Part shown: one piece after another, positions 1 through 64,000 of the stretch
Layout of the letters: each line of letters starts with the position of its first letter
Position numbering within the stretch: position 1 is the stretch's first letter
Source: a virus
Strand: one strand, 5' to 3'
Virus record (IMG/VR): IMGVR_UViG_3300031525_000001
Location: 62,001 to 126,000 of that record
DNA: 64,000 nt
Notes under the pieces: model-generated
Told to the model about the DNA's origin: nothing
Database searches by the model: none
What the model saw: the letters and a program-made list of their open reading frames with translations, nothing else
Made by a program: the position numbers and the translations under genes

Positions 1-1
1 T

Positions 2-334
2 CACGAGTCTAGCCGCGAGGCCATTGACCCCTTCATCACCCCGCTCGCCGAGCAGCTTCACAGCCCGGGCGATCTCAACTACGCCATTACTCGCCTTTTC
101 ATGCAGTGGCTCCTCGATAAGGGCATCGACTACGGTAACATCAATTCCGTCGCGGGCGTCCTCCAGAAGGCAATGGCTGAGTTCGACGAGCGTGTCACCC
201 GCCCATACGAGGACTTGAAGCTCAAACAGAACGGCGACGTACCCGAGTATTCCGCCGCCAGCGCCCAAATATCCCAGATGGGAAGAGCCTTGCCAGCAAA
301 CCATGCGCCTGATACAATACAAGCACATGGTTAA
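2..334 (+). CDS. DUF6899-like phage protein, C-terminal part
   Basis: The gene enters from the left edge of the window, so its start is missing; 110 residues are visible before the TAA. The stretch around GDLNYAITRLF, followed by YGNINSVAGVL and ending in PYEDLKLKQNGDV, matches my memory of the small phage family DUF6899, which has no known activity. The last 30 residues after GDVPEY look like a family-unrelated tail. The next gene follows after three bases. The family call rests on remembered consensus, not a search. Confidence 0.55.
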   Translation, partial: HESSREAIDPFITPLAEQLHSPGDLNYAITRLFMQWLLDKGIDYGNINSVAGVLQKAMAEFDERVTRPYEDLKLKQNGDVPEYSAASAQISQMGRALPANHAPDTIQAHG

Positions 335-337
335 TCT

Positions 338-643
338 ATGAGAAAACTGACAAAGAAGCAATCCGAACTGATCCGCAAAGCGGCAGCCACGCTCCGCAAA
401 TCCAACGACCCCAATCTCAAGATCGTCGCCAAGCACCTAAAGGGTGGGCTTGAGGTCGTCAACTACATGTTTGAAGCAACCGACGCGGCCCGTAAGAAGG
501 TTCCCGCGCAGTACGAAATTGAGCCCGTGGGCATCATCAGCACCAACAAGAAAACGCAGGGCGATCTCTTGGCAGCACAGTGGTTGATCGGCATCGTCGG
601 AGAACACGCTAAAAATGTCCTCGCCAATCAAACTGCCCGCTGA
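338..643 (+). CDS. Small hypothetical phage protein
   Basis: A 101-residue basic protein, rich in Lys and Ala at the N-terminus (MRKLTKKQSELI), with mixed helical character and no recognised domain. It follows the DUF6899-like gene after three bases and overlaps the next gene by 29 bases, so it is probably co-transcribed with both. No signal peptide or membrane segment is visible. Function unknown. Confidence 0.6.
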   Translation: MRKLTKKQSELIRKAAATLRKSNDPNLKIVAKHLKGGLEVVNYMFEATDAARKKVPAQYEIEPVGIISTNKKTQGDLLAAQWLIGIVGEHAKNVLANQTAR

Positions 644-1025
644 GGAATTCCTACTGCCCATCATGCGGTTCAACGATACCGTTGGTCCGTTGTTCAACGA
701 ACTGCGAACTCGCTTTCCGTTGAGTGACGAACACACGGATGCGGGCCTTGCCCGCTCGCTGGGCGTTTTCTTGGAGCAATGTTTCGTCCACGCGATGCAG
801 CGATTGGAAGAGATCAAACCAGCTTCCTTAACAAACGAAGAATGGTCTGTCGCCTCGGAAGAAACAAAACGCCCACACTTGCACTGGCAGCGAAATCTGA
901 AATACCTGAAACATAGACGACACCACTATTCCGAGATGATGGGGTATCGGCTTAACAGCAAGATTCGATCTGAAACGTATGAATTCACCGACCAAGAACT
1001 CAAAGAGGGCTGGCTGGAGACGTAG
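615..1025 (+). CDS. Hypothetical protein
   Basis: A 136-residue protein without a recognised fold. The N-terminal half is mixed and the C-terminal half is His- and Arg-rich (HLHWQR, KHRRHHYSEMMGY). It starts inside the preceding gene. An internal ATG at 663 could also serve, because neither start has a strong ribosome binding site. The reading frame is maintained to 1025, just before the next small gene. Confidence 0.55.
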   Translation: MSSPIKLPAEEFLLPIMRFNDTVGPLFNELRTRFPLSDEHTDAGLARSLGVFLEQCFVHAMQRLEEIKPASLTNEEWSVASEETKRPHLHWQRNLKYLKHRRHHYSEMMGYRLNSKIRSETYEFTDQELKEGWLET

Positions 1026-1032
1026 ACACAAG

Positions 1033-1392
1033 ATGGGGCTGGTGCTCCATGATGGCTACTTCTGCTACGGCTGGAAACACGGCTGGATACCTTGGGCACC
1101 CGAATGGCTCAAACACGCCATCGTTCACGTGTGGAATTCCATCTACTGCATGAAGCACGGCCACGACGACACGCTCGTGGATTTGTACAAGGCATTTCTC
1201 GCGGAAGGTGAAGTTGACCCTGAACCTCCGACTTGTTCTCTTTGCCTCACCGAGCTTCCCGTTGATGGGAAGTACGTCACTCCCGTGAAGGAGCCTTGGT
1301 GGAAGAAGCCGCCGACGCCGGAAGAGATTGCCGAGTGGAAAGAACTAGCTCTACAGCCCGATCCCCCAGAAGACTCTCCTGATCCCAGTTAA
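1033..1392 (+). CDS. Hypothetical small protein with a CxxC pair
   Basis: A 119-residue protein. I chose the ATG at 1033 over an earlier in-frame ATG at 979 because it lies just past the preceding stop. The N-terminal half is Trp- and His-rich (GYFCYGWKHGW); a single CSLC motif sits in the middle and the C-terminus is Pro- and Glu-rich. The CxxC may be half of a metal site, but no partner pair is obvious. Its last 116 bases overlap the convergent ATPase gene on the other strand. Confidence 0.5.
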   Translation: MGLVLHDGYFCYGWKHGWIPWAPEWLKHAIVHVWNSIYCMKHGHDDTLVDLYKAFLAEGEVDPEPPTCSLCLTELPVDGKYVTPVKEPWWKKPPTPEEIAEWKELALQPDPPEDSPDPS

Positions 1393-1867
1393 TCTCCAAC
1401 CAAAAATCCCCAACTAGATCGCGCACAGTTGTGTCGAGAGCCCGTGCGTCCGCCTCCGTCCGCTGCGTGCGGGACTCGGGGTCGTAACTTCCGGGTCGCG
1501 GATGGATGAAGACGTTAAAGGTATCGAAATTTGGTTCGATATCGCGGATGGCCTTTTTGAGGTTGTCGTAGTAGATGTGACCCTTGCAGTAAAGTAGGCA
1601 CTGGATGATGGGGGAGTCGCTTACGACCGCCTCGAAGCCGTGCCGCTGGAGCCGCAGCACCCGCTCATAGGTCTGTCCGACCATGAGGATTTGGTTGTCG
1701 AGAAGTTGTGGCGGCACCGTGTTGGGTACGCCGCCGTAGATGAGATCACGGGCGGGCTCGTACAGCAAATCCGCCCTAACCCCCGCCTTTTTAAGCCGAT
1801 ACGCCAGATAGTATCCAAATGTGGTCTTTCCCGCTCCCGGACCCCCGCACAAATTGAAAAGCACCAT
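1277..1867 (-). CDS. P-loop AAA-type NTPase / kinase-like protein
   Basis: A 196-residue protein opening with MVLFNLCGGPGAGKTT, a Walker A P-loop only eight residues from the start. This is the layout of the AAA_28-like (NadR/Ttd14-type) ATPases often found in phages. A second acidic motif, VVSDSPI, lies near the middle. An open frame continues upstream to a TTG at 1948, but the family normally begins right before the P-loop, so I chose the ATG at 1867. It lies downstream of two other minus-strand genes. Substrate unknown; a nucleoside or nucleotide kinase role is possible. Confidence 0.65.
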   Translation of the reverse strand: MVLFNLCGGPGAGKTTFGYYLAYRLKKAGVRADLLYEPARDLIYGGVPNTVPPQLLDNQILMVGQTYERVLRLQRHGFEAVVSDSPIIQCLLYCKGHIYYDNLKKAIRDIEPNFDTFNVFIHPRPGSYDPESRTQRTEADARALDTTVRDLVGDFWLEINWDQESLLGDRAVELVLSTRQSLPASAASSTKAPSRE

Positions 1868-1890
1868 TCGCTTGTCCCCAAGTAGATTTG

Positions 1891-2037
1891 TTAGGAACGT
1901 CGCACCCTGATCTTCAAGGGTGAGAGCATCCGCCCGAGTTGAACCCAAGCCGCGTTATCAACGGGTTTAGCCTCTATCTTCTTCGCAGAAGTGCCCGTAC
2001 TCGCGCCAAGGGGAAGTTCAGAAATGTGATTTGCCAT
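1891..2037 (-). CDS. Small hypothetical protein (48 aa)
   Basis: This short ORF begins MANHISELPLG and has a strong AAGGAAGG ribosome binding site about seven bases before the ATG, so translation is likely although the product is tiny. It ends only 23 bases before the ATPase start at 1867. The ATPase frame is open back to a TTG at 1948 inside this ORF, so a frameshift joining the two cannot be excluded. No recognised domain. Confidence 0.5.
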   Translation of the reverse strand: MANHISELPLGASTGTSAKKIEAKPVDNAAWVQLGRMLSPLKIRVRRS

Positions 2038-2089
2038 GTTGGAGCCTTCCTTTTGAAATGTTTCCTTATCTATGGTTGTCATAACTGAA

Positions 2090-2662
2090 TCAAACATAAT
2101 CGACCTCGGCGAAGACGATAAACGGGAGTGGGTAGATGTCGAAAGGGATGCGATCCGCGAGGAAGGGTGACGGGTCCACAAACGTACCGTCGTAATCTAA
2201 GACCGTGGCGTGGCCGGGTTTCTCCTCGTTGCCGCCAACCACAAGAGCCAAATATCGTCTCCCAAGTTCAGGCTCTTGCACCATGTCTATCAGCCTCATG
2301 CCCTTGTCGTAGGCGAACTTATCCGCACCACCAATCGCATCGTTCTTCACTGCCTCCAAAACCTCAATCAATGTGCTGCCCGTCAGACACGCTATCGTTG
2401 CAGGGACACAATCAAGATCGTCAGCGCCCTGCAAAACGCGGCTGATCTTCGGATATTTCTTCCTCGGGCCGACCTGCGGTAGGAGCGAGGGCACGTTCTC
2501 CTTCGTAATTTGTTTGTTATCAAGATATTGAAGACGAGTGAAGATCGCCGTTGCGAACATCGACAGATTTGGGTCGGTCGCCCAGTTCAACATCCCTCTG
2601 ACGGTCAAAGCGGCATGAAGCTGTCGTATGTCCGCTGCGATTTTGCTCGGTCCAAAGCTCAT
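2090..2662 (-). CDS. Possible papain/C39-like cysteine peptidase-fold protein
   Basis: A 190-residue protein whose C-terminal half has the order expected of C39/papain-like folds: a Cys in DDLDCVPATIACL, then a His in GHATVLDYDGTF followed by VDPSP. In such folds the Cys and His form the catalytic pair. The N-terminal 70 residues are helical and unassigned. First gene of a minus-strand trio; an AGTATTC promoter-like motif lies 7 bases upstream. The peptidase assignment is inference from motif order; a non-catalytic relative is equally possible. Confidence 0.45.
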   Translation of the reverse strand: MSFGPSKIAADIRQLHAALTVRGMLNWATDPNLSMFATAIFTRLQYLDNKQITKENVPSLLPQVGPRKKYPKISRVLQGADDLDCVPATIACLTGSTLIEVLEAVKNDAIGGADKFAYDKGMRLIDMVQEPELGRRYLALVVGGNEEKPGHATVLDYDGTFVDPSPFLADRIPFDIYPLPFIVFAEVDYV

Positions 2663-2668
2663 ATTTAT

Positions 2669-2675
2669 GAATACT
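2669..2675 (-). promoter_or_regulatory. AGTATT-type promoter-like motif
   Basis: On the minus strand AGTATTCATAAAT runs up to the ATG of the peptidase-like gene. It matches the AGTATTAA motif seen before several other isolated genes in this window. A transcript starting here would have almost no leader. Confidence 0.3.
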
Positions 2676-2705
2676 GACTTTTGAACTCTTCTCTAGAGAG
2701 AATCC

Positions 2706-3278
2706 ATGAGTTTGCAAATCACAGATGCCGTTCGAATGGAACTTCGCCCGCAGGGAAAGCAGAACAAAACCATGTGTCTGTACCGCTGTGCGGGTTGCGG
2801 AAAGGACCTCTGGATTGACCCGAGCAAACTGCCGACCCACGGAGGGTTCTGTCGGTCTTGTTGCAGCCGTGACGGGATTCAAGCCATCCTTCCACGCAAG
2901 AGGGGTCTCCGCAAACGCCCGTTTGAGTGGCTGCTGAACAGACTGCGCCACATCTCCTCCAAGCGCGGTCTGACCGTGATGCTGACATACGAAGAGTTTT
3001 TGGAGTTTACCCAAATCGCCGAATGCCATTATTGCGGCTCGACTATTTTATGGACGGATCACAATCAAGGAAGGGGAAACGCCCGCACAAACCTTGATCG
3101 AAAAAACAACGCTTTGGGGTATTCAAAAGAGAACTGCGTCGTCGCCTGTATCGTTTGCAATCGAATTAAGAATAACTATCTCTCTTATGAGGACATGATG
3201 GAGTTGAGCCCCGTGCTTCGCCGCATCCTGCCTCAGAAAAACTGGGTGGAAACCCATCGTAAACAGGTAGGTGCATAG
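2706..3278 (+). CDS. HNH homing endonuclease-like protein with zinc ribbon
   Basis: A 190-residue protein with an N-terminal CAGCGK...CRSCC zinc-binding segment and a C-terminal HNH-type region: CHYCG, then TNLDRKNNALGYSKENCV, then CIVCNRIKN. This is the arrangement of phage HNH endonucleases where Asp/Asn-Arg-Lys residues take the place of the classic first His. Free-standing enzymes of this kind nick or cut related genomes and spread themselves. It ends in TAG overlapping the GTG of the next gene by one base, so it is inserted snugly before the structural operon. Confidence 0.75.
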   Translation: MSLQITDAVRMELRPQGKQNKTMCLYRCAGCGKDLWIDPSKLPTHGGFCRSCCSRDGIQAILPRKRGLRKRPFEWLLNRLRHISSKRGLTVMLTYEEFLEFTQIAECHYCGSTILWTDHNQGRGNARTNLDRKNNALGYSKENCVVACIVCNRIKNNYLSYEDMMELSPVLRRILPQKNWVETHRKQVGA

Positions 3279-4231
3279 TGGTCACGTTCACTCAAGGCAT
3301 GACGTTGGGAGCAAGTAACCTCAGCATCCTAGTACGGGATGCGACAGGGGCTTTGGTGGACCCCACTCTCATCAACTACACGATTTTCCACGTCACCGAT
3401 CAGATACCCATGAAGGTCACGCAGGCGTATGAGTACGACCTGCACCAGCCCCAGAACATGGCTGGCGGACCTCCGTTGCCGCAAGAGAACGTGCAGCTTG
3501 CTGGCTGCCCGCAGGCGATTCCCACCCGCGTGTCGCAGGGCGCATACTACGTGCCGATCACCATTCCCACCACGTGGAAGGGCGTCTACCGTCTGGTGTG
3601 GAACATCCAGATGTATCCCGACTGCCCGCTGGACACCGTGGTCGAAGTATTCGTTGTTCAGGGCATTGACCCAACCAACCCGGGATTCGAAGCCCCATCG
3701 GTTATCATCGCCGTTCCAGAGTCCATTGTCAATTCTGGGATGACTACCCCCGCCATGTTTGCCAAGGCGGTGATGTACGTCCGCACGCTCTTGTCGGATA
3801 CGAACCCCGACCGTAATTACCACTTCCGCCCGCCGACGCCGAGCCGTGTGGTCGCAGGTTACAACACTCGCGTAGGCTACATCTGGTTGGATGCGGAAAT
3901 TTTGATGCAACTGGACATGGCGATCAGCATGTTGAACTGGTACAACCCGATGAACGTCTACAACTACACGCTTGACACGATCCCGTTGGATTGGGGTCGC
4001 ATCGCCGCCCTCGGTGCCGCTGGGCTCTGTCTTAAGCAGGAAGGCAACCGCTGGGCAGCCGATCAGTTCAGCTACTCACTGAACGGTGTGAGCTTGGATA
4101 TCAATAAGGCCGATCTGTACGGCGGCTTAGGCGATTCGTACATGACACAGTTCAACACGATGGCTCCACTCGTGACAGCCAACCGTCCGATGAGCGTGGG
4201 CTTGCGCCAGCAACGCTGGCTGCTTGGTTAA
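3278..4231 (+). CDS. Putative virion structural (neck/connector) protein
   Basis: A 317-residue protein starting with GTG, which overlaps the preceding TAG. The N-terminal part is beta-rich (LSILVRDATGALVDP, then WKGVYRLVW), resembling an Ig-like domain. The C-terminal half is helical, with long aromatic runs. It heads the run of genes that leads to the tail sheath, so a head-tail joining or neck role is plausible. No enzyme motif is visible. The structural call rests on position and composition. Confidence 0.5.
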   Translation: MVTFTQGMTLGASNLSILVRDATGALVDPTLINYTIFHVTDQIPMKVTQAYEYDLHQPQNMAGGPPLPQENVQLAGCPQAIPTRVSQGAYYVPITIPTTWKGVYRLVWNIQMYPDCPLDTVVEVFVVQGIDPTNPGFEAPSVIIAVPESIVNSGMTTPAMFAKAVMYVRTLLSDTNPDRNYHFRPPTPSRVVAGYNTRVGYIWLDAEILMQLDMAISMLNWYNPMNVYNYTLDTIPLDWGRIAALGAAGLCLKQEGNRWAADQFSYSLNGVSLDINKADLYGGLGDSYMTQFNTMAPLVTANRPMSVGLRQQRWLLG

Positions 4232-4232
4232 C

Positions 4233-4409
4233 ATGAAGAAGATCGCAATGTATCAGGGGCACACGGAGTATCCAAGTCTGCACATCACGATTACAGACAA
4301 TCCCCAATTCCATTCGGGTCGCCTGTGCGTTGACAGCGTTGAAGAGACCATCGAAAAGGTTTCCGCGTGGCTGAAGAAAAATTTGGAAGGACGTTTGAAT
4401 GATAACTAA
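4233..4409 (+). CDS. Small hypothetical protein
   Basis: A 58-residue protein (MKKIAMYQGHTEYPS...) placed one base after the preceding stop and overlapping the next gene by 11 bases. I chose the ATG at 4233; an in-frame TTG at 4224 also exists. The C-terminus is a likely amphipathic helix ending in KKNLEGRLNDN. Unknown function. Confidence 0.5.
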   Translation: MKKIAMYQGHTEYPSLHITITDNPQFHSGRLCVDSVEETIEKVSAWLKKNLEGRLNDN

Positions 4410-5766
4410 TCTGCTGGTGATGAATTCGAGCTACGTCGGCAGCCGCGATCTGTGGTGGGTGGATGACGACCGTCAAGGCAAGAAGGGCTACAACATCTAC
4501 CGCGCTTTTGACTATCCCACCAACTGGGTGAAGCTCAACTCATACCCTTGGCCCGGACATTTCTATCGGGACCAGTCGGCTCTCGAAGAGGTGCTCTACA
4601 CGATTGAACCTAAGGATTGGCTCGCACGAGGCACGCCCTATAACGGGTCATCCATAAATCGCGGTCAGGGCAGTTGGGTTTTCCGCATCCCCGATTTCCC
4701 GTACTCCGATGTGGTACAGGGTCGCCCAGTGCTGGCAAATAGCCCCTACGGACCCAATGGCTCCCTCATCATTACTGTCATCCTCGACGGGCAGGAGTTC
4801 AAACCCGCTCAGGTGTCCGGGCTGGACAAAACCATTTGGCTACAGATGGACAACACGCTGCCCCTCGGTGGTGCGGTGAGTGCTTACCCGCTGAAGTCGG
4901 ATGGTGTGGTGTGGCAGGCTGACTATTCTGGGGTGCAGAAGTTTCAAGTCAGATACAAGAAGCTCCACAACTTCGTAGAGATTTACGAGTCGATGGTCAG
5001 GACCTTTTACACGATTGTACCCGTGGGAGAAAATGGCGAACTCCACAAGCCGGGTGAAAGAGATTCGATGATCGTCAACACGATGGAAGTTGACAAGATC
5101 ACGTGGGAGTATCAGGAGATGGTCCGCCGTAACCAGTGGATTTTCGAAGAAGTGGGTGAGCCCGCTTACCTGATGTTCAAAAAGACTCGTGGGAAGCTCT
5201 GTGGTTGCTCCGAGACTGGGTTGGGTCAAGCCCGCAGCACGTGCCCATCCTGCTTCGGCGTGGGTATCGTGGGCGGCTACTACGGTCCTTACGACTTCAT
5301 CTACATCTCTCCCGACACCGCAATGAGTGTGGAACTCAACGAAGGCGGCAGGAAGGTGACCAGAGACTCCCGCAGCTACCTCGGTCCCACCCCCATCATT
5401 CAGGCTGGTGATCTGATCGTTCGTCGCAACGCGGAGCGGTTGGTCATCAATAACGTGGTTTCCAAGAACCCGAGAGGTATCCTCCTCCAGCAGGAGTTCA
5501 TGTCATCCCTTTTGGATGAAGGGGATACGCGGTACTTGATCCCGATCAATACTGGCCTACCCACGATCTACAACCCGGTCGTCCGTCCCGATCCAAATGA
5601 TGGCGAAGCGGGTCCGTTTATCGGGAACAAAGGACCATCAGGTGGCCCGAATCCCACGGGCAGCGGCGAGCCCATCTTTGACCCGCGCACTGTCCCGGGC
5701 AAGGACTGGGAGAACCCCAACATCCCGATTGGACGTACTCCAACGTTTGGAAAAATCCAAACTTAA
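4399..5766 (+). CDS. Putative virion structural protein with zinc-knuckle-like segment
   Basis: A 455-residue protein with a GGAAGGA ribosome binding site. Most of it is beta-rich and aromatic. Around residues 270-292 it carries CGCSETGLG...CPSCFGVG, which resembles a DnaJ-type or rubredoxin-like zinc knuckle (CxC...CxxC with GxG). The C-terminal 60 residues are Pro- and Gly-rich and probably disordered. Position between the connector-like gene and the sheath gene suggests a neck or tail-completion protein; the exact role is unknown. Confidence 0.5.
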   Translation: MITNLLVMNSSYVGSRDLWWVDDDRQGKKGYNIYRAFDYPTNWVKLNSYPWPGHFYRDQSALEEVLYTIEPKDWLARGTPYNGSSINRGQGSWVFRIPDFPYSDVVQGRPVLANSPYGPNGSLIITVILDGQEFKPAQVSGLDKTIWLQMDNTLPLGGAVSAYPLKSDGVVWQADYSGVQKFQVRYKKLHNFVEIYESMVRTFYTIVPVGENGELHKPGERDSMIVNTMEVDKITWEYQEMVRRNQWIFEEVGEPAYLMFKKTRGKLCGCSETGLGQARSTCPSCFGVGIVGGYYGPYDFIYISPDTAMSVELNEGGRKVTRDSRSYLGPTPIIQAGDLIVRRNAERLVINNVVSKNPRGILLQQEFMSSLLDEGDTRYLIPINTGLPTIYNPVVRPDPNDGEAGPFIGNKGPSGGPNPTGSGEPIFDPRTVPGKDWENPNIPIGRTPTFGKIQT

Positions 5767-5799
5767 CGGACTTTCGGAGACCTATTTAGAGGGCATACC

Positions 5800-6321
5800 A
5801 TGGACGCAAACGCACTAGCAAGCGCGGTCGCCAAGACCGCTCGTATCCTGACCGAAGAAGACCTGCCGAACGGGAACCCCGAACTCCAGAAGATGGTCGG
5901 TGACCCTGACGACTTCCGTACCTCTACCTTCGCTCAGTTTGCTCCAAATCCGGGCAACTTGCTCATGCCTAACCCCCTGTCGCCTATCGAAGGTGATGAA
6001 GTTTTCTTCGCCTACATGATGCCGGGTGCGATCTTCCAAGCACATGACGGCAGCCAGTGGTGGATTTTGGGCTACGACTACCGTGGTCAGGTTGAAATCG
6101 AGAACCGCTGGTATCCACGCATTCACGCTCAGGTTAGCGTTTACGACGTTCGCCGCTCCATTGACCAGTGGATCGAGCCTATCCAGCAGACGGTTCCACC
6201 GCCTCCTCCGGGCGTCAATTACGACGCACAGCCCGTCACCATCGTCGATCACGAAGACTTCGGCGCTGTGGACGATCTGTCTACAGGCCATCCGAACCGT
6301 GGTGGTTCGGGCGGTTGGTAA
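5800..6321 (+). CDS. Putative structural protein
   Basis: A 173-residue protein with a middle beta-rich section (DEVFFAYMMPGAIFQAHDG, WWILGYDYRG) and a Pro-rich linker (TVPPPPPG) before a polar Gly-rich tail. The first SH3-like strands resemble small head-tail joining proteins, but no firm match can be made. It lies in the structural run, 33 bases after its upstream neighbour. Confidence 0.45.
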   Translation: MDANALASAVAKTARILTEEDLPNGNPELQKMVGDPDDFRTSTFAQFAPNPGNLLMPNPLSPIEGDEVFFAYMMPGAIFQAHDGSQWWILGYDYRGQVEIENRWYPRIHAQVSVYDVRRSIDQWIEPIQQTVPPPPPGVNYDAQPVTIVDHEDFGAVDDLSTGHPNRGGSGGW

Positions 6322-6358
6322 AACGGACTTTCTGTTGCAATAACAGAGGGATTTAACC

Positions 6359-8398
6359 GTGATTGATCTCACAGGCGCGAACTTAGTTGCGTATCTGCAA
6401 CGACTCATCCGTCCAATTGTTGAGAAGAACCCAAGGTTCCGCAACGCTCTGGGCGATGTGACTATCCCCGCCATGAGCAATCCCACGACTGCTCTGCGGT
6501 GGAAAGACCTTCAGGTCATCGTCAAGACTGTCACCACCTCTGGAAACAGATTATCCTTCGATTACTACATGTGCACCCAGCGTGGTCGAGCCATCCTTTG
6601 TAAGGTAGCCGACAAGGACGGTCTCTTCGTCGAATGGACGAAAGAGGTTGACCCCACGCAAAAGACTCCCCAAGCGGGCGTCTATTACATGAACATCGAC
6701 TATGTGAGCGAGGAGACTCGCGACATCGGCTTGACTGTTCAGAAATACATCTGGGTCGAAGGCAAAGGTCAGGGCGAGGCGATGGGTTCGGTGGTTACAT
6801 TCCGCCCGAACATTGTAGACCCAACCCCAGTCACCTTGACAGCAAACATTACGGGTACGTCGATCAAAGGGTCCGTGGCTTCGCCGCCGCAAGCAGGTAT
6901 ACTCACCGTTTTAGCTACTAACAATTTTCAGGCGGGAATGAAAGTGACCCTCGATGGCGCTGTGGAACCCTTTTTGAATGGGCAAACGGTGACGATTTTG
7001 AACGCCAGCCCGTCACAATTTACAGCAAACTTCCTCGGCCCAAACTACACCAACCTCAGTAACGACACGGGCACCGCCGTAACCCAAGTGTCCCAGCTAG
7101 TAGACTTGAACACGCTGATAGCGACGGACCCGTCAACGGGCTTAGCCGTGGCTTTCAATGCCATGAACTCGTCGTTCGGCGGCACGATCACCCTCATCAA
7201 CCCGTGCACCCAGCTTTGGCTTACCTTCTCTAACGGCACCGCGCTCAATCCCAACACCGATTACTGGTACGAGCGGCCGGTCACCGAGTTGATTTGCAAG
7301 TCCACCGTAGGCGGACAAGAGGTTCTGGGCATTTCAGGCCAGTACGTGACGGTGACTTTCACCGATCAGAACGGCTATCAGCTTCGCCCCGGCATCGACT
7401 TCCGCTTTTATGGCAGCCCCCAGTACATCCAGCTTGCGTCCCAGTCGCCGCCCGGGAGTACCATCACGGCGAACATGATAGCGAAGCTCAACCCCTACAC
7501 GACGCCGCCCGTCAATCCCGAAAACATCATCAACATCGGAATGCTGCCGAGTCAGAGTTTGGCTCCGAATCAGGTGTTCATCCACACCACGCAAGGGAAC
7601 TTCACCGATCCGACCGTGAACTCCGATGGCACGATCACACTTCCCGTCCTGCTTCAGCCGGGGGACACGTATCGGTACGACATCCGTATCGACGCGGGCA
7701 CGTTTAAGGCTATCGCCAAGAAATGGGAAATCAACAGCTTAGTGATCGTCGATCCTATGACAATCGAGTGGGCGAAGCCCGATCCGAATCAAGAAGGTAA
7801 GTGGAGCCCCGTATCCGCCGAGTGGGTAGCTGATGCCGATCCGAGTTCACTGGTGGGGGTTGTCCAGACCTCGGCTGGGAAGCCGCTGCTCGACCAAAAC
7901 GGCAATCGAGCCTACGTTTTCCCGGGTTTGTGGTTGGCGTTTGGTGACATAGCCGTCGTCGGCGATCAGTCGGCAATCATCATAAGTCCTTCATTAACAG
8001 AGACTTACCAAGTATACGGATCAAAGGAGAACCTGACTTTCACGTTGGAGATCAAGTCCAACGACCTTCAGACCTCATCCGATCTGGCCGAGATGATTAA
8101 GCAGCACCTCCTTATCACTAGCCGCAAGAACGTGGAGGCGGACGGCTTAACGATCTTCGAGGCGACTCGCGACTACGTGGGCGAAGCCCGTGACGCATCG
8201 GGTACGGCGTCAAACTACATCTACAACGTGACCGTGACGGCTTCCGCAGACTGGAAGGTATACAAGCCGCTGGTGACGAGATTGGTCAGCTTCGAGATTG
8301 TCAACAAGCCCACGGTAGGTAGCTGGGGTGGAAACCTCCAAGCCACGCCACGGGTAGAGGCATTCGGTGCGACGATGTTCATCCCGAGTTATGTGTAA
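6359..8398 (+). CDS. Virion structural protein with beta-sandwich insertions
   Basis: A 679-residue protein starting with GTG after an AGAGGGA ribosome binding site. It begins with a helical segment (LVAYLQRLIRPIVEKN), then long beta-rich modules. Around residues 155-240 a module containing FLNGQTVTILNASPS resembles the repeated beta-sandwich domains of phage tail proteins. The C-terminal part (TLEIKSNDLQTSSDLAEMI) is more compact. It lies two genes upstream of the sheath, so a tail terminator, neck or baseplate-associated role is possible. No catalytic motif. Confidence 0.55.
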   Translation: MIDLTGANLVAYLQRLIRPIVEKNPRFRNALGDVTIPAMSNPTTALRWKDLQVIVKTVTTSGNRLSFDYYMCTQRGRAILCKVADKDGLFVEWTKEVDPTQKTPQAGVYYMNIDYVSEETRDIGLTVQKYIWVEGKGQGEAMGSVVTFRPNIVDPTPVTLTANITGTSIKGSVASPPQAGILTVLATNNFQAGMKVTLDGAVEPFLNGQTVTILNASPSQFTANFLGPNYTNLSNDTGTAVTQVSQLVDLNTLIATDPSTGLAVAFNAMNSSFGGTITLINPCTQLWLTFSNGTALNPNTDYWYERPVTELICKSTVGGQEVLGISGQYVTVTFTDQNGYQLRPGIDFRFYGSPQYIQLASQSPPGSTITANMIAKLNPYTTPPVNPENIINIGMLPSQSLAPNQVFIHTTQGNFTDPTVNSDGTITLPVLLQPGDTYRYDIRIDAGTFKAIAKKWEINSLVIVDPMTIEWAKPDPNQEGKWSPVSAEWVADADPSSLVGVVQTSAGKPLLDQNGNRAYVFPGLWLAFGDIAVVGDQSAIIISPSLTETYQVYGSKENLTFTLEIKSNDLQTSSDLAEMIKQHLLITSRKNVEADGLTIFEATRDYVGEARDASGTASNYIYNVTVTASADWKVYKPLVTRLVSFEIVNKPTVGSWGGNLQATPRVEAFGATMFIPSYV

Positions 8399-8453
8399 GC
8401 GGAAAAATGGACTTTAGAAGCCACAATCAGAGACGTTTTCTGGGGAGTTTTCA

Positions 8454-8792
8454 ATGACTTATGAATTCAAATGCCACGACTGCGACCTCGTTCTGGAGCA
8501 TCTTTGCCCGATAGGGGAGCAGCCGAGCTATAAGAAATGTCCGAAGTGCGGTAAGCGGTGCGAACAAACGATCTATGCACCGTATGTAGCGACGAGTGGT
8601 ATGGGTCAGGCTTCTTTGGATGTTGTAATCGGGCGTGACGCTGAGAAACGATGGGATCGCATCAACAAGCGGCAAGAAGTTCGCGACAAGGTTCGCAAGG
8701 AAAGCGGTAAACCCGCACTGACGAAGGTTGGACAAGACGAGTACAAAGCCCACAATAGGCCGCTCGATTTTGTTCCGACAAACGGAAAGTAA
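8454..8792 (+). CDS. FmdB-family zinc ribbon protein
   Basis: A 112-residue protein whose first 40 residues, MTYEFKCHDCDLVLE then CPKCGKRCE, have the two CxxC pairs and the Y-x-F/Y-x-C-x-x-C spacing of the FmdB regulatory zinc-ribbon family. The rest is a charged helical tail (KRWDRINKRQEVRDKVRKE). Such ribbons bind one zinc ion; phage copies are of unknown role. It sits between two structural genes, so it may be a small assembly factor rather than a regulator. Confidence 0.7.
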   Translation: MTYEFKCHDCDLVLEHLCPIGEQPSYKKCPKCGKRCEQTIYAPYVATSGMGQASLDVVIGRDAEKRWDRINKRQEVRDKVRKESGKPALTKVGQDEYKAHNRPLDFVPTNGK

Positions 8793-8870
8793 GGGCTGAA
8801 AATCTTAGATTAACGAGAGAAATCGACTTCCAGTCTCCTAGATTGAAGTCAATTTTAAGAGGGAAAACCC

Positions 8871-11800
8871 ATGGCACTGTTCACATCCTACGCACCACCG
8901 GGCGTCTACACTCAAGTAGTTCTGCAAACCAACGCGGCTCCTACGCTGGGGACTGCCCGTATTCCCGTGATTATCGGTGAAGGTCAACAGTTTTTCAGCA
9001 ACAACAACGTTGAGTTGTTCCGTGGTTCCTCCTCAGTTCAGGATGACCAGTCGGTCAGCGAGAACATTTCGAACCAAGTCACAGGGTTGACCCGCACATT
9101 CCAGACCAGCTTTTTCCCGGTCACGGACGGTACTGGCAAGGGCGTGATTTCGAACAACCCCGCCGACGTTCAGGTTGAGTCGATTGACCAGAACGGTAAC
9201 ATCGTTCCCGTAACAGTGATTTCACTGAACGGCGCAACGGGTACGTTCACAACGCAACTCATCATCCCCACGGGCTACGAAATCCTCATCACTTACTTCT
9301 TCAAGCGCGGTGACACGTTCATCGGCATCGGTGGTGTGGCTCCGTACAATGTCCCAGAAAATCTTCTGCCACAGATTCCGAGCACGGCAACTCTGACTGT
9401 GCTTGACGGCGGCGGCTCGCCTCCGGGAAACCAGACGGTTGTGTTGGGTCTCTCGACCCCCGGCCAGACAGGTAACCTCGTTACCCTCCAGTTCGTTTCC
9501 AGCCCCTCGCCTGTCCCAGACGCTCAGGCGGTTGGTGGTGCAGGCACCGATGCCATCACGATCAACATCAATGGACCGAGCGGCACCCGTACCCTTGCCA
9601 GTCTCGTCAGCCTCGTCAACGCAGGTATTCCGACGCTCGACGGCGGCTACCTGACGGTCACAACGACCACGGGCAACCTCACTGCTCCGCTGACGGTGAG
9701 CGCAGGTGCAACGCCATTCACGGGCGGCGTTGGCGGCAACAGCAACACAGTATTCAAAACCGCCCACACCCCCATCGTAGATGGGACCAACGGCGGCGTG
9801 GTCACGACCGACGTAACCAAGGTCATCGTTCAGGTGAACGGCAACAACGTCGCAGTCGCATCCTTGAATGGTGCGGCGGGGACCTTCACGCTGGCTTCGC
9901 CCGTCTCCGCGCCAGTCGCGTTGGGCGGAACTACCACGTCCTTCACGATCCAATATTACTTCAACTCGTGGCAGAACACGTATGATCTGCTTCCCGGTCA
10001 GAACATTTCCTCCATCACTCAGGTCGGTCTCGGCCCGAATCGTGCGGACTTTGTTCAGGGGACGGACTACGTTCTCGGCAGCATCCTTGCTCCCGATGGC
10101 TCCACAGTCCAGACCATCAACTGGGGTGCCTCGGTATCCTCGGCTATCGGTCAATCCGCCGCTGGCGAATCCGCGAACTTCACCGCCGCTGAGATCACCA
10201 CCGCACTGAGGGACGATCAAGTTTATCTCCGTCCGCTCGCGGGCGCTGTAAACGGCAAGAACACGGTCTTCACCCTCCCCGATGTACCAGTGGATGGTAG
10301 CGGACTCAGCGTCACGACCGACAATCCTGCGTTGGTTCAGGTTTACGTCGGCTCCGATCCGCTGGAAGCTTTCCTTGCGGGCGCTGTACGTGTGGCTACT
10401 CTCTCTGGTGCAAACCAGCTTGTGACCCTGTACAATCCCCCAGCGTCGGGCAGCAACGTGTACGCTTCGTACTACCGCAGCCAGTTGGCTGACCATCAGT
10501 ATAGCGTCACGGTTGTCAACCCGGGATACGCGGGCAACGGTACGTTCATCATCACCGATGAGCTTGACCGCGTTGCTCCGCTTGTGGAATTTAACCTAGC
10601 CGCCAGCACTGTTGCTCAGAATGGGCCGTTCCAAGACACGGGCGTGGTTTACCCGAACGACTTCTCCGATGCACAGGCTCAGGCAGGTGCAGCGGTTGAT
10701 GAAACAGTTACCCTGACCTTCAAGAACGACGGCAACGCGACTATCGTTCCCGCTGTTCAAGCAAGTCTGGCACTGTCGTTCGGTCCCGGCACGCTGACGT
10801 TCCATGCGACCACCCCGGGTATCGGCGGCAACCTCGTCCAAATCGTGATTGACGCTACGGACCTGAATGCCGACCCAGTATCGATCAATGGTGACATCGT
10901 TACCATCTACTCAAGCTGGGCTGGCACGCCCCTGTCCCTCGCCGCGATTGCAGCTTTGTTCCCATCGGGCGAAACGATTGATGGTGGGCAGATTCTTTGC
11001 ACCGCGTCTGGTACGACCTCAGGCAACGCCGCAATCACGGGCGCTACGAATTTGTCTGGCGGCACCAACGCAATCACCTCCCCCGTCACGCACAGCTATA
11101 CGGTCTCTTCGCCCAACTCGAAGGGTTCGGGCTCGCTGAACAACATCGGCTACCTCGACCAGACCTATGAGGACCTTGCAACTGGGTTCCGTGTGACGGT
11201 TGTCAATCCCACCGACCACGCAGGTTACGGTGTGCCGAACATTCCATCAGCTTACAACTTCGAACCCGGCGACAAACTCATCTTCAACGTGTACGCTGAC
11301 GCAACAGGCGCAAACGCTGCCGTCCGCAACGCTGGTACACCCGGCATTGCCCCAGCACAGGCGAACAACCTGATCGCAATTCAGGGTCTCGACACCACGG
11401 TCATCTCGAACTTCGGTTCGACCGCTGGCGACTCCGTGATTATCAGCACGTTCAACAAGAGCGGCAACGACCCGAGCATCGGTGAGTTCTACTACGTCTC
11501 GTACACGACCGCGAAGACTGCGGCTGATTACGCGATTCATCTTTACACCGACCCAAAGGTTGCTTACGCCATCTACGGTACTCCGAACACGGTCAACCGC
11601 GTCTCTCTCGGCATCCAGTTGATGGCCGCGAACGGCGTGCAGACCTTCGGCGTCATCCAAGTCCCAGTGGTTCCCGGCACCAATCAGGGAACTTCGCAGG
11701 ACTTCATGAACGCAATCCAGACGCTCACCATGAACCTCCCGGGCACCAACCAGAAAGCAAACATCATCTGCCCGCTGAGCACTGACCCGACTGTTCACCA

Positions 11801-12536
11801 GTTCTTGAGCCGTCAGTTGACCACCATGGCGAACATTCGCTACAAGGGCGAGGCAATCGGCTTCGTCGGCTACGATCAGTTCCAGACGCCAAGCACGATG
11901 CGTGCAAACGCTCGCGGTCTGTTGAATCAGCGTATGATCGCAATCGGTGCCCCAGTCGCAGGTATCCTCATCACCGACCCGAACACGGGTGTGGCGGTGG
12001 AATACGCGGTAAGTGGCGAATTCATGGCAGCCGCCATGATGGGCTTGAACGCAAACCCATCGAACGATGTGGCACAGTCCCTCACGTTCCAGAACTTGGT
12101 CGGCTTCAGCCGCTTGCTCGTGGTTTACGACGACCCAACGCTGGACGCGATGGCGTCAGATGGCTTGACGGACCTGTTGAACAACAACGGTGCCCTGCTC
12201 ATCCGTCACTACAAGACCACTGACCCGTCGAACCCGCTCACCAGCGAGCCGACAGTCACCACGATCTCGGACTACGTTTCGCAGGTGTTCCGTTCCGACC
12301 TCAACCAGTTCATCGGTCGCAAGCTGCTCGACTCGCTTGTTACCGACATTCAGGTGGTCTGCAACGCCCGCCTGTCGTCCTTGGTTAACCAGCAGATCAT
12401 CAGCGGTTACCAGAACTTGTCGGTTGTGCAAGACCCGACCGATCCGACACAGGCCGACGTTACCGTCACCTTCAAGCCGATGTTCTGTCTCTTGTATGTG
12501 TCGGTCACGTTCATTGTTCAAACCCAACTATCATAA
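8871..12536 (+). CDS. Tail sheath protein, enlarged
   Basis: A 1221-residue protein. The N-terminus, LFTSYAPPGVYTQVV, is typical of contractile tail sheaths. The last 250 residues carry the sheath C-terminal pattern: a NARGLLNQRMIAIGAP segment, the NNNGALLIRHYK region and a final part ending in VTVTFKPM. The protein polymerises around the tail tube and contracts on infection. Ordinary sheaths are roughly 400-700 residues; the excess lies in residues about 75-860. Three related beta modules there, near residues 76-146, 292-372 and 463-540, each begin with P(V/I)xDGxG and end in YYF or YYR. They probably decorate the tail exterior. Confidence 0.88.
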   Translation: MALFTSYAPPGVYTQVVLQTNAAPTLGTARIPVIIGEGQQFFSNNNVELFRGSSSVQDDQSVSENISNQVTGLTRTFQTSFFPVTDGTGKGVISNNPADVQVESIDQNGNIVPVTVISLNGATGTFTTQLIIPTGYEILITYFFKRGDTFIGIGGVAPYNVPENLLPQIPSTATLTVLDGGGSPPGNQTVVLGLSTPGQTGNLVTLQFVSSPSPVPDAQAVGGAGTDAITININGPSGTRTLASLVSLVNAGIPTLDGGYLTVTTTTGNLTAPLTVSAGATPFTGGVGGNSNTVFKTAHTPIVDGTNGGVVTTDVTKVIVQVNGNNVAVASLNGAAGTFTLASPVSAPVALGGTTTSFTIQYYFNSWQNTYDLLPGQNISSITQVGLGPNRADFVQGTDYVLGSILAPDGSTVQTINWGASVSSAIGQSAAGESANFTAAEITTALRDDQVYLRPLAGAVNGKNTVFTLPDVPVDGSGLSVTTDNPALVQVYVGSDPLEAFLAGAVRVATLSGANQLVTLYNPPASGSNVYASYYRSQLADHQYSVTVVNPGYAGNGTFIITDELDRVAPLVEFNLAASTVAQNGPFQDTGVVYPNDFSDAQAQAGAAVDETVTLTFKNDGNATIVPAVQASLALSFGPGTLTFHATTPGIGGNLVQIVIDATDLNADPVSINGDIVTIYSSWAGTPLSLAAIAALFPSGETIDGGQILCTASGTTSGNAAITGATNLSGGTNAITSPVTHSYTVSSPNSKGSGSLNNIGYLDQTYEDLATGFRVTVVNPTDHAGYGVPNIPSAYNFEPGDKLIFNVYADATGANAAVRNAGTPGIAPAQANNLIAIQGLDTTVISNFGSTAGDSVIISTFNKSGNDPSIGEFYYVSYTTAKTAADYAIHLYTDPKVAYAIYGTPNTVNRVSLGIQLMAANGVQTFGVIQVPVVPGTNQGTSQDFMNAIQTLTMNLPGTNQKANIICPLSTDPTVHQFLSRQLTTMANIRYKGEAIGFVGYDQFQTPSTMRANARGLLNQRMIAIGAPVAGILITDPNTGVAVEYAVSGEFMAAAMMGLNANPSNDVAQSLTFQNLVGFSRLLVVYDDPTLDAMASDGLTDLLNNNGALLIRHYKTTDPSNPLTSEPTVTTISDYVSQVFRSDLNQFIGRKLLDSLVTDIQVVCNARLSSLVNQQIISGYQNLSVVQDPTDPTQADVTVTFKPMFCLLYVSVTFIVQTQLS

Positions 12537-12545
12537 AGGGGATAC

Positions 12546-12980
12546 ATGGCAGTTTGTACAAAATGCGGGACAATTGACGAGTGCAATCGAGACAATCGCA
12601 GGCGGTCTGGGTTTCAAGCTTGGTGCAGGTCGTGTCAGCACACCCAGAATAAAATCCGTAGGGATAGCCCTGAAACAAGGGATGCTGTTTTGATGCAAGA
12701 TAAGAGACTACGTACTAAACGTGTATACGGCATCTCGTTGGAAGAACGAGAACGTATTTTTGAATCACAAGGTCGAACGTGCGCCAGTTGTGGCAACACC
12801 GAACCCGGAAGTAAAAAGGGGTGGGCGATAGACCATAACCATGAAACGGATGAAATACGCGGGATTCTATGCACCCCGTGCAACGTGGCTTTAGGTATGG
12901 TGAAGGATTCCATCGAACGCTTACACCAGCTTGAGACGTACTTGCGAAAATTTCAAAAGACATTAGGAGCAGTGGCATAA
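12546..12980 (+). CDS. HNH (endonuclease VII-family) homing endonuclease
   Basis: A 144-residue protein with two zinc-binding pairs at the N-terminus (CTKCG, CRSCQ) and the endonuclease VII core: CASCG, then AIDHNHETDEIRGILC, then CNVALG, with the usual trailing helix ending near LETYLRKF. The DHNH motif is intact. It lies between the sheath gene and a small structural gene and overlaps the latter in a TAATG, as typical for an inserted free-standing endonuclease. Confidence 0.85.
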   Translation: MAVCTKCGTIDECNRDNRRRSGFQAWCRSCQHTQNKIRRDSPETRDAVLMQDKRLRTKRVYGISLEERERIFESQGRTCASCGNTEPGSKKGWAIDHNHETDEIRGILCTPCNVALGMVKDSIERLHQLETYLRKFQKTLGAVA

Positions 12981-13414
12981 TGCAACTACATCCGCAGGTA
13001 TCACAGGCGAACGGCATCATCAGCGTGAAGCTAATAGCCACGTTTGTTGGTGATCCGACTGATGCGAGCGACAAAGCGAATATCGCGGCCTTCGGTGATC
13101 CGCAAGTGAACCTTGCAGGAACATTTCAAGACCCGTTGAACCCTGCGTTTACGTTCTTGTTCCCCGCCACTGACATAATTGTGGGGATCACGACGCAGAT
13201 GAGTTCGAAGACGGCACGCTTTATGCTGGCTCTGCCAACTAAGTCGAACCCGAATCAGCCAGCACCGATTCAGGGCGAGTTGGATTGTGTCACGCTGAAC
13301 CCGAGCGAAGCAGCGGAAGCTTGGTACTCAGTTATGACATCGCGTATTCAGCAGTCGATGAACATTTTGCGGCAGAAGATGCTGGTGCCGACGCTTATAG
13401 ATACAACAATTTAA
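12980..13414 (+). CDS. Putative tail structural protein
   Basis: A 144-residue protein starting at an ATG overlapping the previous stop. It is mainly beta-rich (ISVKLIATFVGDP, NLAGTFQDP) with a C-terminal helix (AEAWYSVMTSRIQQSMNIL). The order sheath then small protein suggests a tail component, perhaps a tube- or sheath-associated protein. No known family recognised. Confidence 0.5.
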   Translation: MQLHPQVSQANGIISVKLIATFVGDPTDASDKANIAAFGDPQVNLAGTFQDPLNPAFTFLFPATDIIVGITTQMSSKTARFMLALPTKSNPNQPAPIQGELDCVTLNPSEAAEAWYSVMTSRIQQSMNILRQKMLVPTLIDTTI

Positions 13415-13424
13415 GAGGATAGCG

Positions 13425-14891
13425 ATGAGCAAGTTGATGGAACAACGCAAAGCGGCACAGACAAAGAAGTCAACCATTCTCTTGTCCGTTGAGACGGCGC
13501 AGGATGCGGTTAACATCGGGAAATCCGTCCTCAATGCTCTTCAAGCCGAAGGTAAGAACGACCAGCAGTTGGAACAAGCCGTAAAGCATTTGGACACGCT
13601 GCTTCACAGCCAGCCAGACCAGATGCAGTCCGAAGGCGCAATGAGTGTCGAAGATTATTTCGACGATGCCGTTCTGCCTGAAGTGGCACGTCAAGCCAAG
13701 AATGAGGTAGATATGATCGCAACCAAGCGCAGGGAACAACGTCCCGCACAAGTAACTCAGAAGGCACCAGTACAGGCTCCCGCCGCCCAGCCGCAGATGG
13801 CTTCCGATGAGAAGACATCCGCCGCTGGCAATGACGCATACACGACTGACCGTGACGAACAGGGCAACCCCAAGGCTCCTGAAAAAGCCGAAGTTCCCCG
13901 TCTTGCCGCAAAGAAAAAGGAAGCACAGCCCGACGCTCCTCCAGTCGCTCCCCCTGCCGCCGCACCCGCAGCCCCCGCCGCTGGCGGTGGATCGCTTGAT
14001 GCTCTCTTCGCCAAGCTGCCGTCCGACTTCCTCGCCGATCTGGTGAAGAAGCTGACCAGCCTCGAAGGTTTCGAACAGGACAAGGACGTACAGGCAGCCG
14101 TTGAGAATCTGGCTGGGAAGCTCCAACAGCGCCCAGTTGAGGCCGCTCCTGCTCCTGCCGCTCCCGGCGTAGTCGCCTCTTCAAAGAAGGGCGGCGATTT
14201 CGGTGGTAAGCAAGCTCCTCCGTTCGGCAAGAAGGACGAAAAGAAGGACGACAAGAAGGAAGCATCCTTCGGTGGTCTGAGGTTCGTGGCAGCCGAGAAG
14301 GTCGCTGTGGCTCCTCCGGGTCGTGAAGATCAGGTGAAGGCACTCAAGAACGAGAACGTAGACAACCCTTACGCCGTGGCGTGGGCCAGCTACAACAAGG
14401 GTGACAAGAAGGGCGCTCTCCGAGCCGCTCATCAGGTCATCGCAAAGTTCGCCGCCGCTGGTTTCTTCTCGTGGGATCAGTCAACAGGCGATGTGACCGA
14501 ATCTGGTGGACGTACACCAGAAATCGGCGAAGCACACAGCAAGATTGATGAAGCTCCCGCCCATCTGGATCGTCCTACGACGACGCTCCCGATCAAATTA
14601 GCTGGCGAGATGACGGCTCAAAAAGCTGTAAAGGAGGCGGAAAGGCTGGGTCAGGAACTAAAACAGACCTACCTTGACGCCAAGTCGATCTGCACGGTGA
14701 ACGATAGCCGTCCAGTTCGCGAGTTTGTAGAGAGTATCTTCCGCGCAGGTGCGATGGCTGATGAGGCCGTCAAGACCTTGAACAAGCAGGTCATGCAGGA
14801 AGAGTCCGAAGAAGCGGCTGCGAAGGTCCGGGAGAAGGGTAATAAGAAGTCTTCTTTCAGGGGCTTGGCGCTGGTAGCTTCGGCTGAATAA
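13425..14891 (+). CDS. Structural/assembly protein with low-complexity linkers
   Basis: A 488-residue protein with a helical N-terminus, an Ala/Pro/Lys-rich middle (residues about 105-290) and a compact C-terminal region. The C-terminal region includes NVDNPYAVAWASYNKG, a motif I have seen in other phage structural proteins, and a last helix near FVESIFRAGAMADEA. The peptide TDRDEQGNPKAPEKA near residue 141 recurs in altered form in the product of 38580-39653. The composition fits a scaffold, tape-measure chaperone or capsid-internal protein; the role is unproven. Confidence 0.45.
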   Translation: MSKLMEQRKAAQTKKSTILLSVETAQDAVNIGKSVLNALQAEGKNDQQLEQAVKHLDTLLHSQPDQMQSEGAMSVEDYFDDAVLPEVARQAKNEVDMIATKRREQRPAQVTQKAPVQAPAAQPQMASDEKTSAAGNDAYTTDRDEQGNPKAPEKAEVPRLAAKKKEAQPDAPPVAPPAAAPAAPAAGGGSLDALFAKLPSDFLADLVKKLTSLEGFEQDKDVQAAVENLAGKLQQRPVEAAPAPAAPGVVASSKKGGDFGGKQAPPFGKKDEKKDDKKEASFGGLRFVAAEKVAVAPPGREDQVKALKNENVDNPYAVAWASYNKGDKKGALRAAHQVIAKFAAAGFFSWDQSTGDVTESGGRTPEIGEAHSKIDEAPAHLDRPTTTLPIKLAGEMTAQKAVKEAERLGQELKQTYLDAKSICTVNDSRPVREFVESIFRAGAMADEAVKTLNKQVMQEESEEAAAKVREKGNKKSSFRGLALVASAE

Positions 14892-14892
14892 G

Positions 14893-15117
14893 TTTGCGAG
14901 CATCCAGAAATCCCCACTAACCGGGTAAAGCCGCCTGTGGGTCAGTACGGGATGAGTGGCAAATTGAATAGCCGCTTGTAAGCACCGAGGTGAATGCTCG
15001 GCTCGCGAAGATTCGGGGAACGAAAAACGCTGGGTCATCGTGTGGTGAATTTCACTGCCTTAGGTCCGTTAAGGTTACGAGCGATGAATTGGAACGAAGG
15101 TAGTTACGTTCCCCGAG
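14893..15117 (+). ncRNA. Candidate structured RNA upstream of the tail-tube gene
   Basis: This 294-base gap has no ORF but several strong complementarities. Bases 14893-14901 pair with 15001-15009 (nine pairs, one G-U). Bases 14897-14903 can instead pair with 14994-15000 (seven pairs), sharing the same left arm. Bases 14913-14917 pair with 14937-14941, 15012-15022 with 15107-15117 (eleven pairs, one G-U), and 15058-15062 with 15070-15074. Two mutually exclusive helices at the start suggest a switch. I do not recognise the class. It may be a leader acting on the tail-tube gene 69 bases downstream, or an independent RNA. Confidence 0.45.
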
Positions 15118-15185
15118 TTGTAATTTCAGTTTTCTGGATTTCGCAATTGTAGTGTAGAAACCCCTTTTTAAGGTGGGAGGCAAAC

Positions 15186-15851
15186 ATGTCCGAAGGTGGA
15201 TACGTATATCGGCAGGGTACATCACCCAACACTGAGACTGTAATCTCGTCTCGGTTCAAAATCTTTACGGATGCCGTTGATGTCGGCAAGTTCGTAAAGC
15301 TGGGCGTAACCTCGTCCTTCACATACTCAGAATCGAAGACTGTCGATGCGGTTCGCGGCCTCGGCTACGGCGATCAGGTCGCGGAACTCGTTCCCGGCGT
15401 GACTCAGCCGCTCAGCATCTCAATCACTCGTACCTGTCTGTATCTGGCGAACCTCATGCAGGTCGTCGGCTACAAGGCGGGCGTGAGCGGTGCTGTCCGC
15501 TCCCTCAAGCATCACCGCTGGCCGTTCGATATCAAGCAGGAGATTGTATTCTCCCAGCTTGCAACTGAAGACCCGAACGTCGGGCAGGCAACTCTGGCTG
15601 ACATTCCAAACGAAGGTGGTTTGAACAACACTGGCAACCCCGGCTTGCTTGCCGTGGCGACAGTGTATGAAGGTTGCTGGATGGAGTCTTACAACACGGC
15701 GTTCACGGTTGACACCGCCGCCGTCACTGAAGATTGCACCGTTACCGTCACCGACATTTTCGATGTCGCTGGCTCTGTCTACGGCGAGTTCCTTGACGCA
15801 GGTCTCAACAAGGGCGATGCCACGGGACGTTCACTCCTCTACAGCACCTAA
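15186..15851 (+). CDS. Putative tail tube protein
   Basis: A 221-residue beta-rich protein with a strong AAGGTGGGAGG ribosome binding site. Its placement shortly after the sheath gene is the normal gene order of contractile tails. The central part (KLGVTSSFTYSESKTVDAVRG, then VPGVTQPLSISITRT) has the alternating strand pattern of gp19-like tube proteins, which form the inner tube for DNA passage. No enzymatic motif. The leader region upstream contains potential RNA structure. Tube versus another abundant virion protein cannot be separated by eye. Confidence 0.6.
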   Translation: MSEGGYVYRQGTSPNTETVISSRFKIFTDAVDVGKFVKLGVTSSFTYSESKTVDAVRGLGYGDQVAELVPGVTQPLSISITRTCLYLANLMQVVGYKAGVSGAVRSLKHHRWPFDIKQEIVFSQLATEDPNVGQATLADIPNEGGLNNTGNPGLLAVATVYEGCWMESYNTAFTVDTAAVTEDCTVTVTDIFDVAGSVYGEFLDAGLNKGDATGRSLLYST

Positions 15852-15891
15852 CGAATTCTGGAGAACGGTCTGGACTTTTCTCCAAAAGCTG

Positions 15892-15900
15892 AGTATTATG
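15892..15900 (+). promoter_or_regulatory. AGTATTATG promoter-like motif before the tRNA
   Basis: AGTATTATG followed by AATAAG lies 26 bases before the tRNA and matches the AGTATTAAG motif found before several isolated genes here, including the extended form at 21464-21480. Confidence 0.35.
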
Positions 15901-15925
15901 AATAAGACGGACAAGGCGTATCTGC

Positions 15926-16013
15926 GGAAAGCAGTGCTATTGCGGTTAATAGATGCGCCTTGGGAAGGTGTAGCAGGGTAACCTGCCCGGTTCAACCCCG
16001 GTGCTTTCCGCCA
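15926..16013 (+). tRNA. Allo-tRNA-like (SelC-like 8/4) tRNA, anticodon GGG
   Basis: An 88-base gene folds as a long-variable-arm tRNA with encoded CCA. Acceptor stem 15926-15933 with 16002-16009 (eight pairs); discriminator G at 16010; CCA 16011-16013. D stem 15937-15942 with 15947-15952 and a four-base loop CGGT, as in bacterial tRNA-Sec. Anticodon stem 15955-15959 with 15967-15971 (two G-U pairs); loop TTGGGAA, anticodon GGG at 15962-15964. Variable arm 15973-15977 with 15982-15986. T stem only four pairs, 15987-15990 with 15998-16001, loop TTCAACC. The 8/4 layout, G73 and variable arm are marks of allo-tRNAs charged by SerRS, but GGG reads proline codons CCC/CCU. Charging is not determined. 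Confidence 0.75.
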
Positions 16014-16086
16014 ATCTGTTTTCCCAAGGGCTTGTCTGTCCACAATCTTCCCAAGGCGTGTCTTCAAAGTTTGAAGGCATTAGAAG

Positions 16087-16112
16087 GGGCGACTCGAAAG
16101 AGTCGCCCTTTT
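16087..16112 (+). terminator. Rho-independent terminator after the tRNA
   Basis: A nine-pair stem (GGGCGACTC with GAGTCGCCC) with a GAAA tetraloop, followed by TTTT and further T-rich sequence. It closes the tRNA transcription unit before the next endonuclease gene. Confidence 0.8.
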
Positions 16113-16146
16113 GCTTTGTTTTTAGGCTTTTGCGCTCTTTAATAGG

Positions 16147-16602
16147 ATGAACCGCAAAATAACGAGCACGAAAAAGTGGTGTAACGGTTGTAAAAAGTGG
16201 AAATTGCACAAGAGGTTTAACAGATGCGGCGATCCTCGTCGAAATGGCTTTGCCGTCTACTGCAAGGAATGCATTAACAAAAGGAATCGAACGAACTACG
16301 CTAAAGAAAGCTCGCCCAAGTATCGAGCTACTCGCCGAAAATGGCGACAAGAAAACGCACTTCGTTTGAGAGTCGAACAATACGGATTGACTCCAGAGCA
16401 ATACAAGGAGATGTGGGATGCTCAAGACGGGAAGTGCTACCTACCGTCTTGTAATAATTCGGCGTCCTGTATTGACCACGATCACGAGACGGGGCAAGTG
16501 CGTGGCCTATTGTGTAGGACGTGTAATTTGGCTTTAGGACACTTTAGAGACAGTCTACAACTTCTCAAAGAAGCGGTTGTATACTTGGAGCAGTTTTCAT
16601 GA
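16147..16602 (+). CDS. HNH (endonuclease VII-family) homing endonuclease
   Basis: A 151-residue protein with an N-terminal CNGCKKWK...CKECINK zinc segment, a basic linker and the endonuclease VII core: CYLPSCN, CIDHDHETGQVRGLLC, CNLALGHF, then a terminal helix ending YLEQF. Catalytic DHDH is intact. It lies between the tRNA terminator and a structural gene, whose ATG overlaps its stop by four bases. Confidence 0.85.
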   Translation: MNRKITSTKKWCNGCKKWKLHKRFNRCGDPRRNGFAVYCKECINKRNRTNYAKESSPKYRATRRKWRQENALRLRVEQYGLTPEQYKEMWDAQDGKCYLPSCNNSASCIDHDHETGQVRGLLCRTCNLALGHFRDSLQLLKEAVVYLEQFS

Positions 16603-18254
16603 ACCCTCTTTTTCGAAAGAAAGCTCTCGACCCTTGGTTTGAACAAATCAACGAGCCCGATTACGCTGAGCATCAGCACCACTCTGACCCCGGTTACTCT
16701 ACCCAAAACGGCAAGGATTACGCGGGTCGCGGCTCCACTGAGAATGAGGGTGGTGCGCTTCAAGACGGTATTCCCGCCGATCTCCTGTCCATCGAACTCG
16801 GTAAAACTGGCAAGACCGCCGACAACGACGACGACTTCTATCGCGAGTTAGAGCAAGAGGGACAGCAAGACAGGGAACTGCACGAAGAGACTCAGCCCGC
16901 TGAATATGATGAGGCGTTAAACCGCGCTCTGACAGCCCTCGACGTGCTCGCTAAGATTCCTTCGAGCCAAGACATTCAGGGCTGCGCCCAGATGACCGCC
17001 GCCGACTTACGCCAGTTCGCCGAAGAGTACAAGAATGGCAAAGCGCGTCGATTCTCAAGTGACGAGGACAACCCGCACGTCACCTCGATGCCCAGTGCTC
17101 CAGCCCCAGTCGATCCCAGTGATGCAACATTCTTCAAGGAGAGTGATCCCATGTCCGATCAATTTTCGCCTACCGAAGAGAAGATCAATGCCGTTGCCGC
17201 AGGTAGTGGGTTCCGCTATGGGGGACACGTTACGGACGGAACTACGTTGTGGTTCAGGGGGAACAGTGAGCGGCTTTCGTTTAATCCCAAGACTGGGAAC
17301 GTTTCGTACCTGAGGAACGGGAAAGTTGAATCGGAGTGCCCCGTTGACCAACTCAAGCATATCGCGTCTGCCGAAGATTTTCATAGAGCTTTGAAGAAGC
17401 AACTCGGTCAGGATAAGACGGGCGCTATTCGTCCGTCTCCCCACGCTGTGTTCGAAAATAAAGTCGATAATGCTACTGGGAAACAGCCCGAAGCACCGCC
17501 AGAGCCTTCCGATGACGAAGTGATGCAGGCTCAGAAAACTCTCGAAAACGCGGGGGTTGGCGATCAGATTGGTGTCAACGCTGCGGAAGAAAGCGAAGCA
17601 ACTCTCCCCGATGATTGGCCGGAAGGCTGGCATTTGTACGACCCGAAGACTGGGGAAGAAATCAAGAAGAAATCCGCCCCGAAAGAGGCGGCTGTCACCA
17701 AGACCTATGGCACGGGCACGCCTCCGGGCGGCACCCCGAACGACCCAAGCGTGGACATCGAAGATGACGAAGATGATAAAACCGCAGCCGCAAAGACGGC
17801 ACTGGTTGGCATTCACGAGACGCCGAAGTTTCTCCCACCTCGTGACGATGTGCGTCGGCACCTCGATGAACAGGTGCAAGACGAGGTAATGGAAGGCGTG
17901 ATGGATGGCGTGAAAGATGACAAGACCGCCGCCTCGGACGATCAGGCAAACGAATTTTACTTGGACAAAGTTGACAGCATGAAAGCCGAAGCCAAGGATG
18001 CGTTCATGCTGGACGCCGCCATGCAGCAAGAGGCTCAGGATGCAGGTATGAGCATGGACGAACTGTGGGATGAGGTCGGTGGAGCTTTCACTGAGAACTA
18101 CTACATTTCGGCCTATTCCAAGCAGGGATCGATTGAAGTCTATGAGGGATTGAAGTGCCCTAACTGTAAGAGTACGAAGGGGAAACCCGTCGAGGACGGT
18201 ACAGACGGTGGGGTAAGCTTGCAGGAATGCCTTACCTGCGGGAGCTTTTACTAA
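16599..18254 (+). CDS. Acidic virion-like protein with C-terminal zinc ribbon
   Basis: A 551-residue, strongly acidic protein with long Glu/Asp/Lys-rich linkers. Two regions look folded: residues about 205-260 (FRYGGHVTDGTTLWFRG, with IASAEDFHRAL) and the C-terminus, where CPNCKS...CLTCGSFY forms a zinc ribbon. It contains repeated DDKTAA peptides that also occur in other large proteins here. It immediately precedes the prohead-protease-like gene, so an internal head or scaffold-type role is possible. No enzymatic motif seen. Confidence 0.45.
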   Translation: MNPLFRKKALDPWFEQINEPDYAEHQHHSDPGYSTQNGKDYAGRGSTENEGGALQDGIPADLLSIELGKTGKTADNDDDFYRELEQEGQQDRELHEETQPAEYDEALNRALTALDVLAKIPSSQDIQGCAQMTAADLRQFAEEYKNGKARRFSSDEDNPHVTSMPSAPAPVDPSDATFFKESDPMSDQFSPTEEKINAVAAGSGFRYGGHVTDGTTLWFRGNSERLSFNPKTGNVSYLRNGKVESECPVDQLKHIASAEDFHRALKKQLGQDKTGAIRPSPHAVFENKVDNATGKQPEAPPEPSDDEVMQAQKTLENAGVGDQIGVNAAEESEATLPDDWPEGWHLYDPKTGEEIKKKSAPKEAAVTKTYGTGTPPGGTPNDPSVDIEDDEDDKTAAAKTALVGIHETPKFLPPRDDVRRHLDEQVQDEVMEGVMDGVKDDKTAASDDQANEFYLDKVDSMKAEAKDAFMLDAAMQQEAQDAGMSMDELWDEVGGAFTENYYISAYSKQGSIEVYEGLKCPNCKSTKGKPVEDGTDGGVSLQECLTCGSFY

Positions 18255-18280
18255 CTACAGCCCTCTTAAATAGGAACTCT

Positions 18281-19183
18281 ATGCCCTTTACGAAGATAGC
18301 AAATGCCGCTTTGCAGGAACCAGTCATCGCCCCCGAGGACTGGATCAAGCTGCACGGAAAGCACGTGTTTGGGCAGAAGTCCGCCTCGGGTACAGCCGCC
18401 GCGCAAACCTTCCGCAAGTCCGCCGACACATCGAAATACCTGTTGTCGCACTGCACCATTATGGCGAGCGTTATGGTCGAGGCCGACCCCTACGATTACC
18501 TCATCAAGCCGGAATGCGCTCACCTCGTCAACAACAACGACGACGCATGGACGAATGAAGTTCTGAAGCTCAGCCACAGTAGTTTTGTTGGTGCCTTCAA
18601 CTTCGTAGAGCACTTCCAGAATTCCAAGTACGCGAAGGGGCACATCCTCGACGCCATCCTCCGCAAGATCAAGCTCAATGGTGACGGCTCCGTGTGGGTC
18701 TATTTCTGCGATATCCTTGTTGCCACGGACCTCGGACACGAGAAGCTCATCAATGACATTCGCAGCGAGAAGGTCAAGTACCTTTCAATGGGCTGCGTGA
18801 CGGACCTCGTTATTTGCAGCTATTGCGGTGCTCGCGTAACCGATCAAAACACCTACTGCAACCACCTGTCGTACCAGAAGGGCATGTTCCTTACGGACGA
18901 CGACGGCATTGCTCGCCGCGTGGCTGAGCTTTGCGGACACAAGACAATGGCTAACGGCGGCGTGAAGTTCGTGGAAGCGTCGTGGGTTGCTACCCCGGCT
19001 TTCCCGGGTGCCGCGAAGCGCAATACCGTGGCTGAAGAGTGGGTCGGACCACGCACCAAGTACACCAAGTCATCGACCGCTGGGAAGATAGCAAAAATTG
19101 CCAGTGGAAATGATGAATTCGAAACCCTTGATTTAGGTGATGCTTTAATGAACGCGGACCTGCACGGGAGACTAATACGCTAA
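18281..19183 (+). CDS. Putative prohead maturation protease
   Basis: A 300-residue protein. The ATG at 18281 with a TAGGAACT-like site is preferred over an earlier in-frame start at 18227. The core has a His in GAFNFVEHFQNS, then paired strands (VWVYFCDILVAT), then a Ser in KYLSMGC, the order of viral prohead serine proteases. Directly after that Ser sits a Cys-rich element, CSYCGARV...YCNHLSYQ, a likely zinc finger. Placement just before a scaffold-like gene and upstream of the capsid gene fits a head protease. The catalytic assignment is inference from motif order. Confidence 0.5.
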   Translation: MPFTKIANAALQEPVIAPEDWIKLHGKHVFGQKSASGTAAAQTFRKSADTSKYLLSHCTIMASVMVEADPYDYLIKPECAHLVNNNDDAWTNEVLKLSHSSFVGAFNFVEHFQNSKYAKGHILDAILRKIKLNGDGSVWVYFCDILVATDLGHEKLINDIRSEKVKYLSMGCVTDLVICSYCGARVTDQNTYCNHLSYQKGMFLTDDDGIARRVAELCGHKTMANGGVKFVEASWVATPAFPGAAKRNTVAEEWVGPRTKYTKSSTAGKIAKIASGNDEFETLDLGDALMNADLHGRLIR

Positions 19184-21381
19184 TGGCAAACCAAACGAAA
19201 TCGAAGCTCGCAGCCGCAAAAGCGGCACTCAGCCGCAAACAGGCGGATTTAGACGCTATTGACGACCAGATCATGGGTCTGGACTCCGGTATCCCCTCCG
19301 ATCTTCCCGCGACCCCCGAATTTGACCTCCTCACCGCGAAGCGCGAAGAGCTTGAAGAAGAGATTCGCACGATGCGCGAAGGCGTTCAGTTTATCTCCGA
19401 ATGGGAGAAACTGAAGGGCGGACAGTGGTCGGAAGGCATTCGGTCCCAGTTGGACGGCCTCGACTCAGAAATCGCCAATATCGCTGGCGGCGATGCCGTC
19501 GAGCCGGGTATGGGCGTAGGTCCAGATATGGGAGCCCCGTTGGGCGATCCCCTAGCTCCACCCCCTGCTCCCGACGCTTTAGCAGCACCAGCGGGCGACG
19601 TGGCTCCAGAAGCCGCCCCAGCCCCAGATGCGGCACTAGACGCACCAGCAGCCCCACCAGAAGCACCTGCACCTGCCTTGGAACCTCCTATGGCGAGCGC
19701 AAAATCCGCAGTAAACAAGAAAAATAACTATCAAACCTCTCAAAAGAGGGGCAATTCTGCCTCTCCCGAGATGAAAAAGGAAGGCTCAACCATGGCAACT
19801 CCTACAGCTACCAAGCCCTCGAACTTGAAAGAGAAGCTTGCAGAACTGAAAACGAAGCGCGAGACGATCAAGAGGGAAGCACAGGTTCGCACCGCTGCGG
19901 CGTATACAATCGCCAATACGATGCTTCCGGGTGCCCCCGTCGAAAAGCGTCAGGCATTCGCCTCTTCGCTGCTCCAAGGTAACGACACCAAAGCTCTCGT
20001 TGCTGCCCTCCGTCAAACCGCGATCAACGCCCACTACTCCAAGGTCGCCGAACAATTCAAAGAAGTCCACAAAGTCGAACTCAATGATCTCCTTGAGGAC
20101 CCGTCCGTTCTGAAGTCCGAGCGTTCGGCTGTCGAAAAGGAAATCAAGGGTGACGCGAAGTCGGCTACCTCGAAGAAGGCCGATGACCGCAAGGACGCTG
20201 GTCCGCAGACCGATACGTACAACGACGGTCGTGGATGCGGCGGCGGCACTCACTCCGAGCCGAAGGAAATGGACGCAGCTAAGGCTGCCGAACGTCCCGA
20301 CGCTGGTGAGAAGCCGGGTCAGACCGTGAACCTCAGCGACGGCAAGTCCGCATCCGCGAAGAACGCGAAGTGCAAGGACGGCGAGAAGTGTGCTGGCTGC
20401 GATAGCTGCAAGTCCGCTTCCGACAAGAAGGCTGCTGAGAAGAAGTGCGACAAGTGCAAAGGCGAATGCAAGTGCGCCTCTGCCAAAGCCGTTGCTGCCA
20501 AGGCAAAGAAGGCCGATGAGCCGCCAATGGATGCGCCGATTGACGCACCCGCAGGCGATGCCCCACCGATGGATATGGCCGCTCCCGCAGGCGATGCAGG
20601 GCTGGACGCTCCTCCGATGGATGCAGAAGCTCCCGCTGACGAAGCAGGCGCAATTCTGACCGACGAGAAGAAGATGGTCGTTCAGGAAAAGATCGAGGAA
20701 GTCAACGAGGCTGTCAAGGCCCTTGAGCAGGAAATCCTTGAAGAGAACGAAGAGGAAGTTCCTCTCGCTCTTGAAGAGGGTGAGCCTTCCGAGGAAGAGC
20801 TTGACCTTTCGTCTGTGTTCGATCAGGACGAGATGGAAGACAAAGCCGCGTCACTTGCCAACGAAGGCGACGAGCATCAGGCAGCCGATGACGGCGACAG
20901 CTTCTTCGCCCCAACATCTGCCGCAGGCATGGAATCTGTGCTTGACGACAGCGGTATGCAGGTAGCCAGTATCGAGAGCTATTTCGATATGCAGGGCTCT
21001 GACGCCGATCCACTTTACAGCCTCATTGCTTCCGAAGAGAAGGTTGCAATGAACGTTGAAGGCTTTGACGTTCTGGAATCGTTTACTGGCGAAGTTGCCA
21101 ACAAGCTGAAGCAGAACGAGGCCGGTGCGGAAGACCGCGACAACGAGTCTGACCACGACGAGGACCTCTTCGTGGAAGCAATGAAGGATATCAAGCCTGA
21201 AGAGCAGGGCGCAAAGCGCACTCCTCAGGATGCGGTTCCTCAGTTGCAGTCTCCGAAGTCCGCAGCCGCAAAAACCGCAGCCAAGGCAGACCCGAAGGGC
21301 AGCATCAAGCGTGTCCGCCCGGTCGTAGCCTCACCGAAGCCCGTTGACATCGCCACTGCGCTGTTCGGCGACGACGAGTAA
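19183..21381 (+). CDS. Scaffold/core-like protein, possibly two fused reading frames
   Basis: A 732-residue protein. Residues 1-100 are a coiled-coil region, 100-175 an Ala/Pro linker. At residue 204 (ATG at 19792) a strong AAAAAGGAAGG ribosome binding site lies in frame. The second part has helices (NLKEKLAELKTKRETIKRE), a Cys-rich patch (CAGCDSCKS, CDKCKGECKC), acidic linkers and a final helical part ending in ALFGDDE. Coiled coils plus acidity next to the protease suggest a capsid scaffold. The AT-rich, hairpin-containing DNA before 19792 looks like a former intergenic gap, so two products may be made. Confidence 0.5.
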   Translation: MANQTKSKLAAAKAALSRKQADLDAIDDQIMGLDSGIPSDLPATPEFDLLTAKREELEEEIRTMREGVQFISEWEKLKGGQWSEGIRSQLDGLDSEIANIAGGDAVEPGMGVGPDMGAPLGDPLAPPPAPDALAAPAGDVAPEAAPAPDAALDAPAAPPEAPAPALEPPMASAKSAVNKKNNYQTSQKRGNSASPEMKKEGSTMATPTATKPSNLKEKLAELKTKRETIKREAQVRTAAAYTIANTMLPGAPVEKRQAFASSLLQGNDTKALVAALRQTAINAHYSKVAEQFKEVHKVELNDLLEDPSVLKSERSAVEKEIKGDAKSATSKKADDRKDAGPQTDTYNDGRGCGGGTHSEPKEMDAAKAAERPDAGEKPGQTVNLSDGKSASAKNAKCKDGEKCAGCDSCKSASDKKAAEKKCDKCKGECKCASAKAVAAKAKKADEPPMDAPIDAPAGDAPPMDMAAPAGDAGLDAPPMDAEAPADEAGAILTDEKKMVVQEKIEEVNEAVKALEQEILEENEEEVPLALEEGEPSEEELDLSSVFDQDEMEDKAASLANEGDEHQAADDGDSFFAPTSAAGMESVLDDSGMQVASIESYFDMQGSDADPLYSLIASEEKVAMNVEGFDVLESFTGEVANKLKQNEAGAEDRDNESDHDEDLFVEAMKDIKPEEQGAKRTPQDAVPQLQSPKSAAAKTAAKADPKGSIKRVRPVVASPKPVDIATALFGDDE

Positions 21382-21401
21382 TCCTTTGCAACATGATTGA
21401 A

Positions 21402-21434
21402 GGGGCAGGGGTTTACACAACCCTTGCCCCTTTT
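21402..21434 (+). terminator. Rho-independent terminator after the scaffold-like gene
   Basis: A twelve-pair GC-rich stem (21402-21413 with 21419-21430, one G-U) and five-base loop followed by TTTT. It separates the head-maturation genes from the small genes downstream. Confidence 0.8.
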
Positions 21435-21463
21435 CAATTTTAGACTAGACAAGAAGGAAAAGC

Positions 21464-21472
21464 AGTATTAAG
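21464..21472 (+). promoter_or_regulatory. AGTATTAAG promoter-like motif
   Basis: AGTATTAAG, followed by ATAAATAAGG, lies between the terminator and the small gene at 21491. It is the fullest copy of a motif found before isolated genes across this window. Confidence 0.4.
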
Positions 21473-21490
21473 ATAAATAAGGTGGAGATT

Positions 21491-21685
21491 ATGGACAAGA
21501 CAACGATGTTGATGTCCCCTGCGGCTGGAACAGCGATGGGACGAACGTCTTCAAGTGCTCCCGCTTCTGCTCCTTTGCAGAAGCAAATTACCGACCTATA
21601 TGATCGTCTTGCGGCTACTACCGAGGGCTCGCCAGAGCAGAACTCCGTGTACGCAGAACTCGACCGATTGATCTTCGGGGTCTAG
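21491..21685 (+). CDS. Small hypothetical protein
   Basis: A 64-residue protein (MDKTTMLMSPAAG...). The ATG at 21491 is chosen because AAGGTGGAG precedes it directly; a GTG at 21482 lies inside that site. The Ser/Ala-rich first half is followed by a predicted helix (LQKQITDLYDRLAATTE). No recognised family. It lies directly after a promoter-like motif and forms a unit with the next gene. Confidence 0.5.
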   Translation: MDKTTMLMSPAAGTAMGRTSSSAPASAPLQKQITDLYDRLAATTEGSPEQNSVYAELDRLIFGV

Positions 21686-21693
21686 AACTCCTC

Positions 21694-22008
21694 ATGCCGA
21701 AAATCAATTGGAATTCAATTGATCGGAAGAAATTCCACCAACGAATTCTAGAGGAGAGGCGTGCCTCGAAAGCCACTGATGCGGATGTTGCCAAGTTTGT
21801 CGAGTGGAGAGCCAGCAACCCCGATGTACCCGAGGGTGATTGGTACGCCCATTTCGGGGCCTTTATTTTACCCGGCACGGGGTCTCACCCAGATACGATC
21901 CTCAGTGGAAGTATGACACCATGGGGCGTATGTGTCTACCCTCCGCGAAAGAAAGCCTTTTACGGCCCCGACGAAATTAGTCGCGCCGTATTTGGCGACG
22001 ACGAGTAA
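21694..22008 (+). CDS. Small hypothetical protein ending in FGDDE
   Basis: A 104-residue protein with a basic helical N-terminus (NSIDRKKFHQRILEERRASK) and a Trp-containing middle. Its last five residues, FGDDE, are the same as the last five of the scaffold-like protein at 19183-21381; both are followed by TAATC. No known domain. A terminator follows. Confidence 0.5.
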   Translation: MPKINWNSIDRKKFHQRILEERRASKATDADVAKFVEWRASNPDVPEGDWYAHFGAFILPGTGSHPDTILSGSMTPWGVCVYPPRKKAFYGPDEISRAVFGDDE

Positions 22009-22035
22009 TCAATCTCAACCGAGTGCATCACCAAA

Positions 22036-22065
22036 GGGGTCGCCTAAAAGCGGCCCCTTCATTTT
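22036..22065 (+). terminator. Terminator shared by convergent genes
   Basis: A ten-pair stem (22034-22043 with 22050-22059) with a CTAAAA loop then CATTTT. It lies between the end of a plus-strand gene and the stop of the minus-strand gene at 22066, so it may serve both directions. Confidence 0.65.
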
Positions 22066-22602
22066 CTAGCAATTACAATTTCCCGATCCAGACCCCGAGC
22101 CGCCTCGTCCTGAGCCCACGGATGGCTGGAACCCTTTGTAGTTTGGGCCGTCACGAATAACGAGGCTCGCCCAATCCTTAAACAGGGGAAAATGCAGCCA
22201 GTAGTTGCCCTTGAACTCGATCCAGTACCCGAACATGGCATCCCAACCGGAGTTCAGAACGGTGATGACACCCGTGGCGACGGGAGGCTGCGCGGGAGGA
22301 AGCTGCTGTGGGTATGGGACGGCGGGATTGGGAATCGCGTTCAACTGCGCCCACTTCCACGGTCTGTCCTTGAACGAATTCACGAAACGCGGGAAGATTT
22401 GTTCTTCAGGAAAGTTGCTCATCAGACCAATGCCGTACAGGTCGCGGCCAAATAGGACTGTGGTTTGAACTTTAGCTAAGATGGAAGAGACGGCGAGGAT
22501 GCATCGGTATCCAGTTTGTTCCGTCCCGCCGCCTGTAGGCAGTTGGATAACCTCTGGGGTCTGCATCTGCACTGCTAGAATTTTCGCTGGAGGTGTCGCC
22601 AT
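22066..22602 (-). CDS. Hypothetical protein with Gly/Ser tail
   Basis: A 178-residue protein; start chosen at the ATG at 22602 (MATPPAKIL) because earlier frame residues overlap a divergent gene. It contains aromatic beta-like sequence (WIEFKGNYWLHF) and a Pro-rich linker. It ends in a low-complexity Gly/Ser/Arg tail closing with two Cys. No family recognised. It is an isolated minus-strand gene between plus-strand structural genes. Confidence 0.5.
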   Translation of the reverse strand: MATPPAKILAVQMQTPEVIQLPTGGGTEQTGYRCILAVSSILAKVQTTVLFGRDLYGIGLMSNFPEEQIFPRFVNSFKDRPWKWAQLNAIPNPAVPYPQQLPPAQPPVATGVITVLNSGWDAMFGYWIEFKGNYWLHFPLFKDWASLVIRDGPNYKGFQPSVGSGRGGSGSGSGNCNC

Positions 22603-22633
22603 ACTAAAGATTTGAGTAGTGGTATAATGGGGG

Positions 22634-22831
22634 ATGGTCTTTGAGCCCCGGTGTGTCAAATGCGGTCGCCCCAAGCTAAGCCACACCATCAGTCTGCTGT
22701 GCTGGAGAGGCTATGGACTGGGTTACTGGGACACCCACTACGAGCCCGTCTCTGAGGAAGTCAACGCTCTGTTGATAAAAGCGTGCGCTCTCTATCGAGG
22801 CTCGAAAAGCTACCCAAAGCTGATTTCATAA
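22634..22831 (+). CDS. Small CxxC protein
   Basis: A 65-residue protein beginning MVFEPRCVKCGRPKLSH, half of a zinc knuckle. A TATAAT hexamer lies at 22623-22628, only five bases before the ATG, and a GGGGG run overlaps the ribosome binding region. The gene is divergent from the minus-strand gene at 22602. Unknown function. Confidence 0.45.
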   Translation: MVFEPRCVKCGRPKLSHTISLLCWRGYGLGYWDTHYEPVSEEVNALLIKACALYRGSKSYPKLIS

Positions 22832-22853
22832 TCTCAACAACGTCGTGAAATTC

Positions 22854-22884
22854 AAAGCCTCGGATAAAACTGAGGCTTTATTTT
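22854..22884 (+). terminator. Rho-independent terminator
   Basis: AAAGCCTC pairs with GAGGCTTT around a ten-base loop and is followed by ATTTT. It ends the small divergent gene unit. Confidence 0.7.
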
Positions 22885-22904
22885 CTGCGGCTTAGAAAAT
22901 CGCA

Positions 22905-22965
22905 AGTGAAATTTCCCCGATAACCCAATCCCATTGGGAAATTCCTCCTGAGTTACTAATTCACT
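22905..22965 (+). promoter_or_regulatory. Possible structured leader
   Basis: Bases 22910-22917 (AATTTCCC) pair with 22936-22943 (GGGAAATT), and AGTGA at 22905-22909 can pair with TCACT at 22961-22965. The structure would lie in the leader of the gene at 22997. Function unknown. Confidence 0.3.
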
Positions 22966-22996
22966 GCTTACGGGTCACTTCAGTAAGGAGTCCATC

Positions 22997-23587
22997 ATGT
23001 CACTCAGCACAATCATTCTCGAAGCAGGCGGCGTATTCGCCCTCGCGACCAATCAGGACGGCTCAGGCAATATAGGCGTCAACGTTGAGAACGCCATTTC
23101 TGTATCAGGTACGGTCGCGGTCACACAATCAGGATCGTGGACGGTTGCCGTCTCGGGCTCCGTTGCAGTCACAGGAACTTTCTGGCAGACAACTCAACCC
23201 GTGAGTATTGCCGCAACTGTTGCTGTGCAGCAAGTCCCGGAAACCTCGGGTGGTATGGGTCTACCCTACTCTGCTTCATTAACGAGCACTAAAGAGCAGG
23301 TTAAGGGTTCGGCCGGGCAAATTTACGGCTGGACAATCATGAACAACGGGTCGGCCCTTTGTTACGTTCAGGTCTTCAACAAGCTCAGCACGAACGTCAC
23401 AGTAGGTACTACGACTCCAGACTTTGTGATTCCTGTCCCCGCTCCAGCATCAGGCACGAACGGTGCTGGGCTAGTTCAGGCGATTGATCTCGGTATCGCT
23501 ATGAGCACGGGCATCACCATTGCTTGCACCACGACCCGAACGGGTTCCACGTCGGCAACTTCCGATGTACTATTCTTCTACGCATAA
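22997..23587 (+). CDS. Putative virion surface/decoration protein
   Basis: A 196-residue protein with an AAGGAG ribosome binding site. Residues 30-80 are a chain of short Val/Thr/Ser strands (VSGTVAVTQSG, WTVAVSGSVAVTG) typical of repetitive beta structure in phage surface proteins. The C-terminal half reads as a compact beta domain (YGWTIMNNGSALCYVQVFN). No signal peptide. Probably a decoration or fibre-related protein, together with its neighbour. Confidence 0.5.
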   Translation: MSLSTIILEAGGVFALATNQDGSGNIGVNVENAISVSGTVAVTQSGSWTVAVSGSVAVTGTFWQTTQPVSIAATVAVQQVPETSGGMGLPYSASLTSTKEQVKGSAGQIYGWTIMNNGSALCYVQVFNKLSTNVTVGTTTPDFVIPVPAPASGTNGAGLVQAIDLGIAMSTGITIACTTTRTGSTSATSDVLFFYA

Positions 23588-23599
23588 GGGGACGGCATA

Positions 23600-24238
23600 A
23601 TGTCAATCGCAGAGGTACAGTACACGAGCACAACTGGCGGTTCCCAAGCTTCAAGTCTTACCTACGGAAGCAACAACACTGTTGGTGATCTTCTCATTTT
23701 TATATCCTACACAGGGGGTATCACCAGCGGTGTATCAGACGGTCAAGGGAACACATGGGATTTGGCGATTCAGTCTGGTTCAGCCTCTATTTTCTACGCC
23801 ATGAATTGCAAGGCGGGGTCGAACACCGTAAGTTTTCCCGCTACGTTCGGTACAATTTGGGAATTTAGCGGGGTAGCCGCAACGTCCGCCCTCGATCAAA
23901 CCAATTCTGGCTATTGGTATTCCTCTGCGTATGCCATCAGCTTGACTCCGACTGTGGATAATGAATTGGTGCTTTTTACAACACAATCATATTCGGGGGC
24001 ATCCTATCCAACTGTCGGTGCGAGTTCACCATGGAACCCAGCATATCCCAATCCCGAAAACCGATACGATTATGGTGTCGGTTGTAGTGCCTATCAAATT
24101 CAAACCACGGCAGCAACTCTTAGTAACTCGGGTTGGACCGTGGGAGGCAATGGTGGAGCCGAGCTTGCGGTATCATTCTTTGCCGCACTGCCCGCAAATT
24201 TAATTATGCCGATGGGCTCAATGGGGGTGGTGTGCTAA
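23600..24238 (+). CDS. Putative virion surface protein
   Basis: A 212-residue beta-rich, Ser/Thr/Tyr-rich protein with a jelly-roll-like pattern of alternating strands (DLLIFISYTGG, ELVLFTTQSYSG, GAELAVSFFAAL). It follows the preceding surface gene by 12 bases. Its 3' end overlaps the convergent GIY-YIG gene by 35 bases. No enzyme motif; a fibre, spike or decoration role is inferred from composition. Confidence 0.5.
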   Translation: MSIAEVQYTSTTGGSQASSLTYGSNNTVGDLLIFISYTGGITSGVSDGQGNTWDLAIQSGSASIFYAMNCKAGSNTVSFPATFGTIWEFSGVAATSALDQTNSGYWYSSAYAISLTPTVDNELVLFTTQSYSGASYPTVGASSPWNPAYPNPENRYDYGVGCSAYQIQTTAATLSNSGWTVGGNGGAELAVSFFAALPANLIMPMGSMGVVC

Positions 24239-24953
24239 ACACCACAAAATTTCTTTCGTTTTTCCAGTTATACACCGTGGATCGATTGACGCCATAGAGT
24301 TCAACAAACTCAGCGACAGTCCCTTCCCATGTTAACCAGACTTTGTACAATCCGCCGTAATGTAGGCAGAAGCGTCGATGACCGCCGTAGACACCCTTGG
24401 CGACTTGCTTAAATTCTGTGCCGCAATCTGGACAGGTAAAATCTCTAAGCTTGGAGTTTTCTATTTTGTTGACGGCTGTGGAGAGTTTGCTCATCTTGTT
24501 ACGACGGTCATCATTCCAACTTGCCGCTATTTTTGCGCGTTGAGTAGCGGGCTTGGGTTTGCCTTTGAATAGCAGACTGGTGGTCTCTCTTTGCCGTTTC
24601 GTTGAAACTCTTCCCAATGCTTTTATGCGTAATTTTTCACGTATTTCCGGCGTTGCTGGTACGCCATCCCCGCCTGCCGTCATGTTGTAGCCATCGGGCG
24701 ACAGGGTTTTAAGAAGCAAAATCCATAACTGTTCAAGTTGGTTGAGTTCTTCGGTTGTGGTTGCTTTCGCTAATTGCTGCACGTGGAAATTTTCGGGGCC
24801 GTGTTTGCGAAGAGCGCGGTACAGGTACTCTTGATGGCGCTTTGGTTGTTTTGCGTTCTTCAGGTGTTCACGCCATCTTCCTCGAATGGTCTTTTCGGTT
24901 TTGCCGATGTACATCTTCCCGTCAACCAAGCTGGTTACCAGATAGACAAACAT
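24204..24953 (-). CDS. GIY-YIG homing endonuclease with C-terminal HTH
   Basis: A 249-residue protein. The N-terminal catalytic domain shows VYLVTSLVDGKMYIGKT, then RWREHL, then ELNQLEQLWI and GYNMTAGGDG, the classical order of GIY-YIG nucleases (Tyr pair, Arg, Glu). A basic linker leads to a zinc-like FTCPDCGTEF...FCLHYG segment and a C-terminal helix-turn-helix (VAEFVELYGVNRSTVYNWK) for DNA recognition. Free-standing, on the opposite strand to its surface-protein neighbours, with an AGTATT-type motif upstream. Confidence 0.88.
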   Translation of the reverse strand: MFVYLVTSLVDGKMYIGKTEKTIRGRWREHLKNAKQPKRHQEYLYRALRKHGPENFHVQQLAKATTTEELNQLEQLWILLLKTLSPDGYNMTAGGDGVPATPEIREKLRIKALGRVSTKRQRETTSLLFKGKPKPATQRAKIAASWNDDRRNKMSKLSTAVNKIENSKLRDFTCPDCGTEFKQVAKGVYGGHRRFCLHYGGLYKVWLTWEGTVAEFVELYGVNRSTVYNWKNERNFVVFSTPPPLSPSA

Positions 24954-24965
24954 AAAACCTCTCTA

Positions 24966-24974
24966 CTTAATACG
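24966..24974 (-). promoter_or_regulatory. CGTATTAAG promoter-like motif
   Basis: On the minus strand CGTATTAAGTAGAG lies 13 bases before the GIY-YIG start. The same TATTAAGTAGAG string occurs on the plus strand before the HNH gene at 26780. Confidence 0.4.
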
Positions 24975-25120
24975 GTCAAATCGACAAAAATCGCTAGTTA
25001 GTGAAAAAATTTGATACGCATGTCTTATGTGAGAGTCGTTCAACCTATAGTCCTGAGCCCCCAAAAGGCCGGATTGGGAAGAATAATCAAACTCTCGTAC
25101 ACAAAACTGGAGAAACCAAA

Positions 25121-25690
25121 ATGAGTGTGAAATTACACTATCTGGGTCAGAACGATTCCGTTAACTGCACCCCAGCGGTATTCCTCACTGGCGATCCGGG
25201 AACTGACCAACAGACGTTGAAGGCTGGCGGATACGTCGGCGGCGTGATTGTAGCCATTCTTGGTGCAAGCACGAACGCTGCATACCCGATTCAACCTCCC
25301 AACCAACCTGCTTTCGGACAAATCGGTAACATCGCTCCATGCGACACGGACGCGACTTACTATGGGTCTGGAAACGCTGGCACTCCCTTCGCAACTCTGC
25401 TCAACAACGGCGGCGAATTCGCTGGCGCTATTGGGCCTTCCGGTTCCAAGAAAGCCCCCGTTGTCCGTGCCATGTGGCAGGGAATGGTGGGTAACTCGGA
25501 CGGAAATTGCTATGATACGAGCGCAGCGTTCACACTCGGTGCGTATCTGTATTGTGGCTGCGCCACTTCCGCGAACATCGGACAGTACACCTCGGCGGCA
25601 CGCAGCCACGCTGCTTCGCCCGCTGTCGGTATTTGCACCCACGTTCCAACCACGACCGAAGCTTGGCTCGGCGTAGCGTCGTTACTGTAA
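25121..25690 (+). CDS. Putative head decoration protein
   Basis: A 189-residue protein; the ATG at 25121 follows a CTGGAG site and is preferred to an ATG at 25001. It is Gly/Ala-rich with several Cys (NCTPAVF, CDTDA, GNCYD, YCGCAT) and no enzyme motif. It lies 17 bases before the capsid gene, where capsid-decorating or cement proteins commonly lie. Function inferred from position. Confidence 0.5.
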   Translation: MSVKLHYLGQNDSVNCTPAVFLTGDPGTDQQTLKAGGYVGGVIVAILGASTNAAYPIQPPNQPAFGQIGNIAPCDTDATYYGSGNAGTPFATLLNNGGEFAGAIGPSGSKKAPVVRAMWQGMVGNSDGNCYDTSAAFTLGAYLYCGCATSANIGQYTSAARSHAASPAVGICTHVPTTTEAWLGVASLL

Positions 25691-25707
25691 AGGAGAAAAA
25701 GAACAAC

Positions 25708-26667
25708 ATGGCAAACCTTTCTCGTACACAACAGCAGACGGCTATGCTCGGACAGTTGCTCAAGACTGCGGGTGGTCGTCAGAAACTTGCGGCTTCGTTG
25801 GGACCGTCCCTCCGTCGTCGTCGTGACTATATGAGCATTGCTCGCAAGGCTCTTATGGTTGAAACTCTTCCCGATGGCGCTCTGCCCATCTACGATAAGG
25901 AATTTGATGTAAGCGCGATGACCGTGGGTTCCACCCCGGGCTCGTCCTTCGTTGAGGCCTTTGTGGTAGGTGAAGAAGGCGGCGACATCGTGCGCGTCAC
26001 CAAGCCAAAGCGCGTCACGGTTCCGACGTTTGAAATCGTGTCCAACCCGATGATTCCGATCACGCAGATCAAGGAACGTCGTTTCGATCTCGTCGCTCGT
26101 TCACTCAACCTCGCAAAGGCTGAAGTAGGCGCAGCGGAAGATGGTTACGTGTTCAACCTGTTTGACGGTGTTGCGGCAGGCGCAGTCGGCCACCCACCCA
26201 ACGATCCGGTTTACAACCCCGACATCGCCATCAACGCTCCCATCGACATCAACTCGTTGGCAGACGGCTTTGGTCAGGTTGCACGCCACGATCTGTCGGT
26301 TGCTTTCATCTTCTTCAATCCGCGTGACTACACGGACCTGTTGAAGTGGACGCAGCAAAACATCGACCGTGAAACACAGCGCAAGCTGTTGAAGACGGGC
26401 GTCATGGGCTATCTCTGGGGCGCAACGCTCCTCCAGTCTCGTAAGGTCGGCTACGGCTGCATCTACATTCTGGCGGACGCTGAGTTCCTCGGCGTAATCC
26501 CAGAACGTATTCCGTTGACCGTGATGTCTGCCGACCGTCCTGACCTCCGTCAGATCGGTTTCAGCATCTTCGAGAACTTGGGCTTCTTGGTGTTCAACCC
26601 ATCAGGTGTCCAGCGTCTCACAGTCAATGGCCGCTTCAACGCGACCGCCAACTACGGCGAGAACTAA
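25708..26667 (+). CDS. Major capsid protein (candidate)
   Basis: A 319-residue protein with a strong AAAGGAG ribosome binding site; the frame is open further upstream but the ATG at 25708 fits that site. The basic helical N-terminus (MANLSRTQQQTA, GPSLRRRRDYM) is followed by the mixed alpha/beta body of a HK97-type capsid protein, with segments VAFIFFNPRDYTDLLKWT and a final strand region VFNPSGVQRLTVNG. It sits downstream of protease and scaffold genes and before a terminator, as expected for a strongly expressed capsid gene. Fold assignment is by pattern. Confidence 0.65.
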   Translation: MANLSRTQQQTAMLGQLLKTAGGRQKLAASLGPSLRRRRDYMSIARKALMVETLPDGALPIYDKEFDVSAMTVGSTPGSSFVEAFVVGEEGGDIVRVTKPKRVTVPTFEIVSNPMIPITQIKERRFDLVARSLNLAKAEVGAAEDGYVFNLFDGVAAGAVGHPPNDPVYNPDIAINAPIDINSLADGFGQVARHDLSVAFIFFNPRDYTDLLKWTQQNIDRETQRKLLKTGVMGYLWGATLLQSRKVGYGCIYILADAEFLGVIPERIPLTVMSADRPDLRQIGFSIFENLGFLVFNPSGVQRLTVNGRFNATANYGEN

Positions 26668-26693
26668 ACCTCTCGTTGTCGCGGTTAACCTTA

Positions 26694-26720
26694 GGGCTCG
26701 GAGCAATCCGAGCCCTTTTT
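26694..26720 (+). terminator. Rho-independent terminator after the capsid gene
   Basis: GGGCTCGG pairs with CCGAGCCC around a six-base loop and is followed by a run of five T and more T-rich sequence. Strong terminator at the end of the capsid unit. Confidence 0.85.
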
Positions 26721-26750
26721 CCTTTTTCCCCAATAATAACCAAATATCCA

Positions 26751-26759
26751 AGTATTAAG
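26751..26759 (+). promoter_or_regulatory. AGTATTAAG promoter-like motif
   Basis: AGTATTAAGTAGAGG lies directly after the capsid terminator and 20 bases before the HNH gene; it matches the minus-strand copy before the GIY-YIG gene at 24953. Confidence 0.4.
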
Positions 26760-26779
26760 TAGAGGAGATATTTGGATAT

Positions 26780-27184
26780 ATGCAATGTGCCAGTGGTTCA
26801 TGCACTAGACCCGCTCGTCCCGGGAAAACAAAGTGCGAAGCGTGCGCTGAATCCGCTAAGCAATATTATCAGCGCAATCGCGTTTACTACCCACAGACCA
26901 TGAAACGATATTATCTGAAGAAAAAGTTCGGATTGTCGCTGGATGGCTACAATCAAAAATTCGAAAAGCAAAAAGGTCTGTGTGCTTTGTGCGGGCAACC
27001 AGAAACAATAACCCGAAGAGGAAAAGTAATACTTTTAGCCGTAGACCACGACCACGCTACGGGCATCAATCGAGATTTACTGTGCGGACGGTGTAATCGC
27101 ATTTTGGGCACATTCAAAGATGATGTGGCCTTATTTTACAAGGCGATTGAGTATTTAAGTAAGTGGAGGCAGGATGCAACGTAG
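26780..27184 (+). CDS. HNH (endonuclease VII-family) homing endonuclease
   Basis: A 134-residue protein with N-terminal Cys pairs (CASGSC, CEAC), basic linker, and the core CALCGQ, VDHDHATGINRDLLC, CNRILGTF, ending in YLSKWR. The DHDH motif is intact. It has its own promoter-like motif after the capsid terminator and overlaps the next structural gene by 11 bases. Confidence 0.85.
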   Translation: MQCASGSCTRPARPGKTKCEACAESAKQYYQRNRVYYPQTMKRYYLKKKFGLSLDGYNQKFEKQKGLCALCGQPETITRRGKVILLAVDHDHATGINRDLLCGRCNRILGTFKDDVALFYKAIEYLSKWRQDAT

Positions 27185-27653
27185 CTACGTAGCCAAGAGT
27201 CCGATCAATTTTGTTCAATTTAGCTTCCGAGTCAACGCCGGGGACATTCTCGTCCACGATACGACCGCCCAGCGCCTCACGGTGTACCGCAATGGACAGA
27301 TCGTCAAGACCCTGAAGCAGTCCTCGCTGGGTATGAGCGCCTTTGTCAAGGACAAATCCGCCGAAGAAGTGATCGAGAAGCCCCAACCGCGACCGATTGA
27401 CCCCACCGAGTGCGCGAGGTTGCTCAAGCTTTCCCATCCCAAGCTCACGCCCGACCTACCAAAAACCCCATCAACACCGCAAAAACCGACACAGGAAGAG
27501 ATTAAGCAGAAGCGGAAGAAAGCTCAGCCGACCGAGGTCAGTCTGGATGACCCGGAGTTCCGTGAGCGGATGGGTCTCAAAGACGGCGAGGACCTCACTG
27601 ATCCGGTGGTGCGTAAACGTCTCGGCCTCGGTCTCAAGCCTAAAGACCTGTAA
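27174..27653 (+). CDS. Hypothetical structural-region protein
   Basis: A 159-residue protein with a compact N-terminal beta domain (FVQFSFRVNAGDILVHD, QRLTVYRNGQIVKTL), a Pro/Lys-rich linker, and a C-terminal basic section with ERMGLKDGEDLTDP and KRLGLGLKPKDL. No recognised family. It overlaps the HNH genes on either side by 11 and 1 bases, so it is an original virion-region gene flanked by inserted endonucleases. Confidence 0.5.
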   Translation: MQRSYVAKSPINFVQFSFRVNAGDILVHDTTAQRLTVYRNGQIVKTLKQSSLGMSAFVKDKSAEEVIEKPQPRPIDPTECARLLKLSHPKLTPDLPKTPSTPQKPTQEEIKQKRKKAQPTEVSLDDPEFRERMGLKDGEDLTDPVVRKRLGLGLKPKDL

Positions 27654-27991
27654 TGCCCCGCACGCCCCGCAAAACCCAGTGGTGGAGGACCGTTCGCAAG
27701 TGCGATGGGCGGTGCTGGTACTGTGGTTACGCTCCCGCCGAGCTTTGTGACCTCACCGTAGACCATGCAAAGCCCGCCAGCCGAGGTGGACCGAACGCCG
27801 AGTGGAACCTCCTGCCCGCCTGCGAATACTGCAATCGCCTGAAGGACAATCAAACAGTTTCCGAGTTCAGGAAGCTGGTTAAAATGAGGGTCGTCCGTAA
27901 CCTCATCTCACTGGGTTACATCGGGGACGGTCTAAGTCGTTTGAAGATAGTGTTTTACGGAGAGGGATATGACTCCGTGCTAGGCTACTGA
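27653..27991 (+). CDS. HNH endonuclease (McrA-like)
   Basis: A 112-residue protein with the compact HNH order CWYCG, then LTVDHAKPASRGGPNAEWNL, then CEYCNRLKDN. This is the standard HNH metal site, with His of DH and Asn and His/Asn of the following helix. It is smaller than the endonuclease VII-type genes here and of a different subtype. Starts at the last base of the previous gene. Confidence 0.8.
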   Translation: MPRTPRKTQWWRTVRKCDGRCWYCGYAPAELCDLTVDHAKPASRGGPNAEWNLLPACEYCNRLKDNQTVSEFRKLVKMRVVRNLISLGYIGDGLSRLKIVFYGEGYDSVLGY

Positions 27992-28025
27992 CTTTCAATT
28001 TCTCAGATGAGGGCTTCTGTCTAAA

Positions 28026-29051
28026 ATGAGCGTGACTGTCACCATTCCCCTATCTAGGCTGTACGTGAAATTCGGGGTAAAGACTGCGATTTCACTGCCT
28101 GATCTCGTCCGCCAGACGAACGCCTTCTCGAAAAAGTATCGCCCGGGATGCACGCCATCGCTGCTCGATTCGAACCCCAAAGCCCTGTTCCTCCACTACA
28201 ACGTGAAGTGCAACAAGGAGGATTCAGACCCAGCAGGGCACGATGTGCGCGTTCAATTTGACACGACAAAGGTACAGGAGTCGAGCCAAGCGAAAGACCT
28301 CGATGTGCAGATTAGCTGCTCCTGCCCCGCGTTCTTGTATTGGGGTGCCCAGTGGAACCTCCATCAGCGAGATGGGCTGCTAGGGACGCCTAGACCGCAA
28401 TTGCAGGCACCTTCTGAGCAGCTTGACCTCCGGGGGAACTTCGTTATCTGCAAACACGTTCATGCGGTGTTCGAACGCATCCTGCCTTCCGTCCAACACA
28501 ACATCGTGAAGATTCTCCGCGAGCGGGCGATGCAGGAGAAGAAGGACGAACTGGACAAGACGCCCGAACGCCTCCAAGAGAAACAGGAGGAGATGAAGAA
28601 AAAGAAGGAACTGGAGAAGATCAGGAAGGTCAAGGACAAGGAGGTTCAGGACAAGCTGTACGAAGCCCTGCGTGAGCAGGAGGAAGCCCGCCTGATGCAC
28701 GAAGAGGAACTGGAGGATCAGGTAGAGCCCGTGGTGCACCGCGATCACCCATCGACGGAGCCAGCCGAGGAAGAACCGAAGCCTGCCCCAGCACCCGCTC
28801 CAGCACCGAAGCCCGCTCCAAAAGGTGAGGAAGAAGCGATTCAGAACCTTTATCAGAGCGAGCAGAAGAGTATTGAAGAGAAGCACCGTAAGGGCGAGCC
28901 GCATCTGCATCAGGGCTTGCCATACGAGGAAACTGAGAGAAAACACGTGAAGGAAAAGAAATCACCGGAATACATGGAAAAACTTCGAAAGGTCTGGAAG
29001 TACGTTAAGGACCGCGCAAAAGAACTAGCCGTAAGCGAAGAGGGCAAATAA
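28026..29051 (+). CDS. SWIM-like zinc finger virion protein with coiled coil
   Basis: A 341-residue protein. Residues about 95-150 carry CSCPAFLYWG...NFVICKHVHAV, the CxCx(n)CxH metal pattern of SWIM zinc fingers, here in a form known from phage proteins. Residues 165-240 are a long charged coiled coil, followed by a Pro/Ala linker and a helical end. A structural or DNA-contacting role inside the virion is possible. Situated between small structural genes; no nuclease motif. Confidence 0.6.
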   Translation: MSVTVTIPLSRLYVKFGVKTAISLPDLVRQTNAFSKKYRPGCTPSLLDSNPKALFLHYNVKCNKEDSDPAGHDVRVQFDTTKVQESSQAKDLDVQISCSCPAFLYWGAQWNLHQRDGLLGTPRPQLQAPSEQLDLRGNFVICKHVHAVFERILPSVQHNIVKILRERAMQEKKDELDKTPERLQEKQEEMKKKKELEKIRKVKDKEVQDKLYEALREQEEARLMHEEELEDQVEPVVHRDHPSTEPAEEEPKPAPAPAPAPKPAPKGEEEAIQNLYQSEQKSIEEKHRKGEPHLHQGLPYEETERKHVKEKKSPEYMEKLRKVWKYVKDRAKELAVSEEGK

Positions 29052-29055
29052 CCAC

Positions 29056-29769
29056 GTGCAAATAGTTCAGGCACTCACGAACGGGCCGTACCCGAATAGA
29101 ATTCAGCTTGTAGTGAACTCGCCGTACTTTGGCCCGTTCATGCAGATTGGACCTCTTGGTGCATTCAATCCCGCTCGCGACCTGAGCATCTACGTGGACG
29201 GGTCACTTCAGACCGTGCAATCGTGGGCGTTCGACGGAACCAACAACCGCTACCTGATATATCTGGTTCAAGCCATAGACCCTCAGGGCTTCGTTCAAGT
29301 CGTTCATCACGTGCCCAACCCGCCTTTTGTAGCATTTTTATCGGGGTCGCCAGTCAGCGCCCTATTTGTACCCGGATTTGCACTGGTTGCCACCTACATT
29401 CCCACTGGTGACGTTGTAAGCCCGTTCATGTCGCTGGTCGCCGATCCTAACATTGTTAATGACATCGCTGGCTCACCAGTACCTAACTCCGTATTTTTGT
29501 TGTGGTTGACTGAGGGTGTACCACAAGTCGTCATAACGGATACAAATGGACTTAATACGATGCTCTTAGGACCGAGTGGCGTATACATTTTGGATATAGT
29601 GTTTGGACCCGGATGGGGTCAGCAGTGGGGGGTGAGTTGGGGCAGCGGATTGGCTTTAGGCACCATCACCCTGACGATGAATGGCTATCCTGCGACCGCT
29701 ACAAACGCCGATTTGGGTCTCCCGATTGCTGGTCTCGCCCCCGTTACCGCGACCATCACTGTAGTCTAA
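29056..29769 (+). CDS. Putative virion structural protein
   Basis: A 237-residue protein starting with GTG. It is beta-rich and hydrophobic throughout (NRIQLVVNSPYFGPF, RYLIYLVQAID, VFLLWLTEGVPQVVI), but the strands alternate rather than forming clear membrane helices. No signal peptide. Just upstream of the tail-fibre-like gene. Unknown family. Confidence 0.45.
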   Translation: MQIVQALTNGPYPNRIQLVVNSPYFGPFMQIGPLGAFNPARDLSIYVDGSLQTVQSWAFDGTNNRYLIYLVQAIDPQGFVQVVHHVPNPPFVAFLSGSPVSALFVPGFALVATYIPTGDVVSPFMSLVADPNIVNDIAGSPVPNSVFLLWLTEGVPQVVITDTNGLNTMLLGPSGVYILDIVFGPGWGQQWGVSWGSGLALGTITLTMNGYPATATNADLGLPIAGLAPVTATITVV

Positions 29770-29808
29770 ACGAGGACTAACGAATTCTTACTTGAGGACG
29801 GTTAAACC

Positions 29809-31653
29809 ATGAGCATCCACTTCGGCCCCAAAATTCCGCAGTTATTCGTTAGCGCAGCCCTCGGTGACGGCTATTACACCGCAGGCGAAGCGTTGCTGCG
29901 CGGGCTTCAGGCACTCGTTGAGTCGAACGTTATCAGCGTCGGGTTGAACACACCGCCCGTGTCCCCCGCCAACGGAGACTCCTACATCATTGGAAGCAGT
30001 CCTACGGGTGTGTGGTCGGCTCAAGCTAACAATCTCGCCTACTGGTCAACCGACAATCCAGCGGTTCCAAGCGGTGAATGGGAATACTACACACCGAAAA
30101 ATGGTTGGGCTGTGGGCAGCGGAAACGCGCTTTACATTTTTAATAACGGAGCTTGGGCTACTACGACTTTGGCTTCGTTGTCCGATGTGTCCCTTCCCTC
30201 AGGCCCTTCGTCTCCCGTCACCACGCAATTAGCTACGGCAGCAACTTACGCCGTACTGGGAACCACGGTCACGAACTCGGATGGTGCGGGCACGGTCATC
30301 AGCGGTGGAAATGTCGGAGGCACAACCATCACCGCAGGCACCCCGCCATGGACTTTGACACCGCCTACGACAGTTATCTCGCCTGTCGCATCTCAAGCCT
30401 TGACGGACCTCAACACGGCAATCACTCATTACGAAGGTTTGACCTTCATCCAGACACTCACTACAGCAGACATGGGCACCCAGCATTCAGCGGGTGCTCC
30501 GACTGGCACCTACTATGCGGGCAATTATAAGAGTGGATCGAGCCTTGCAATCAGCACACCAATCATTCTTGATGCACAGGGCAGTCCGAACGCTGTGTTC
30601 GTATTCTACGCGACCGCTTCGACAATCACTCAGGCTATTGCTGGAACGATCACACTAGCCAATGGTGCTCAAGCTGCTAACGTAGTTTGGGTCGTTGGAA
30701 GCTCATGGACAACGATTGGTCCGGGTGCTGTTACTGTGGGTAACATTCTCGCTGTCTCGTCGATTACATTGGGCGGTGGGTCGTTGGCAGGCCGGGCACT
30801 AGCCAACGCCGCCGTTACCATGAATACTGCTACCACCATCACCGCCCCACCATCAGGAATACCGACTGGGGCTGTCCTTACTTTCAACGGAACTGAATTC
30901 GTTGCTACGGTTCCGAGTTCAGGTTTTGCAAACCCCATGACCACCGTTGGGGATATGATCTACGAGGGCTTGACTGGTTCCCCAGCCGTGCTCGGCCCCG
31001 AGCGACTACCAATCGGTACTTCTGGTCAAGTATTGACGGTGGTTGCAGGTGTACCCGCGTGGGAAACGGCGGCAGGTGGTGGGTCAAAGTTCCAGACAGC
31101 AGGACTGGGTTGGTTTCTTGGCGGTCAGGACTATAGCACAGTTGGGACTAGCGGAAGCATTCACACTAACAATGTCGTGAATGTAATCCAAGTCATTCTC
31201 GAAGTTGAGTTTGTCATATCCCACGTCACGGCTACCACGGTCACAGGTTCGGGTGCTGGCGGTTGGATGACGTGTGCTCTCTACTCAGCGGATGGAAATA
31301 CGAAACTGATTGACGCGGGAGCAAATTTTCTCGACACGTCAAATCACAGCCAATGGACTAAACAGGTTGCGGTTGGGCCTGTCACTCTCCCTTCGGGAAT
31401 TTACTGGTTCGCGTGGGGGAGTTACGATGCCTCAAACGGCGGTTCCGTGTTCAGCCATCAGGATTCCTCTTCGATGGCGAACCTCCTGAATCAATGGTCG
31501 TTTCCGTACTCGTCTCCAGTCCCACCCGTCCGATTTGGTTCAGCCGCAAATGCAATCACAGGCGGTGGGGTTATGCCCACCACTCTGGGCACGATTACGC
31601 CATTCTCGTTCGGGGGAGAGCCAGTCGTGCCTGTTGTAATGTTTAGCGTTTAA
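29809..31653 (+). CDS. Tail-fibre-like protein with DUF2793 and ice-binding-like DUF3494 domains
   Basis: A 614-residue protein. Residues 1-120 match the DUF2793 phage-tail domain (LLRGLQALVESNVIS, then SPANGDSYIIG, then WEYYTPKNGWAV). Residues about 140-350 match DUF3494, the ice-binding-like beta-solenoid: FSG-type strands, ILDAQGSPNAVFVFYA, LANGAQAANVVWVVGSS, SITLGGGSLAGRALA. The C-terminal 240 residues form another beta-rich domain. Ice-binding proteins of this fold are secreted adhesins or antifreeze proteins; here it likely acts as an adhesin module on the virion. It precedes a GIY-YIG gene. Confidence 0.8.
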   Translation: MSIHFGPKIPQLFVSAALGDGYYTAGEALLRGLQALVESNVISVGLNTPPVSPANGDSYIIGSSPTGVWSAQANNLAYWSTDNPAVPSGEWEYYTPKNGWAVGSGNALYIFNNGAWATTTLASLSDVSLPSGPSSPVTTQLATAATYAVLGTTVTNSDGAGTVISGGNVGGTTITAGTPPWTLTPPTTVISPVASQALTDLNTAITHYEGLTFIQTLTTADMGTQHSAGAPTGTYYAGNYKSGSSLAISTPIILDAQGSPNAVFVFYATASTITQAIAGTITLANGAQAANVVWVVGSSWTTIGPGAVTVGNILAVSSITLGGGSLAGRALANAAVTMNTATTITAPPSGIPTGAVLTFNGTEFVATVPSSGFANPMTTVGDMIYEGLTGSPAVLGPERLPIGTSGQVLTVVAGVPAWETAAGGGSKFQTAGLGWFLGGQDYSTVGTSGSIHTNNVVNVIQVILEVEFVISHVTATTVTGSGAGGWMTCALYSADGNTKLIDAGANFLDTSNHSQWTKQVAVGPVTLPSGIYWFAWGSYDASNGGSVFSHQDSSSMANLLNQWSFPYSSPVPPVRFGSAANAITGGGVMPTTLGTITPFSFGGEPVVPVVMFSV

Positions 31654-31664
31654 GGAAGGTCGTC

Positions 31665-31982
31665 ATGAGACAGCGTACCTTCGCAAGTATAACGAAACTC
31701 AACTACAGTCCCCCTTTGCAGGGGGTATTCCTCCCTTCGGAGCTTAAAATGGCAAAGAAAATCGCAGCAGCAGACGCATCAGCAATGAACTCGCTCTACA
31801 AGGGCGAACTCGGTCGTCTAGGCCTCAAGGTAGCACAGAAGGACGCAAAGGACTCAGCCGCAGGGCAGTCCCACGATCCTCAGGCGTTCGAGGATCACGA
31901 AGACTACATGAAGACCCTTGAGTCAGTCCTGAAGGAAGACGAAAAGACTGGCGGCGACCCTAACGATCCGATCACTGACTAA
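31665..31982 (+). CDS. Small hypothetical protein
   Basis: A 105-residue protein with strong ribosome binding site AAGGAAGG before the ATG at 31665. A second ATG at 31749 (MAKKIAAADAS) also has a GGAG site, and a CCCCC-GGGGG hairpin lies between the two starts, so the shorter 77-residue form may be the real one. Acidic, helical C-terminal half (EDHEDYMKTLESVLKEDE). Unknown function. Confidence 0.5.
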   Translation: MRQRTFASITKLNYSPPLQGVFLPSELKMAKKIAAADASAMNSLYKGELGRLGLKVAQKDAKDSAAGQSHDPQAFEDHEDYMKTLESVLKEDEKTGGDPNDPITD

Positions 31983-31997
31983 CTTTGGAGTCTGGCA

Positions 31998-32609
31998 ATG
32001 CTTGTTTACCGCATTACAAATACGGTCAACGGCAAGGTCTACATCGGCAAGTGGGAAGGCTCCAGCGTTAATCGTCGGTGGAAAGAGCATCGGTACAGAG
32101 CCCGCAGGGGTAGTCCATTCTACTTTCACAACGCCATCCGCAAGTACGGTGCAGAGGCTTTTACCGTCGAGGTCTTGCACCAAGCCAAGACCAAGGAAGA
32201 ACTCCGTAAAATGGAGACCTTCTTCATTATCCTGCATCAATCCCATAAACCTGAGAACGGCTATAACCTGACGATGGGGGGTGACGGGTTAATCCCCAAT
32301 GAAGAGACTCGTCGGAAGATGAGCGGGGTAAACCATCACCAGTACAGAAAGCCCATCCCCCAAGCTGTTCGTGACAAGATTAGCAAGTCGATGTTTGGGC
32401 GCACTGTTCCCCAAGATGTTTGCGATAAGATCAGCAAAACCCTTAGTGAAATGCCCTGTGTAACTTCAAAAGAGCAGCTAATAGCAAACCTCGGTACTAG
32501 GTTCAAAGACAGAAGGCACTCCGAAAGCACGATACAGAAAATGAAGTCGGCTGCTCAAGGTAGAGTCCCTTGGAACAAGGGTCGGCGAGAGGTGAACTGT
32601 GCGCCTTAA
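31998..32609 (+). CDS. GIY-YIG homing endonuclease
   Basis: A 203-residue protein: MLVYRITNTVNGKVYIGKWE, RRWKEHRYRA, ELRKMETFFI and GYNLTMGGDG give the GIY-YIG catalytic order. The C-terminal half contains repeated NUMOD-like pieces (DKISKSMFGR, DKISKTLSEM, then GRVPWNKG) for DNA binding. Closely similar to the product of 60670-61290 in the first 95 residues, so the two are paralogues. It ends overlapping the 1968-residue gene. Confidence 0.88.
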   Translation: MLVYRITNTVNGKVYIGKWEGSSVNRRWKEHRYRARRGSPFYFHNAIRKYGAEAFTVEVLHQAKTKEELRKMETFFIILHQSHKPENGYNLTMGGDGLIPNEETRRKMSGVNHHQYRKPIPQAVRDKISKSMFGRTVPQDVCDKISKTLSEMPCVTSKEQLIANLGTRFKDRRHSESTIQKMKSAAQGRVPWNKGRREVNCAP

Positions 32610-35600
32610 CGCAGGACAAATCGTGTACGGTGTTGATGGAAAAGCCTACCGCATTTCGTCTACGCTGAAAATAGCGGGAGAGTGTGCCTTCAAATTGGCC
32701 GACCTTCAGGGGCGACCGTGTTCAACCCCCGCAAACTTCTCCCCGATTGCCGGGGCTTGGATGCATTTCGCGTCCCTCCTGAAGTTTGCCTTCAACAAAG
32801 ACCTGACCGCGATTGTCAACTCGCTCATCGAGCAGGCGGGGTTACCCACTGACCCCAAGATGGACTGGGCGAAGTACCTCACCAAAATCTACTCGTCGAT
32901 TCTCAACTCCGTAACCCAAGACCAAGACATTCAGGATGAGGTGATCTACCGAGCGGTCGTCTCCCTTCTGTTCGAGCGGACGCAGAAGAACGGCAAGAAG
33001 CTGCTGGAAAACTTTGCCGAGAAGGTCAAAGGCTTCGACAAGGAAACCCAGAAGAAGCCCATCGCTGAGCAGGTCAGTTCCTACCTCAAGAGCACGTTCA
33101 TTTACTACGCCAAGGATCACGCGAAGCAGGACGCGATTGCTTTGATTCGCCCCGAAGAGATGAGCATGGAACAACCCGGAGAAGAGGGCGAGACCTACAA
33201 CATCCTCGACACCGAAGAGCACGCTACAACCCCGGGCGTCGGTCAGTCCGAGTCCGACCGCGACATCAATCAGTTTATCGAGAAGTTCGAAGCGTGGGTG
33301 AAGACCAAGGAGACTCCGAAGTCCGCCCCCAATTACGCCGCCCTGCTCAAGATTTACTGGGATCAAGCTCAGCAAACCGAGAGTGGCGACGTTAAGATCA
33401 GCGACCTGACTCAAGAGTGGATTCACCGCACAGGTTTGAGCTTCGATTCCCTGAAGCAGTACCGAGACAAGATCGGCGGCTTGCTCCGCGACTTCGTTTA
33501 CGAGAACAAGACTCAACTGGGCAACTCCTACCAGCTTGCGGACCTGTTGCAACACATGTTCCCACCGCCGCCAAAGGCGAAGGCACGTCCCGCCAAGGCT
33601 TCGTCCGAGAAGGTCAAGTTTAAGGCTGCTGGGTGCATCGCATCCGAGTATTGTCCGCAATGCGGCAACGATGAGAACGGCTGCTATTGCCCGAACAAAG
33701 CAGATTTGCTGGACGGTGAGACACGAGGCGATAAGACGGCCTCGAACCACCACCGCAAGCAAGTGTGCAAGTGTGGTAGCGTTCAGACCTGCCGTTGCTC
33801 GGCTCCGAAGATTGCTTTCAACGTGAACTCCTGCTCCAACTGTCGCACGGCTGCGGAAAAGCCGAAGTGCCCCCATTGCGGCTCTGACGATTACGGCTTG
33901 ATGCCCACGGACTTCGAGACCGCCAAGTGCAACAAGTGCGGCAAGAACTGGGAGCACGGCATTGTCAAGGGTATCAACGATCCGAAGGAAGCTGCTTACG
34001 GACACGCCGACAGACCGATCAATGAGGAACAGACGAAGCTGGAACAGGACGTAGATCGTTTCAGCAAGGAACTCAAGAAGTTCCCCAAAGGGCCAACGGG
34101 CATGACGCCCGATGCTACCAAAGCTACCCCCGAGTGGCAGGCGGCGAAGCGCAATTACGATACGGCTTTCCAAGCTCTGCGGAATTACAATTCCAAACAC
34201 ACGGCGGCTGACCTCGGTCGATGCTCCTGTGAGTGGGAAGAGTGCCCGCTGGGTCACAAGGCGGGCGGATGTCCGAACCCCGCCGCTCACATGCTTGAGA
34301 TTTACGGATACAAGACTCGCTACTGCCAGCCATGCACCGATGCGACTATCGAGTACATCCGTCTGGAACAAGGCACGGGTGATGCTGACAATACGGTCAA
34401 GATTTTATCTTCTGTACAGGAGCCATACTGCGATGGTTGCGATAGACTGAAAAAGAACTGCATCTGCGAGGGCTGTGATTGCCCCGAGAACAAGAACGCA
34501 AGCAAGTACGGCGATAAAATCAAGAAGATGGAAGCTCGTCGTGGCGAGTCCATTGATGAGACCCTGAAGAAAGCGGACGGTGAAGAGCAGCCCACCCTTC
34601 AAAAGCTTCCCAGTGAGGGCGGCTTTAAGCCTATCGCGGCAGGTCCTCAGTACGCGGCTCCCGGATTGCGCGTTGTGCTCGCCGAGGACTGGTTTATTTA
34701 TGTGACGGATGAGACCACGGAGCACATGTGGGTTTACAATACGGAGATGTGGTACGAGTGGGGAGAGATTCCAAACGCTTTCGGTGAGGACACAACGAAG
34801 CCTCAGCCCACGGTCGAAGCGATGATCCCGTATGCCAAGGGGCACACACCTCAACCCGTCATGAAAGACGATGGGCAGCAATTGACGCTTCAAGAGTTTG
34901 AAACTGAGGGTGCGGAGTGGACTGACCCCGGCTTTGAAAAAGAAGGCATGATCGGGCACGACTTCGTGAACGCCGATCAGGATGCGATTCGTCCCAGCAT
35001 TACGCCGGGTGACACTGGACGCCTGCCTCATGGACGCACGCAAGGATCGAAAGAGGCTGCGGAACTCGCTGGGCGTGGGGGCGGGTCGGACGATGTGCGC
35101 GGAGCAGGCGATCTGTGGCGTGAAGAATTTTATCAAGAAGGCGGCTCGGCTGGGGCTCCTCCAAAGATTGCGACATCATTGAAGACGTTAGAGTGCTGCG
35201 GGTCGGTCACGAATCACCACAAGATCGATTGTCCGCAGAAGGAAAAGGTTTGGAATGATACACTCGGTAAGCTGTACCCATCAGGCACGGCGGGACCGAA
35301 GGTAGCGGGTAAATGGAAAGTCCTCCTGCGTGATCCCAAGGGTCAGCAACGTGAACAGCAGGTTTCAGGTGTGGACTACGGTTCTGCCGAACGTGCCGTG
35401 AAAAAGTACATGAAGGAAGGCGAGAAGGTTGTATCGATGACTATTGCGAGGAAGACAGCGGCTCCAGCGGCAGCGGCTCCCGCAGCACGTCCCGCCGCAC
35501 CTGCCGCCGCACCACAGACAGTAGTAGCTCCACCACCCGGAACGGCCGTTGCTCTGCCGGGTCAGCAACCAACGACCGAAGACGAGAAACCAATGCGGAA

Positions 35601-38505
35601 GACAGTTGTACCCGAACTTCCCGGAAAGAAGTGGCACATGACCAGCAAAACAGCAAGCATTCTCGAAGATGCCTTCGAGTATTTCATGGAAGGCAAGAAG
35701 GAGGGCGGGCTGGCGGACGTGTTCAACGAGCGTTACACCCGCACGGGCAAGGGCGAAGACAAGTACATCGCCTGCTCCAAGCTCATGATGGATTTTGAGT
35801 ACGCTTTCCGCCGCGAAGAGGACGGCTCGCTGAGCGACATCGACGACTATCGTGAAGACGCGGAGAACGCCCTGCGTGAAATTGTCGGCGACGACCCGAA
35901 CTATACCGAGCAGGGTCATACCGAGAGATCAAGCGGCGGTGTTACTGAGACGCCCAACAAGGTGAGTGCGGGATTGCTGACCGAACAGAACACGCCAGAG
36001 ATGGAAGCTCGCGTAGCACAGTTGGCACAGACGCACCCCGAGACCGAGATTCACGAGAACTGCAATCCGTACTTTGAGCACGGGCAGTGGTGGATTGTTT
36101 GTGGGCCGTGCGGAGCCACGTGGTCGGTTGTTGACGTAGGTCACCACATGGGCGACGAAGGCGATCTTGATCTCGAACAGATTGACAACGGCGACGACTC
36201 TTGCCAAGAAAATTTCCATGAGTCTTCCACCCTCCCCATCCCGTCATCGCTGGCGACGAAGGCAGAGAACGTGATTGAGGCTTCTATCGAGAAGGAAGCG
36301 GACGGAGCACGCTTGACTAACATCAGCACTCACGATCTGGACACTGACACCGATGGTCACTGCAAGCGTTGCGGTATGAGTATGCAGGAAGCCTCGAAAG
36401 CTCCATGCGCCAAGACTGGTTCGGCGAAGAAAGCGTGGCTTGATGAGGAGGAGACATCGGAAATTCAGGGTCGTTTGGAATACCTCCGAGGCGAACTCCG
36501 CGCCGAGCGGATCAGTCAGGGAGAGTTGATGGAATTACAGGGCCTTGCCGACTACATTGATCCCGGCGATGTGGAATTGTTGGAAGCCGCTGGTGTCGAA
36601 GAAGTTATACCTCAGCCCGATGTACCCATTGAGACACCTGAGTTCGGCGAAGCCGATAAAACCCGTCTGAGGGGTCTTGGTGTAATTGGAAAGAAAAAGA
36701 AAGCGTTCGAGCCGGGTGCCAACAGTGGTATCCGTGGTTCCAACGACGGCACGTACATCTATCAAGCGGACGTGTGGTGCGAGAAGTGTGCGACAGAAAT
36801 TGCTGCCACGCTGGACGCGGAGGGTAAGACGCCGCCTAACGTGATGGACGAGGCTTCGTATGATTCGGACAACTACCCGAAAGGGCCGTTCTTCGAGGAA
36901 GAATCCGATGCACCCGAGCACTGCTCTGGTTGCCACATTTTCCTTGAGAACCCATTGACCACGGACGGTCAGACGTACATGCAGTCGATGGTTGACGAGG
37001 CTCTGGCGAAGGGTCGCGGCGATGAGCCACACATTAAGGAATGGATGGACTTTTACGGGTATCATCCTGAGGAGAAGGACATGCAAGAACATGAATCATC
37101 CGACGCATCGGACAAGATCAACGCAATGCCGCAACGCGGCGGCAAGCTCAAGACCCCCGCACAGTTGGGTCTCACCGAAAAGTCAGACCTCGATCTGGCT
37201 AACGAGGGAATCCCACCTCGTCACAGCAGCGAGGACAAAGTAGCGGCGACTGAACAGCCCACGTCTGGCGAAGACGAGGGGTTCAACGTCAAGGTCGTCT
37301 ACAACAAGTACGGCATCACGCTGGAGCCCACCGCCAACCTGCTCAGCGATGTGCAGGGTATCGGCGAGATGATTAACAAGCCGAATATCTTCGAACTCAT
37401 GGAGGACTTCTTCACCAATGGCTGGGAGATGGTCAACCCCGAGGACATTGGAGCACTGACATCCGGCGAACTCATGAGCGACCAAGACGGTAACGTCTAC
37501 TGGCACGAGCGTTACCAGATCGAGGACATGGTTGAAGAACTGATGAATGGCAACAAGGTCAACTTGCAGTACGGCGGCAACCTGTTCGAAATGGACGAGG
37601 GCAGCGAGATTGCCCCGCCTGCCGAACCTGATCCGAATCAGATGGACCTTCCACTTCAGTCTTCCGCTGAGGACACCGACTACAAAGACTGGCAGTATGA
37701 GGTCGCTAATGGCGACACGAAGCTTAATTTCGAGGACTGGAAAATGTACAAAGAAGAAGCGGATAAGTTCAGCCCAACGAGTTCGTCCGAGGACACTGAC
37801 CATAAAGACTGGCAGTATGAAGTTGCCAACGGCGACACCAAACTGAATTTCGAACAGTGGAAAGAACACAAGCGGGAAGCCGATTCGTTTGGTCCGAATA
37901 AAAAGGAAGCCACGGGCGAGATGAGCCAGTCTGAAGCCGATGACGCCGAAGCATGGCCGATGCACCACGCCATCGCGAAGGCACTGGGCGGCACAGTCAA
38001 GGCGTTCGACCAGTATCAGGGTCCGTATGTCCTTGTGGGCTCCGAGATTCGCGGACAGGGCACCTATGCCCCTGCCATTCCGATGAAGGGCACCGTCCGT
38101 CTATGGATTCAAGCGACAGAAGGCGGCGACGGAGCGGAGCTTCAGGTCTACAATGAGGACAATCAGAAGCTCAGCGAGCCGTTCTGGTGGGAAGACACCA
38201 ACGCGGCGGTCGATGCCGCCATGAGCGTGCTCGATCAGCCCGCAGCTAAAGCCAAGCAGCCAAAGCCGCCCGCAAAGCGTAAGGGTAGCGAAGAGAAGCA
38301 GGCAGCACCCGGCGACGGCGGACTCCAACGCGACGTGCAGAATCAGTACGAGAACCACCCACTGATCGAAATGCTGTGGGGCTCCCTGAAACGTGACCCG
38401 TCGAACAAAGATCGTGTGCAGACGGCATGGGGCACCAAGACGAAGCAGGGTTTGGTACTCAGCGTGGCTCGCGCCATGAAGGAAACCCCCGTCTCTGGAG
38501 AATAA
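32599..38505 (+). CDS. Giant Cys-rich virion-like protein with sigma-factor-like N-terminus
   Basis: A 1968-residue protein starting at a GTG within the preceding gene. Residues about 75-180 (QDIQDEVIYRAVVSLL, then VSSYLKSTFIYYAKDHAKQD) resemble sigma-70 region 2. Residues about 240-310 (ISDLTQEWIHRTGLSFDSLKQ, then GGLLRDF) resemble a sigma region-4 helix-turn-helix. Downstream come many separate Cys clusters (CPQCGN, CKCGS, CPHCGS...CNKCGK, CDGCDR...CEGCDC, CGPCGA, CKRCGM, WCEKCA...CSGC), acidic linkers, and a tandem 40-residue repeat near residues 1688-1767. Length and position suggest a virion protein; a transcription role carried into the cell is speculative. Confidence 0.55.
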   Translation: MRLNAGQIVYGVDGKAYRISSTLKIAGECAFKLADLQGRPCSTPANFSPIAGAWMHFASLLKFAFNKDLTAIVNSLIEQAGLPTDPKMDWAKYLTKIYSSILNSVTQDQDIQDEVIYRAVVSLLFERTQKNGKKLLENFAEKVKGFDKETQKKPIAEQVSSYLKSTFIYYAKDHAKQDAIALIRPEEMSMEQPGEEGETYNILDTEEHATTPGVGQSESDRDINQFIEKFEAWVKTKETPKSAPNYAALLKIYWDQAQQTESGDVKISDLTQEWIHRTGLSFDSLKQYRDKIGGLLRDFVYENKTQLGNSYQLADLLQHMFPPPPKAKARPAKASSEKVKFKAAGCIASEYCPQCGNDENGCYCPNKADLLDGETRGDKTASNHHRKQVCKCGSVQTCRCSAPKIAFNVNSCSNCRTAAEKPKCPHCGSDDYGLMPTDFETAKCNKCGKNWEHGIVKGINDPKEAAYGHADRPINEEQTKLEQDVDRFSKELKKFPKGPTGMTPDATKATPEWQAAKRNYDTAFQALRNYNSKHTAADLGRCSCEWEECPLGHKAGGCPNPAAHMLEIYGYKTRYCQPCTDATIEYIRLEQGTGDADNTVKILSSVQEPYCDGCDRLKKNCICEGCDCPENKNASKYGDKIKKMEARRGESIDETLKKADGEEQPTLQKLPSEGGFKPIAAGPQYAAPGLRVVLAEDWFIYVTDETTEHMWVYNTEMWYEWGEIPNAFGEDTTKPQPTVEAMIPYAKGHTPQPVMKDDGQQLTLQEFETEGAEWTDPGFEKEGMIGHDFVNADQDAIRPSITPGDTGRLPHGRTQGSKEAAELAGRGGGSDDVRGAGDLWREEFYQEGGSAGAPPKIATSLKTLECCGSVTNHHKIDCPQKEKVWNDTLGKLYPSGTAGPKVAGKWKVLLRDPKGQQREQQVSGVDYGSAERAVKKYMKEGEKVVSMTIARKTAAPAAAAPAARPAAPAAAPQTVVAPPPGTAVALPGQQPTTEDEKPMRKTVVPELPGKKWHMTSKTASILEDAFEYFMEGKKEGGLADVFNERYTRTGKGEDKYIACSKLMMDFEYAFRREEDGSLSDIDDYREDAENALREIVGDDPNYTEQGHTERSSGGVTETPNKVSAGLLTEQNTPEMEARVAQLAQTHPETEIHENCNPYFEHGQWWIVCGPCGATWSVVDVGHHMGDEGDLDLEQIDNGDDSCQENFHESSTLPIPSSLATKAENVIEASIEKEADGARLTNISTHDLDTDTDGHCKRCGMSMQEASKAPCAKTGSAKKAWLDEEETSEIQGRLEYLRGELRAERISQGELMELQGLADYIDPGDVELLEAAGVEEVIPQPDVPIETPEFGEADKTRLRGLGVIGKKKKAFEPGANSGIRGSNDGTYIYQADVWCEKCATEIAATLDAEGKTPPNVMDEASYDSDNYPKGPFFEEESDAPEHCSGCHIFLENPLTTDGQTYMQSMVDEALAKGRGDEPHIKEWMDFYGYHPEEKDMQEHESSDASDKINAMPQRGGKLKTPAQLGLTEKSDLDLANEGIPPRHSSEDKVAATEQPTSGEDEGFNVKVVYNKYGITLEPTANLLSDVQGIGEMINKPNIFELMEDFFTNGWEMVNPEDIGALTSGELMSDQDGNVYWHERYQIEDMVEELMNGNKVNLQYGGNLFEMDEGSEIAPPAEPDPNQMDLPLQSSAEDTDYKDWQYEVANGDTKLNFEDWKMYKEEADKFSPTSSSEDTDHKDWQYEVANGDTKLNFEQWKEHKREADSFGPNKKEATGEMSQSEADDAEAWPMHHAIAKALGGTVKAFDQYQGPYVLVGSEIRGQGTYAPAIPMKGTVRLWIQATEGGDGAELQVYNEDNQKLSEPFWWEDTNAAVDAAMSVLDQPAAKAKQPKPPAKRKGSEEKQAAPGDGGLQRDVQNQYENHPLIEMLWGSLKRDPSNKDRVQTAWGTKTKQGLVLSVARAMKETPVSGE
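37660..37899 (+). repeat. Tandem 120-base coding repeat (two copies)
   Basis: Two adjacent 40-codon units, 37660-37779 and 37780-37899, both encode D-x-K-DWQYEVANGDTKLNFE with WK after it. The DNA copies differ at many third positions, so the duplication is not recent and the protein sequence is under selection. Confidence 0.85.
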
Positions 38506-38508
38506 ACC

Positions 38509-38592
38509 ATGGAACGATTAGCCGCAGAATACTTGGAAAAACACGCCTACCAAACACCTATTGTAGAGAGGGAAACACCATGGCAAACGTAA
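38509..38592 (+). CDS. Possible 27-residue peptide
   Basis: A short ORF (MERLAAEYLEKHAYQ...) starts four bases after the giant gene stop with a GGAG site eight bases before the ATG, and overlaps the next gene. It may be a real leader peptide or only a spacer. No homology can be judged at this length. Confidence 0.3.
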   Translation: MERLAAEYLEKHAYQTPIVERETPWQT

Positions 38593-39653
38593 AGAAGGCA
38601 GACCGTGAGGCAGTTCGCAAGGCTATTGTAGCCCGCCGCGAAGCCCGTAAGACCGAAAAAGTGGCTCAATACGCGAAAATGCGTGAAACAGCGAAGTCCC
38701 CGGCGAAGTTCGCCAAGGTCCTCGACGAGCTTGTCGCCAAGACCGCTCGTCAGGCTGACAGCATGGAAGCCCTCCGTCACAACCTCGGTCTCGCGAGAAT
38801 CGCCAAGGATGCTCCCGCCAAAATCCGCGTTGCAGCCGCCCAAAAGTACGGCAAGAAGTTCATCCGTATCGCCGAAGAGCAGCCAGATATTCTGGCTGAC
38901 GCCCTCCAGCAAGCCTATAAGGGCTTGGATGAGCAGGCAGCCGCGATGGAAATCGCCGCCGAAGCTCTGGGTATCGACTTGGGTGCCACGCCTGCTGAGA
39001 AGGCATTTACCGACGAAGGCAAGCACGAACTTGAGCTTGGTGAAGACAAGGGCGAAGCTGTAGCCGAGTCCGAAGGTCCCGATTTTGAAGCCAAGGAAGA
39101 GACTGAAGCTGAAGCCGCAGCCGAACCCGCCGACGACGCGGAACCTGAAGCAGAGAAGGAAGCCGCCTCTGGCTCCGACGCTTTCAGCACCGACCGTGAC
39201 CCATCCGGCAACCCCAAGGCACCGCAGAAGGCCAAGATGCCGCAGGCTCAGGGCGAGGCTGAGGGCAACAAACAGGGTTCTGGTGCACAGGAACCGACCA
39301 AGCAGAAGTACACCATCGCACCGCACTCCGAAAGTGCTGAGAAGTTCGTGAAGGAAATTCCGCAGGCTCAGGGTAAAGAAGCTGGCAACAAGCTTTCCGC
39401 GATGAGCAAGAAGGATTTCATCGCTCTGGCAGACGCAATCAAGAACATGAGCGTCGGTCCCGATGAGAAGCGCAACATCGCCGAGGGATTGTGCAGCACA
39501 CTACGCGCATCCAACCCACGTTTCATGAAGGAACGCTTCATGGGCTACGTGATGGGCGAGAATGGTCCGAGCGGCGGTGCAGTAAAGCCGATTGGACAGC
39601 CGCGTAAGTCGCGTCCCGCACCGATCACGACTGCTCCCGCTGAAGGCATGTAA
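38580..39653 (+). CDS. Hypothetical virion/scaffold-like protein
   Basis: A 357-residue protein; the ATG at 38580 has a GAGAGGGA site. N-terminal half is helical and charged (VKKADREAVRKAIVARR), a strongly acidic linker follows, then the peptide TDRDPSGNPKAPQKA near residue 203, which also occurs in the product of 13425-14891. Two PQAQG units lie near residues 220 and 260. The last 100 residues are helical and basic (KDFIALADAIKNM). No enzyme motif. A capsid-internal or assembly protein is plausible. Confidence 0.45.
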   Translation: MANVKKADREAVRKAIVARREARKTEKVAQYAKMRETAKSPAKFAKVLDELVAKTARQADSMEALRHNLGLARIAKDAPAKIRVAAAQKYGKKFIRIAEEQPDILADALQQAYKGLDEQAAAMEIAAEALGIDLGATPAEKAFTDEGKHELELGEDKGEAVAESEGPDFEAKEETEAEAAAEPADDAEPEAEKEAASGSDAFSTDRDPSGNPKAPQKAKMPQAQGEAEGNKQGSGAQEPTKQKYTIAPHSESAEKFVKEIPQAQGKEAGNKLSAMSKKDFIALADAIKNMSVGPDEKRNIAEGLCSTLRASNPRFMKERFMGYVMGENGPSGGAVKPIGQPRKSRPAPITTAPAEGM

Positions 39654-39914
39654 ATGTTCTTCGTCTTCACAGGTGAAGAATACTACCCGGGCGGCGGCTG
39701 GAGTGATTTCCAAGGCACAGCCGACACCATTGAGGCAGCCCGTGCCAAAGTGGAATCCGTGATGGGCAACGACGATTGGTATCACATCGTCGATACCTCC
39801 TCCCTGAAGATAGTCGAAGAAGGCTCCATCAAAGACTTAACCACTTACGACCCCTACGAAGAGAAACGTCAAGCCGTTCCCGCCGCAGGCGGCGAAGGCT
39901 ACCACGGCGTATAA
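39654..39914 (+). CDS. Small hypothetical protein
   Basis: An 86-residue protein directly after the preceding stop. N-terminal half is aromatic (MFFVFTGEEYYPGGGW), followed by a helix with AARAKVESVMG and a second strand (YHIVDTSSLKIVEEG). It resembles small phage proteins carrying a YxPGGGxxD motif, but no function is known. Ends before a promoter. Confidence 0.5.
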   Translation: MFFVFTGEEYYPGGGWSDFQGTADTIEAARAKVESVMGNDDWYHIVDTSSLKIVEEGSIKDLTTYDPYEEKRQAVPAAGGEGYHGV

Positions 39915-39945
39915 CCTGTTGAAAACAAACCAAATATAGTCCAAA

Positions 39946-39980
39946 ATTCCTATCGTTTCTGACCCATTTTTGGGTATAAT
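39946..39980 (+). promoter_or_regulatory. Promoter, ATTCCTATC ... GGGTATAAT type
   Basis: ATTCCTATCGTTT at 39946-39958 and TATAAT at 39975-39980 recur with identical 29-base start-to-start spacing at 40957-40991. The gene at 39987 begins seven bases after the -10 hexamer, so its leader is very short or absent. A host-type sigma factor probably reads it. Confidence 0.55.
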
Positions 39981-39986
39981 AGGGAC

Positions 39987-40211
39987 ATGACAAGCACCCA
40001 AGTAACGAATGCCCTGAAAGAGATTTGCGATGCGTTGATCGCGGTTGTGGCATCCAGCGGAAAACTTGGTACGCCTGCTGGAACTCTTTATGCAGCCCTG
40101 ATGACGCATGGCTGCTCCCTCGAACAATTTGAGCAGGTCATGTCGGCTCTGGTTGCCGCAAGAAAACTCACGAAGCGGGGTGACCTTTACTTCGCAGTGG
40201 AGGCGAAATGA
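39987..40211 (+). CDS. Small hypothetical protein, possible winged-helix
   Basis: A 74-residue protein with helices and a terminal hairpin (LEQFEQVMSALVAARKLTKRGDLYFAV) that resembles a winged-helix DNA-binding pattern (small phage regulators often end this way). First gene after a strong promoter and overlaps the next by 4 bases. Regulator identity is inference. Confidence 0.45.
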   Translation: MTSTQVTNALKEICDALIAVVASSGKLGTPAGTLYAALMTHGCSLEQFEQVMSALVAARKLTKRGDLYFAVEAK

Positions 40212-40411
40212 CGTTCATCGAGAAGGTCAACACGTTCGAAGCACTGTACGCGGCCTACATCGCGAAATTGGCTCGGCTGGATGAACTCAAAGCCAACGGT
40301 CGCTACGGCTACCAACTACGGATGCCGAAGAAATCCCTGAGCATCGCCGTCGCCAACCTGCGGCAGTTTGGGCAGGAACAGAACGTCGAAATCGCTTCCT
40401 TACTCAACTAG
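40208..40411 (+). CDS. Small hypothetical protein
   Basis: A 67-residue helical protein (FEALYAAYIAKLARLDELK) overlapping the previous stop in ATGA. Part of the small-gene cluster 39987-40945. Unknown function. Confidence 0.45.
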   Translation: MTFIEKVNTFEALYAAYIAKLARLDELKANGRYGYQLRMPKKSLSIAVANLRQFGQEQNVEIASLLN

Positions 40412-40420
40412 GAGACTGAC

Positions 40421-40720
40421 ATGCGGATATTGCTTTTCAGCCTGATGCTTGCGGTTCCAGCCTTCGCGCAAGAGCCGCGCACGCCTATCAAACCAGCGGA
40501 CCCCGTTGCCGCCGCTACCCATGACGTGACTGTCATCAGCGGCGAGTGCATGGACAAGCCATCGGTCCTGCCCACGGCGCTCCCGATCCTGAGAATTTCT
40601 CTTGGCGAGTACGCCCGCCAGATTCGAGCGCAGCACGCCGCCGCACCCAAGGCCGCGAAGATTACCAGCAACGATAGGTTTGACGCAGAAGTAGAACTCG
40701 AAGCAAAGGTGACGAACTAA
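40421..40720 (+). CDS. Small protein with signal peptide
   Basis: A 99-residue protein with a clear N-terminal signal sequence (MRILLFSLMLAVPAFA, cleavage expected after AFA) and a soluble C-terminal part. It has an AGGAG ribosome binding site. Export to the periplasm or cell surface is predicted. A periplasmic phage protein of this size could be an exclusion, lysis-control or host-modifying factor; no family recognised. Confidence 0.55.
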   Translation: MRILLFSLMLAVPAFAQEPRTPIKPADPVAAATHDVTVISGECMDKPSVLPTALPILRISLGEYARQIRAQHAAAPKAAKITSNDRFDAEVELEAKVTN

Positions 40721-40945
40721 TGGTGCAATGTCAAAGCTGCGGAGCATGGGCTGGTCGCTACGAGCACGAAACTCAAGAAAGCGGTTGTCCGCCAGCACGG
40801 AATGGAGACCCGCATCATCGCTGCCCGTGTAGGCAAGAAGCGGGATGGCAAGACTCCGCTGGAGGTCCAGTGGTTGGGCTACGAGGGCTTCATCAACGGC
40901 GGCTGGCACGCGGTGGACGCCGATACTCGCATCGACCTGCTCTAA
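40720..40945 (+). pseudogene. Coding-like segment without a clean start
   Basis: Two frames compete here. The frame from the ATG overlapping the previous TAA gives MVQCQSCGAWAG then turns low-quality. The frame one base later (same as the preceding gene) reads protein-like to 40945 (METRIIAARVGKK, PLEVQWLGYEG, DADTRIDLL) but has only an internal ATG at 40802. Either a frameshift, a rare start or a 47-residue gene from 40802. Unknown function. Confidence 0.35.
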
Positions 40946-40956
40946 AAATAGTTCGG

Positions 40957-40991
40957 ATTCCTATCCTTTTCGAGCCCCGATAGGGTATAAT
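40957..40991 (+). promoter_or_regulatory. Promoter, ATTCCTATC ... GGGTATAAT type (second copy)
   Basis: ATTCCTATCCTTT at 40957-40969 and TATAAT at 40986-40991, same 29-base spacing as at 39946. No plus-strand gene follows; a terminator lies at 41035-41069, so it would drive a short RNA. Confidence 0.55.
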
Positions 40992-40996
40992 GTAAG

Positions 40997-41069
40997 TGAT
41001 AGTTTTGCTGGTGAGCGCGGAAAAACCAGTATCGGGGTGCGAGCCTAGAGCCGCACCCTATTTCTTTTT
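40997..41069 (+). ncRNA. Candidate small RNA
   Basis: Between the second GGGTATAAT promoter and a terminator lies about 70 bases without an ORF. CTGGT near 41008 can pair with ACCAG near 41025, and the terminator stem is GGGTGCG (41035-41041) with CGCACCC (41052-41058) before a T-rich tail. The minus-strand small gene ends inside the tail, so antisense effects on it are possible. Confidence 0.45.
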
Positions 41070-41253
41070 AGGCAAGACGGGCTTCTTGCTTGTTGAGGGC
41101 TTCGGTGATCTTGGTTGCCTTCGTGCCGCGTAAATCCTCGTTGAGAACATAAGCGACCACGGTCTGCGACAGCTTGAGACCAGTGGCGATGCCATACTGA
41201 GTCTTCCCGGCGTGGCCAAGTTGAATGATTTTATCGACTGTGAGTTGATCCAT
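41068..41253 (-). CDS. Small helix-turn-helix protein
   Basis: A 61-residue protein with a strong AAGGAG ribosome binding site. LTVDKIIQLGHAGKTQYGIATGLKLSQ reads as a helix-turn-helix, so it is a likely DNA-binding regulator. Last gene of the minus-strand group; convergent with the candidate small RNA. Confidence 0.5.
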   Translation of the reverse strand: MDQLTVDKIIQLGHAGKTQYGIATGLKLSQTVVAYVLNEDLRGTKATKITEALNKQEARLA

Positions 41254-41276
41254 ACCTACTCCTTATTCGTAATTCC

Positions 41277-41432
41277 TTATTCGTAATAGACGATCATGAA
41301 ATACTCGCTGAAGCCGCCACGTCCTGACTTGACTACCGAGAAGATCGTGTAGCTTTGGCTTTGAAGGCTGTTGAGTCTGTCTTCCAGATCGTTGTCCTTG
41401 ACCTCGGTCGTGTGCCACTTTCGAATCGCCAT
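41277..41432 (-). CDS. Small hypothetical protein (51 aa)
   Basis: An ORF of 51 residues (MAIRKWHTTEVKDNDLED..., ending FSEYFMIVYYE) with an AGTATTAA motif just upstream but no clear ribosome binding site. Its stop lies within a direct repeat of CCTTATTCGTAAT at 41261-41287. Looks coding; function unknown. Confidence 0.4.
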   Translation of the reverse strand: MAIRKWHTTEVKDNDLEDRLNSLQSQSYTIFSVVKSGRGGFSEYFMIVYYE

Positions 41433-41437
41433 ACTGT

Positions 41438-41445
41438 TTAATACT
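41438..41445 (-). promoter_or_regulatory. AGTATTAA promoter-like motif
   Basis: Minus-strand AGTATTAA lies six bases before the ATG at 41432 and overlaps the stop region of the upstream gene. Confidence 0.35.
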
Positions 41446-42187
41446 ACCGATTTGCCCGACTTACGAACATGTGGTCAAAATCGGGGTCTGTGATTTTCAC
41501 TCGGAAGTCCCCAAGGATTGCGGGATCGGTTCGGTAAATATTCCCCAATTTTTGAACCTTCCGCTTCGAGAATCCCGTGCCGCTTGGGTTGGCTTTATCA
41601 ATGAGAGAATGGATGAACGCTCCCAACGCCTTCTCTTCAGGGTCTTTGGATTCCAGCAGTTGCTTGCTTGACCGACTCATCGCACGGCGGATGTCAGGGC
41701 GGTGGAGCTTGTGAATTTCGGCAACACGCTGGAAGCTCCGGGTTTTGATGTACAGGTCAATGATCGTGCTCAGGGGCACGCTCTTGATGCTGTTCTCAAG
41801 TTTCGACTGCACCAACACGTTCTTCATCTTCTCCTCGGTGAACTCCTCCCCATACAGGATGAACGCGCATAGCACCTTGACCGCCATGCGGATGCGGAAG
41901 GAGCAGACCGTCTGCGTGCTGCGGTGGATGATCGCCAGTGTGTTTTGGGTCTTGCTCAGCAGGTAGTAGCTCAGCAGGAGTTCCTGATCCTCCTTCTTCA
42001 GAAGACGTAAAATCTTCAGGAACATTGGGAAATTCTCCTGAATGTAGGTGAGGATTTTCTGGTCCTCTTTCTTCTTGGGGTCGCTCTCTGCACTGAGAAG
42101 GGTCTGCCCTTCGAGGGCCTCTTCATCGGTTAGGAGCATTGCGCGGGCAGAAGTGATGGAGTCGAAGTAGGGCGTGTTTTCCGAAAT
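41444..42187 (-). CDS. Sigma-region-4/HTH-like protein, possible ATT start
   Basis: A helical protein of 247 residues if started at ATT 42187, or 231 residues from ATG 42139. The ATT has a GGGGAAAGGTG site seven bases upstream; the ATG has none, and the intervening residues (SENTPYFDSITSARA) look coding. The middle (LLKKEDQELLLSYYLL...TQNTLAIIHRSTQ, then RIRMAVKVL) resembles a sigma-70 region 4 helix-turn-helix. A second helical part (SFQRVAEIHKLHRPDIRRAM) could be another DNA-binding unit. Likely a transcription regulator; family uncertain. It follows the GIY-YIG stop with one base between. Confidence 0.5.
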   Translation of the reverse strand: MSENTPYFDSITSARAMLLTDEEALEGQTLLSAESDPKKKEDQKILTYIQENFPMFLKILRLLKKEDQELLLSYYLLSKTQNTLAIIHRSTQTVCSFRIRMAVKVLCAFILYGEEFTEEKMKNVLVQSKLENSIKSVPLSTIIDLYIKTRSFQRVAEIHKLHRPDIRRAMSRSSKQLLESKDPEEKALGAFIHSLIDKANPSGTGFSKRKVQKLGNIYRTDPAILGDFRVKITDPDFDHMFVSRANR

Positions 42188-42188
42188 T

Positions 42189-42794
42189 TTAGTTCACCTT
42201 TCCCCAACGCACAGCGGAGCCTTTGATGCCGCCTCGACTGAGCATTGTAGGGTCTTTCAGGATTTGTTGTTCAAAACGTTTTGCTTGTGCGGCTCGGACC
42301 TCGGGTGTCCAACCAGCCTTTTGTGCTTCTTGCATTTCGGCTCTGATTTTAGGGTCTTGCCAGCGAGCCTTGTTTTTCTTGCCAGAAGCCGCCTTGCCTT
42401 TCACAGTATCCGCCGTCGTGAATTTGTAGTAGTCCCCACGAGCCTTTCGTGCGATCCAAGCCTTCTTCATCTTGGCGATGGTCTCAGGCGAGGTTACGGG
42501 TGCCCATGCGTCACTGGTGACGTTGTAACCGAATTCTCGATCACACGCTTGAAGCCGGGTGATCCAAGCCTGTTCTCGGGCACGAAGCCATACAAGATCA
42601 TCGACTTGTTCTAGAAGTTCGAACTCAAAAGCGTTGGCCCCATATCTGAGCCAAGCGGCTTGAAGGTGCACATTGGGGTGTTTTTGGACTTTCAAAAGAC
42701 GGGTGTGGTGATATTTCCGCCGAATCACATCGGTTGTTGACCCGATGTAAACCTTTCCGTTTTCAACATTTACCCAGCAGTAAACACCGACCAT
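42189..42794 (-). CDS. GIY-YIG homing endonuclease
   Basis: A 201-residue protein: VYCWVNVENGKVYIGSTTD, RRKYHHTRLL, REQAWITRLQ and GYNVTSDA give the GIY-YIG order. The C-terminal half is basic with repeated A-x-x-R/K helices (AKMKKAWIARKARG, QAKRFEQQI). It lies between the sigma-like gene and the double DUF3494 gene on the minus strand; an AGTATTAT motif lies just upstream. Confidence 0.85.
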   Translation of the reverse strand: MVGVYCWVNVENGKVYIGSTTDVIRRKYHHTRLLKVQKHPNVHLQAAWLRYGANAFEFELLEQVDDLVWLRAREQAWITRLQACDREFGYNVTSDAWAPVTSPETIAKMKKAWIARKARGDYYKFTTADTVKGKAASGKKNKARWQDPKIRAEMQEAQKAGWTPEVRAAQAKRFEQQILKDPTMLSRGGIKGSAVRWGKVN

Positions 42795-42799
42795 GTGTT

Positions 42800-42807
42800 A
42801 TAATACT
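42800..42807 (-). promoter_or_regulatory. AGTATTAT promoter-like motif
   Basis: Minus-strand AGTATTAT, then AACAC, then the GIY-YIG ATG. Another copy of the AGTATT family placed five bases before a start. Confidence 0.35.
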
Positions 42808-42837
42808 AAACCCCACGTAATTTTTTGAGGTTTTTCC

Positions 42838-42868
42838 AAAATAAAACGGGCTCCCCGAGAGGAGCCCG
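42838..42868 (-). terminator. Rho-independent terminator (minus strand)
   Basis: CGGGCTCC pairs with GGAGCCCG around a six-base loop; read on the minus strand it is followed by TTTTATTTT. It ends the double DUF3494 gene. Confidence 0.8.
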
Positions 42869-42886
42869 ATGAGTCTGACCAGCGAC

Positions 42887-45361
42887 TTAGCTGTGTTGCA
42901 AGGCGACCACAGCTACGAGAGTCTCGTAACCGAGTGGGTTGGCGAAGCCGATTACCTCGCCAGTGCCGACTGGCGGGGAACCTGCGACTGGGCTGCCCCC
43001 AATTTCGTAGGTGACCAAGTAGTGAGCTTCAGAGCCCACCAGCTTGCCGTTGGAGATGATGTTCATTCCTGCGGCACCCGTAGCGTTTGCCGTGTTGATG
43101 GCCTCGGCTGCGGCGATGGTGACCGATCCGTTGCGAGCCAGCGCACGTCCATTGAGGGTTCCACCGTCCAGCGTGATCGACGTGTAAGCGATAATCGTAC
43201 CGACCATCGTGTTGTTGTCGCCCACCTGCGTGAAGGAACTACCCACGATCCAGATAACGTTGCCAGCTTGGGCACCGTTAGCCAAGAGGACGGATGCACC
43301 GCTCTCAAGTGTGGTCGTTGAACCAGCGATGAACACGAAGGTCGCATTCGGGTTACCCTGTGCATCCAGCGTGATGCTCGTTGGGATGTCCATCGAGGAA
43401 CCAGCAGAGTAGACGCCAGCGGAATAGCGGCTTGCGCCCAAGTTGCCCAGAGTCGAAAGGTTGGCCGACGATGCGCTGAGTACCGTTGCAGGCAGTCCAG
43501 CGAAGTAGTTGTACGCGGACGTTGCAGCGACCTGAGCCGCAGGAGCGTCAGCGTTGTCCACTGTCCACACAGCAACACCCGGCACGATGGTCGTGGTCGG
43601 GGATGAGCCAACTACGCCGCCCGTGACCACGGTCACACCAGTATTGGTGATGCCGCTGCCAGCGAGGATCGAGTAGCTTCCAGCCGATCCCAGTTGCCCG
43701 CTGGTATTGATTGCCGAGCCTTCACCAGCGCCCAAGCCGTTCGCGCTCTTCTGAAGACCGACCGCGATGATTAGATCATTGGCCTGCGTTGTTTGGAAAG
43801 CTGGTGCAACCGCAGGGTTAGCGGATGATAGGCCGACTGAAACCCCATCCAACGATACGCCCGTCATGTTCGTCCAGTCAATGACTTGGAAGTTGATGCC
43901 GCCATCGAATACTGGCTTACCAGCCGCCAGATCAAGTGGAGCCGTCACACCGTCCTGATAGACGGAATTGAGGTTCACGGCGTAAGTGCCTGCGTTTGCG
44001 GAGTAGCAAGCCCAGATGTAGAGACTCGGGTAGTAACCGTCGAGGCTCCAGTCTGCGGCAGGCCACGAGGAGTTAGGAGCGGGAGGAATTGAGTATCCGC
44101 TGTAATCCGCGTCCGCGAGGTTGATGTGTGCCAAAAGCACCCAGTTGTTGACGATAGCGGTGCCCGTGCCAGCGGTTGTCGTGATAGCTGTTGCCGACGC
44201 GATAGTGACCGCCCCGTCGCCCCCACCTACGGCAAGAGCACGCCCGTTGAGGGTGCCGCCGCCAAGGGTGATGGATGTATAGGCGAGGATGACGCCGACC
44301 ATGTTCGATGAGATACCATTCCAAACAGAGGTGAAGGAGCTTCCGACGACCCAGACCACGTTCGCAGCTTGTGCGCCGTTTGCGAGGATGATAGATGCAC
44401 CGCTCTCAAGGGTGACAGTCGAAGCTGCGATGAACACAAACAAAGCGTTCGGGTTGCCCTGAGCATCGAGGGTGATCGAAGTCGGGATGTCCAAAGTACC
44501 GCCAGAGAAGACACCTGCGTGGTAGACGCCTACTCCACCACCACCATTGTTGGTGCTGAGGTTAGCGAGACCAGTCTGGGTGGGGGTTAATCCACTGTAA
44601 TAGGTGAATGCTGCATTGCCCGCAGTGCGTGCTGCACCCGCGCTGGCATTATCAATTGCTGCTGGAGGAACGAACGTGAAGCCCGCCTCAGGACCAGTTG
44701 TCGGGGCAGAACCGATGTTGCCGCCAGAGACTACGGATGCGCCCGTGTTCGTGATACCCGCATAGGCGAGGATGGCATACTCTGACGCCGAGCCCAACTC
44801 AGCGGTGACCGCATTGGGGCTATTGCCGCCGTTCGAGGTGTCCGAGATTGTCGGAGCCGTGGGCATGAAGTCGTTCAAGCCCTGAAGGTAGCCGAAACTC
44901 GGGGATGCGCCATGAAGCTGATCGAATGGATCGAGGCTCTTGAGGCCGAATGCGATGGCAATGAGGGTATCGCCAGCCTGCGGGCTCACGTAGACGTTAT
45001 CGCCTTGGTTGCTGGACTGGAGTTTCTCGACCTTGGAGGCGTACTGCGAAGGATTGCCGTACCCAACGGATATCTGAGCCTGCCCTGCGGCAACTACAGC
45101 GGTGCTGTAGCGGTTGTTGAGGGTAAGGGTGGTCGCGGAGGACTGCACGCACACGAATTCGCCGTTGTTATTGAGGGCGGCGAAGCCAGTGATGTTGAAA
45201 GCCTTGCCTGCGTAAGCGCCGTTCGGCTGCGATGCCGTGGCTGCCCCGCCAGTGATGGTTCCTGTGTAGACTGTGGTGCCAGTGGTCGCCCCGGGATAGG
45301 GGAGAACTGATGCGGCAACCTGAGTCAGTGTAAAAATTGGACCGATTGTTGGTACGCCCAT
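42887..45361 (-). CDS. Surface protein with two ice-binding-like DUF3494 domains
   Basis: An 824-residue protein. Residues about 30-110 form a phage-type beta-sandwich (NITGFAALNNNGEFVCV). Residues about 185-405 and 560-775 are two DUF3494 domains, each with ASEYAILAYAG-type starts, SITLDAQGNPNA, LANGAQA-NV-W-VGSSF and SITL-GGTLNGRALA. The linker between is beta-rich. DUF3494 proteins are ice-binding or adhesive solenoids; in a phage this is most likely an adhesin, fibre or spike component. Single-gene minus-strand unit with its own terminator. No signal peptide. Confidence 0.82.
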   Translation of the reverse strand: MGVPTIGPIFTLTQVAASVLPYPGATTGTTVYTGTITGGAATASQPNGAYAGKAFNITGFAALNNNGEFVCVQSSATTLTLNNRYSTAVVAAGQAQISVGYGNPSQYASKVEKLQSSNQGDNVYVSPQAGDTLIAIAFGLKSLDPFDQLHGASPSFGYLQGLNDFMPTAPTISDTSNGGNSPNAVTAELGSASEYAILAYAGITNTGASVVSGGNIGSAPTTGPEAGFTFVPPAAIDNASAGAARTAGNAAFTYYSGLTPTQTGLANLSTNNGGGGVGVYHAGVFSGGTLDIPTSITLDAQGNPNALFVFIAASTVTLESGASIILANGAQAANVVWVVGSSFTSVWNGISSNMVGVILAYTSITLGGGTLNGRALAVGGGDGAVTIASATAITTTAGTGTAIVNNWVLLAHINLADADYSGYSIPPAPNSSWPAADWSLDGYYPSLYIWACYSANAGTYAVNLNSVYQDGVTAPLDLAAGKPVFDGGINFQVIDWTNMTGVSLDGVSVGLSSANPAVAPAFQTTQANDLIIAVGLQKSANGLGAGEGSAINTSGQLGSAGSYSILAGSGITNTGVTVVTGGVVGSSPTTTIVPGVAVWTVDNADAPAAQVAATSAYNYFAGLPATVLSASSANLSTLGNLGASRYSAGVYSAGSSMDIPTSITLDAQGNPNATFVFIAGSTTTLESGASVLLANGAQAGNVIWIVGSSFTQVGDNNTMVGTIIAYTSITLDGGTLNGRALARNGSVTIAAAEAINTANATGAAGMNIISNGKLVGSEAHYLVTYEIGGSPVAGSPPVGTGEVIGFANPLGYETLVAVVALQHS

Positions 45362-45483
45362 GGTGAGTGTTCCTTGGAGGAAATATCCTCTACATCCAAT
45401 GGGTTTGGTAGCGAATAAAATCTGTTAACTAGCAAACTCTCTATTTAGGAGTCAATAATAGGAGGATTGCGGTATTACCTGAT

Positions 45484-46095
45484 ATGACCCCAAAAACACC
45501 GAAAAAGTGGAAACTCGAAGACCTCCCACTAGCTGTTCGACAGGCAAAGTCGTGGACGGGAGCGTGCCTTGCTTTGGGGTTAAAGGCCAATAACGGGGCA
45601 AATTTGAAGAAATGGGTCGTACAATTGGGGCTTAGTACAGATCATTTCACAGGTGAGTGGCGAAGTCGTCGTAAATTAAGTGATGCGGAGGTTTTTTGCC
45701 AAGACTCTAAGCACGTATGGGCGGCTAAGAATCGGTTTTACAAACAGACACCAGACACTTGTATGCTCTGCGGACAGGGGACAATTTGGAATGGTAGACC
45801 CTTACGGTTTCAAATTGACCATAAAAACGGCGATGGCGGTGATTGTCGCCGAGAAAACCTACAGAAAATTTGCCCCAACTGTCACACTCAAACCGACACG
45901 TATTGTGGACGAAATCGGGTTGCCACGGATGGGACTTACAGCAAAATTAACGGTCAAACAATTTGGTGTAACGGGTGTTGCCAGTGGCTTGTTCCCGACA
46001 TGTTTGGAAATAAGGCTAGTATGCCAAACGGCAAGCAATCTCGATGTGCGTCCTGCATGGAGCCGAAAACAGAGGGGGCATCGAGTGGGGCGTAA
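45484..46095 (+). CDS. HNH endonuclease with N-terminal recognition domain
   Basis: A 203-residue protein. N-terminal part (LEDLPLAVRQAKSWTGACLALGL) resembles the helix-turn-helix-like recognition domain of phage HNH proteins. The centre has CMLCGQG, RFQIDHKNGDGGDCRRENLQ, CPNCHTQTDTY, an HNH core with Asp-His and Asn. A third Cys set (CNGCCQW...CASC) ends the protein. AGGAGG lies 18 bases before the ATG, further than usual. Confidence 0.82.
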   Translation: MTPKTPKKWKLEDLPLAVRQAKSWTGACLALGLKANNGANLKKWVVQLGLSTDHFTGEWRSRRKLSDAEVFCQDSKHVWAAKNRFYKQTPDTCMLCGQGTIWNGRPLRFQIDHKNGDGGDCRRENLQKICPNCHTQTDTYCGRNRVATDGTYSKINGQTIWCNGCCQWLVPDMFGNKASMPNGKQSRCASCMEPKTEGASSGA

Positions 46096-46522
46096 AAGAC
46101 TCTTCAACGACAAAACAAAATGGTGTCGGAAGTGTGAAAAGTGGCTCGTCTTGTCGGCTTTTGGCCTCAACAAACGCACCGCCAGTGGCCGCTCCTACTA
46201 CTGCCGCACCTGCCACAACACCTATTGTGGGACGTTTTGGACGAAAGTTCACACCTATGACGCCTTCCTCGAACGCGAATACCACATGCACCCGGGTCAG
46301 TACCTCGACCTTTGGCGGGCTCAGGATAAAAAGTGCCCGATCTGTGACTTGGCGTTGGTATTGTATAACAGGAAGACTTTGGTGGATTTCCGCGATGGGC
46401 GGGTCCATGGGCTGTTGTGTGCCGACTGCATGGAGGGACTGAAGAAGCTGAAAATCTCCCCCGAGTTGCTTGCGAAAGCCATTCAGTATCTCAAACCGAT
46501 TAGTATGGGAGTCACGCCGTGA
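46085..46522 (+). CDS. Degenerate endonuclease VII-like HNH protein
   Basis: A 145-residue protein started at GTG 46085 with an AGAGGGGG site, overlapping the previous stop by 11 bases. Zinc pairs (CRKCEKW, CRTCHN) and core CPICDLAL, LVDFRDGRVHGLLC, CMEGLKKL and the final helix match the endonuclease VII family. However, the normal DHDH is DFRD here and the CN of the second metal site is CM, so the nuclease is probably inactive. It may have become a DNA-binding protein. Its last four bases overlap the first glycosyltransferase. Confidence 0.7.
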   Translation: MGRKRLFNDKTKWCRKCEKWLVLSAFGLNKRTASGRSYYCRTCHNTYCGTFWTKVHTYDAFLEREYHMHPGQYLDLWRAQDKKCPICDLALVLYNRKTLVDFRDGRVHGLLCADCMEGLKKLKISPELLAKAIQYLKPISMGVTP

Positions 46523-47226
46523 GCGACGTAGCACTCGTAATCATCTGTACAGGCACCGCCTACTGGAAATTTACCCAAGCGGCGGTCGATTCGGTGCGTG
46601 CGTTCTTTCCCGCCGACATCCTTCTGTTCACGGACAATCCTCAGCAGTTTCCCGTCGCCAAGCAGGTGATGCACCCGCATCCCGGATGGCCGAACGCCAC
46701 ACTGATGCGATTCCATACCATATTGAGCCAGCGGGAATGGCTGTCCCAGTACAAGTACGTTTTCTACATGGACGTGTGCATGAACATGATGAGCCCGATA
46801 GCTGCGGCGGAAGTCCTCTCTGACGGCATCACGGCTTGCGTACACGCCTCGTTCGAATTGAGCAAGGGGCGTTACTGCACTCCCGAGGAGAACCCGAAGT
46901 CCACCGCCTACCTCAGTAAGAGGGACATCCGTAAGATGTACATTGGCGGTTTCTGGGGCGGACCAACTGAGAAAATCTTGAGCATGGCGGAAACGATCAG
47001 CAAACGCATAGACATCGACAACGCCAACAACTTTATCGCCACATGGCATGATGAGTCGCACATCAATCGCTATTTCTACGAATTCCCGCCGACGAAGGAA
47101 TTGGACTTGCCGTACAACAACTGGACTAAAACTCCTGACATCAAAATCTGGCGTGTCCCCAAGGGTACGCCCAACCGCCCGGCCGTGAACGGGGTGCAGC
47201 CATTTGAACAGAGGAATTTGCCATGA
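46519..47226 (+). CDS. GT6-family glycosyltransferase-like protein
   Basis: A 235-residue protein starting with GTG. It shows the GT6 (ABO blood-group transferase) order: TDNPQQFP, RFHTILSQREWL, FYMDVCMNM, YIGGFWGGP (residues 141-149), and WHDESHINRYF (176-186). GT6 enzymes transfer Gal or GalNAc in alpha-1,3 linkage. The usual metal-binding DxD is DVC at residues 85-87, so metal use may be altered, as in some bacterial GT6 with NxN. First transferase in a 12-kb operon. Confidence 0.75.
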   Translation: MSDVALVIICTGTAYWKFTQAAVDSVRAFFPADILLFTDNPQQFPVAKQVMHPHPGWPNATLMRFHTILSQREWLSQYKYVFYMDVCMNMMSPIAAAEVLSDGITACVHASFELSKGRYCTPEENPKSTAYLSKRDIRKMYIGGFWGGPTEKILSMAETISKRIDIDNANNFIATWHDESHINRYFYEFPPTKELDLPYNNWTKTPDIKIWRVPKGTPNRPAVNGVQPFEQRNLP

Positions 47227-47918
47227 AGGTGCTGGTAGCGATCTTGGCTTGCCATAGGTACGTCGGTATGCCGGGTAAAGGCTGGGATTGGACGAATAGG
47301 ATGAAGCACAATTCCATCCCCGTAGACGTACAGATCGCGGCGTGCCGTGAGACTTGGGTCAAGGATTTTGCAGCTTACCCCAATGTCGATGTGAGGTTCT
47401 TCTATGGGCGCGGAGCGAATCGACAGCCGCTACCCGATGAAGTGTTTTTGGACGTTCCAGATGACTACAAAAGCCTGCCGTACAAGACAAGAGGCGTGTG
47501 CCAATGGTCAGGGGAGCGCCAATACGATTTCATCTTCAAGACTGATGATGACACCTTTGTTTGGGTGGATCGCCTGATGAAGAGCGGGTTTGAGGCTTAC
47601 GACTATGTGGGTTCCGCCAGCGTTCATACACCTCAAAACCTTTACGTGACTGGACTAGGGTACTGGTTGAGCGCAAGGGCCGCTAGGTTGGTCGCAGCCG
47701 CGCAACCAAACAATACATTAGAGGATCACTGGGTGGGGTCGGTGATGCGTAAAGCTAGGATCATTCCAAAGCATGATACGCGGTATCATCCCATAGCTGG
47801 CAAATTCGTAGGCGTAGCCGCGATGCCGAGGAATTCCGAGTTTATCGCCGTTCATCCGTGCGATCCTACTATGATGCGTACCTACGCTCAGGAGTTGAAA
47901 ATCCATGGTGACAGTTAA
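47223..47918 (+). CDS. GT31-like glycosyltransferase
   Basis: A 231-residue protein with MKVLVAILAC, CRETWVKDF (the RxTW motif of GT31 galactosyl/GlcNAc transferases), FKTDDDTFVW (metal-binding DDD) and a GLGYWLSARAARL acceptor-side segment. Related in sequence to the products at 53070, 53771 and 56289. It overlaps the upstream stop in ATGA. Confidence 0.72.
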   Translation: MKVLVAILACHRYVGMPGKGWDWTNRMKHNSIPVDVQIAACRETWVKDFAAYPNVDVRFFYGRGANRQPLPDEVFLDVPDDYKSLPYKTRGVCQWSGERQYDFIFKTDDDTFVWVDRLMKSGFEAYDYVGSASVHTPQNLYVTGLGYWLSARAARLVAAAQPNNTLEDHWVGSVMRKARIIPKHDTRYHPIAGKFVGVAAMPRNSEFIAVHPCDPTMMRTYAQELKIHGDS

Positions 47919-48675
47919 TTTAATGGGAGGGTTGGGGAATCAGCTTTTCCAATACGCCTACAGTAGAGCACTCGCAGCGCAGGGTCGCGAGGTCTATCTC
48001 ACGAACATACAGGTTGTCAATGTTACGGACCACCGCATCTATTCTCTAGACGGTTTCAATACTATCGTCAAGCTCCACAACCCCCCGCCTATTGGGGCAG
48101 CGCCACTCTACGAGAGCGGACTACCCTTTGACGAGAGAATGCTTAACATCCCCGAACCTACCATCGTCTACGGCTATTTTCAAACAGAAAAGTATTTCCT
48201 AAACATCGAAGACTCAATTCGTAAAGAATTGACCCTGAAATCCTCGCTGAGTGAAAAGGCTCAAGCAATTGCCAAGGAGATTCAAAGCTGTGAAAGCATC
48301 TCCCTCCATGTACGCCGAGGCGACTATCTGCAATTGCTCGCATTTCATGGAATGGTGGAACCAACGTATTACACGGCAGCCATTGGTACAATCTCACAAA
48401 AGGTTTCCAACCCCAAGGTCTTCATCTTTTCCGATGACCCGAAATGGTGTGAGGATAACCTGACTGGGACGGTCATTGAAACGGGAAGCAAGTTTGAAGA
48501 CCTCCACTTGATGTCCCTCTGTCGTCACAACGTGATCGTGAACAGTTCTTTCAGTTGGTGGGGTGCGTGGCTGAATCCGAACCCAGATAAAATCGTCGTG
48601 GCACCTAAACGATGGTTTTCTGCAAAGGATTTAGACAGTCGAGACATCATACCTGACGGGTGGATTAAAATATGA
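47905..48675 (+). CDS. Alpha-1,2-fucosyltransferase (GT11)
   Basis: A 256-residue protein with all GT11 marks: [11 protein letters not shown] (residues 8-18), HVRRGDY (135-141), IFSDDPKWC (174-182) and [11 protein letters not shown] (213-223). GT11 enzymes move L-fucose from GDP-fucose in alpha-1,2 linkage, as in O-antigens. Followed within the operon by GDP-mannose dehydratase, which makes the precursor of GDP-fucose. Cytoplasmic; length normal for the family or slightly short. Confidence 0.88.
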
Positions 48676-49670
48676 AGGCTCTAATTACAGGAATAACGGG
48701 GCAGGATGGTTCATACTTGGCGGAACTTCTGCTGGAGAAGGGCTACGAAGTCCACGGTGTCATTCGTCGATCAAGCAGTTTCAACACTGGACGAATTGAC
48801 CACATTTTTGATCGTCTCCACCTCCACTACTGCGATTTGACTGACGGTAGTGCCCTGAGTCGGTTGGTGGGGGAAATTCAACCCGATGAGGTGTACAACT
48901 TGGGAGCACAGAGCCATGTGCGCGTTAGCTTCGACATCCCCGAGTACACTGCCGATGTAGATGCTTTGGGGACGCTACGGCTTCTCGAAGCAATCAAGGC
49001 ACAGTGCCCTACGGCCAAATTTTATCAAGCATCGTCCAGTGAATTGTTCGGAAAGGTGCTGGAAGTGCCGCAGACTGAAAAGACCCCATTCTATCCTCGG
49101 AGTCCTTACGGTATTGCCAAGCAGTTTGCATTTTGGACGACCGTGAACTATCGTGAAATGGGCATGTTTGCCTGCAACGGCATCCTGTTCAACCATGAGT
49201 CTCCTCGGCGTGGCGAAACCTTCGTATCGCGCAAGATTACCAAAGCAGCGACGAGGATCAAGGTGGGACTCCAAAAGGAACTCTTGCTGGGAAACCTTGA
49301 CGCTAAACGTGACTGGGGATATGCTAAAGATTACGTGGAAGCCATGTGGCTCATGCTACAGCAACCCACCCCCGAGGATTTCGTTATTGCCACGGGAGAA
49401 ACACACACGGTGCGGGAGTTTCTGGATGAGACATTTGAATATCTGGGACTGGACTGGAACAAGTACGTGGGGATCGATCCGAAATACTATCGCCCCACAG
49501 AAGTAGATATCCTACTCGGGGATGCATCCAAGGCAAAAAGGATGCTGGGTTGGGAACCCCAGTGGAAGTTTCGAAATTTAGTCCGCATGATGGTTGACGC
49601 GGACATGGCGGACGCTCGCAGAGAATGTGGGCCTAATGGTGGAAATCCTTACGAATGGGACTGGCAATGA
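48672..49670 (+). CDS. gmd: GDP-mannose 4,6-dehydratase
   Basis: A 332-residue SDR enzyme: [10 protein letters not shown] cofactor motif (residues 7-16), [12 protein letters not shown], the SSSELFG catalytic Ser/Glu region near 121-127, [10 protein letters not shown] with Tyr146 and Lys150, NHESPRRGE and [14 protein letters not shown]. These are diagnostic for Gmd, which converts GDP-D-mannose to GDP-4-keto-6-deoxy-D-mannose using NADP. That product feeds fucose, rhamnose, perosamine and colitose pathways. Overlaps neighbours in ATGA on both sides. Confidence 0.93.
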
Positions 49671-50680
49671 CAACGACTCAAATGCTTAACCTCTTAATTC
49701 ATGATGCTGAAGAAGCTCTAAGCGTGGTTGATTATAAACCACTCGATGGCGCTCGTGTTTTTATTTCGGGGGCTACGGGGTTAATCGGTATGCACCTCCT
49801 GACGATTCTCTATGTCCTCAAACGGGAGGGGTACAAGATTGAGGGTTTCGGACAGTACCACAGCGAACCCGCGCCGTACACCAAAGAGCTTGCGACCCTT
49901 GCTGGGTTCGATCTTTATCACGATTCAATGAAGGTGCCTCAAACAGATGTTATCATCCACTCAGCGGGGTACGGTCAACCCATGATTTTCATGGCTAACC
50001 CCGCAGCGACCATTCTTGTAAACACAGCCGTTACAGAACGGCTGTTGGAATCCCTCAACTCGGGGGGTCGTTTCCTTTTTGTGAGTTCCAATGAAGTTTA
50101 CCACGGTCTACACAAGGAGTTCGCTACGGAAGAAGACATTGGAACCACCACCCCCTACCATCCACGAGCGGGCTACATTGAGGGAAAGCGGAGCGGCGAA
50201 GCAATTACTCACTCCTACCGTAAGAACGGTGTTAACGCGGCGTCTGCCCGCCTCAACCTGACCTATGGCCTCGGCGCTCGTAAGGGTGACAAACGAGCCC
50301 TAAGCGGATTTATCGATCAAGCAGTAACAGCCAATCACATCGAGATGAAATTTTCAGGTAAAGAGATGCGGACATGCTGCTACGCTAAAGACGTTGCGAC
50401 GATGTTGTGGAGGGTTATCCTTCACGGCACAAAACCCGTTTACAACGTTGGCGAGCGTTCCACAACCAGTATCGCCGAATTAGCAACCATCGTTGCTCGG
50501 CTTACAGGGTCAACGATTCAAATTCCAGAGGAGGATAAGGAACTGCCCGGTTCTCACGCCCTGCCTCGGATGGACATCTCTCTAATGGAGGCTGACTTAG
50601 GAAAGACCGAGTACACCACTCTGGAAGAGGGTCTGAAGAGAACAATCGCGTGGCATAGGGGGCTACATGAATCACTTTAA
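49667..50680 (+). CDS. NAD(P)-dependent SDR epimerase/dehydratase
   Basis: A 337-residue extended SDR protein. GATGLIG at residues 35-41 binds the cofactor; catalytic Ser140/141 ([10 protein letters not shown]) and Tyr170-Lys174 (GYIEGK) are present, then RLNLTYGLG. The 30-residue extension before the Rossmann fold is unusual. Sitting after Gmd and before an RmlC-like and a DegT-like gene, it probably reduces or epimerises the 4-keto sugar. Exact substrate unknown; a UXS/GDP-sugar reductase role is possible. Confidence 0.75.
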
Positions 50681-51215
50681 GGTAGAAGACGAGAAGTTTG
50701 GCGGGCGTGTGAAGTTGATATCCTCAACCTGTTTTGAGGATAGTCGCGGCTTTTTTAACATCACTTACCTCGATGACGAGATGAAAGAAATGGGTCTCCC
50801 GCCGTTTGTCCGCGATCTCCACTCCCGCTCCATGAAGGACGTAGTTCGAGGGCTGCACTTTCAGTCTACACCACCCATGGCAAAGCTGATGCGTGTTCCA
50901 CGCGGTAGAGTTTTTATGGTGACGGTTGATGTTAACCCACAATCCCCCACGTTCCTACAATACTACAGCCTCATTATGGAGGAGGGGGACAAACTTCAGC
51001 TTTGGGGTGAGGCGGACATTGCTCGGGGTTTCTGTGCTTTAGAGGATTACTCCGAGGTGCAGTACAAGTGCTCGGGGCATTTCAATAAAGCATTCGATGA
51101 CGCAATCCTGTGGGATGATCCTGTTATCGGCATCGACTGGCCTGTAAAAGATCACCCCATCTTGTCGGATAGGGATCGACACGCCGTAACCGCGAAGGAG
51201 TTTTTCCACCTATGA
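50667..51215 (+). CDS. RmlC-like 3,5-epimerase
   Basis: A 182-residue cupin protein: VVRGLHFQ with His64 (catalytic base position), FMVTVDVNPQSPTF, IARGFCALEDYSEVQYKCSG and WDDPVIGIDWP. These are RmlC family marks for epimerisation of 4-keto-6-deoxy sugars. The conserved second Tyr of the YKCTxxY segment appears as Phe139 here, so it may be a one-site epimerase or a variant. Overlaps genes on both sides. Confidence 0.8.
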   Translation: MNHFKVEDEKFGGRVKLISSTCFEDSRGFFNITYLDDEMKEMGLPPFVRDLHSRSMKDVVRGLHFQSTPPMAKLMRVPRGRVFMVTVDVNPQSPTFLQYYSLIMEEGDKLQLWGEADIARGFCALEDYSEVQYKCSGHFNKAFDDAILWDDPVIGIDWPVKDHPILSDRDRHAVTAKEFFHL

Positions 51216-52384
51216 GGCCCATAACTCTAGGAAATCTGGACATCAGTACGAAGGGCAAGCAGTACGTCAACGATGCCCTAAATAACAATCGCCTATCAAA
51301 GGGTGAGTACACTCTTGCCTTTGAGAAGGGGTTTGCTGATTTGCACGGGTCAAAGCACGGCATTTTTATGAATAGCGGCACCAGTGCCCTACAGGTTGCG
51401 CTCGCGGCCCTCAAAGAAGTCCACGGCTATCAGGATGGGGACGAAGTGATCGTTCCCGCGATCACGTTCATCGCTACCAGCAATATCGTCATCCAAAATA
51501 ACATGAAGCCCGTCTTTGTGGACGTTGACCCCCTTACCTTTAATCTAAACCCCGCGAGGGTCGAAGAGGCCGTTACCCCCCGCACACGCTGTATCATTCC
51601 AGTTCATCTGTTTGGGCTGCCCGCTGATATGACCGCTATCATGGAAATTGCGAGTAGGTGCGGGCTTCAGGTAATCGAGGATTCCTGCGAGACAATGTTT
51701 GCGAACCTAAACGGTCAGTCTGTTGGGTCTTTCGGTGACTTTGGTTGTTTTTCCACCTATGTCGCACACCTGATTGTCGGCGGTGTGGGTGGTATCGTAA
51801 CGACCAGCAACACGGAGCTTGACGGACTTTGCCGTAGCTTGATGGCACACGGACGTGACAGTATCTACACAAACATTGATGACGATGACAACCCCGAATC
51901 AATTGAACTCTCAAAGCAAATCATCGAGAGACGCTATCGTTTTGAACGTGTGGGCTACTCCTATCGCGCTACGGAACTGGAGGCTGCCATAGCCCTGAGC
52001 GAGTTGGAACGTTGGGAAGAAAACATCCTAACCCGCCGTACTAATGCATCCGAACTGACGAGTCTGTTGAGCGATATCCCCGAGCTACAGCTACCCGTCG
52101 TGCCTGAGGGGTATCAGCATTCGTTTATGATGTATCCCATGGTGCTCGATGTCTCCGGTAGGGATAAACTCCTGATGTACTTGGAAGAGCGGGGCATTGA
52201 GACACGCTATCTCTTTCCCCTCCTTAGCCAACCGATCTATCAGAAATTGTTCCCGGGTGAAGCGGCCAATCACCCAGTCGCAGAGCATCTGGCTAAGAAT
52301 GGTTTCTTCATCGGTATGCATCAGGGCTTGACCTCAAGCGACATACACTACGTTTCAGAGGTTTTGCACGAGTACCTAAAATGA
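51212..52384 (+). CDS. DegT-family PLP enzyme with His in place of catalytic Lys (3-dehydratase-like)
   Basis: A 390-residue fold type I protein: MNSGTSALQVAL, VPAITFIATSN, VIEDSCET with Asp157 for PLP, then FSTYVAHLIVGGVGG. In DegT/DnrJ/EryC1 aminotransferases the residue after this strand is the PLP-binding Lys; here His186 (codon 51767-51769) occupies it. The same change is known in ColD and RfbH, which remove the 3-hydroxyl of 4-keto-6-deoxy sugars. With Gmd in the operon a GDP-4-keto-3,6-dideoxymannose product is plausible. Dehydratase role is inferred. Confidence 0.8.
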   Translation: MRPITLGNLDISTKGKQYVNDALNNNRLSKGEYTLAFEKGFADLHGSKHGIFMNSGTSALQVALAALKEVHGYQDGDEVIVPAITFIATSNIVIQNNMKPVFVDVDPLTFNLNPARVEEAVTPRTRCIIPVHLFGLPADMTAIMEIASRCGLQVIEDSCETMFANLNGQSVGSFGDFGCFSTYVAHLIVGGVGGIVTTSNTELDGLCRSLMAHGRDSIYTNIDDDDNPESIELSKQIIERRYRFERVGYSYRATELEAAIALSELERWEENILTRRTNASELTSLLSDIPELQLPVVPEGYQHSFMMYPMVLDVSGRDKLLMYLEERGIETRYLFPLLSQPIYQKLFPGEAANHPVAEHLAKNGFFIGMHQGLTSSDIHYVSEVLHEYLK

Positions 52385-53073
52385 CGCCAGAAACTTTCGA
52401 ACAGAATTTTCAGAAACTTTGTAGTGAGTCTCAAGCTGACGGGCGGTTCACTCCCTCCCGCGATATTTGGTCTCCTCGGTTAGACGAGGACACGCAACAA
52501 CTGACTTGGGACCAACACTACATCTATCACACGGGGTGGGCATCCCGCGTGCTCGCTGCTACCCGACCAGCTAAACACATCGATATTGCATCCTTGAATT
52601 TTTGGGCTGTGGCGGTGTCGGCCTTCATTCCCATGGAGTTCTATGAGTTTCGCCCTATGCCCTGTAAGGGATTGTCCAGTTTTGTTTGCGGTGAGGCCAA
52701 CCTTACGTCGCTTCCGTTTGCCGACAATTCAATAGATTCCCTTTCAAGCCTTCACACCCTTGAGCACATCGGATTGGGCAGGTATGGAGACGCGGTGGAT
52801 GCTTCGGGGGACAGAAAAGCGGCGGCGGAATTAGTCCGCGTCTTAGCGCCGGGGGGTCAATTACTCATGGCTGTTCCTTGCGGAAAACCACGTCTCATTT
52901 ACAACATGGGGAGAGTTTATTCGTACCAGATGGTGGTGGACATGTTTTATCCCCTCAAAGTGGCCGAGTTTGCCCTATGGACTGATGATCCGCAGGAATT
53001 TATTCTCAACGCCGATCCCGCCCTCGTAGCAAAATGTGAAGGCGGGTGTGGTTGTTGGAGGTTTGTAAAATGA
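52381..53073 (+). CDS. DUF268 methyltransferase-like protein
   Basis: A 230-residue protein. YIYHTGWASRVLAATRP, HIDIASLNFW, YEFRPMPCKG, LPFADNSIDSLSSLHTLEHIGLGRYGD, AAAELVRVLAPGGQLLMAVP and YSYQMVVDMF match DUF268, a family of SAM-methyltransferase fold proteins found with glycan genes. HIGLGRYGD is diagnostic. The C-terminus ends in CEGGCGCW, possibly a metal site. Possible methylation of a sugar in the glycan made by this operon. Confidence 0.75.
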   Translation: MTPETFEQNFQKLCSESQADGRFTPSRDIWSPRLDEDTQQLTWDQHYIYHTGWASRVLAATRPAKHIDIASLNFWAVAVSAFIPMEFYEFRPMPCKGLSSFVCGEANLTSLPFADNSIDSLSSLHTLEHIGLGRYGDAVDASGDRKAAAELVRVLAPGGQLLMAVPCGKPRLIYNMGRVYSYQMVVDMFYPLKVAEFALWTDDPQEFILNADPALVAKCEGGCGCWRFVK

Positions 53074-53774
53074 AAGTTCTAATCGCCATCATCTCCTTTC
53101 AGGGAGATGCTGAAAACGGAAATCACGACAAGATTCGACAGACTTGGGGTAAAGACGTTGCCCCCGCTGGCGCAGACCTACGCTTCTTTATAGGTCGCCG
53201 CGACAAATTCTATCAACCGAAACCCGACGAAACGCTGATCCCTTGGCAAGAAGACGGTACGCGGACCTGCCAGCATCCGTATTGGCACGCGGAGCCGGGG
53301 TGTACCTGTGTAGAATACTGGCAAGTCCTGTATCGGGGGATTCTGGACTGGTCTATTCGCAACGGGTACGACCACACCTTCCTCGCCGAAAATGACACTT
53401 TCCTCGTCCCGCGTAAGTTGATGAAACTCGGTTTTGAGAACTATGATTTTTCTGGCTGGATGATGTACGTTCACGCAGACAAGCCCGATTATTACTACGC
53501 GGAACCCGGTGGGTATTTCCTTTCACGACGGGCGGCTGAGGCCGTATTGAAAACAACCCCCGACCATTTGCACTTTGAAAACCTTGTTTGTGATGTGTTG
53601 AGACCTATGGCTGAGCGGGGGGAGATGGCGATCAAATCCCTTGACCATTTTTGGAATGAGACTTCTTGGCATTACCGAGCGCAGGGGATTATAGACCCAG
53701 TGATTAGGGATGGCTACCCCGTGGGTTCTCCTTGGATGTTCGACATGTATAAGAAACACGGAGCAGATCAATGA
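53070..53774 (+). CDS. GT31-like glycosyltransferase
   Basis: A 234-residue protein with MKVLIAIISFQG, KIRQTWGKDV and FLAENDTFLVP (END in place of DDD), then AEPGGYFLSRRAAEAV. It resembles the products at 53771 and 56289 in layout. The Cys pair CQHPYW...CTCVEYW is unusual. ATG at 53070 overlaps the previous stop in ATGA. Sugar and acceptor unknown. Confidence 0.68.
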   Translation: MKVLIAIISFQGDAENGNHDKIRQTWGKDVAPAGADLRFFIGRRDKFYQPKPDETLIPWQEDGTRTCQHPYWHAEPGCTCVEYWQVLYRGILDWSIRNGYDHTFLAENDTFLVPRKLMKLGFENYDFSGWMMYVHADKPDYYYAEPGGYFLSRRAAEAVLKTTPDHLHFENLVCDVLRPMAERGEMAIKSLDHFWNETSWHYRAQGIIDPVIRDGYPVGSPWMFDMYKKHGADQ

Positions 53775-54486
53775 AAGTTTTAGTTGCTGTTTATTCACAT
53801 ACGGGGGATTCCGTCAACGGGAACCACCAAAAGATTCGTGAGACTTGGGGTGGGCACCTAGCGCCTTGGGACCTTCGCTTTATGATAGGGCATCGAGACG
53901 CACCCGGTTGGAAGGCCGTATCGGATGAAGTGCTGCTACCTGAGCGAGCCAATCGTGCTTGCGGTGCTGACTGGCTGCTTTGGAACCTGTACTACCAAGA
54001 ATTGACTATTGAGATGCTTCGTTGGTCCTTAGAACAGGGCTATGATTTCACGTTTCTCTGCTGCAATGACACATTCGTTGTTCCGAGCAAGCTTAAGACA
54101 ACGGATTTTGTAAAGTACGATTATTCGGGGGTCTTTTATCCCCCCCCCTCGACCGTGCACCGCTGGGAGAGACTTTCGATGAACCCTTCTATAAGCGCCC
54201 AGCTTATGCAGCGGCGGATGCGGGCACTGGGTGGTTCATGAGTCGTAAGGCATCGGAGTTGGTTGTCAACAGCAACCAAGACGACTATTTTGGCACTAGC
54301 GACCAGTACGTGGGGCAGGTTTTGGGGCCGTATATCAAATCGGGGGAAATCACCGCCAAGAATCTAGATAATTTTCATCATGCAGCCGCTTGGCATTACC
54401 GAGAAGAGGGAATTGCCGACCCCGTTACTGGGTATTCGAGCACCTCCAATTGGATGCGCGGTATGTACGAGGAACACGGGGGATAA
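53771..54486 (+). pseudogene. GT31-like glycosyltransferase split by a poly-C frameshift
   Basis: The frame from 53771 (MKVLVAVYSHTG, KIRETWGGHL, CCNDTFVVP) closely follows the intact paralogue at 53070 until YSGVFYPPP. Then it drifts and stops at 54241. The correct continuation (ETFDEPFYKRP, ADAGTGWFMSRKASELV) is in another frame that runs to 54486. The switch lies at nine consecutive C, 54140-54148; ten or seven C restore one 238-residue protein. Could be slippage-controlled expression, true mutation or sequence error. Confidence 0.75.
54140..54148 (+). repeat. Nine-C homopolymer tract at frameshift point
   Basis: The longest single-base run noticed in the window, exactly where the glycosyltransferase reading frame breaks. 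Homopolymer tracts like this vary by slipped-strand errors and can switch genes on and off. Confidence 0.85.
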
Positions 54487-54487
54487 A

Positions 54488-55501
54488 ATGTCCGAAGGTA
54501 AAACGTACAAACCCGTGATTTATGCCAACTACGAATTGAACGTTCCCGAGCTAAATTGGAAAACGTCTATCTCGGTGGACTGTTTCAATCTTGCCGATAC
54601 CACCCCGTACAAAGTTTTTTGGCAGCTTGAGCCGGAAGACATTATCCCGACAGAGGAGAGGCTCATTAAGAACCACAAGTTCTATGATTTGATTTTGACC
54701 GACAACAGTCGCGTGCTCAGCAAATGCCCCAACGCCGTCCTCTTCTCTAACAATGGGGTTTGGACTAAAGAAAGCGACACGTCGCAAAAAAAGTTTCAAG
54801 TCTCTTTTTTAACCAGCGCGAAAACCATGTGTGCTGGACATAGATTTCGCATTGCAACTTTCAAAGAGCTACAACAATGGTTGGGGGATGGAGGTGAGTT
54901 ACCCCTTCCCGTCAAAATGCACATGTCGCCGCCTTACCTACAGGACAAGCGCGACATGCTGGTGCCTTTTCAGTATGCGATTTCGATTCAAAACTCCCAA
55001 CAACCCAATTACTTCTCGGAAATTCTTTTGGACTGTTTTGCCACGAAAACAATTCCGATTTTTTGGGGTTGTGCAAACATTGGGCAGTTTTTCAACTTGG
55101 ATGGCGTACTGTCCTTTAGCGACGTTTCCCCCAGTGATACCACGGCAACGAGGCTCAAAGGGATTTTGGGTTCCCTGACACCCGATTTCTATCACTCATC
55201 AAAGGTACAGGCGGCAGTAGAAGAAAACTATCGGAAGGCTCTTGCATATAAAGATCGCATTGGGCTCTTGGTGGGGGCTATTACCACCAATAGAAAATTA
55301 AGATGCGAATGGGCATCAGAACTTTACAAGGCCGTAGGTACGGGCATTCCCGACTGGTGGGGTTCGACAGGCCAAGATTGTCACGAGCCCGCTACCATGC
55401 AGTGGGAAGCGGATCAACCACCCGCGTTGGTTGGGCGGGGTTTTTGTTTCGACCATTTCGTGATTATTCGATCAGCAGTCACTAAGGGTGATTGGAAATG
55501 A
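54488..55501 (+). CDS. GT10-like fucosyltransferase
   Basis: A 337-residue protein; start ATG 54488 just after the previous stop. The C-terminal half matches the alpha-1,3-fucosyltransferase (GT10) core: FQYAISIQNSQQPNYFSEILLDC, then TIPIFWGCANIGQFFN, aligned to the ENS...TEKL...VPIYWG pattern. The N-terminal half is a divergent Rossmann domain. GT10 enzymes use GDP-fucose, which fits Gmd in the same operon. Gln-Asn replaces Glu-Asn, a variation. Confidence 0.65.
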   Translation: MSEGKTYKPVIYANYELNVPELNWKTSISVDCFNLADTTPYKVFWQLEPEDIIPTEERLIKNHKFYDLILTDNSRVLSKCPNAVLFSNNGVWTKESDTSQKKFQVSFLTSAKTMCAGHRFRIATFKELQQWLGDGGELPLPVKMHMSPPYLQDKRDMLVPFQYAISIQNSQQPNYFSEILLDCFATKTIPIFWGCANIGQFFNLDGVLSFSDVSPSDTTATRLKGILGSLTPDFYHSSKVQAAVEENYRKALAYKDRIGLLVGAITTNRKLRCEWASELYKAVGTGIPDWWGSTGQDCHEPATMQWEADQPPALVGRGFCFDHFVIIRSAVTKGDWK

Positions 55502-56292
55502 AAATCAGCTTAGTTATGCCGACCCACAATCGTGCAAAATATGTCCCGATGGCGATTCGGTGTTTCTATCAGCAGGGTTATCCCGATCTAGAGCTTATCA
55601 TCGTGGATGATGGGACCGAGCCCTTGACCATTCCCAACGATGATCGAATACGGTATATTCATTTGACCGCCCGTACAACAACGGGGGCTAAGAGAAATCT
55701 GGGTGCGGAAAATGCCACGAGTGAAATCATCGCTAATTGGGATGACGATGACTGGAGCCATCCTCACAGGATAGAGGACGAAGTTCGGCGTCTTCATAAT
55801 TCGAGGAAGTCCGTTACGGGGTACAACCAGACTGTGATTTATGAGGTGACTCATAAAAAGTTCATGTTGAACTTGGGGGGACCCCCATACCTTGCTTCGG
55901 GCACCAGCCAAATGTACTGGAAACAGTGGTGGAAGCAGCACCAGTACCCGAACGTGTCCTTTGGGGAGGATAGTGTTTTTGCTAGAGAAGCCCGTCTCGC
56001 GGATCAACTAGCGATTGCTCCCGTGGGAAAAATGATGGTCGCCCTGCGGCACGGGCGTAATACGGACAATTACCCCTTCCCGCATAATGGTTCGGGGCAC
56101 TACCGGGCGTTGCAACCCCATGAAGTGCCACACCTTTTTCTTGAGGCGATTGGTCAATTATCGCCAACACCGCAGTATATGCAGATTCCCCACGTCTGTA
56201 ATGAGGATTGCAGATCGAACGCCGAAGTCCAATTTGGGGCACCAACCGTAGAGTATAAAACCACCCACATCCCGGAGATTCACACCAGATGA
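55498..56292 (+). CDS. GT2-family glycosyltransferase
   Basis: A 264-residue protein: MKISLVMPTHNRAKYVPMAI, IIVDDGTEP, GAKRNLGAENATSEIIANWDDDDWSHPHRI. This is a GT-A fold with the DDD-type metal motif of GT2. An inverting transferase using a nucleotide sugar. Overlaps neighbours by four bases at both ends. Confidence 0.85.
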   Translation: MKISLVMPTHNRAKYVPMAIRCFYQQGYPDLELIIVDDGTEPLTIPNDDRIRYIHLTARTTTGAKRNLGAENATSEIIANWDDDDWSHPHRIEDEVRRLHNSRKSVTGYNQTVIYEVTHKKFMLNLGGPPYLASGTSQMYWKQWWKQHQYPNVSFGEDSVFAREARLADQLAIAPVGKMMVALRHGRNTDNYPFPHNGSGHYRALQPHEVPHLFLEAIGQLSPTPQYMQIPHVCNEDCRSNAEVQFGAPTVEYKTTHIPEIHTR

Positions 56293-56930
56293 AAATCTTA
56301 GTCGCCATCCTTTCTTGCCATAGGGATCGCTCGATCCATCAAGCCCAACGAGACACGTGGTTGAAGGACCTAAAGGACGTGGATTATCGCTTTTTCCTCG
56401 GGAGACCTGCGGGGCAACCAGAAAGTGATGAAGTGTTTCTCGATGTCGATGACGGATATCTCGGCCTTTCCCATAAAACCAGAGCGATGTGCGCGTGGGC
56501 GCACGGGTGTGATTACGATTTTATACACAAGACCGATACGGATACCTTAGTCAATCCGTGGACTTTCTTGCACAGCGGCTTCGAACAACATGACTACATG
56601 GGGGGTGAGAATGCCGACAGAGTGCCCACTTGGGGAAATAGGACCGTGCAGTTTGCCAGCGGCGGGGCTGGGTATTGGTTGAGTAAAAAAGCCATGGCAA
56701 TCGTCGCAAGCACCGAGGTAATGACGAATGCCGAGGATGTGTTTGTGGCGATTGCGCTGCTGAATAAAGGAATTCTACCCGTTTGGCACAGGGGCTACAG
56801 ATGGCGTCCGGGTGAAACGGTGGACAAAGACATGGTTTCTTTGCATTTCTCCAGTGCGTTGCAGAGAAAGTACGATCCCAAAATGATGTATGAATACTAT
56901 CAGAAAATTGGAGCAACCAATGGCAGCTAA
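56289..56930 (+). CDS. GT31-like glycosyltransferase
   Basis: A 213-residue protein: MKILVAILSCHRD, QRDTWLKDL, FIHKTDTDTLVNP (DTD metal motif) and GGAGYWLSKKAMAIV. Closest in layout to the product at 47223, with SHKTRAMC matching PYKTRGVC there. Fourth GT31-like paralogue of the operon. Confidence 0.72.
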   Translation: MKILVAILSCHRDRSIHQAQRDTWLKDLKDVDYRFFLGRPAGQPESDEVFLDVDDGYLGLSHKTRAMCAWAHGCDYDFIHKTDTDTLVNPWTFLHSGFEQHDYMGGENADRVPTWGNRTVQFASGGAGYWLSKKAMAIVASTEVMTNAEDVFVAIALLNKGILPVWHRGYRWRPGETVDKDMVSLHFSSALQRKYDPKMMYEYYQKIGATNGS

Positions 56931-57876
56931 AGTTTCCATCATCATTCCGTGCTACAACCTCGCACAGTACCTCCCGCAGGCCATCCAGTCGGCGCTCGCT
57001 CAGGATTACGATAACGTTGAGGTGATCGTGGTGGACGATGGTTCGACGGATAATTCACTCGCCGTCGCCTTAGGCTACAAAGAGATGGTGGATGGTCAGC
57101 ACGCCGCATCGCCGACCATGAAAGTCATATCGCAGGAGAACATGGGACTCTCCTACGCGAGGAACACGGGGATCAATGTCTCGACAGCGGAGCCGCACGA
57201 GTTCATTCTCCCGCTCGATGCCGATGATTGGATAGACCCTAGCTATCTGAAAAAGACGGTGCCCCTGATGCAGGGTACACGTGTGGCTGTCGTGGGCACC
57301 CTCGTCGCCTGTTTCGGGATAAAGGACTACATCTGGCGTACATACTCACCGACCCTTGAGCAACTCAAAACCGACAATTCAATCCCCGTTTGTTCGTTGA
57401 TTCGACGTAGCGTGCTTCAAGAAGTCGGCGGGTACAACCCCGCTCTAAGCGGATACGACAAGGAACACATCGGATACGAGGACTGGAACCTGTGGCTAGA
57501 CATTGCGGAGCGTGGCTGGCGGTTTGTTATCGTCCCCGAGCCACTATTTCACTACCGTGAGAGACCCGACTCGATGCATAGAAAGACATCGACCCCTAAC
57601 AGACAGAAATTGATTGCGAGAATTAAGTCGCTTCACCCCGATCTTTGGCCGGTCGAAGCGGCAGCGGCGATACTACCGCCAGAGCAGCCCGCAGCCCCGA
57701 GACCCACACCCCCACCACCGACCATGGAGCAAAAGATGGCATCGCCCGCCCGTAAAGCACAAACGGCACAGGTGTACAGGGCAGCGTCGGGGGCTCTTTT
57801 GGGACACGTGAAGCCGAGTCAAGGGGCTTTGTACCGCAATAATAGGGGCACAGATAGCCGAAGGAAGATCAAATGA
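56920..57876 (+). CDS. GT2-family glycosyltransferase with Pro-rich tail
   Basis: A 318-residue protein; ATG 56920 lies inside the previous gene. KVSIIIPCYNLAQYLPQAI, VIVVDDGSTDNS, GLSYARNTGI, LPLDADDWIDPSYL and GYEDWNLWLDIAERGW are classical GT2. The last 65 residues are a Pro/Ala linker and a basic end, not part of the catalytic domain, possibly an anchor or partner-binding tail. Confidence 0.88.
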   Translation: MAAKVSIIIPCYNLAQYLPQAIQSALAQDYDNVEVIVVDDGSTDNSLAVALGYKEMVDGQHAASPTMKVISQENMGLSYARNTGINVSTAEPHEFILPLDADDWIDPSYLKKTVPLMQGTRVAVVGTLVACFGIKDYIWRTYSPTLEQLKTDNSIPVCSLIRRSVLQEVGGYNPALSGYDKEHIGYEDWNLWLDIAERGWRFVIVPEPLFHYRERPDSMHRKTSTPNRQKLIARIKSLHPDLWPVEAAAAILPPEQPAAPRPTPPPPTMEQKMASPARKAQTAQVYRAASGALLGHVKPSQGALYRNNRGTDSRRKIK

Positions 57877-58241
57877 ACCGAGTGCTCGTAGAATCGTTGA
57901 GGCAGAAACAAGACCCACTGCAACGTCCTCCGTGGAGTCAATCGTGGAGGCGGGACCCGATCACGTCCGAGGAGATTCAGCAGGCACTTCAAGACCCAGC
58001 ACTGGACGAACAGGGACAGCCTTGGATGAGGCACTGCGGTTCTTGGACGAGGAGTGAAACCTCCAGTCGCAAGAGTCACGTCTACAGGATCGCCTATTTC
58101 GTGAAGCATCGTGAGGCGGCTACCCCCATCACCCTGAAAGCCAGCGGCTCAATGTTTGACGGCTACCATCGGTTGGCGGCTGCCATATATTGTGGGGATG
58201 AGTATATCGCTGTGGGAGAAGGCTTGGCTGCGAGAGTATAA
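57873..58241 (+). CDS. Short ParB-like domain protein
   Basis: A 122-residue protein whose C-terminal part, SGSMFDGYHRLAAAIYCGD, resembles the DGxHRxxAA motif of ParB/sulfiredoxin-fold proteins. The N-terminal half is Gln- and Arg-rich. Last gene of the sugar operon, overlapping in ATGA. No clear sugar role; the motif can also belong to small phosphate-binding regulators. Confidence 0.5.
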   Translation: MNRVLVESLRQKQDPLQRPPWSQSWRRDPITSEEIQQALQDPALDEQGQPWMRHCGSWTRSETSSRKSHVYRIAYFVKHREAATPITLKASGSMFDGYHRLAAAIYCGDEYIAVGEGLAARV

Positions 58242-58572
58242 AGGGCTGCGACTTAATGCCCGCCAGCCGCAGCCCACGCAAGGTGCCAAAACCGTCATGA
58301 CGGTCCCGGCGAGCGGCCATGCCCGCAAACCCAGCAAGAGCCGGGTTACATAGATGACGGGTATACTTAGGTTTGAGTAGGTGATTAAATTTTGGAATGG
58401 CGAACGCTCGCCCCTGCCCTTCTCCGCTCACTATCACCAGATGTCTTTAAGTCTGGCAGGTCAGCTTACTTGTTTCACTGACGCACGGTGTGGCACGTTC
58501 TCCATCCCCAGCCCGATCATGTCGGGCGTCGTTTGGTGCGTGGGCGCTGTAGGCGTCCATCTCTTAGGGCGG
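58242..58572. other. Intergenic region with no firm gene
   Basis: About 330 bases. A palindrome CCGTCATGACGG lies near 58291, GGGTATACTT near 58360 could be a -10 element, and CCCGATCATGTCGGG near 58515 could form a hairpin. One weak ORF is described separately. No tRNA seen. Confidence 0.4.
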
Positions 58573-58581
58573 TTATACTAA
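58381..58581 (+). CDS. Weak small ORF, possible membrane peptide
   Basis: A 66-residue GTG-started ORF after GAGTAG, ending with a hydrophobic stretch (SGVVWCVGAVGVHLLG). Its 3' end overlaps the convergent GIY-YIG stop. Composition is only partly protein-like; may be chance. Confidence 0.25.
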   Translation: MIKFWNGERSPLPFSAHYHQMSLSLAGQLTCFTDARCGTFSIPSPIMSGVVWCVGAVGVHLLGRLY

Positions 58582-59328
58582 AGGTTTTGGTAGGTGCGTT
58601 CCGCAAACGCAAGGCTTGCCACGGTTGATATTCCAACGTTTACAAATAGCCTTGGCGAGGGTGCCGTTTTCAGCCGCCATTCGTCCAGCGGTGCGTCCAC
58701 CAGCGGCGAGGTCAGCTTTGGCACGCATACGGTCCATGTGACCGCTTTCCACATTCGTCTGTCCCCCTTTACGGCAATTAGTCAGCACCTCTTTGGGGTG
58801 CTCGTTTCTCCAATCTATCAAACCTTCTCTGGCGGCAACTCGAACACTATCTAGTTGCCCGCTCACGACCGCTTGTCGCCCGCCCGCTCTTCCGCCGATA
58901 GCGCGGCATTCGCCTCCTACTTTTTTCATGGATTCGATAGCCGTCTTCTTGTAGTCGGGATTAGCCCATCTTTTTCTGGAGGCTTCTCCCACTTTTAGTC
59001 GAGCAGATTCCGAATGCGGTCCTGTAAACCCTTCGCCGCCTCGACAAATGTTGTAACCATACTCGGGGTCTTGAGAATGGAGGAAGACGATGAAATCGCG
59101 TTCATAGGCGTCAAGCTCGGATTTAGTCTGGACATCGGAGAGGAGGGCGTGTGTGGACCAATCACAGGGAAGCGGATGTTTACGCATGGAACGGAAAAGA
59201 TGAGAACTTCCTTTATCGTGCCTAGCATCAGAAAATTTGCGTTGGAAATAATTCCTCAGGTTGTTGCCCTTGTGTTGCCCGATGTAATACTTCCCCGTTA
59301 CATGGTTGACGATGAGATAGATGTACAT
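58573..59328 (-). CDS. GIY-YIG homing endonuclease
   Basis: A 251-residue protein: MYIYLIVNHVTGKYYIGQHKG, RKFSDARHDKG, ELDAYERDFIVF and GYNICRGGEGF give the GIY-YIG order. The C-terminal half has Gly-Gly-rich repeats (GGRAGGRQAV, CRKGGQTNV, AAGGRTAGRMA) seen in DNA-binding tails of these enzymes, ending in a CVCG motif. Adjacent to a minus-strand surface gene; AGTATTAA motif upstream. Confidence 0.85.
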   Translation of the reverse strand: MYIYLIVNHVTGKYYIGQHKGNNLRNYFQRKFSDARHDKGSSHLFRSMRKHPLPCDWSTHALLSDVQTKSELDAYERDFIVFLHSQDPEYGYNICRGGEGFTGPHSESARLKVGEASRKRWANPDYKKTAIESMKKVGGECRAIGGRAGGRQAVVSGQLDSVRVAAREGLIDWRNEHPKEVLTNCRKGGQTNVESGHMDRMRAKADLAAGGRTAGRMAAENGTLAKAICKRWNINRGKPCVCGTHLPKPLV

Positions 59329-59343
59329 GAAACCCCCAGTGGG

Positions 59344-59351
59344 TTAATACT
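59344..59351 (-). promoter_or_regulatory. AGTATTAA promoter-like motif
   Basis: Minus-strand AGTATTAA about 15 bases before the GIY-YIG ATG, same family as the other copies here. Confidence 0.35.
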
Positions 59352-59397
59352 CAAAGGAGGGTATGAAAGTCGTTTAATTACAACAAAGTTTCCTGAC

Positions 59398-60261
59398 CTA
59401 ACCATTTTGCCCAAAAAGGTAAGCTTGAAGTACGTTGCCCGGTGTTTGACCCGTCACACGAACACGAACCCAGTTAAAATAGAGGCAAGACGGTGCCCAC
59501 ATGACCATTGTCGCTGCACCTGAATACACCCCCGTAGCTGTGTCGTATGCGATTGCCGCCTCGTTGTCTGGCTGACCTGCCGATGGTGCCGCATTGAGGT
59601 TACCGCTGATGTTTGCCCCGACGTTCGGGGTGCCCGTGGTGTTCGTAGCTGGTGGTTGAATTCCGCTGTTCTGCCATGCGTACAGGGTGAACGTGGTGTT
59701 GATGTTGAGCGGGCCGTTGGCGACTTCGAGGTTGCCGAACGTATTGCCCGAGTTAAACGGTGGATTCTGAAGGATATATAGTCCGCCGTTGACGCTGACG
59801 TACACGTTGTAGCCTGTAGCGTACCCGCCCGTGTCTGGACCGGGAGCGCCGATCTGAAGAGTGTTTCCTGCGGCGACGGCAAGCGATGTTGGCGTGCTGG
59901 CGACCGTCTCACCTTTAAGGTTGACGTAGGTCAGCTTTACCCCGTAAGTGGCGGCGGGATAGGCGAACGCCTGATTCCCGCCGCCTGCGCTAGAAGTCTG
60001 TCCGTGCCCTGCGCTCGTGGGGGTAAATGCGGTGAGAACTGGGGCTGAAGGAGCGGCAATCTGAGTGGCAAGGTTGTCGATGTTGACATTAGGGTCGTTG
60101 CTGACTTCGATGGTGATAGTGCCAGAAAGCGCGACAGGCAATCCAGCGGATGTCTGGGCAAAAATGTGGATCGAGGAGGCCACGAAATTCGAGACGTTAC
60201 GCCATGCCCCATCTGCGGCGGCGAGGTTCGTTTTGAGAATCTGGTTGGAAATAGTTTGCAT
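59398..60261 (-). CDS. Surface protein with fibronectin-III-like domain
   Basis: A 287-residue protein with an AAGGAG ribosome binding site. N-terminal helix and beta domain (SIHIFAQTSAGLPVAL), a Gly/Ser linker, then residues about 105-165 with YGVKLTYVNLKGETVAS and GYNVYVSVNGGLYIL, an FN3-like domain. C-terminal beta region. Likely a fibre, decoration or spike component; no enzymatic motif. Confidence 0.55.
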   Translation of the reverse strand: MQTISNQILKTNLAAADGAWRNVSNFVASSIHIFAQTSAGLPVALSGTITIEVSNDPNVNIDNLATQIAAPSAPVLTAFTPTSAGHGQTSSAGGGNQAFAYPAATYGVKLTYVNLKGETVASTPTSLAVAAGNTLQIGAPGPDTGGYATGYNVYVSVNGGLYILQNPPFNSGNTFGNLEVANGPLNINTTFTLYAWQNSGIQPPATNTTGTPNVGANISGNLNAAPSAGQPDNEAAIAYDTATGVYSGAATMVMWAPSCLYFNWVRVRVTGQTPGNVLQAYLFGQNG

Positions 60262-60350
60262 GGAAGCTCCTTGCTATAGGAACTGAAAGTCAGAAAAGCG
60301 GTTTGTTTCCCGAAAATCAACTATCGGATGCTACTTCAGAGGGTAACAAC

Positions 60351-60668
60351 ATGGGCAAGCTTCGTGCGGCGACAACTTTCGGATTAGGGGCTCAAAAATC
60401 CGCTGATTCCAGCGTTTTCACGGTTAATCACTTCATTTCCAGCACCCCCGTACCCCCCGCCCTCAAGCAAAAGATCGCCAGCATGGGACTTGAACGGATA
60501 GCTGGCAATATATATGAATCACCGAGCACTCGGGATTTTTGGAAAGTAAAAGGAAACAGTATCATAAAGCTAGTTGGCGATGAGGTAGACAATGGAGAGT
60601 CAATCGCCGCCGCCCCTAAAAACGACCCTATGGGTTTTATGGGTGCTTTTGACGATATCGAGTTCTAA
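60351..60668 (+). CDS. Small hypothetical protein
   Basis: A 105-residue protein from ATG 60351 with a GAGGG site; an earlier in-frame ATG at 60303 is unlikely. N-terminus MGKLRAATTFGLGA, then a beta/alpha region (LERIAGNIYESPSTRDFWKVKG) and an acidic end. Resembles small virion accessory proteins; no family recognised. Confidence 0.5.
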   Translation: MGKLRAATTFGLGAQKSADSSVFTVNHFISSTPVPPALKQKIASMGLERIAGNIYESPSTRDFWKVKGNSIIKLVGDEVDNGESIAAAPKNDPMGFMGAFDDIEF

Positions 60669-60669
60669 C

Positions 60670-61290
60670 ATGCTGATTTACAAGCTCACAAATCGAATCA
60701 ACGGTGGGGTCTACATCGGCAAATATGTCGGAGATGAGGCAGACGCTCGTTTTCAACAGCACGTTCGCGAAGCGAGACGGGGTGGGGATCGTTACCTATG
60801 CCGCACTATTCGCAAGTACGGCTCGGATGCCTTCAAGGTCGAAGTGATTTATCGTGCCAAGACCGCTGATGAACTCTCCAAGATGGAGACCTTTTTCATC
60901 GTTCTCCATCAAAGTCATAAAGTTGAGAACGGCTACAACATGACGCTGGGCGGTGAGGGAACTGTGGGCCGGATTATTTCGGAAAGAACAAGACAGCTTT
61001 GGAGTGAGCAGCGTAAAGGAAGACCTGTCACAGCGCAACAGTTGAAAAACCTAGCTCTTGGGCATCATCGACCGAAAAAAATAGTTGCGGTTAAACCCGC
61101 CGAAGAAGTGGAAGCCGCAATGAAAGCAGCGATGCGGGCTGCATGGACTCCCGAACGTAGGGCAGCACAAGCACAGCGGATAGCAAATCGGAATCGTCTT
61201 CGTGTTGGAAAACGTGGAGCATTATCTACGGAATGGAAGATGGCGATTTCAAATGCAAAGAAGGGGAAAGCAGCTTCGGCTGCGGCATAA
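60670..61290 (+). CDS. GIY-YIG homing endonuclease
   Basis: A 206-residue protein starting one base after the previous stop: MLIYKLTNRINGGVYIGKYV, RFQQHVREA, ELSKMETFFIVLHQSH and GYNMTLGGEG. The first 95 residues align closely with the product of 31998, so one was copied from the other or both from a common source. Basic C-terminal half. Confidence 0.88.
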   Translation: MLIYKLTNRINGGVYIGKYVGDEADARFQQHVREARRGGDRYLCRTIRKYGSDAFKVEVIYRAKTADELSKMETFFIVLHQSHKVENGYNMTLGGEGTVGRIISERTRQLWSEQRKGRPVTAQQLKNLALGHHRPKKIVAVKPAEEVEAAMKAAMRAAWTPERRAAQAQRIANRNRLRVGKRGALSTEWKMAISNAKKGKAASAAA

Positions 61291-61294
61291 ACCT

Positions 61295-63238
61295 ATGGCA
61301 GAAGAAAAGAAACCGTACACTAGCATCGTTGACGCATTCTTGGATGACCGCGAGCCCGCATGGAAGGACCTCGGCTTGAAGGACGCACAGGACTCAGGTG
61401 AAGAACAATTGGATCGTTCTCACCAGTACATCGATGATGAGTTCATGGACGACATCGCTGAGAGCGCCAGCAGGCACACCCCACTGTGGCCGGGTCGCAC
61501 TGGTTCAGCCGAGAAGAATGCTCAGCGGGATAGTCTTGAACGGGCTCGCGGTACGCATCTTGAGCGCATGGCTGCAAAGGACGGCACGGATGTATTCGAA
61601 GGTAGCAGTGTAAAAGGCTCAAGCGCCAATTGGCGTGTACAGGCAACCCAGCATCAGGAAGACTACAGTGGGAAGCTGGGCGACGATGACTCGCTGTTCG
61701 CCGAAGTAACGGAAACACTGGAATCGGCAGCCTCCACAGGCAAGGTCGAGAAGAAGAACGTGTCGGACGCACAGGTTTTGACTTACGTCCACAGCCTGCT
61801 CAATCAGGGTATGGCACCGTCAAAGATCGCCGCAAAGCTGAAGAAGCTGGCTGAGATCGAGTTGTTCAACCACCAGATGGCGACTCAATACCTGCAAGAG
61901 AACGCAGGACTGGTAGGCATGGCGTTCCTCGAACCCAACACCTACATGGACAAGAATTCCCCGACTTATGAACGAGAGAAGCACGGCAGTTCGAGCAACG
62001 GCTGCGTAGCGCAGAAGACGGCGTGGGACAAGGCCGGCATTAAGCCCCGAGCGGCATCCGTAAAGCAGATCAGCGCGTGCGAAGGATGCCAGTATTTCTC
62101 GAAGAACGGCAACGTTAAGTCCTGCGGTGTCTATCACTTACCAGTGGTAGCGACCACCAAGGAGCTTACACCCATCGTGAATAAGCTCACGGCTGGCGTG
62201 CCGAACAAGCAGAAGCGGGCAGCATTGGTTCAGATCGCCAATGGCAACGACGGCACCAAGGTCGGTTCCATGCCCATTGCTCCGAAGACAAGCTCCTCCG
62301 TTTCCCGTCACCCGAGTCTCGGCGGCGTGGAAGCGCAGGCAAAGCGTGTGGGTCGCGTGATCGCGACTGATTTCGATTCTTCGCACATTGCTGCGTTGCA
62401 TGAGAAGGGTCACTCACTGGCGGTTATCGCTCGTGCGGCTGAAAAGCGGTACGGTGCGTTTGCGGCGGGCAAGGCGGTACGTGAGTTCGTAGGCAGCTTG
62501 CGGCCGAACGTGAACGGACAGATCGTTCTGGCAAAGGCTGATGCGGAGTTCCTCGCAAAGGCCGGTATGCATAACCAGAATTTTGTGGCGGGTGCGAAGT
62601 GTGCATCCTGTGCCACACACTCGGCAGTGGTACAGAAACACAAGGTGACGGCGAACGCTAACTATGCCTCCCGTGTTCCACACGCAGGGTTCCACGAGAG
62701 CAACCCCGATCAGGTACGTCACGCACACCGTGCGGCTGCACCTGAACTTGATGCCAGCGTCATCGAGCGGTATCACAAGAAGGGTCACTCGATGGAGAAG
62801 ATTTACAAGCAGGCGGCAGCGAAGTTCGGCACCGCTCAGGCAAGCAAGGCAGTGAAAGAGTTCATCGCCAGCCTGAAGAAGAAGCCGATCAAGGTTGCGC
62901 TATCGCAGATCGACTGCACGTTCCTCAAGAACAAGCTTGCCGATCACAACCCAATTATCGGGGCACACAAGTGCGGCTCTTGCACGTATCGCAAGGGGAT
63001 GCACTGCGGTCTCACTGGCGGAACTCTCTTGAGCTTCCCCGGTATGGACAAAACGGCGTCCAACCACAAGGTCGGGGAGGGTGCGCCAGAGGATGGACGT
63101 ACAATTCTTGCTGAGTTTGACTTGATGCCGAATAGTGGGCGTCCGGGCGACACGAAGATGGCCGACATCGATATGAATCCTCCCGCACGTCAAGACGTGC
63201 AGATAGGTAGCTCGTTTGAGCTAGGAGACATAGAGTAA
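61295..63238 (+). CDS. Large virion-like protein with duplicated CxxC module
   Basis: A 647-residue protein from ATG 61295, no strong ribosome binding site; the frame is open upstream into the GIY-YIG gene. Residues 1-100 are acidic and disordered; the middle has CEGCQYFSKNG and CGVYH. Two copies of an 83-residue module lie near residues 357-441 and 482-564: (A/E)(L/F)D(S/A)S-I, GHS, FVGSL or FIASL, and a closing CxxC. DKTASNHK near the C-terminus is shared with the giant protein at 32599. Function unknown; likely a structural or DNA-associated protein. Confidence 0.5.
   Translation: MAEEKKPYTSIVDAFLDDREPAWKDLGLKDAQDSGEEQLDRSHQYIDDEFMDDIAESASRHTPLWPGRTGSAEKNAQRDSLERARGTHLERMAAKDGTDVFEGSSVKGSSANWRVQATQHQEDYSGKLGDDDSLFAEVTETLESAASTGKVEKKNVSDAQVLTYVHSLLNQGMAPSKIAAKLKKLAEIELFNHQMATQYLQENAGLVGMAFLEPNTYMDKNSPTYEREKHGSSSNGCVAQKTAWDKAGIKPRAASVKQISACEGCQYFSKNGNVKSCGVYHLPVVATTKELTPIVNKLTAGVPNKQKRAALVQIANGNDGTKVGSMPIAPKTSSSVSRHPSLGGVEAQAKRVGRVIATDFDSSHIAALHEKGHSLAVIARAAEKRYGAFAAGKAVREFVGSLRPNVNGQIVLAKADAEFLAKAGMHNQNFVAGAKCASCATHSAVVQKHKVTANANYASRVPHAGFHESNPDQVRHAHRAAAPELDASVIERYHKKGHSMEKIYKQAAAKFGTAQASKAVKEFIASLKKKPIKVALSQIDCTFLKNKLADHNPIIGAHKCGSCTYRKGMHCGLTGGTLLSFPGMDKTASNHKVGEGAPEDGRTILAEFDLMPNSGRPGDTKMADIDMNPPARQDVQIGSSFELGDIE
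62363..62985 (+). repeat. Duplicated protein module (two divergent copies)
   Basis: Copy 1 at about 62363-62616 and copy 2 at about 62738-62985 encode related helical modules, each with GHS near the start and CxxC at the end. Divergence is high, so the duplication is old. Confidence 0.7.
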
Positions 63239-63780
63239 TGAGTGAAAACATTGAGCGTGCAGAACTGGTAGTTGATTTAGAGGGAAAGTACAACTCGGCG
63301 GCAGAAGACAAGAAACCGGGCAAGCGTGTCGAAAGTTCCAAGCTGACGGAGATTCGGACAAAGATTGAAGACCCGAATGTAAGTCAGGCGGAACTCAGCA
63401 AACTCATTGCCCTCGAAATGGCGGCGATTCTGGATGGCATGAACGAGCATCTGGATAAACCGAATTCGGGTATTAAAGGGATGGACGCTAACATCGCCAT
63501 CAAGAGTCTCAGCGAGCAACTGAAGGGCGTTCGTGAACTCGGTCGTCAGATCATTGAGATGGACAACCAAGCGAAGCGTGACTTCATTAACTTCGACGGC
63601 GAGAAGTTCCAGTTTGTTGCAAGCCAGTGGATGCAGATGGGCGTTGCAGCCCTCCGTGCCATGGGCTGGGATGAACACACGGTTACCAGCTACGTCAAGC
63701 AGTTCCGTAGCCAGATCGAAATGAACGAACTCCGCATCCGCAAGGAAGCGGAAAACATCGGCACAAACAAACAGAAGTAA
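63238..63780 (+). CDS. Hypothetical helical protein
   Basis: A 180-residue, mostly helical protein that overlaps the previous stop by one base. Heptad-like stretches (SLSEQLKGVRELGRQIIEM, FRSQIEMNELRIRKEAENI) suggest coiled coils. No recognised family; perhaps a tape-measure chaperone or terminase-region protein, but nothing proves it. Confidence 0.5.
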   Translation: MSENIERAELVVDLEGKYNSAAEDKKPGKRVESSKLTEIRTKIEDPNVSQAELSKLIALEMAAILDGMNEHLDKPNSGIKGMDANIAIKSLSEQLKGVRELGRQIIEMDNQAKRDFINFDGEKFQFVASQWMQMGVAALRAMGWDEHTVTSYVKQFRSQIEMNELRIRKEAENIGTNKQK

Positions 63781-63801
63781 CGACGCAACAGAAGGGGAAC
63801 T

Positions 63802-64000
63802 GTGGGCACCACTGAGCAAGCTAAAGAACGTCGAGATTCCCGCCGAGCCGCTGGATTATGTGGTAAGTGCTCCAATCCAGCATTGCTCGGTAAAAGCCTG
63901 TGTGAGCTGCATCGGCAGCAAGACCGTAAGATAAACAAACGGTTTAGGGTCAATCAAAAACAGCGTGTGATCGCTGGCTATGGCGGAAAATGCCAGTGCG
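63802..64000 (+). CDS. HNH endonuclease, N-terminal part
   Basis: GTG start with a GAAGGGGAAC site; the gene runs off the right edge after 66 codons. CGKCSNPALLGKSLC and YGGKCQC give the N-terminal zinc segments and first HNH half seen in phage HNH proteins of this type. Catalytic DH is beyond the window, so activity cannot be judged. Confidence 0.65.
   Translation, partial: MGTTEQAKERRDSRRAAGLCGKCSNPALLGKSLCELHRQQDRKINKRFRVNQKQRVIAGYGGKCQC

Follow-up and report, generated by a model that had tools for sequence, protein, structure and literature searches.

A phage-borne allo-tRNA with anticodon GGG and its antisense partner: a candidate two-RNA module shared with the Acidobacteriaceae

What is a tRNA with a long variable arm, an eight-pair acceptor stem, and a proline anticodon doing in a phage genome, when allo-tRNAs have, to our knowledge, no explained natural role so far? 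The tRNA lies in a stretch of 64,000 nucleotides (hereafter, the window) corresponding to bases 62001-126000 of an IMG/VR record (IMGVR_UViG_3300031525_000001; 186 kb) from a soil phage, and positions given below are those of the window unless stated otherwise. It had been predicted, from the letters of the window, to be a phage-encoded allo-tRNA, and the first half of that description is supported by the 186-kb virus record and its genes for a tail sheath and a head protease.

The tRNA is 88 nt long, occupies 15926-16013 on the forward strand, and folds as a class II cloverleaf in the 8/4 layout. The acceptor stem (15926-15933/16002-16009) consists of eight Watson-Crick pairs and the T stem (15987-15990/15998-16001) of four, with a UUCAACC loop; the D stem (15937-15942/15947-15952) has six pairs, the innermost being G-U, and a CGGU loop; the anticodon stem (15955-15959/15967-15971) has five pairs, two of them G-U, plus U15954-A15972; and the variable arm (15973-15977/15982-15986) is 5 bp long with a GUAA loop. 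The anticodon loop UUGGGAA presents the anticodon GGG at 15962-15964, and the 3′ end carries G73 at 16010 and an encoded CCA at 16011-16013. Sequence and fold bear out the cloverleaf as originally drawn, down to its anticodon loop, G73, and CCA. The 8/4 layout was preferred over a 7/5 layout because under the latter the T stem would contain a C-U mismatch. ARAGORN called tRNA-Pro(ggg) at exactly 15926-16013. When the window was dinucleotide-shuffled 300 times (19 Mb), it made four calls, none of at least 84 nt, none ending in CCA, and none of class II, so that the shuffled sequence yielded nothing alike.

Neither the Rfam tRNA model (RF00005) nor its tRNA-Sec model (RF01852) matched the phage tRNA, a silence to be expected because the same search also missed bacterial allo-tRNAs (G279:C349 and G334:C107). 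Across 300 genomes from the family of one Acidobacteriaceae genome, a covariance model built on nothing but the phage tRNA returned one strong relative, an Acidobacteriaceae 8/4 allo-tRNA with anticodon GCG (E = 1.5e-8), and a model of these two tRNAs produced about 85 allo-tRNA-type matches in the Acidobacteriaceae, separated by a gap in score from tRNA-Ser, with almost none elsewhere in the phylum. When 50 bacterial allo-tRNAs were modeled with the phage tRNA left out, the phage tRNA scored 49.7 bits, whereas the highest-scoring of 25 tRNA-Sec came to 47.8, only 1.9 bits lower, and tRNA-Ser reached at most 38.2; in the reverse test, the phage-only model scored allo-tRNAs up to 54.5, tRNA-Ser up to 43.1, and tRNA-Sec up to 37.8, and its first six foreign matches, from 54.5 to 44.1, were allo-tRNAs. 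The cloverleaf of the allo-tRNA family shows strong covariation, with compensatory changes in all five helices. The phage tRNA shares with this family a 12-bp branch built as 8 + 4, a long variable arm, a long D stem with a short loop, a SerRS-type G73, and homology to the bacterial members. Judged by these sequence models, the phage tRNA is an allo-tRNA, with tRNA-Sec a close second in one of the two directions of comparison. The predicted identity thus gains support from reciprocal tests; of the two kinds of model that had been proposed as its check, those for allo-tRNA grouped the phage tRNA with allo-tRNAs, and the SelC model (RF01852) stayed silent. A tRNA-Sec identity was rejected given the 12-bp rather than 13-bp acceptor/T branch, the anticodon GGG rather than UCA, and the missing match to RF01852. 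Escherichia coli tRNA-Pro is recognized by A73 and G72 (C1-G72), and a tRNA-Pro identity, with a class I body, A73, and C1-G72, was rejected for a molecule with a long variable arm, G73, and G1-C72.

The long variable arm, G73, G1-C72, G2-C71, and A3-U70 are the grounds for expecting SerRS as the charging enzyme, and by these identity elements the phage tRNA should be charged with serine by the host. Signals of the E. coli type comprise A73 and G72 for ProRS, A73 for LeuRS and TyrRS, and G3-U70 for AlaRS, none of which the elements of the phage tRNA would fit; alanine charging in particular is unlikely since G3-U70 is absent. The 12-bp acceptor/T branch is compatible with EF-Tu. An anticodon GGG reads CCC and CCU, codons used at 16.8 and 8.7 per thousand, respectively, and the identity elements imply that serine would be inserted there. 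In orthologs from relatives that lack the tRNA, proline stands at 88% of CCC and 85% of CCU codons, and serine is no commoner at CCC/CCU (19 of 824) than at CCA/CCG (16 of 939; p = 0.40). Full reassignment of CCC and CCU was therefore rejected, which upholds the argument against it in the original prediction, and the two codons still mean proline in phage proteins. When expressed in E. coli, allo-tRNAs from one acidobacterium insert serine efficiently and some irregular allo-tRNAs (Mukai 2017) are inactive, as described in a review of allo-tRNA work (PMC7609411).

The tRNA itself was correctly placed by the original prediction, which missed a conserved antisense partner beyond position 16013. 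This antisense element, ATCTTCCCAAGGCGTGTCT (16045-16063, forward strand), is complementary over 19 nt to the anticodon arm at 15951-15969, with 12 contiguous Watson-Crick pairs at 16047-16058, and was equaled by none of 1000 shuffles. A shorter second complement of the anticodon loop, TTCCCAAGG, can be read at 16021-16029 (forward strand), and the leader holds an antisense copy, CAAGGCGTATCTG (15912-15924, forward strand), 13 nt of which are complementary, counting Watson-Crick and G-U pairs, to 15950-15962; this copy is a direct repeat of 16052-16063 (11/12), and none of 1000 shuffles of the 20-nt leader did as well. A promoter-like site, TGGACT-17-TATTAT, at 15871-15899 (forward strand), 26 nt upstream of the tRNA, agrees with the consensus at 9 of 12 positions and is a consensus match only. 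An intrinsic terminator with a 13-pair stem, a GAAA loop, and a T tail (16083-16112, forward strand) closes the RNA unit. No second promoter was recognized before the phage antisense, which may for that reason act only in cis or be driven by some other phage promoter.

The same layout was found across a set of 73 loci consisting of the phage locus and 72 from the Acidobacteriaceae (loci L237, L240-L269, and L299-L337, about 72 in all). Whatever the anticodon, 50 of the 73 loci had, no more than 100 nt downstream, a reverse complement of the anticodon arm of the tRNA at that locus, with a Watson-Crick run of at least 10, as against 0.5% of pairs in which a tRNA was matched with downstream sequence from a locus of different anticodon and 0 of 62 ordinary tRNAs; 64 of 73 qualified once G-U pairs were allowed. 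Duplex energies between tRNA and antisense were −49.4 kcal/mol for own pairs and −33.9 kcal/mol for swapped ones. Near-consensus sigma70 promoters ended just before the antisense in 45 of 64 modules versus 1.8% of shuffles, making this second promoter common among modules without being universal, and a terminator followed the antisense at 29 of the 34 loci with enough sequence versus 2.4% of shuffles. The order of the module is leader, allo-tRNA, second promoter, antisense, and terminator; the phage unit, in which the complement of the anticodon arm lies no farther than 100 nt downstream of the tRNA and is followed by a terminator, has the full bacterial layout except for a recognizable second promoter. 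Of the 398 Acidobacteriaceae genomes that were sampled, roughly 55 carried allo-tRNAs, frequently two or more apiece; an antisense of its own accompanied most of these tRNAs, and the dominant anticodons were GCG, GTC, GCC, ATC, and TTC. G73 is missing from 18 of the 72 bacterial copies and CCA is encoded in only 4, so that many may escape charging by SerRS. A search of 299 Pseudomonadota genomes, a set without a positive control, returned no allo-tRNAs at E ≤ 1e-7. The review (PMC7609411) makes no mention of an antisense partner, and within a literature coverage that was incomplete, the tRNA-antisense pair appears to be a two-RNA system without earlier description.

No conserved protein partner was found beside the bacterial modules, and because the protein neighbors are unrelated from locus to locus, the module seems to be made of RNA only. 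Those unrelated neighbors are also what a small mobile element would leave, one in which the inverted partial tRNA copy serves transposition at the DNA level, for instance by RAYT/Y1 transposases, rather than RNA regulation; a gene identified by eye as RAYT-like is found close to 3 of 30 bacterial loci, the modules are scattered and sometimes tandem (L248, L263), and a transposon-related overlap is described for one allo-tRNA in the review (PMC7609411). We nevertheless consider this explanation unlikely, as compensatory changes preserve all five cloverleaf helices and the antisense is preceded by a near-consensus promoter and closed by a terminator, features that argue for function as RNA.

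Fold predictions, made at equilibrium and ignoring tertiary structure and processing, gave the anticodon stem of the phage tRNA alone a probability of 0.997. With the trailer added, the stem was predicted to be lost to the antisense (0.88); with the leader added, 0.005 of it was left; and with leader and trailer together, the prediction was a mixture (own stem 0.41, antisense 0.31). When 160 nt of downstream sequence were included, the 5′ strand of the anticodon stem was predicted to pair with the downstream RNA in 34 of 34 modules and in 3 of 62 ordinary tRNAs.

We propose, with confidence evenly poised between belief and doubt, that the locus is a two-RNA module in which a serine-inserting tRNA is held off by its antisense, much as in a toxin-antitoxin pair. 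Host seryl-tRNA synthetase would charge the phage allo-tRNA with serine, and the antisense, partly copied in the leader, would pair with the anticodon arm and keep the tRNA from translation, leaving it active only once the antisense is removed, degraded, or outnumbered; a tRNA so freed would place serine at proline positions (CCC/CCU). The effector would thus be off by default, a logic that resembles RNA-RNA toxin-antitoxin pairs, and the comparison is drawn because a serine tRNA that would misread common codons precedes a dedicated antisense. The broader claim, that this is a new class of RNA-only toxin-antitoxin system or switch, widespread in the Acidobacteriaceae and captured by a phage, with a mis-specifying serine tRNA as effector and a co-evolving antisense sRNA to the anticodon arm as antidote, is one that we advance tentatively and would not yet back over its negation. 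Toxin-antitoxin or transposon roles for irregular allo-tRNAs have already been suspected, according to the review (PMC7609411).

The mutually exclusive folds predicted for leader, tRNA, and trailer would suit a regulatory switch of which the antisense is one part and which sets free, under certain conditions, a beneficial and nontoxic mistranslator acting in stress or host response, and the efficient serine insertion in E. coli noted above would serve such a role; we assign this only a small chance, as no trigger is known and the Arg, Asp, Gly, and Glu anticodons of other modules would cause damaging substitutions. It is quite improbable that the tRNA shields the phage from host anticodon nucleases, whether as a decoy or as a substitute that resists cleavage: phage tRNAs do have such a role in mycobacteria (PMC10264068) and also, against retron effectors, in PMC11555353, and the unusual anticodon arm would fit, but the same module occurs on bacterial chromosomes with many anticodons, and the loop that a decoy must expose is just the one covered by the antisense. 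Very unlikely is a plain supply role, in which ProRS would recognize the tRNA by its anticodon and CCC/CCU would be decoded as proline, for, however well used and conserved as proline those codons are in a phage with at least 10 other tRNAs, the class II body, 8-bp acceptor stem, G73, and C72 are unlike E. coli ProRS signals, the covariance tests group the tRNA with allo-tRNAs, and the conserved antisense would be left unexplained.

How such a module might have come to reside in a phage can be approached through its insertion site. The relatives L014, L015, and L017 lack both the tRNA and the endonuclease VII gene that follows it (16147-16602, forward strand; 151 aa; PF02945, 7.6e-23; phrog_2633, 7.9e-34), and their flanking genes directly adjoin. 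These are a conserved 221-aa gene on the left border (15186-15851, forward strand; no family match), found beside the empty site in all three relatives, and a conserved 551-aa gene on the right border (16599-18254, forward strand; no family match). The tRNA and the endonuclease VII gene probably entered together or successively, and the presence of this neighbor suggests that the module moves as a cassette. Once there, the tRNA might serve the phage by upsetting its host or by shutting out competitors, or might do no more than maintain itself. Five other IMG/VR contigs carry the locus at 100% identity, so the phage lineage itself offers no covariation.

Phage Tunturi_5, whose host is Tunturiibacter psychrotolerans (PMC11924767), is the best match of the 1221-aa tail sheath (8871-12536; full length, 44%) and the one match of gp732 (19183-21381) among 50,697 phages. 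Because both genes match Tunturi_5, the host of the present phage is probably acidobacterial, T. psychrotolerans being a species that we take to be placed in the Acidobacteriaceae. The phage would then have acquired the module, probably, from acidobacterial hosts, in which it is scattered and bears many anticodons. No allo-tRNA was detected in Tunturi_3, Tunturi_4, or Tunturi_5; no other class II GGG tRNA was found in the viral scans or, among the matches listed, in genome contigs; the acidobacterial D-arm pattern was absent from the viral contigs; and distant blastn against phages gave no match. The 17-mer of the anticodon arm also occurs in three further contigs, which were set aside as unrelated sequence. 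The original prediction was aware of no phage example, and none emerged from the viral scans or from the literature searched, the coverage of which was incomplete; a phage-borne allo-tRNA is new as far as searched, allo-tRNAs themselves being known.

The phage has other unusual tRNAs and genes. A second tRNA-Gln(TTG) at G000:47503-47588 (L020:7503-7588) joins a Gln-like acceptor (U1-A72, G73) to a Leu-like body in which the variable arm is long, and is possibly a tRNA-Leu switched to glutamine. The 91-nt tRNA-Arg(ACG) called at G000:45230-45320 (L020:5230-5320) has, on our reading, a hairpin-bearing insertion of ~14-16 nt in its anticodon loop, for which ARAGORN draws a long variable arm. A tRNA-Thr(TGT) at G000:47257-47341 (L020:7257-7341) is, with its U73 and its long variable arm, unusual for a threonine tRNA; a tRNA with anticodon CTA at G000:136626-136700 (L022:10626-10700), named Pyl by ARAGORN, is a possible amber suppressor; a further tRNA at G000:44854-44932, unlisted by ARAGORN, was found by RF00005 (47.2 bits); and a permuted tmRNA with the tag ATAPKAMAAHA lies at G000:38585-38985 (L019:18585-18985). 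The window also encodes two proteins with ice-binding-like domains (PF11999) on opposite strands (29809-31653 and 42887-45361) and, at 48672-57876, nucleotide-sugar and glycosyltransferase genes, namely a GDP-mannose dehydratase, an epimerase, a DegT aminotransferase, and a glycosyltransferase.

An antisense that tracks the anticodon is a sequence-level clue that allo-tRNAs appear to be under specific control. The phage copy would make their function testable in infection and would offer a route for altering the meaning of host codons, and genetic code expansion with allo-tRNAs would gain a natural, sequence-programmable off-switch.

Among known systems, the 8/4 allo-tRNAs of Acidobacteria (Mukai et al. 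2017, as presented in the review PMC7609411) share with the phage tRNA its layout, 4-nt D loop, long variable arm, G73, and an anticodon unrelated to serine, and GCG and GUC are predominant anticodons both there and in our bacterial sample; the phage tRNA differs in its residence in a phage genome, in an anticodon GGG carried by 0 of 72 bacterial members, and in a median identity to them of 53%. Bacterial tRNA-Sec (SelC) resembles it in having an acceptor stem of 8 bp, a D stem of 6 bp capped by a 4-nt loop, a long variable arm, and G73, whereas the phage tRNA has a 12-bp rather than a 13-bp branch and a sense anticodon, and tRNA-Sec scores lower with the phage model. The tRNAs by which phages evade anticodon nucleases (PMC10264068, PMC11555353) are likewise phage-borne, with an altered anticodon loop in PMC10264068, but they replace host tRNAs and keep a normal identity, and the abstracts of both studies are without an antisense module. 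A parallel in logic is offered by CreTA (PMC8501985), also a pair of small RNAs of which the toxic one strikes translation through a tRNA or codon and the other controls it: CreT sequesters a host tRNA and CreA guides Cascade to the creT promoter, whereas in the phage module harm would come from the tRNA itself, and its partner is an antisense to its anticodon arm.
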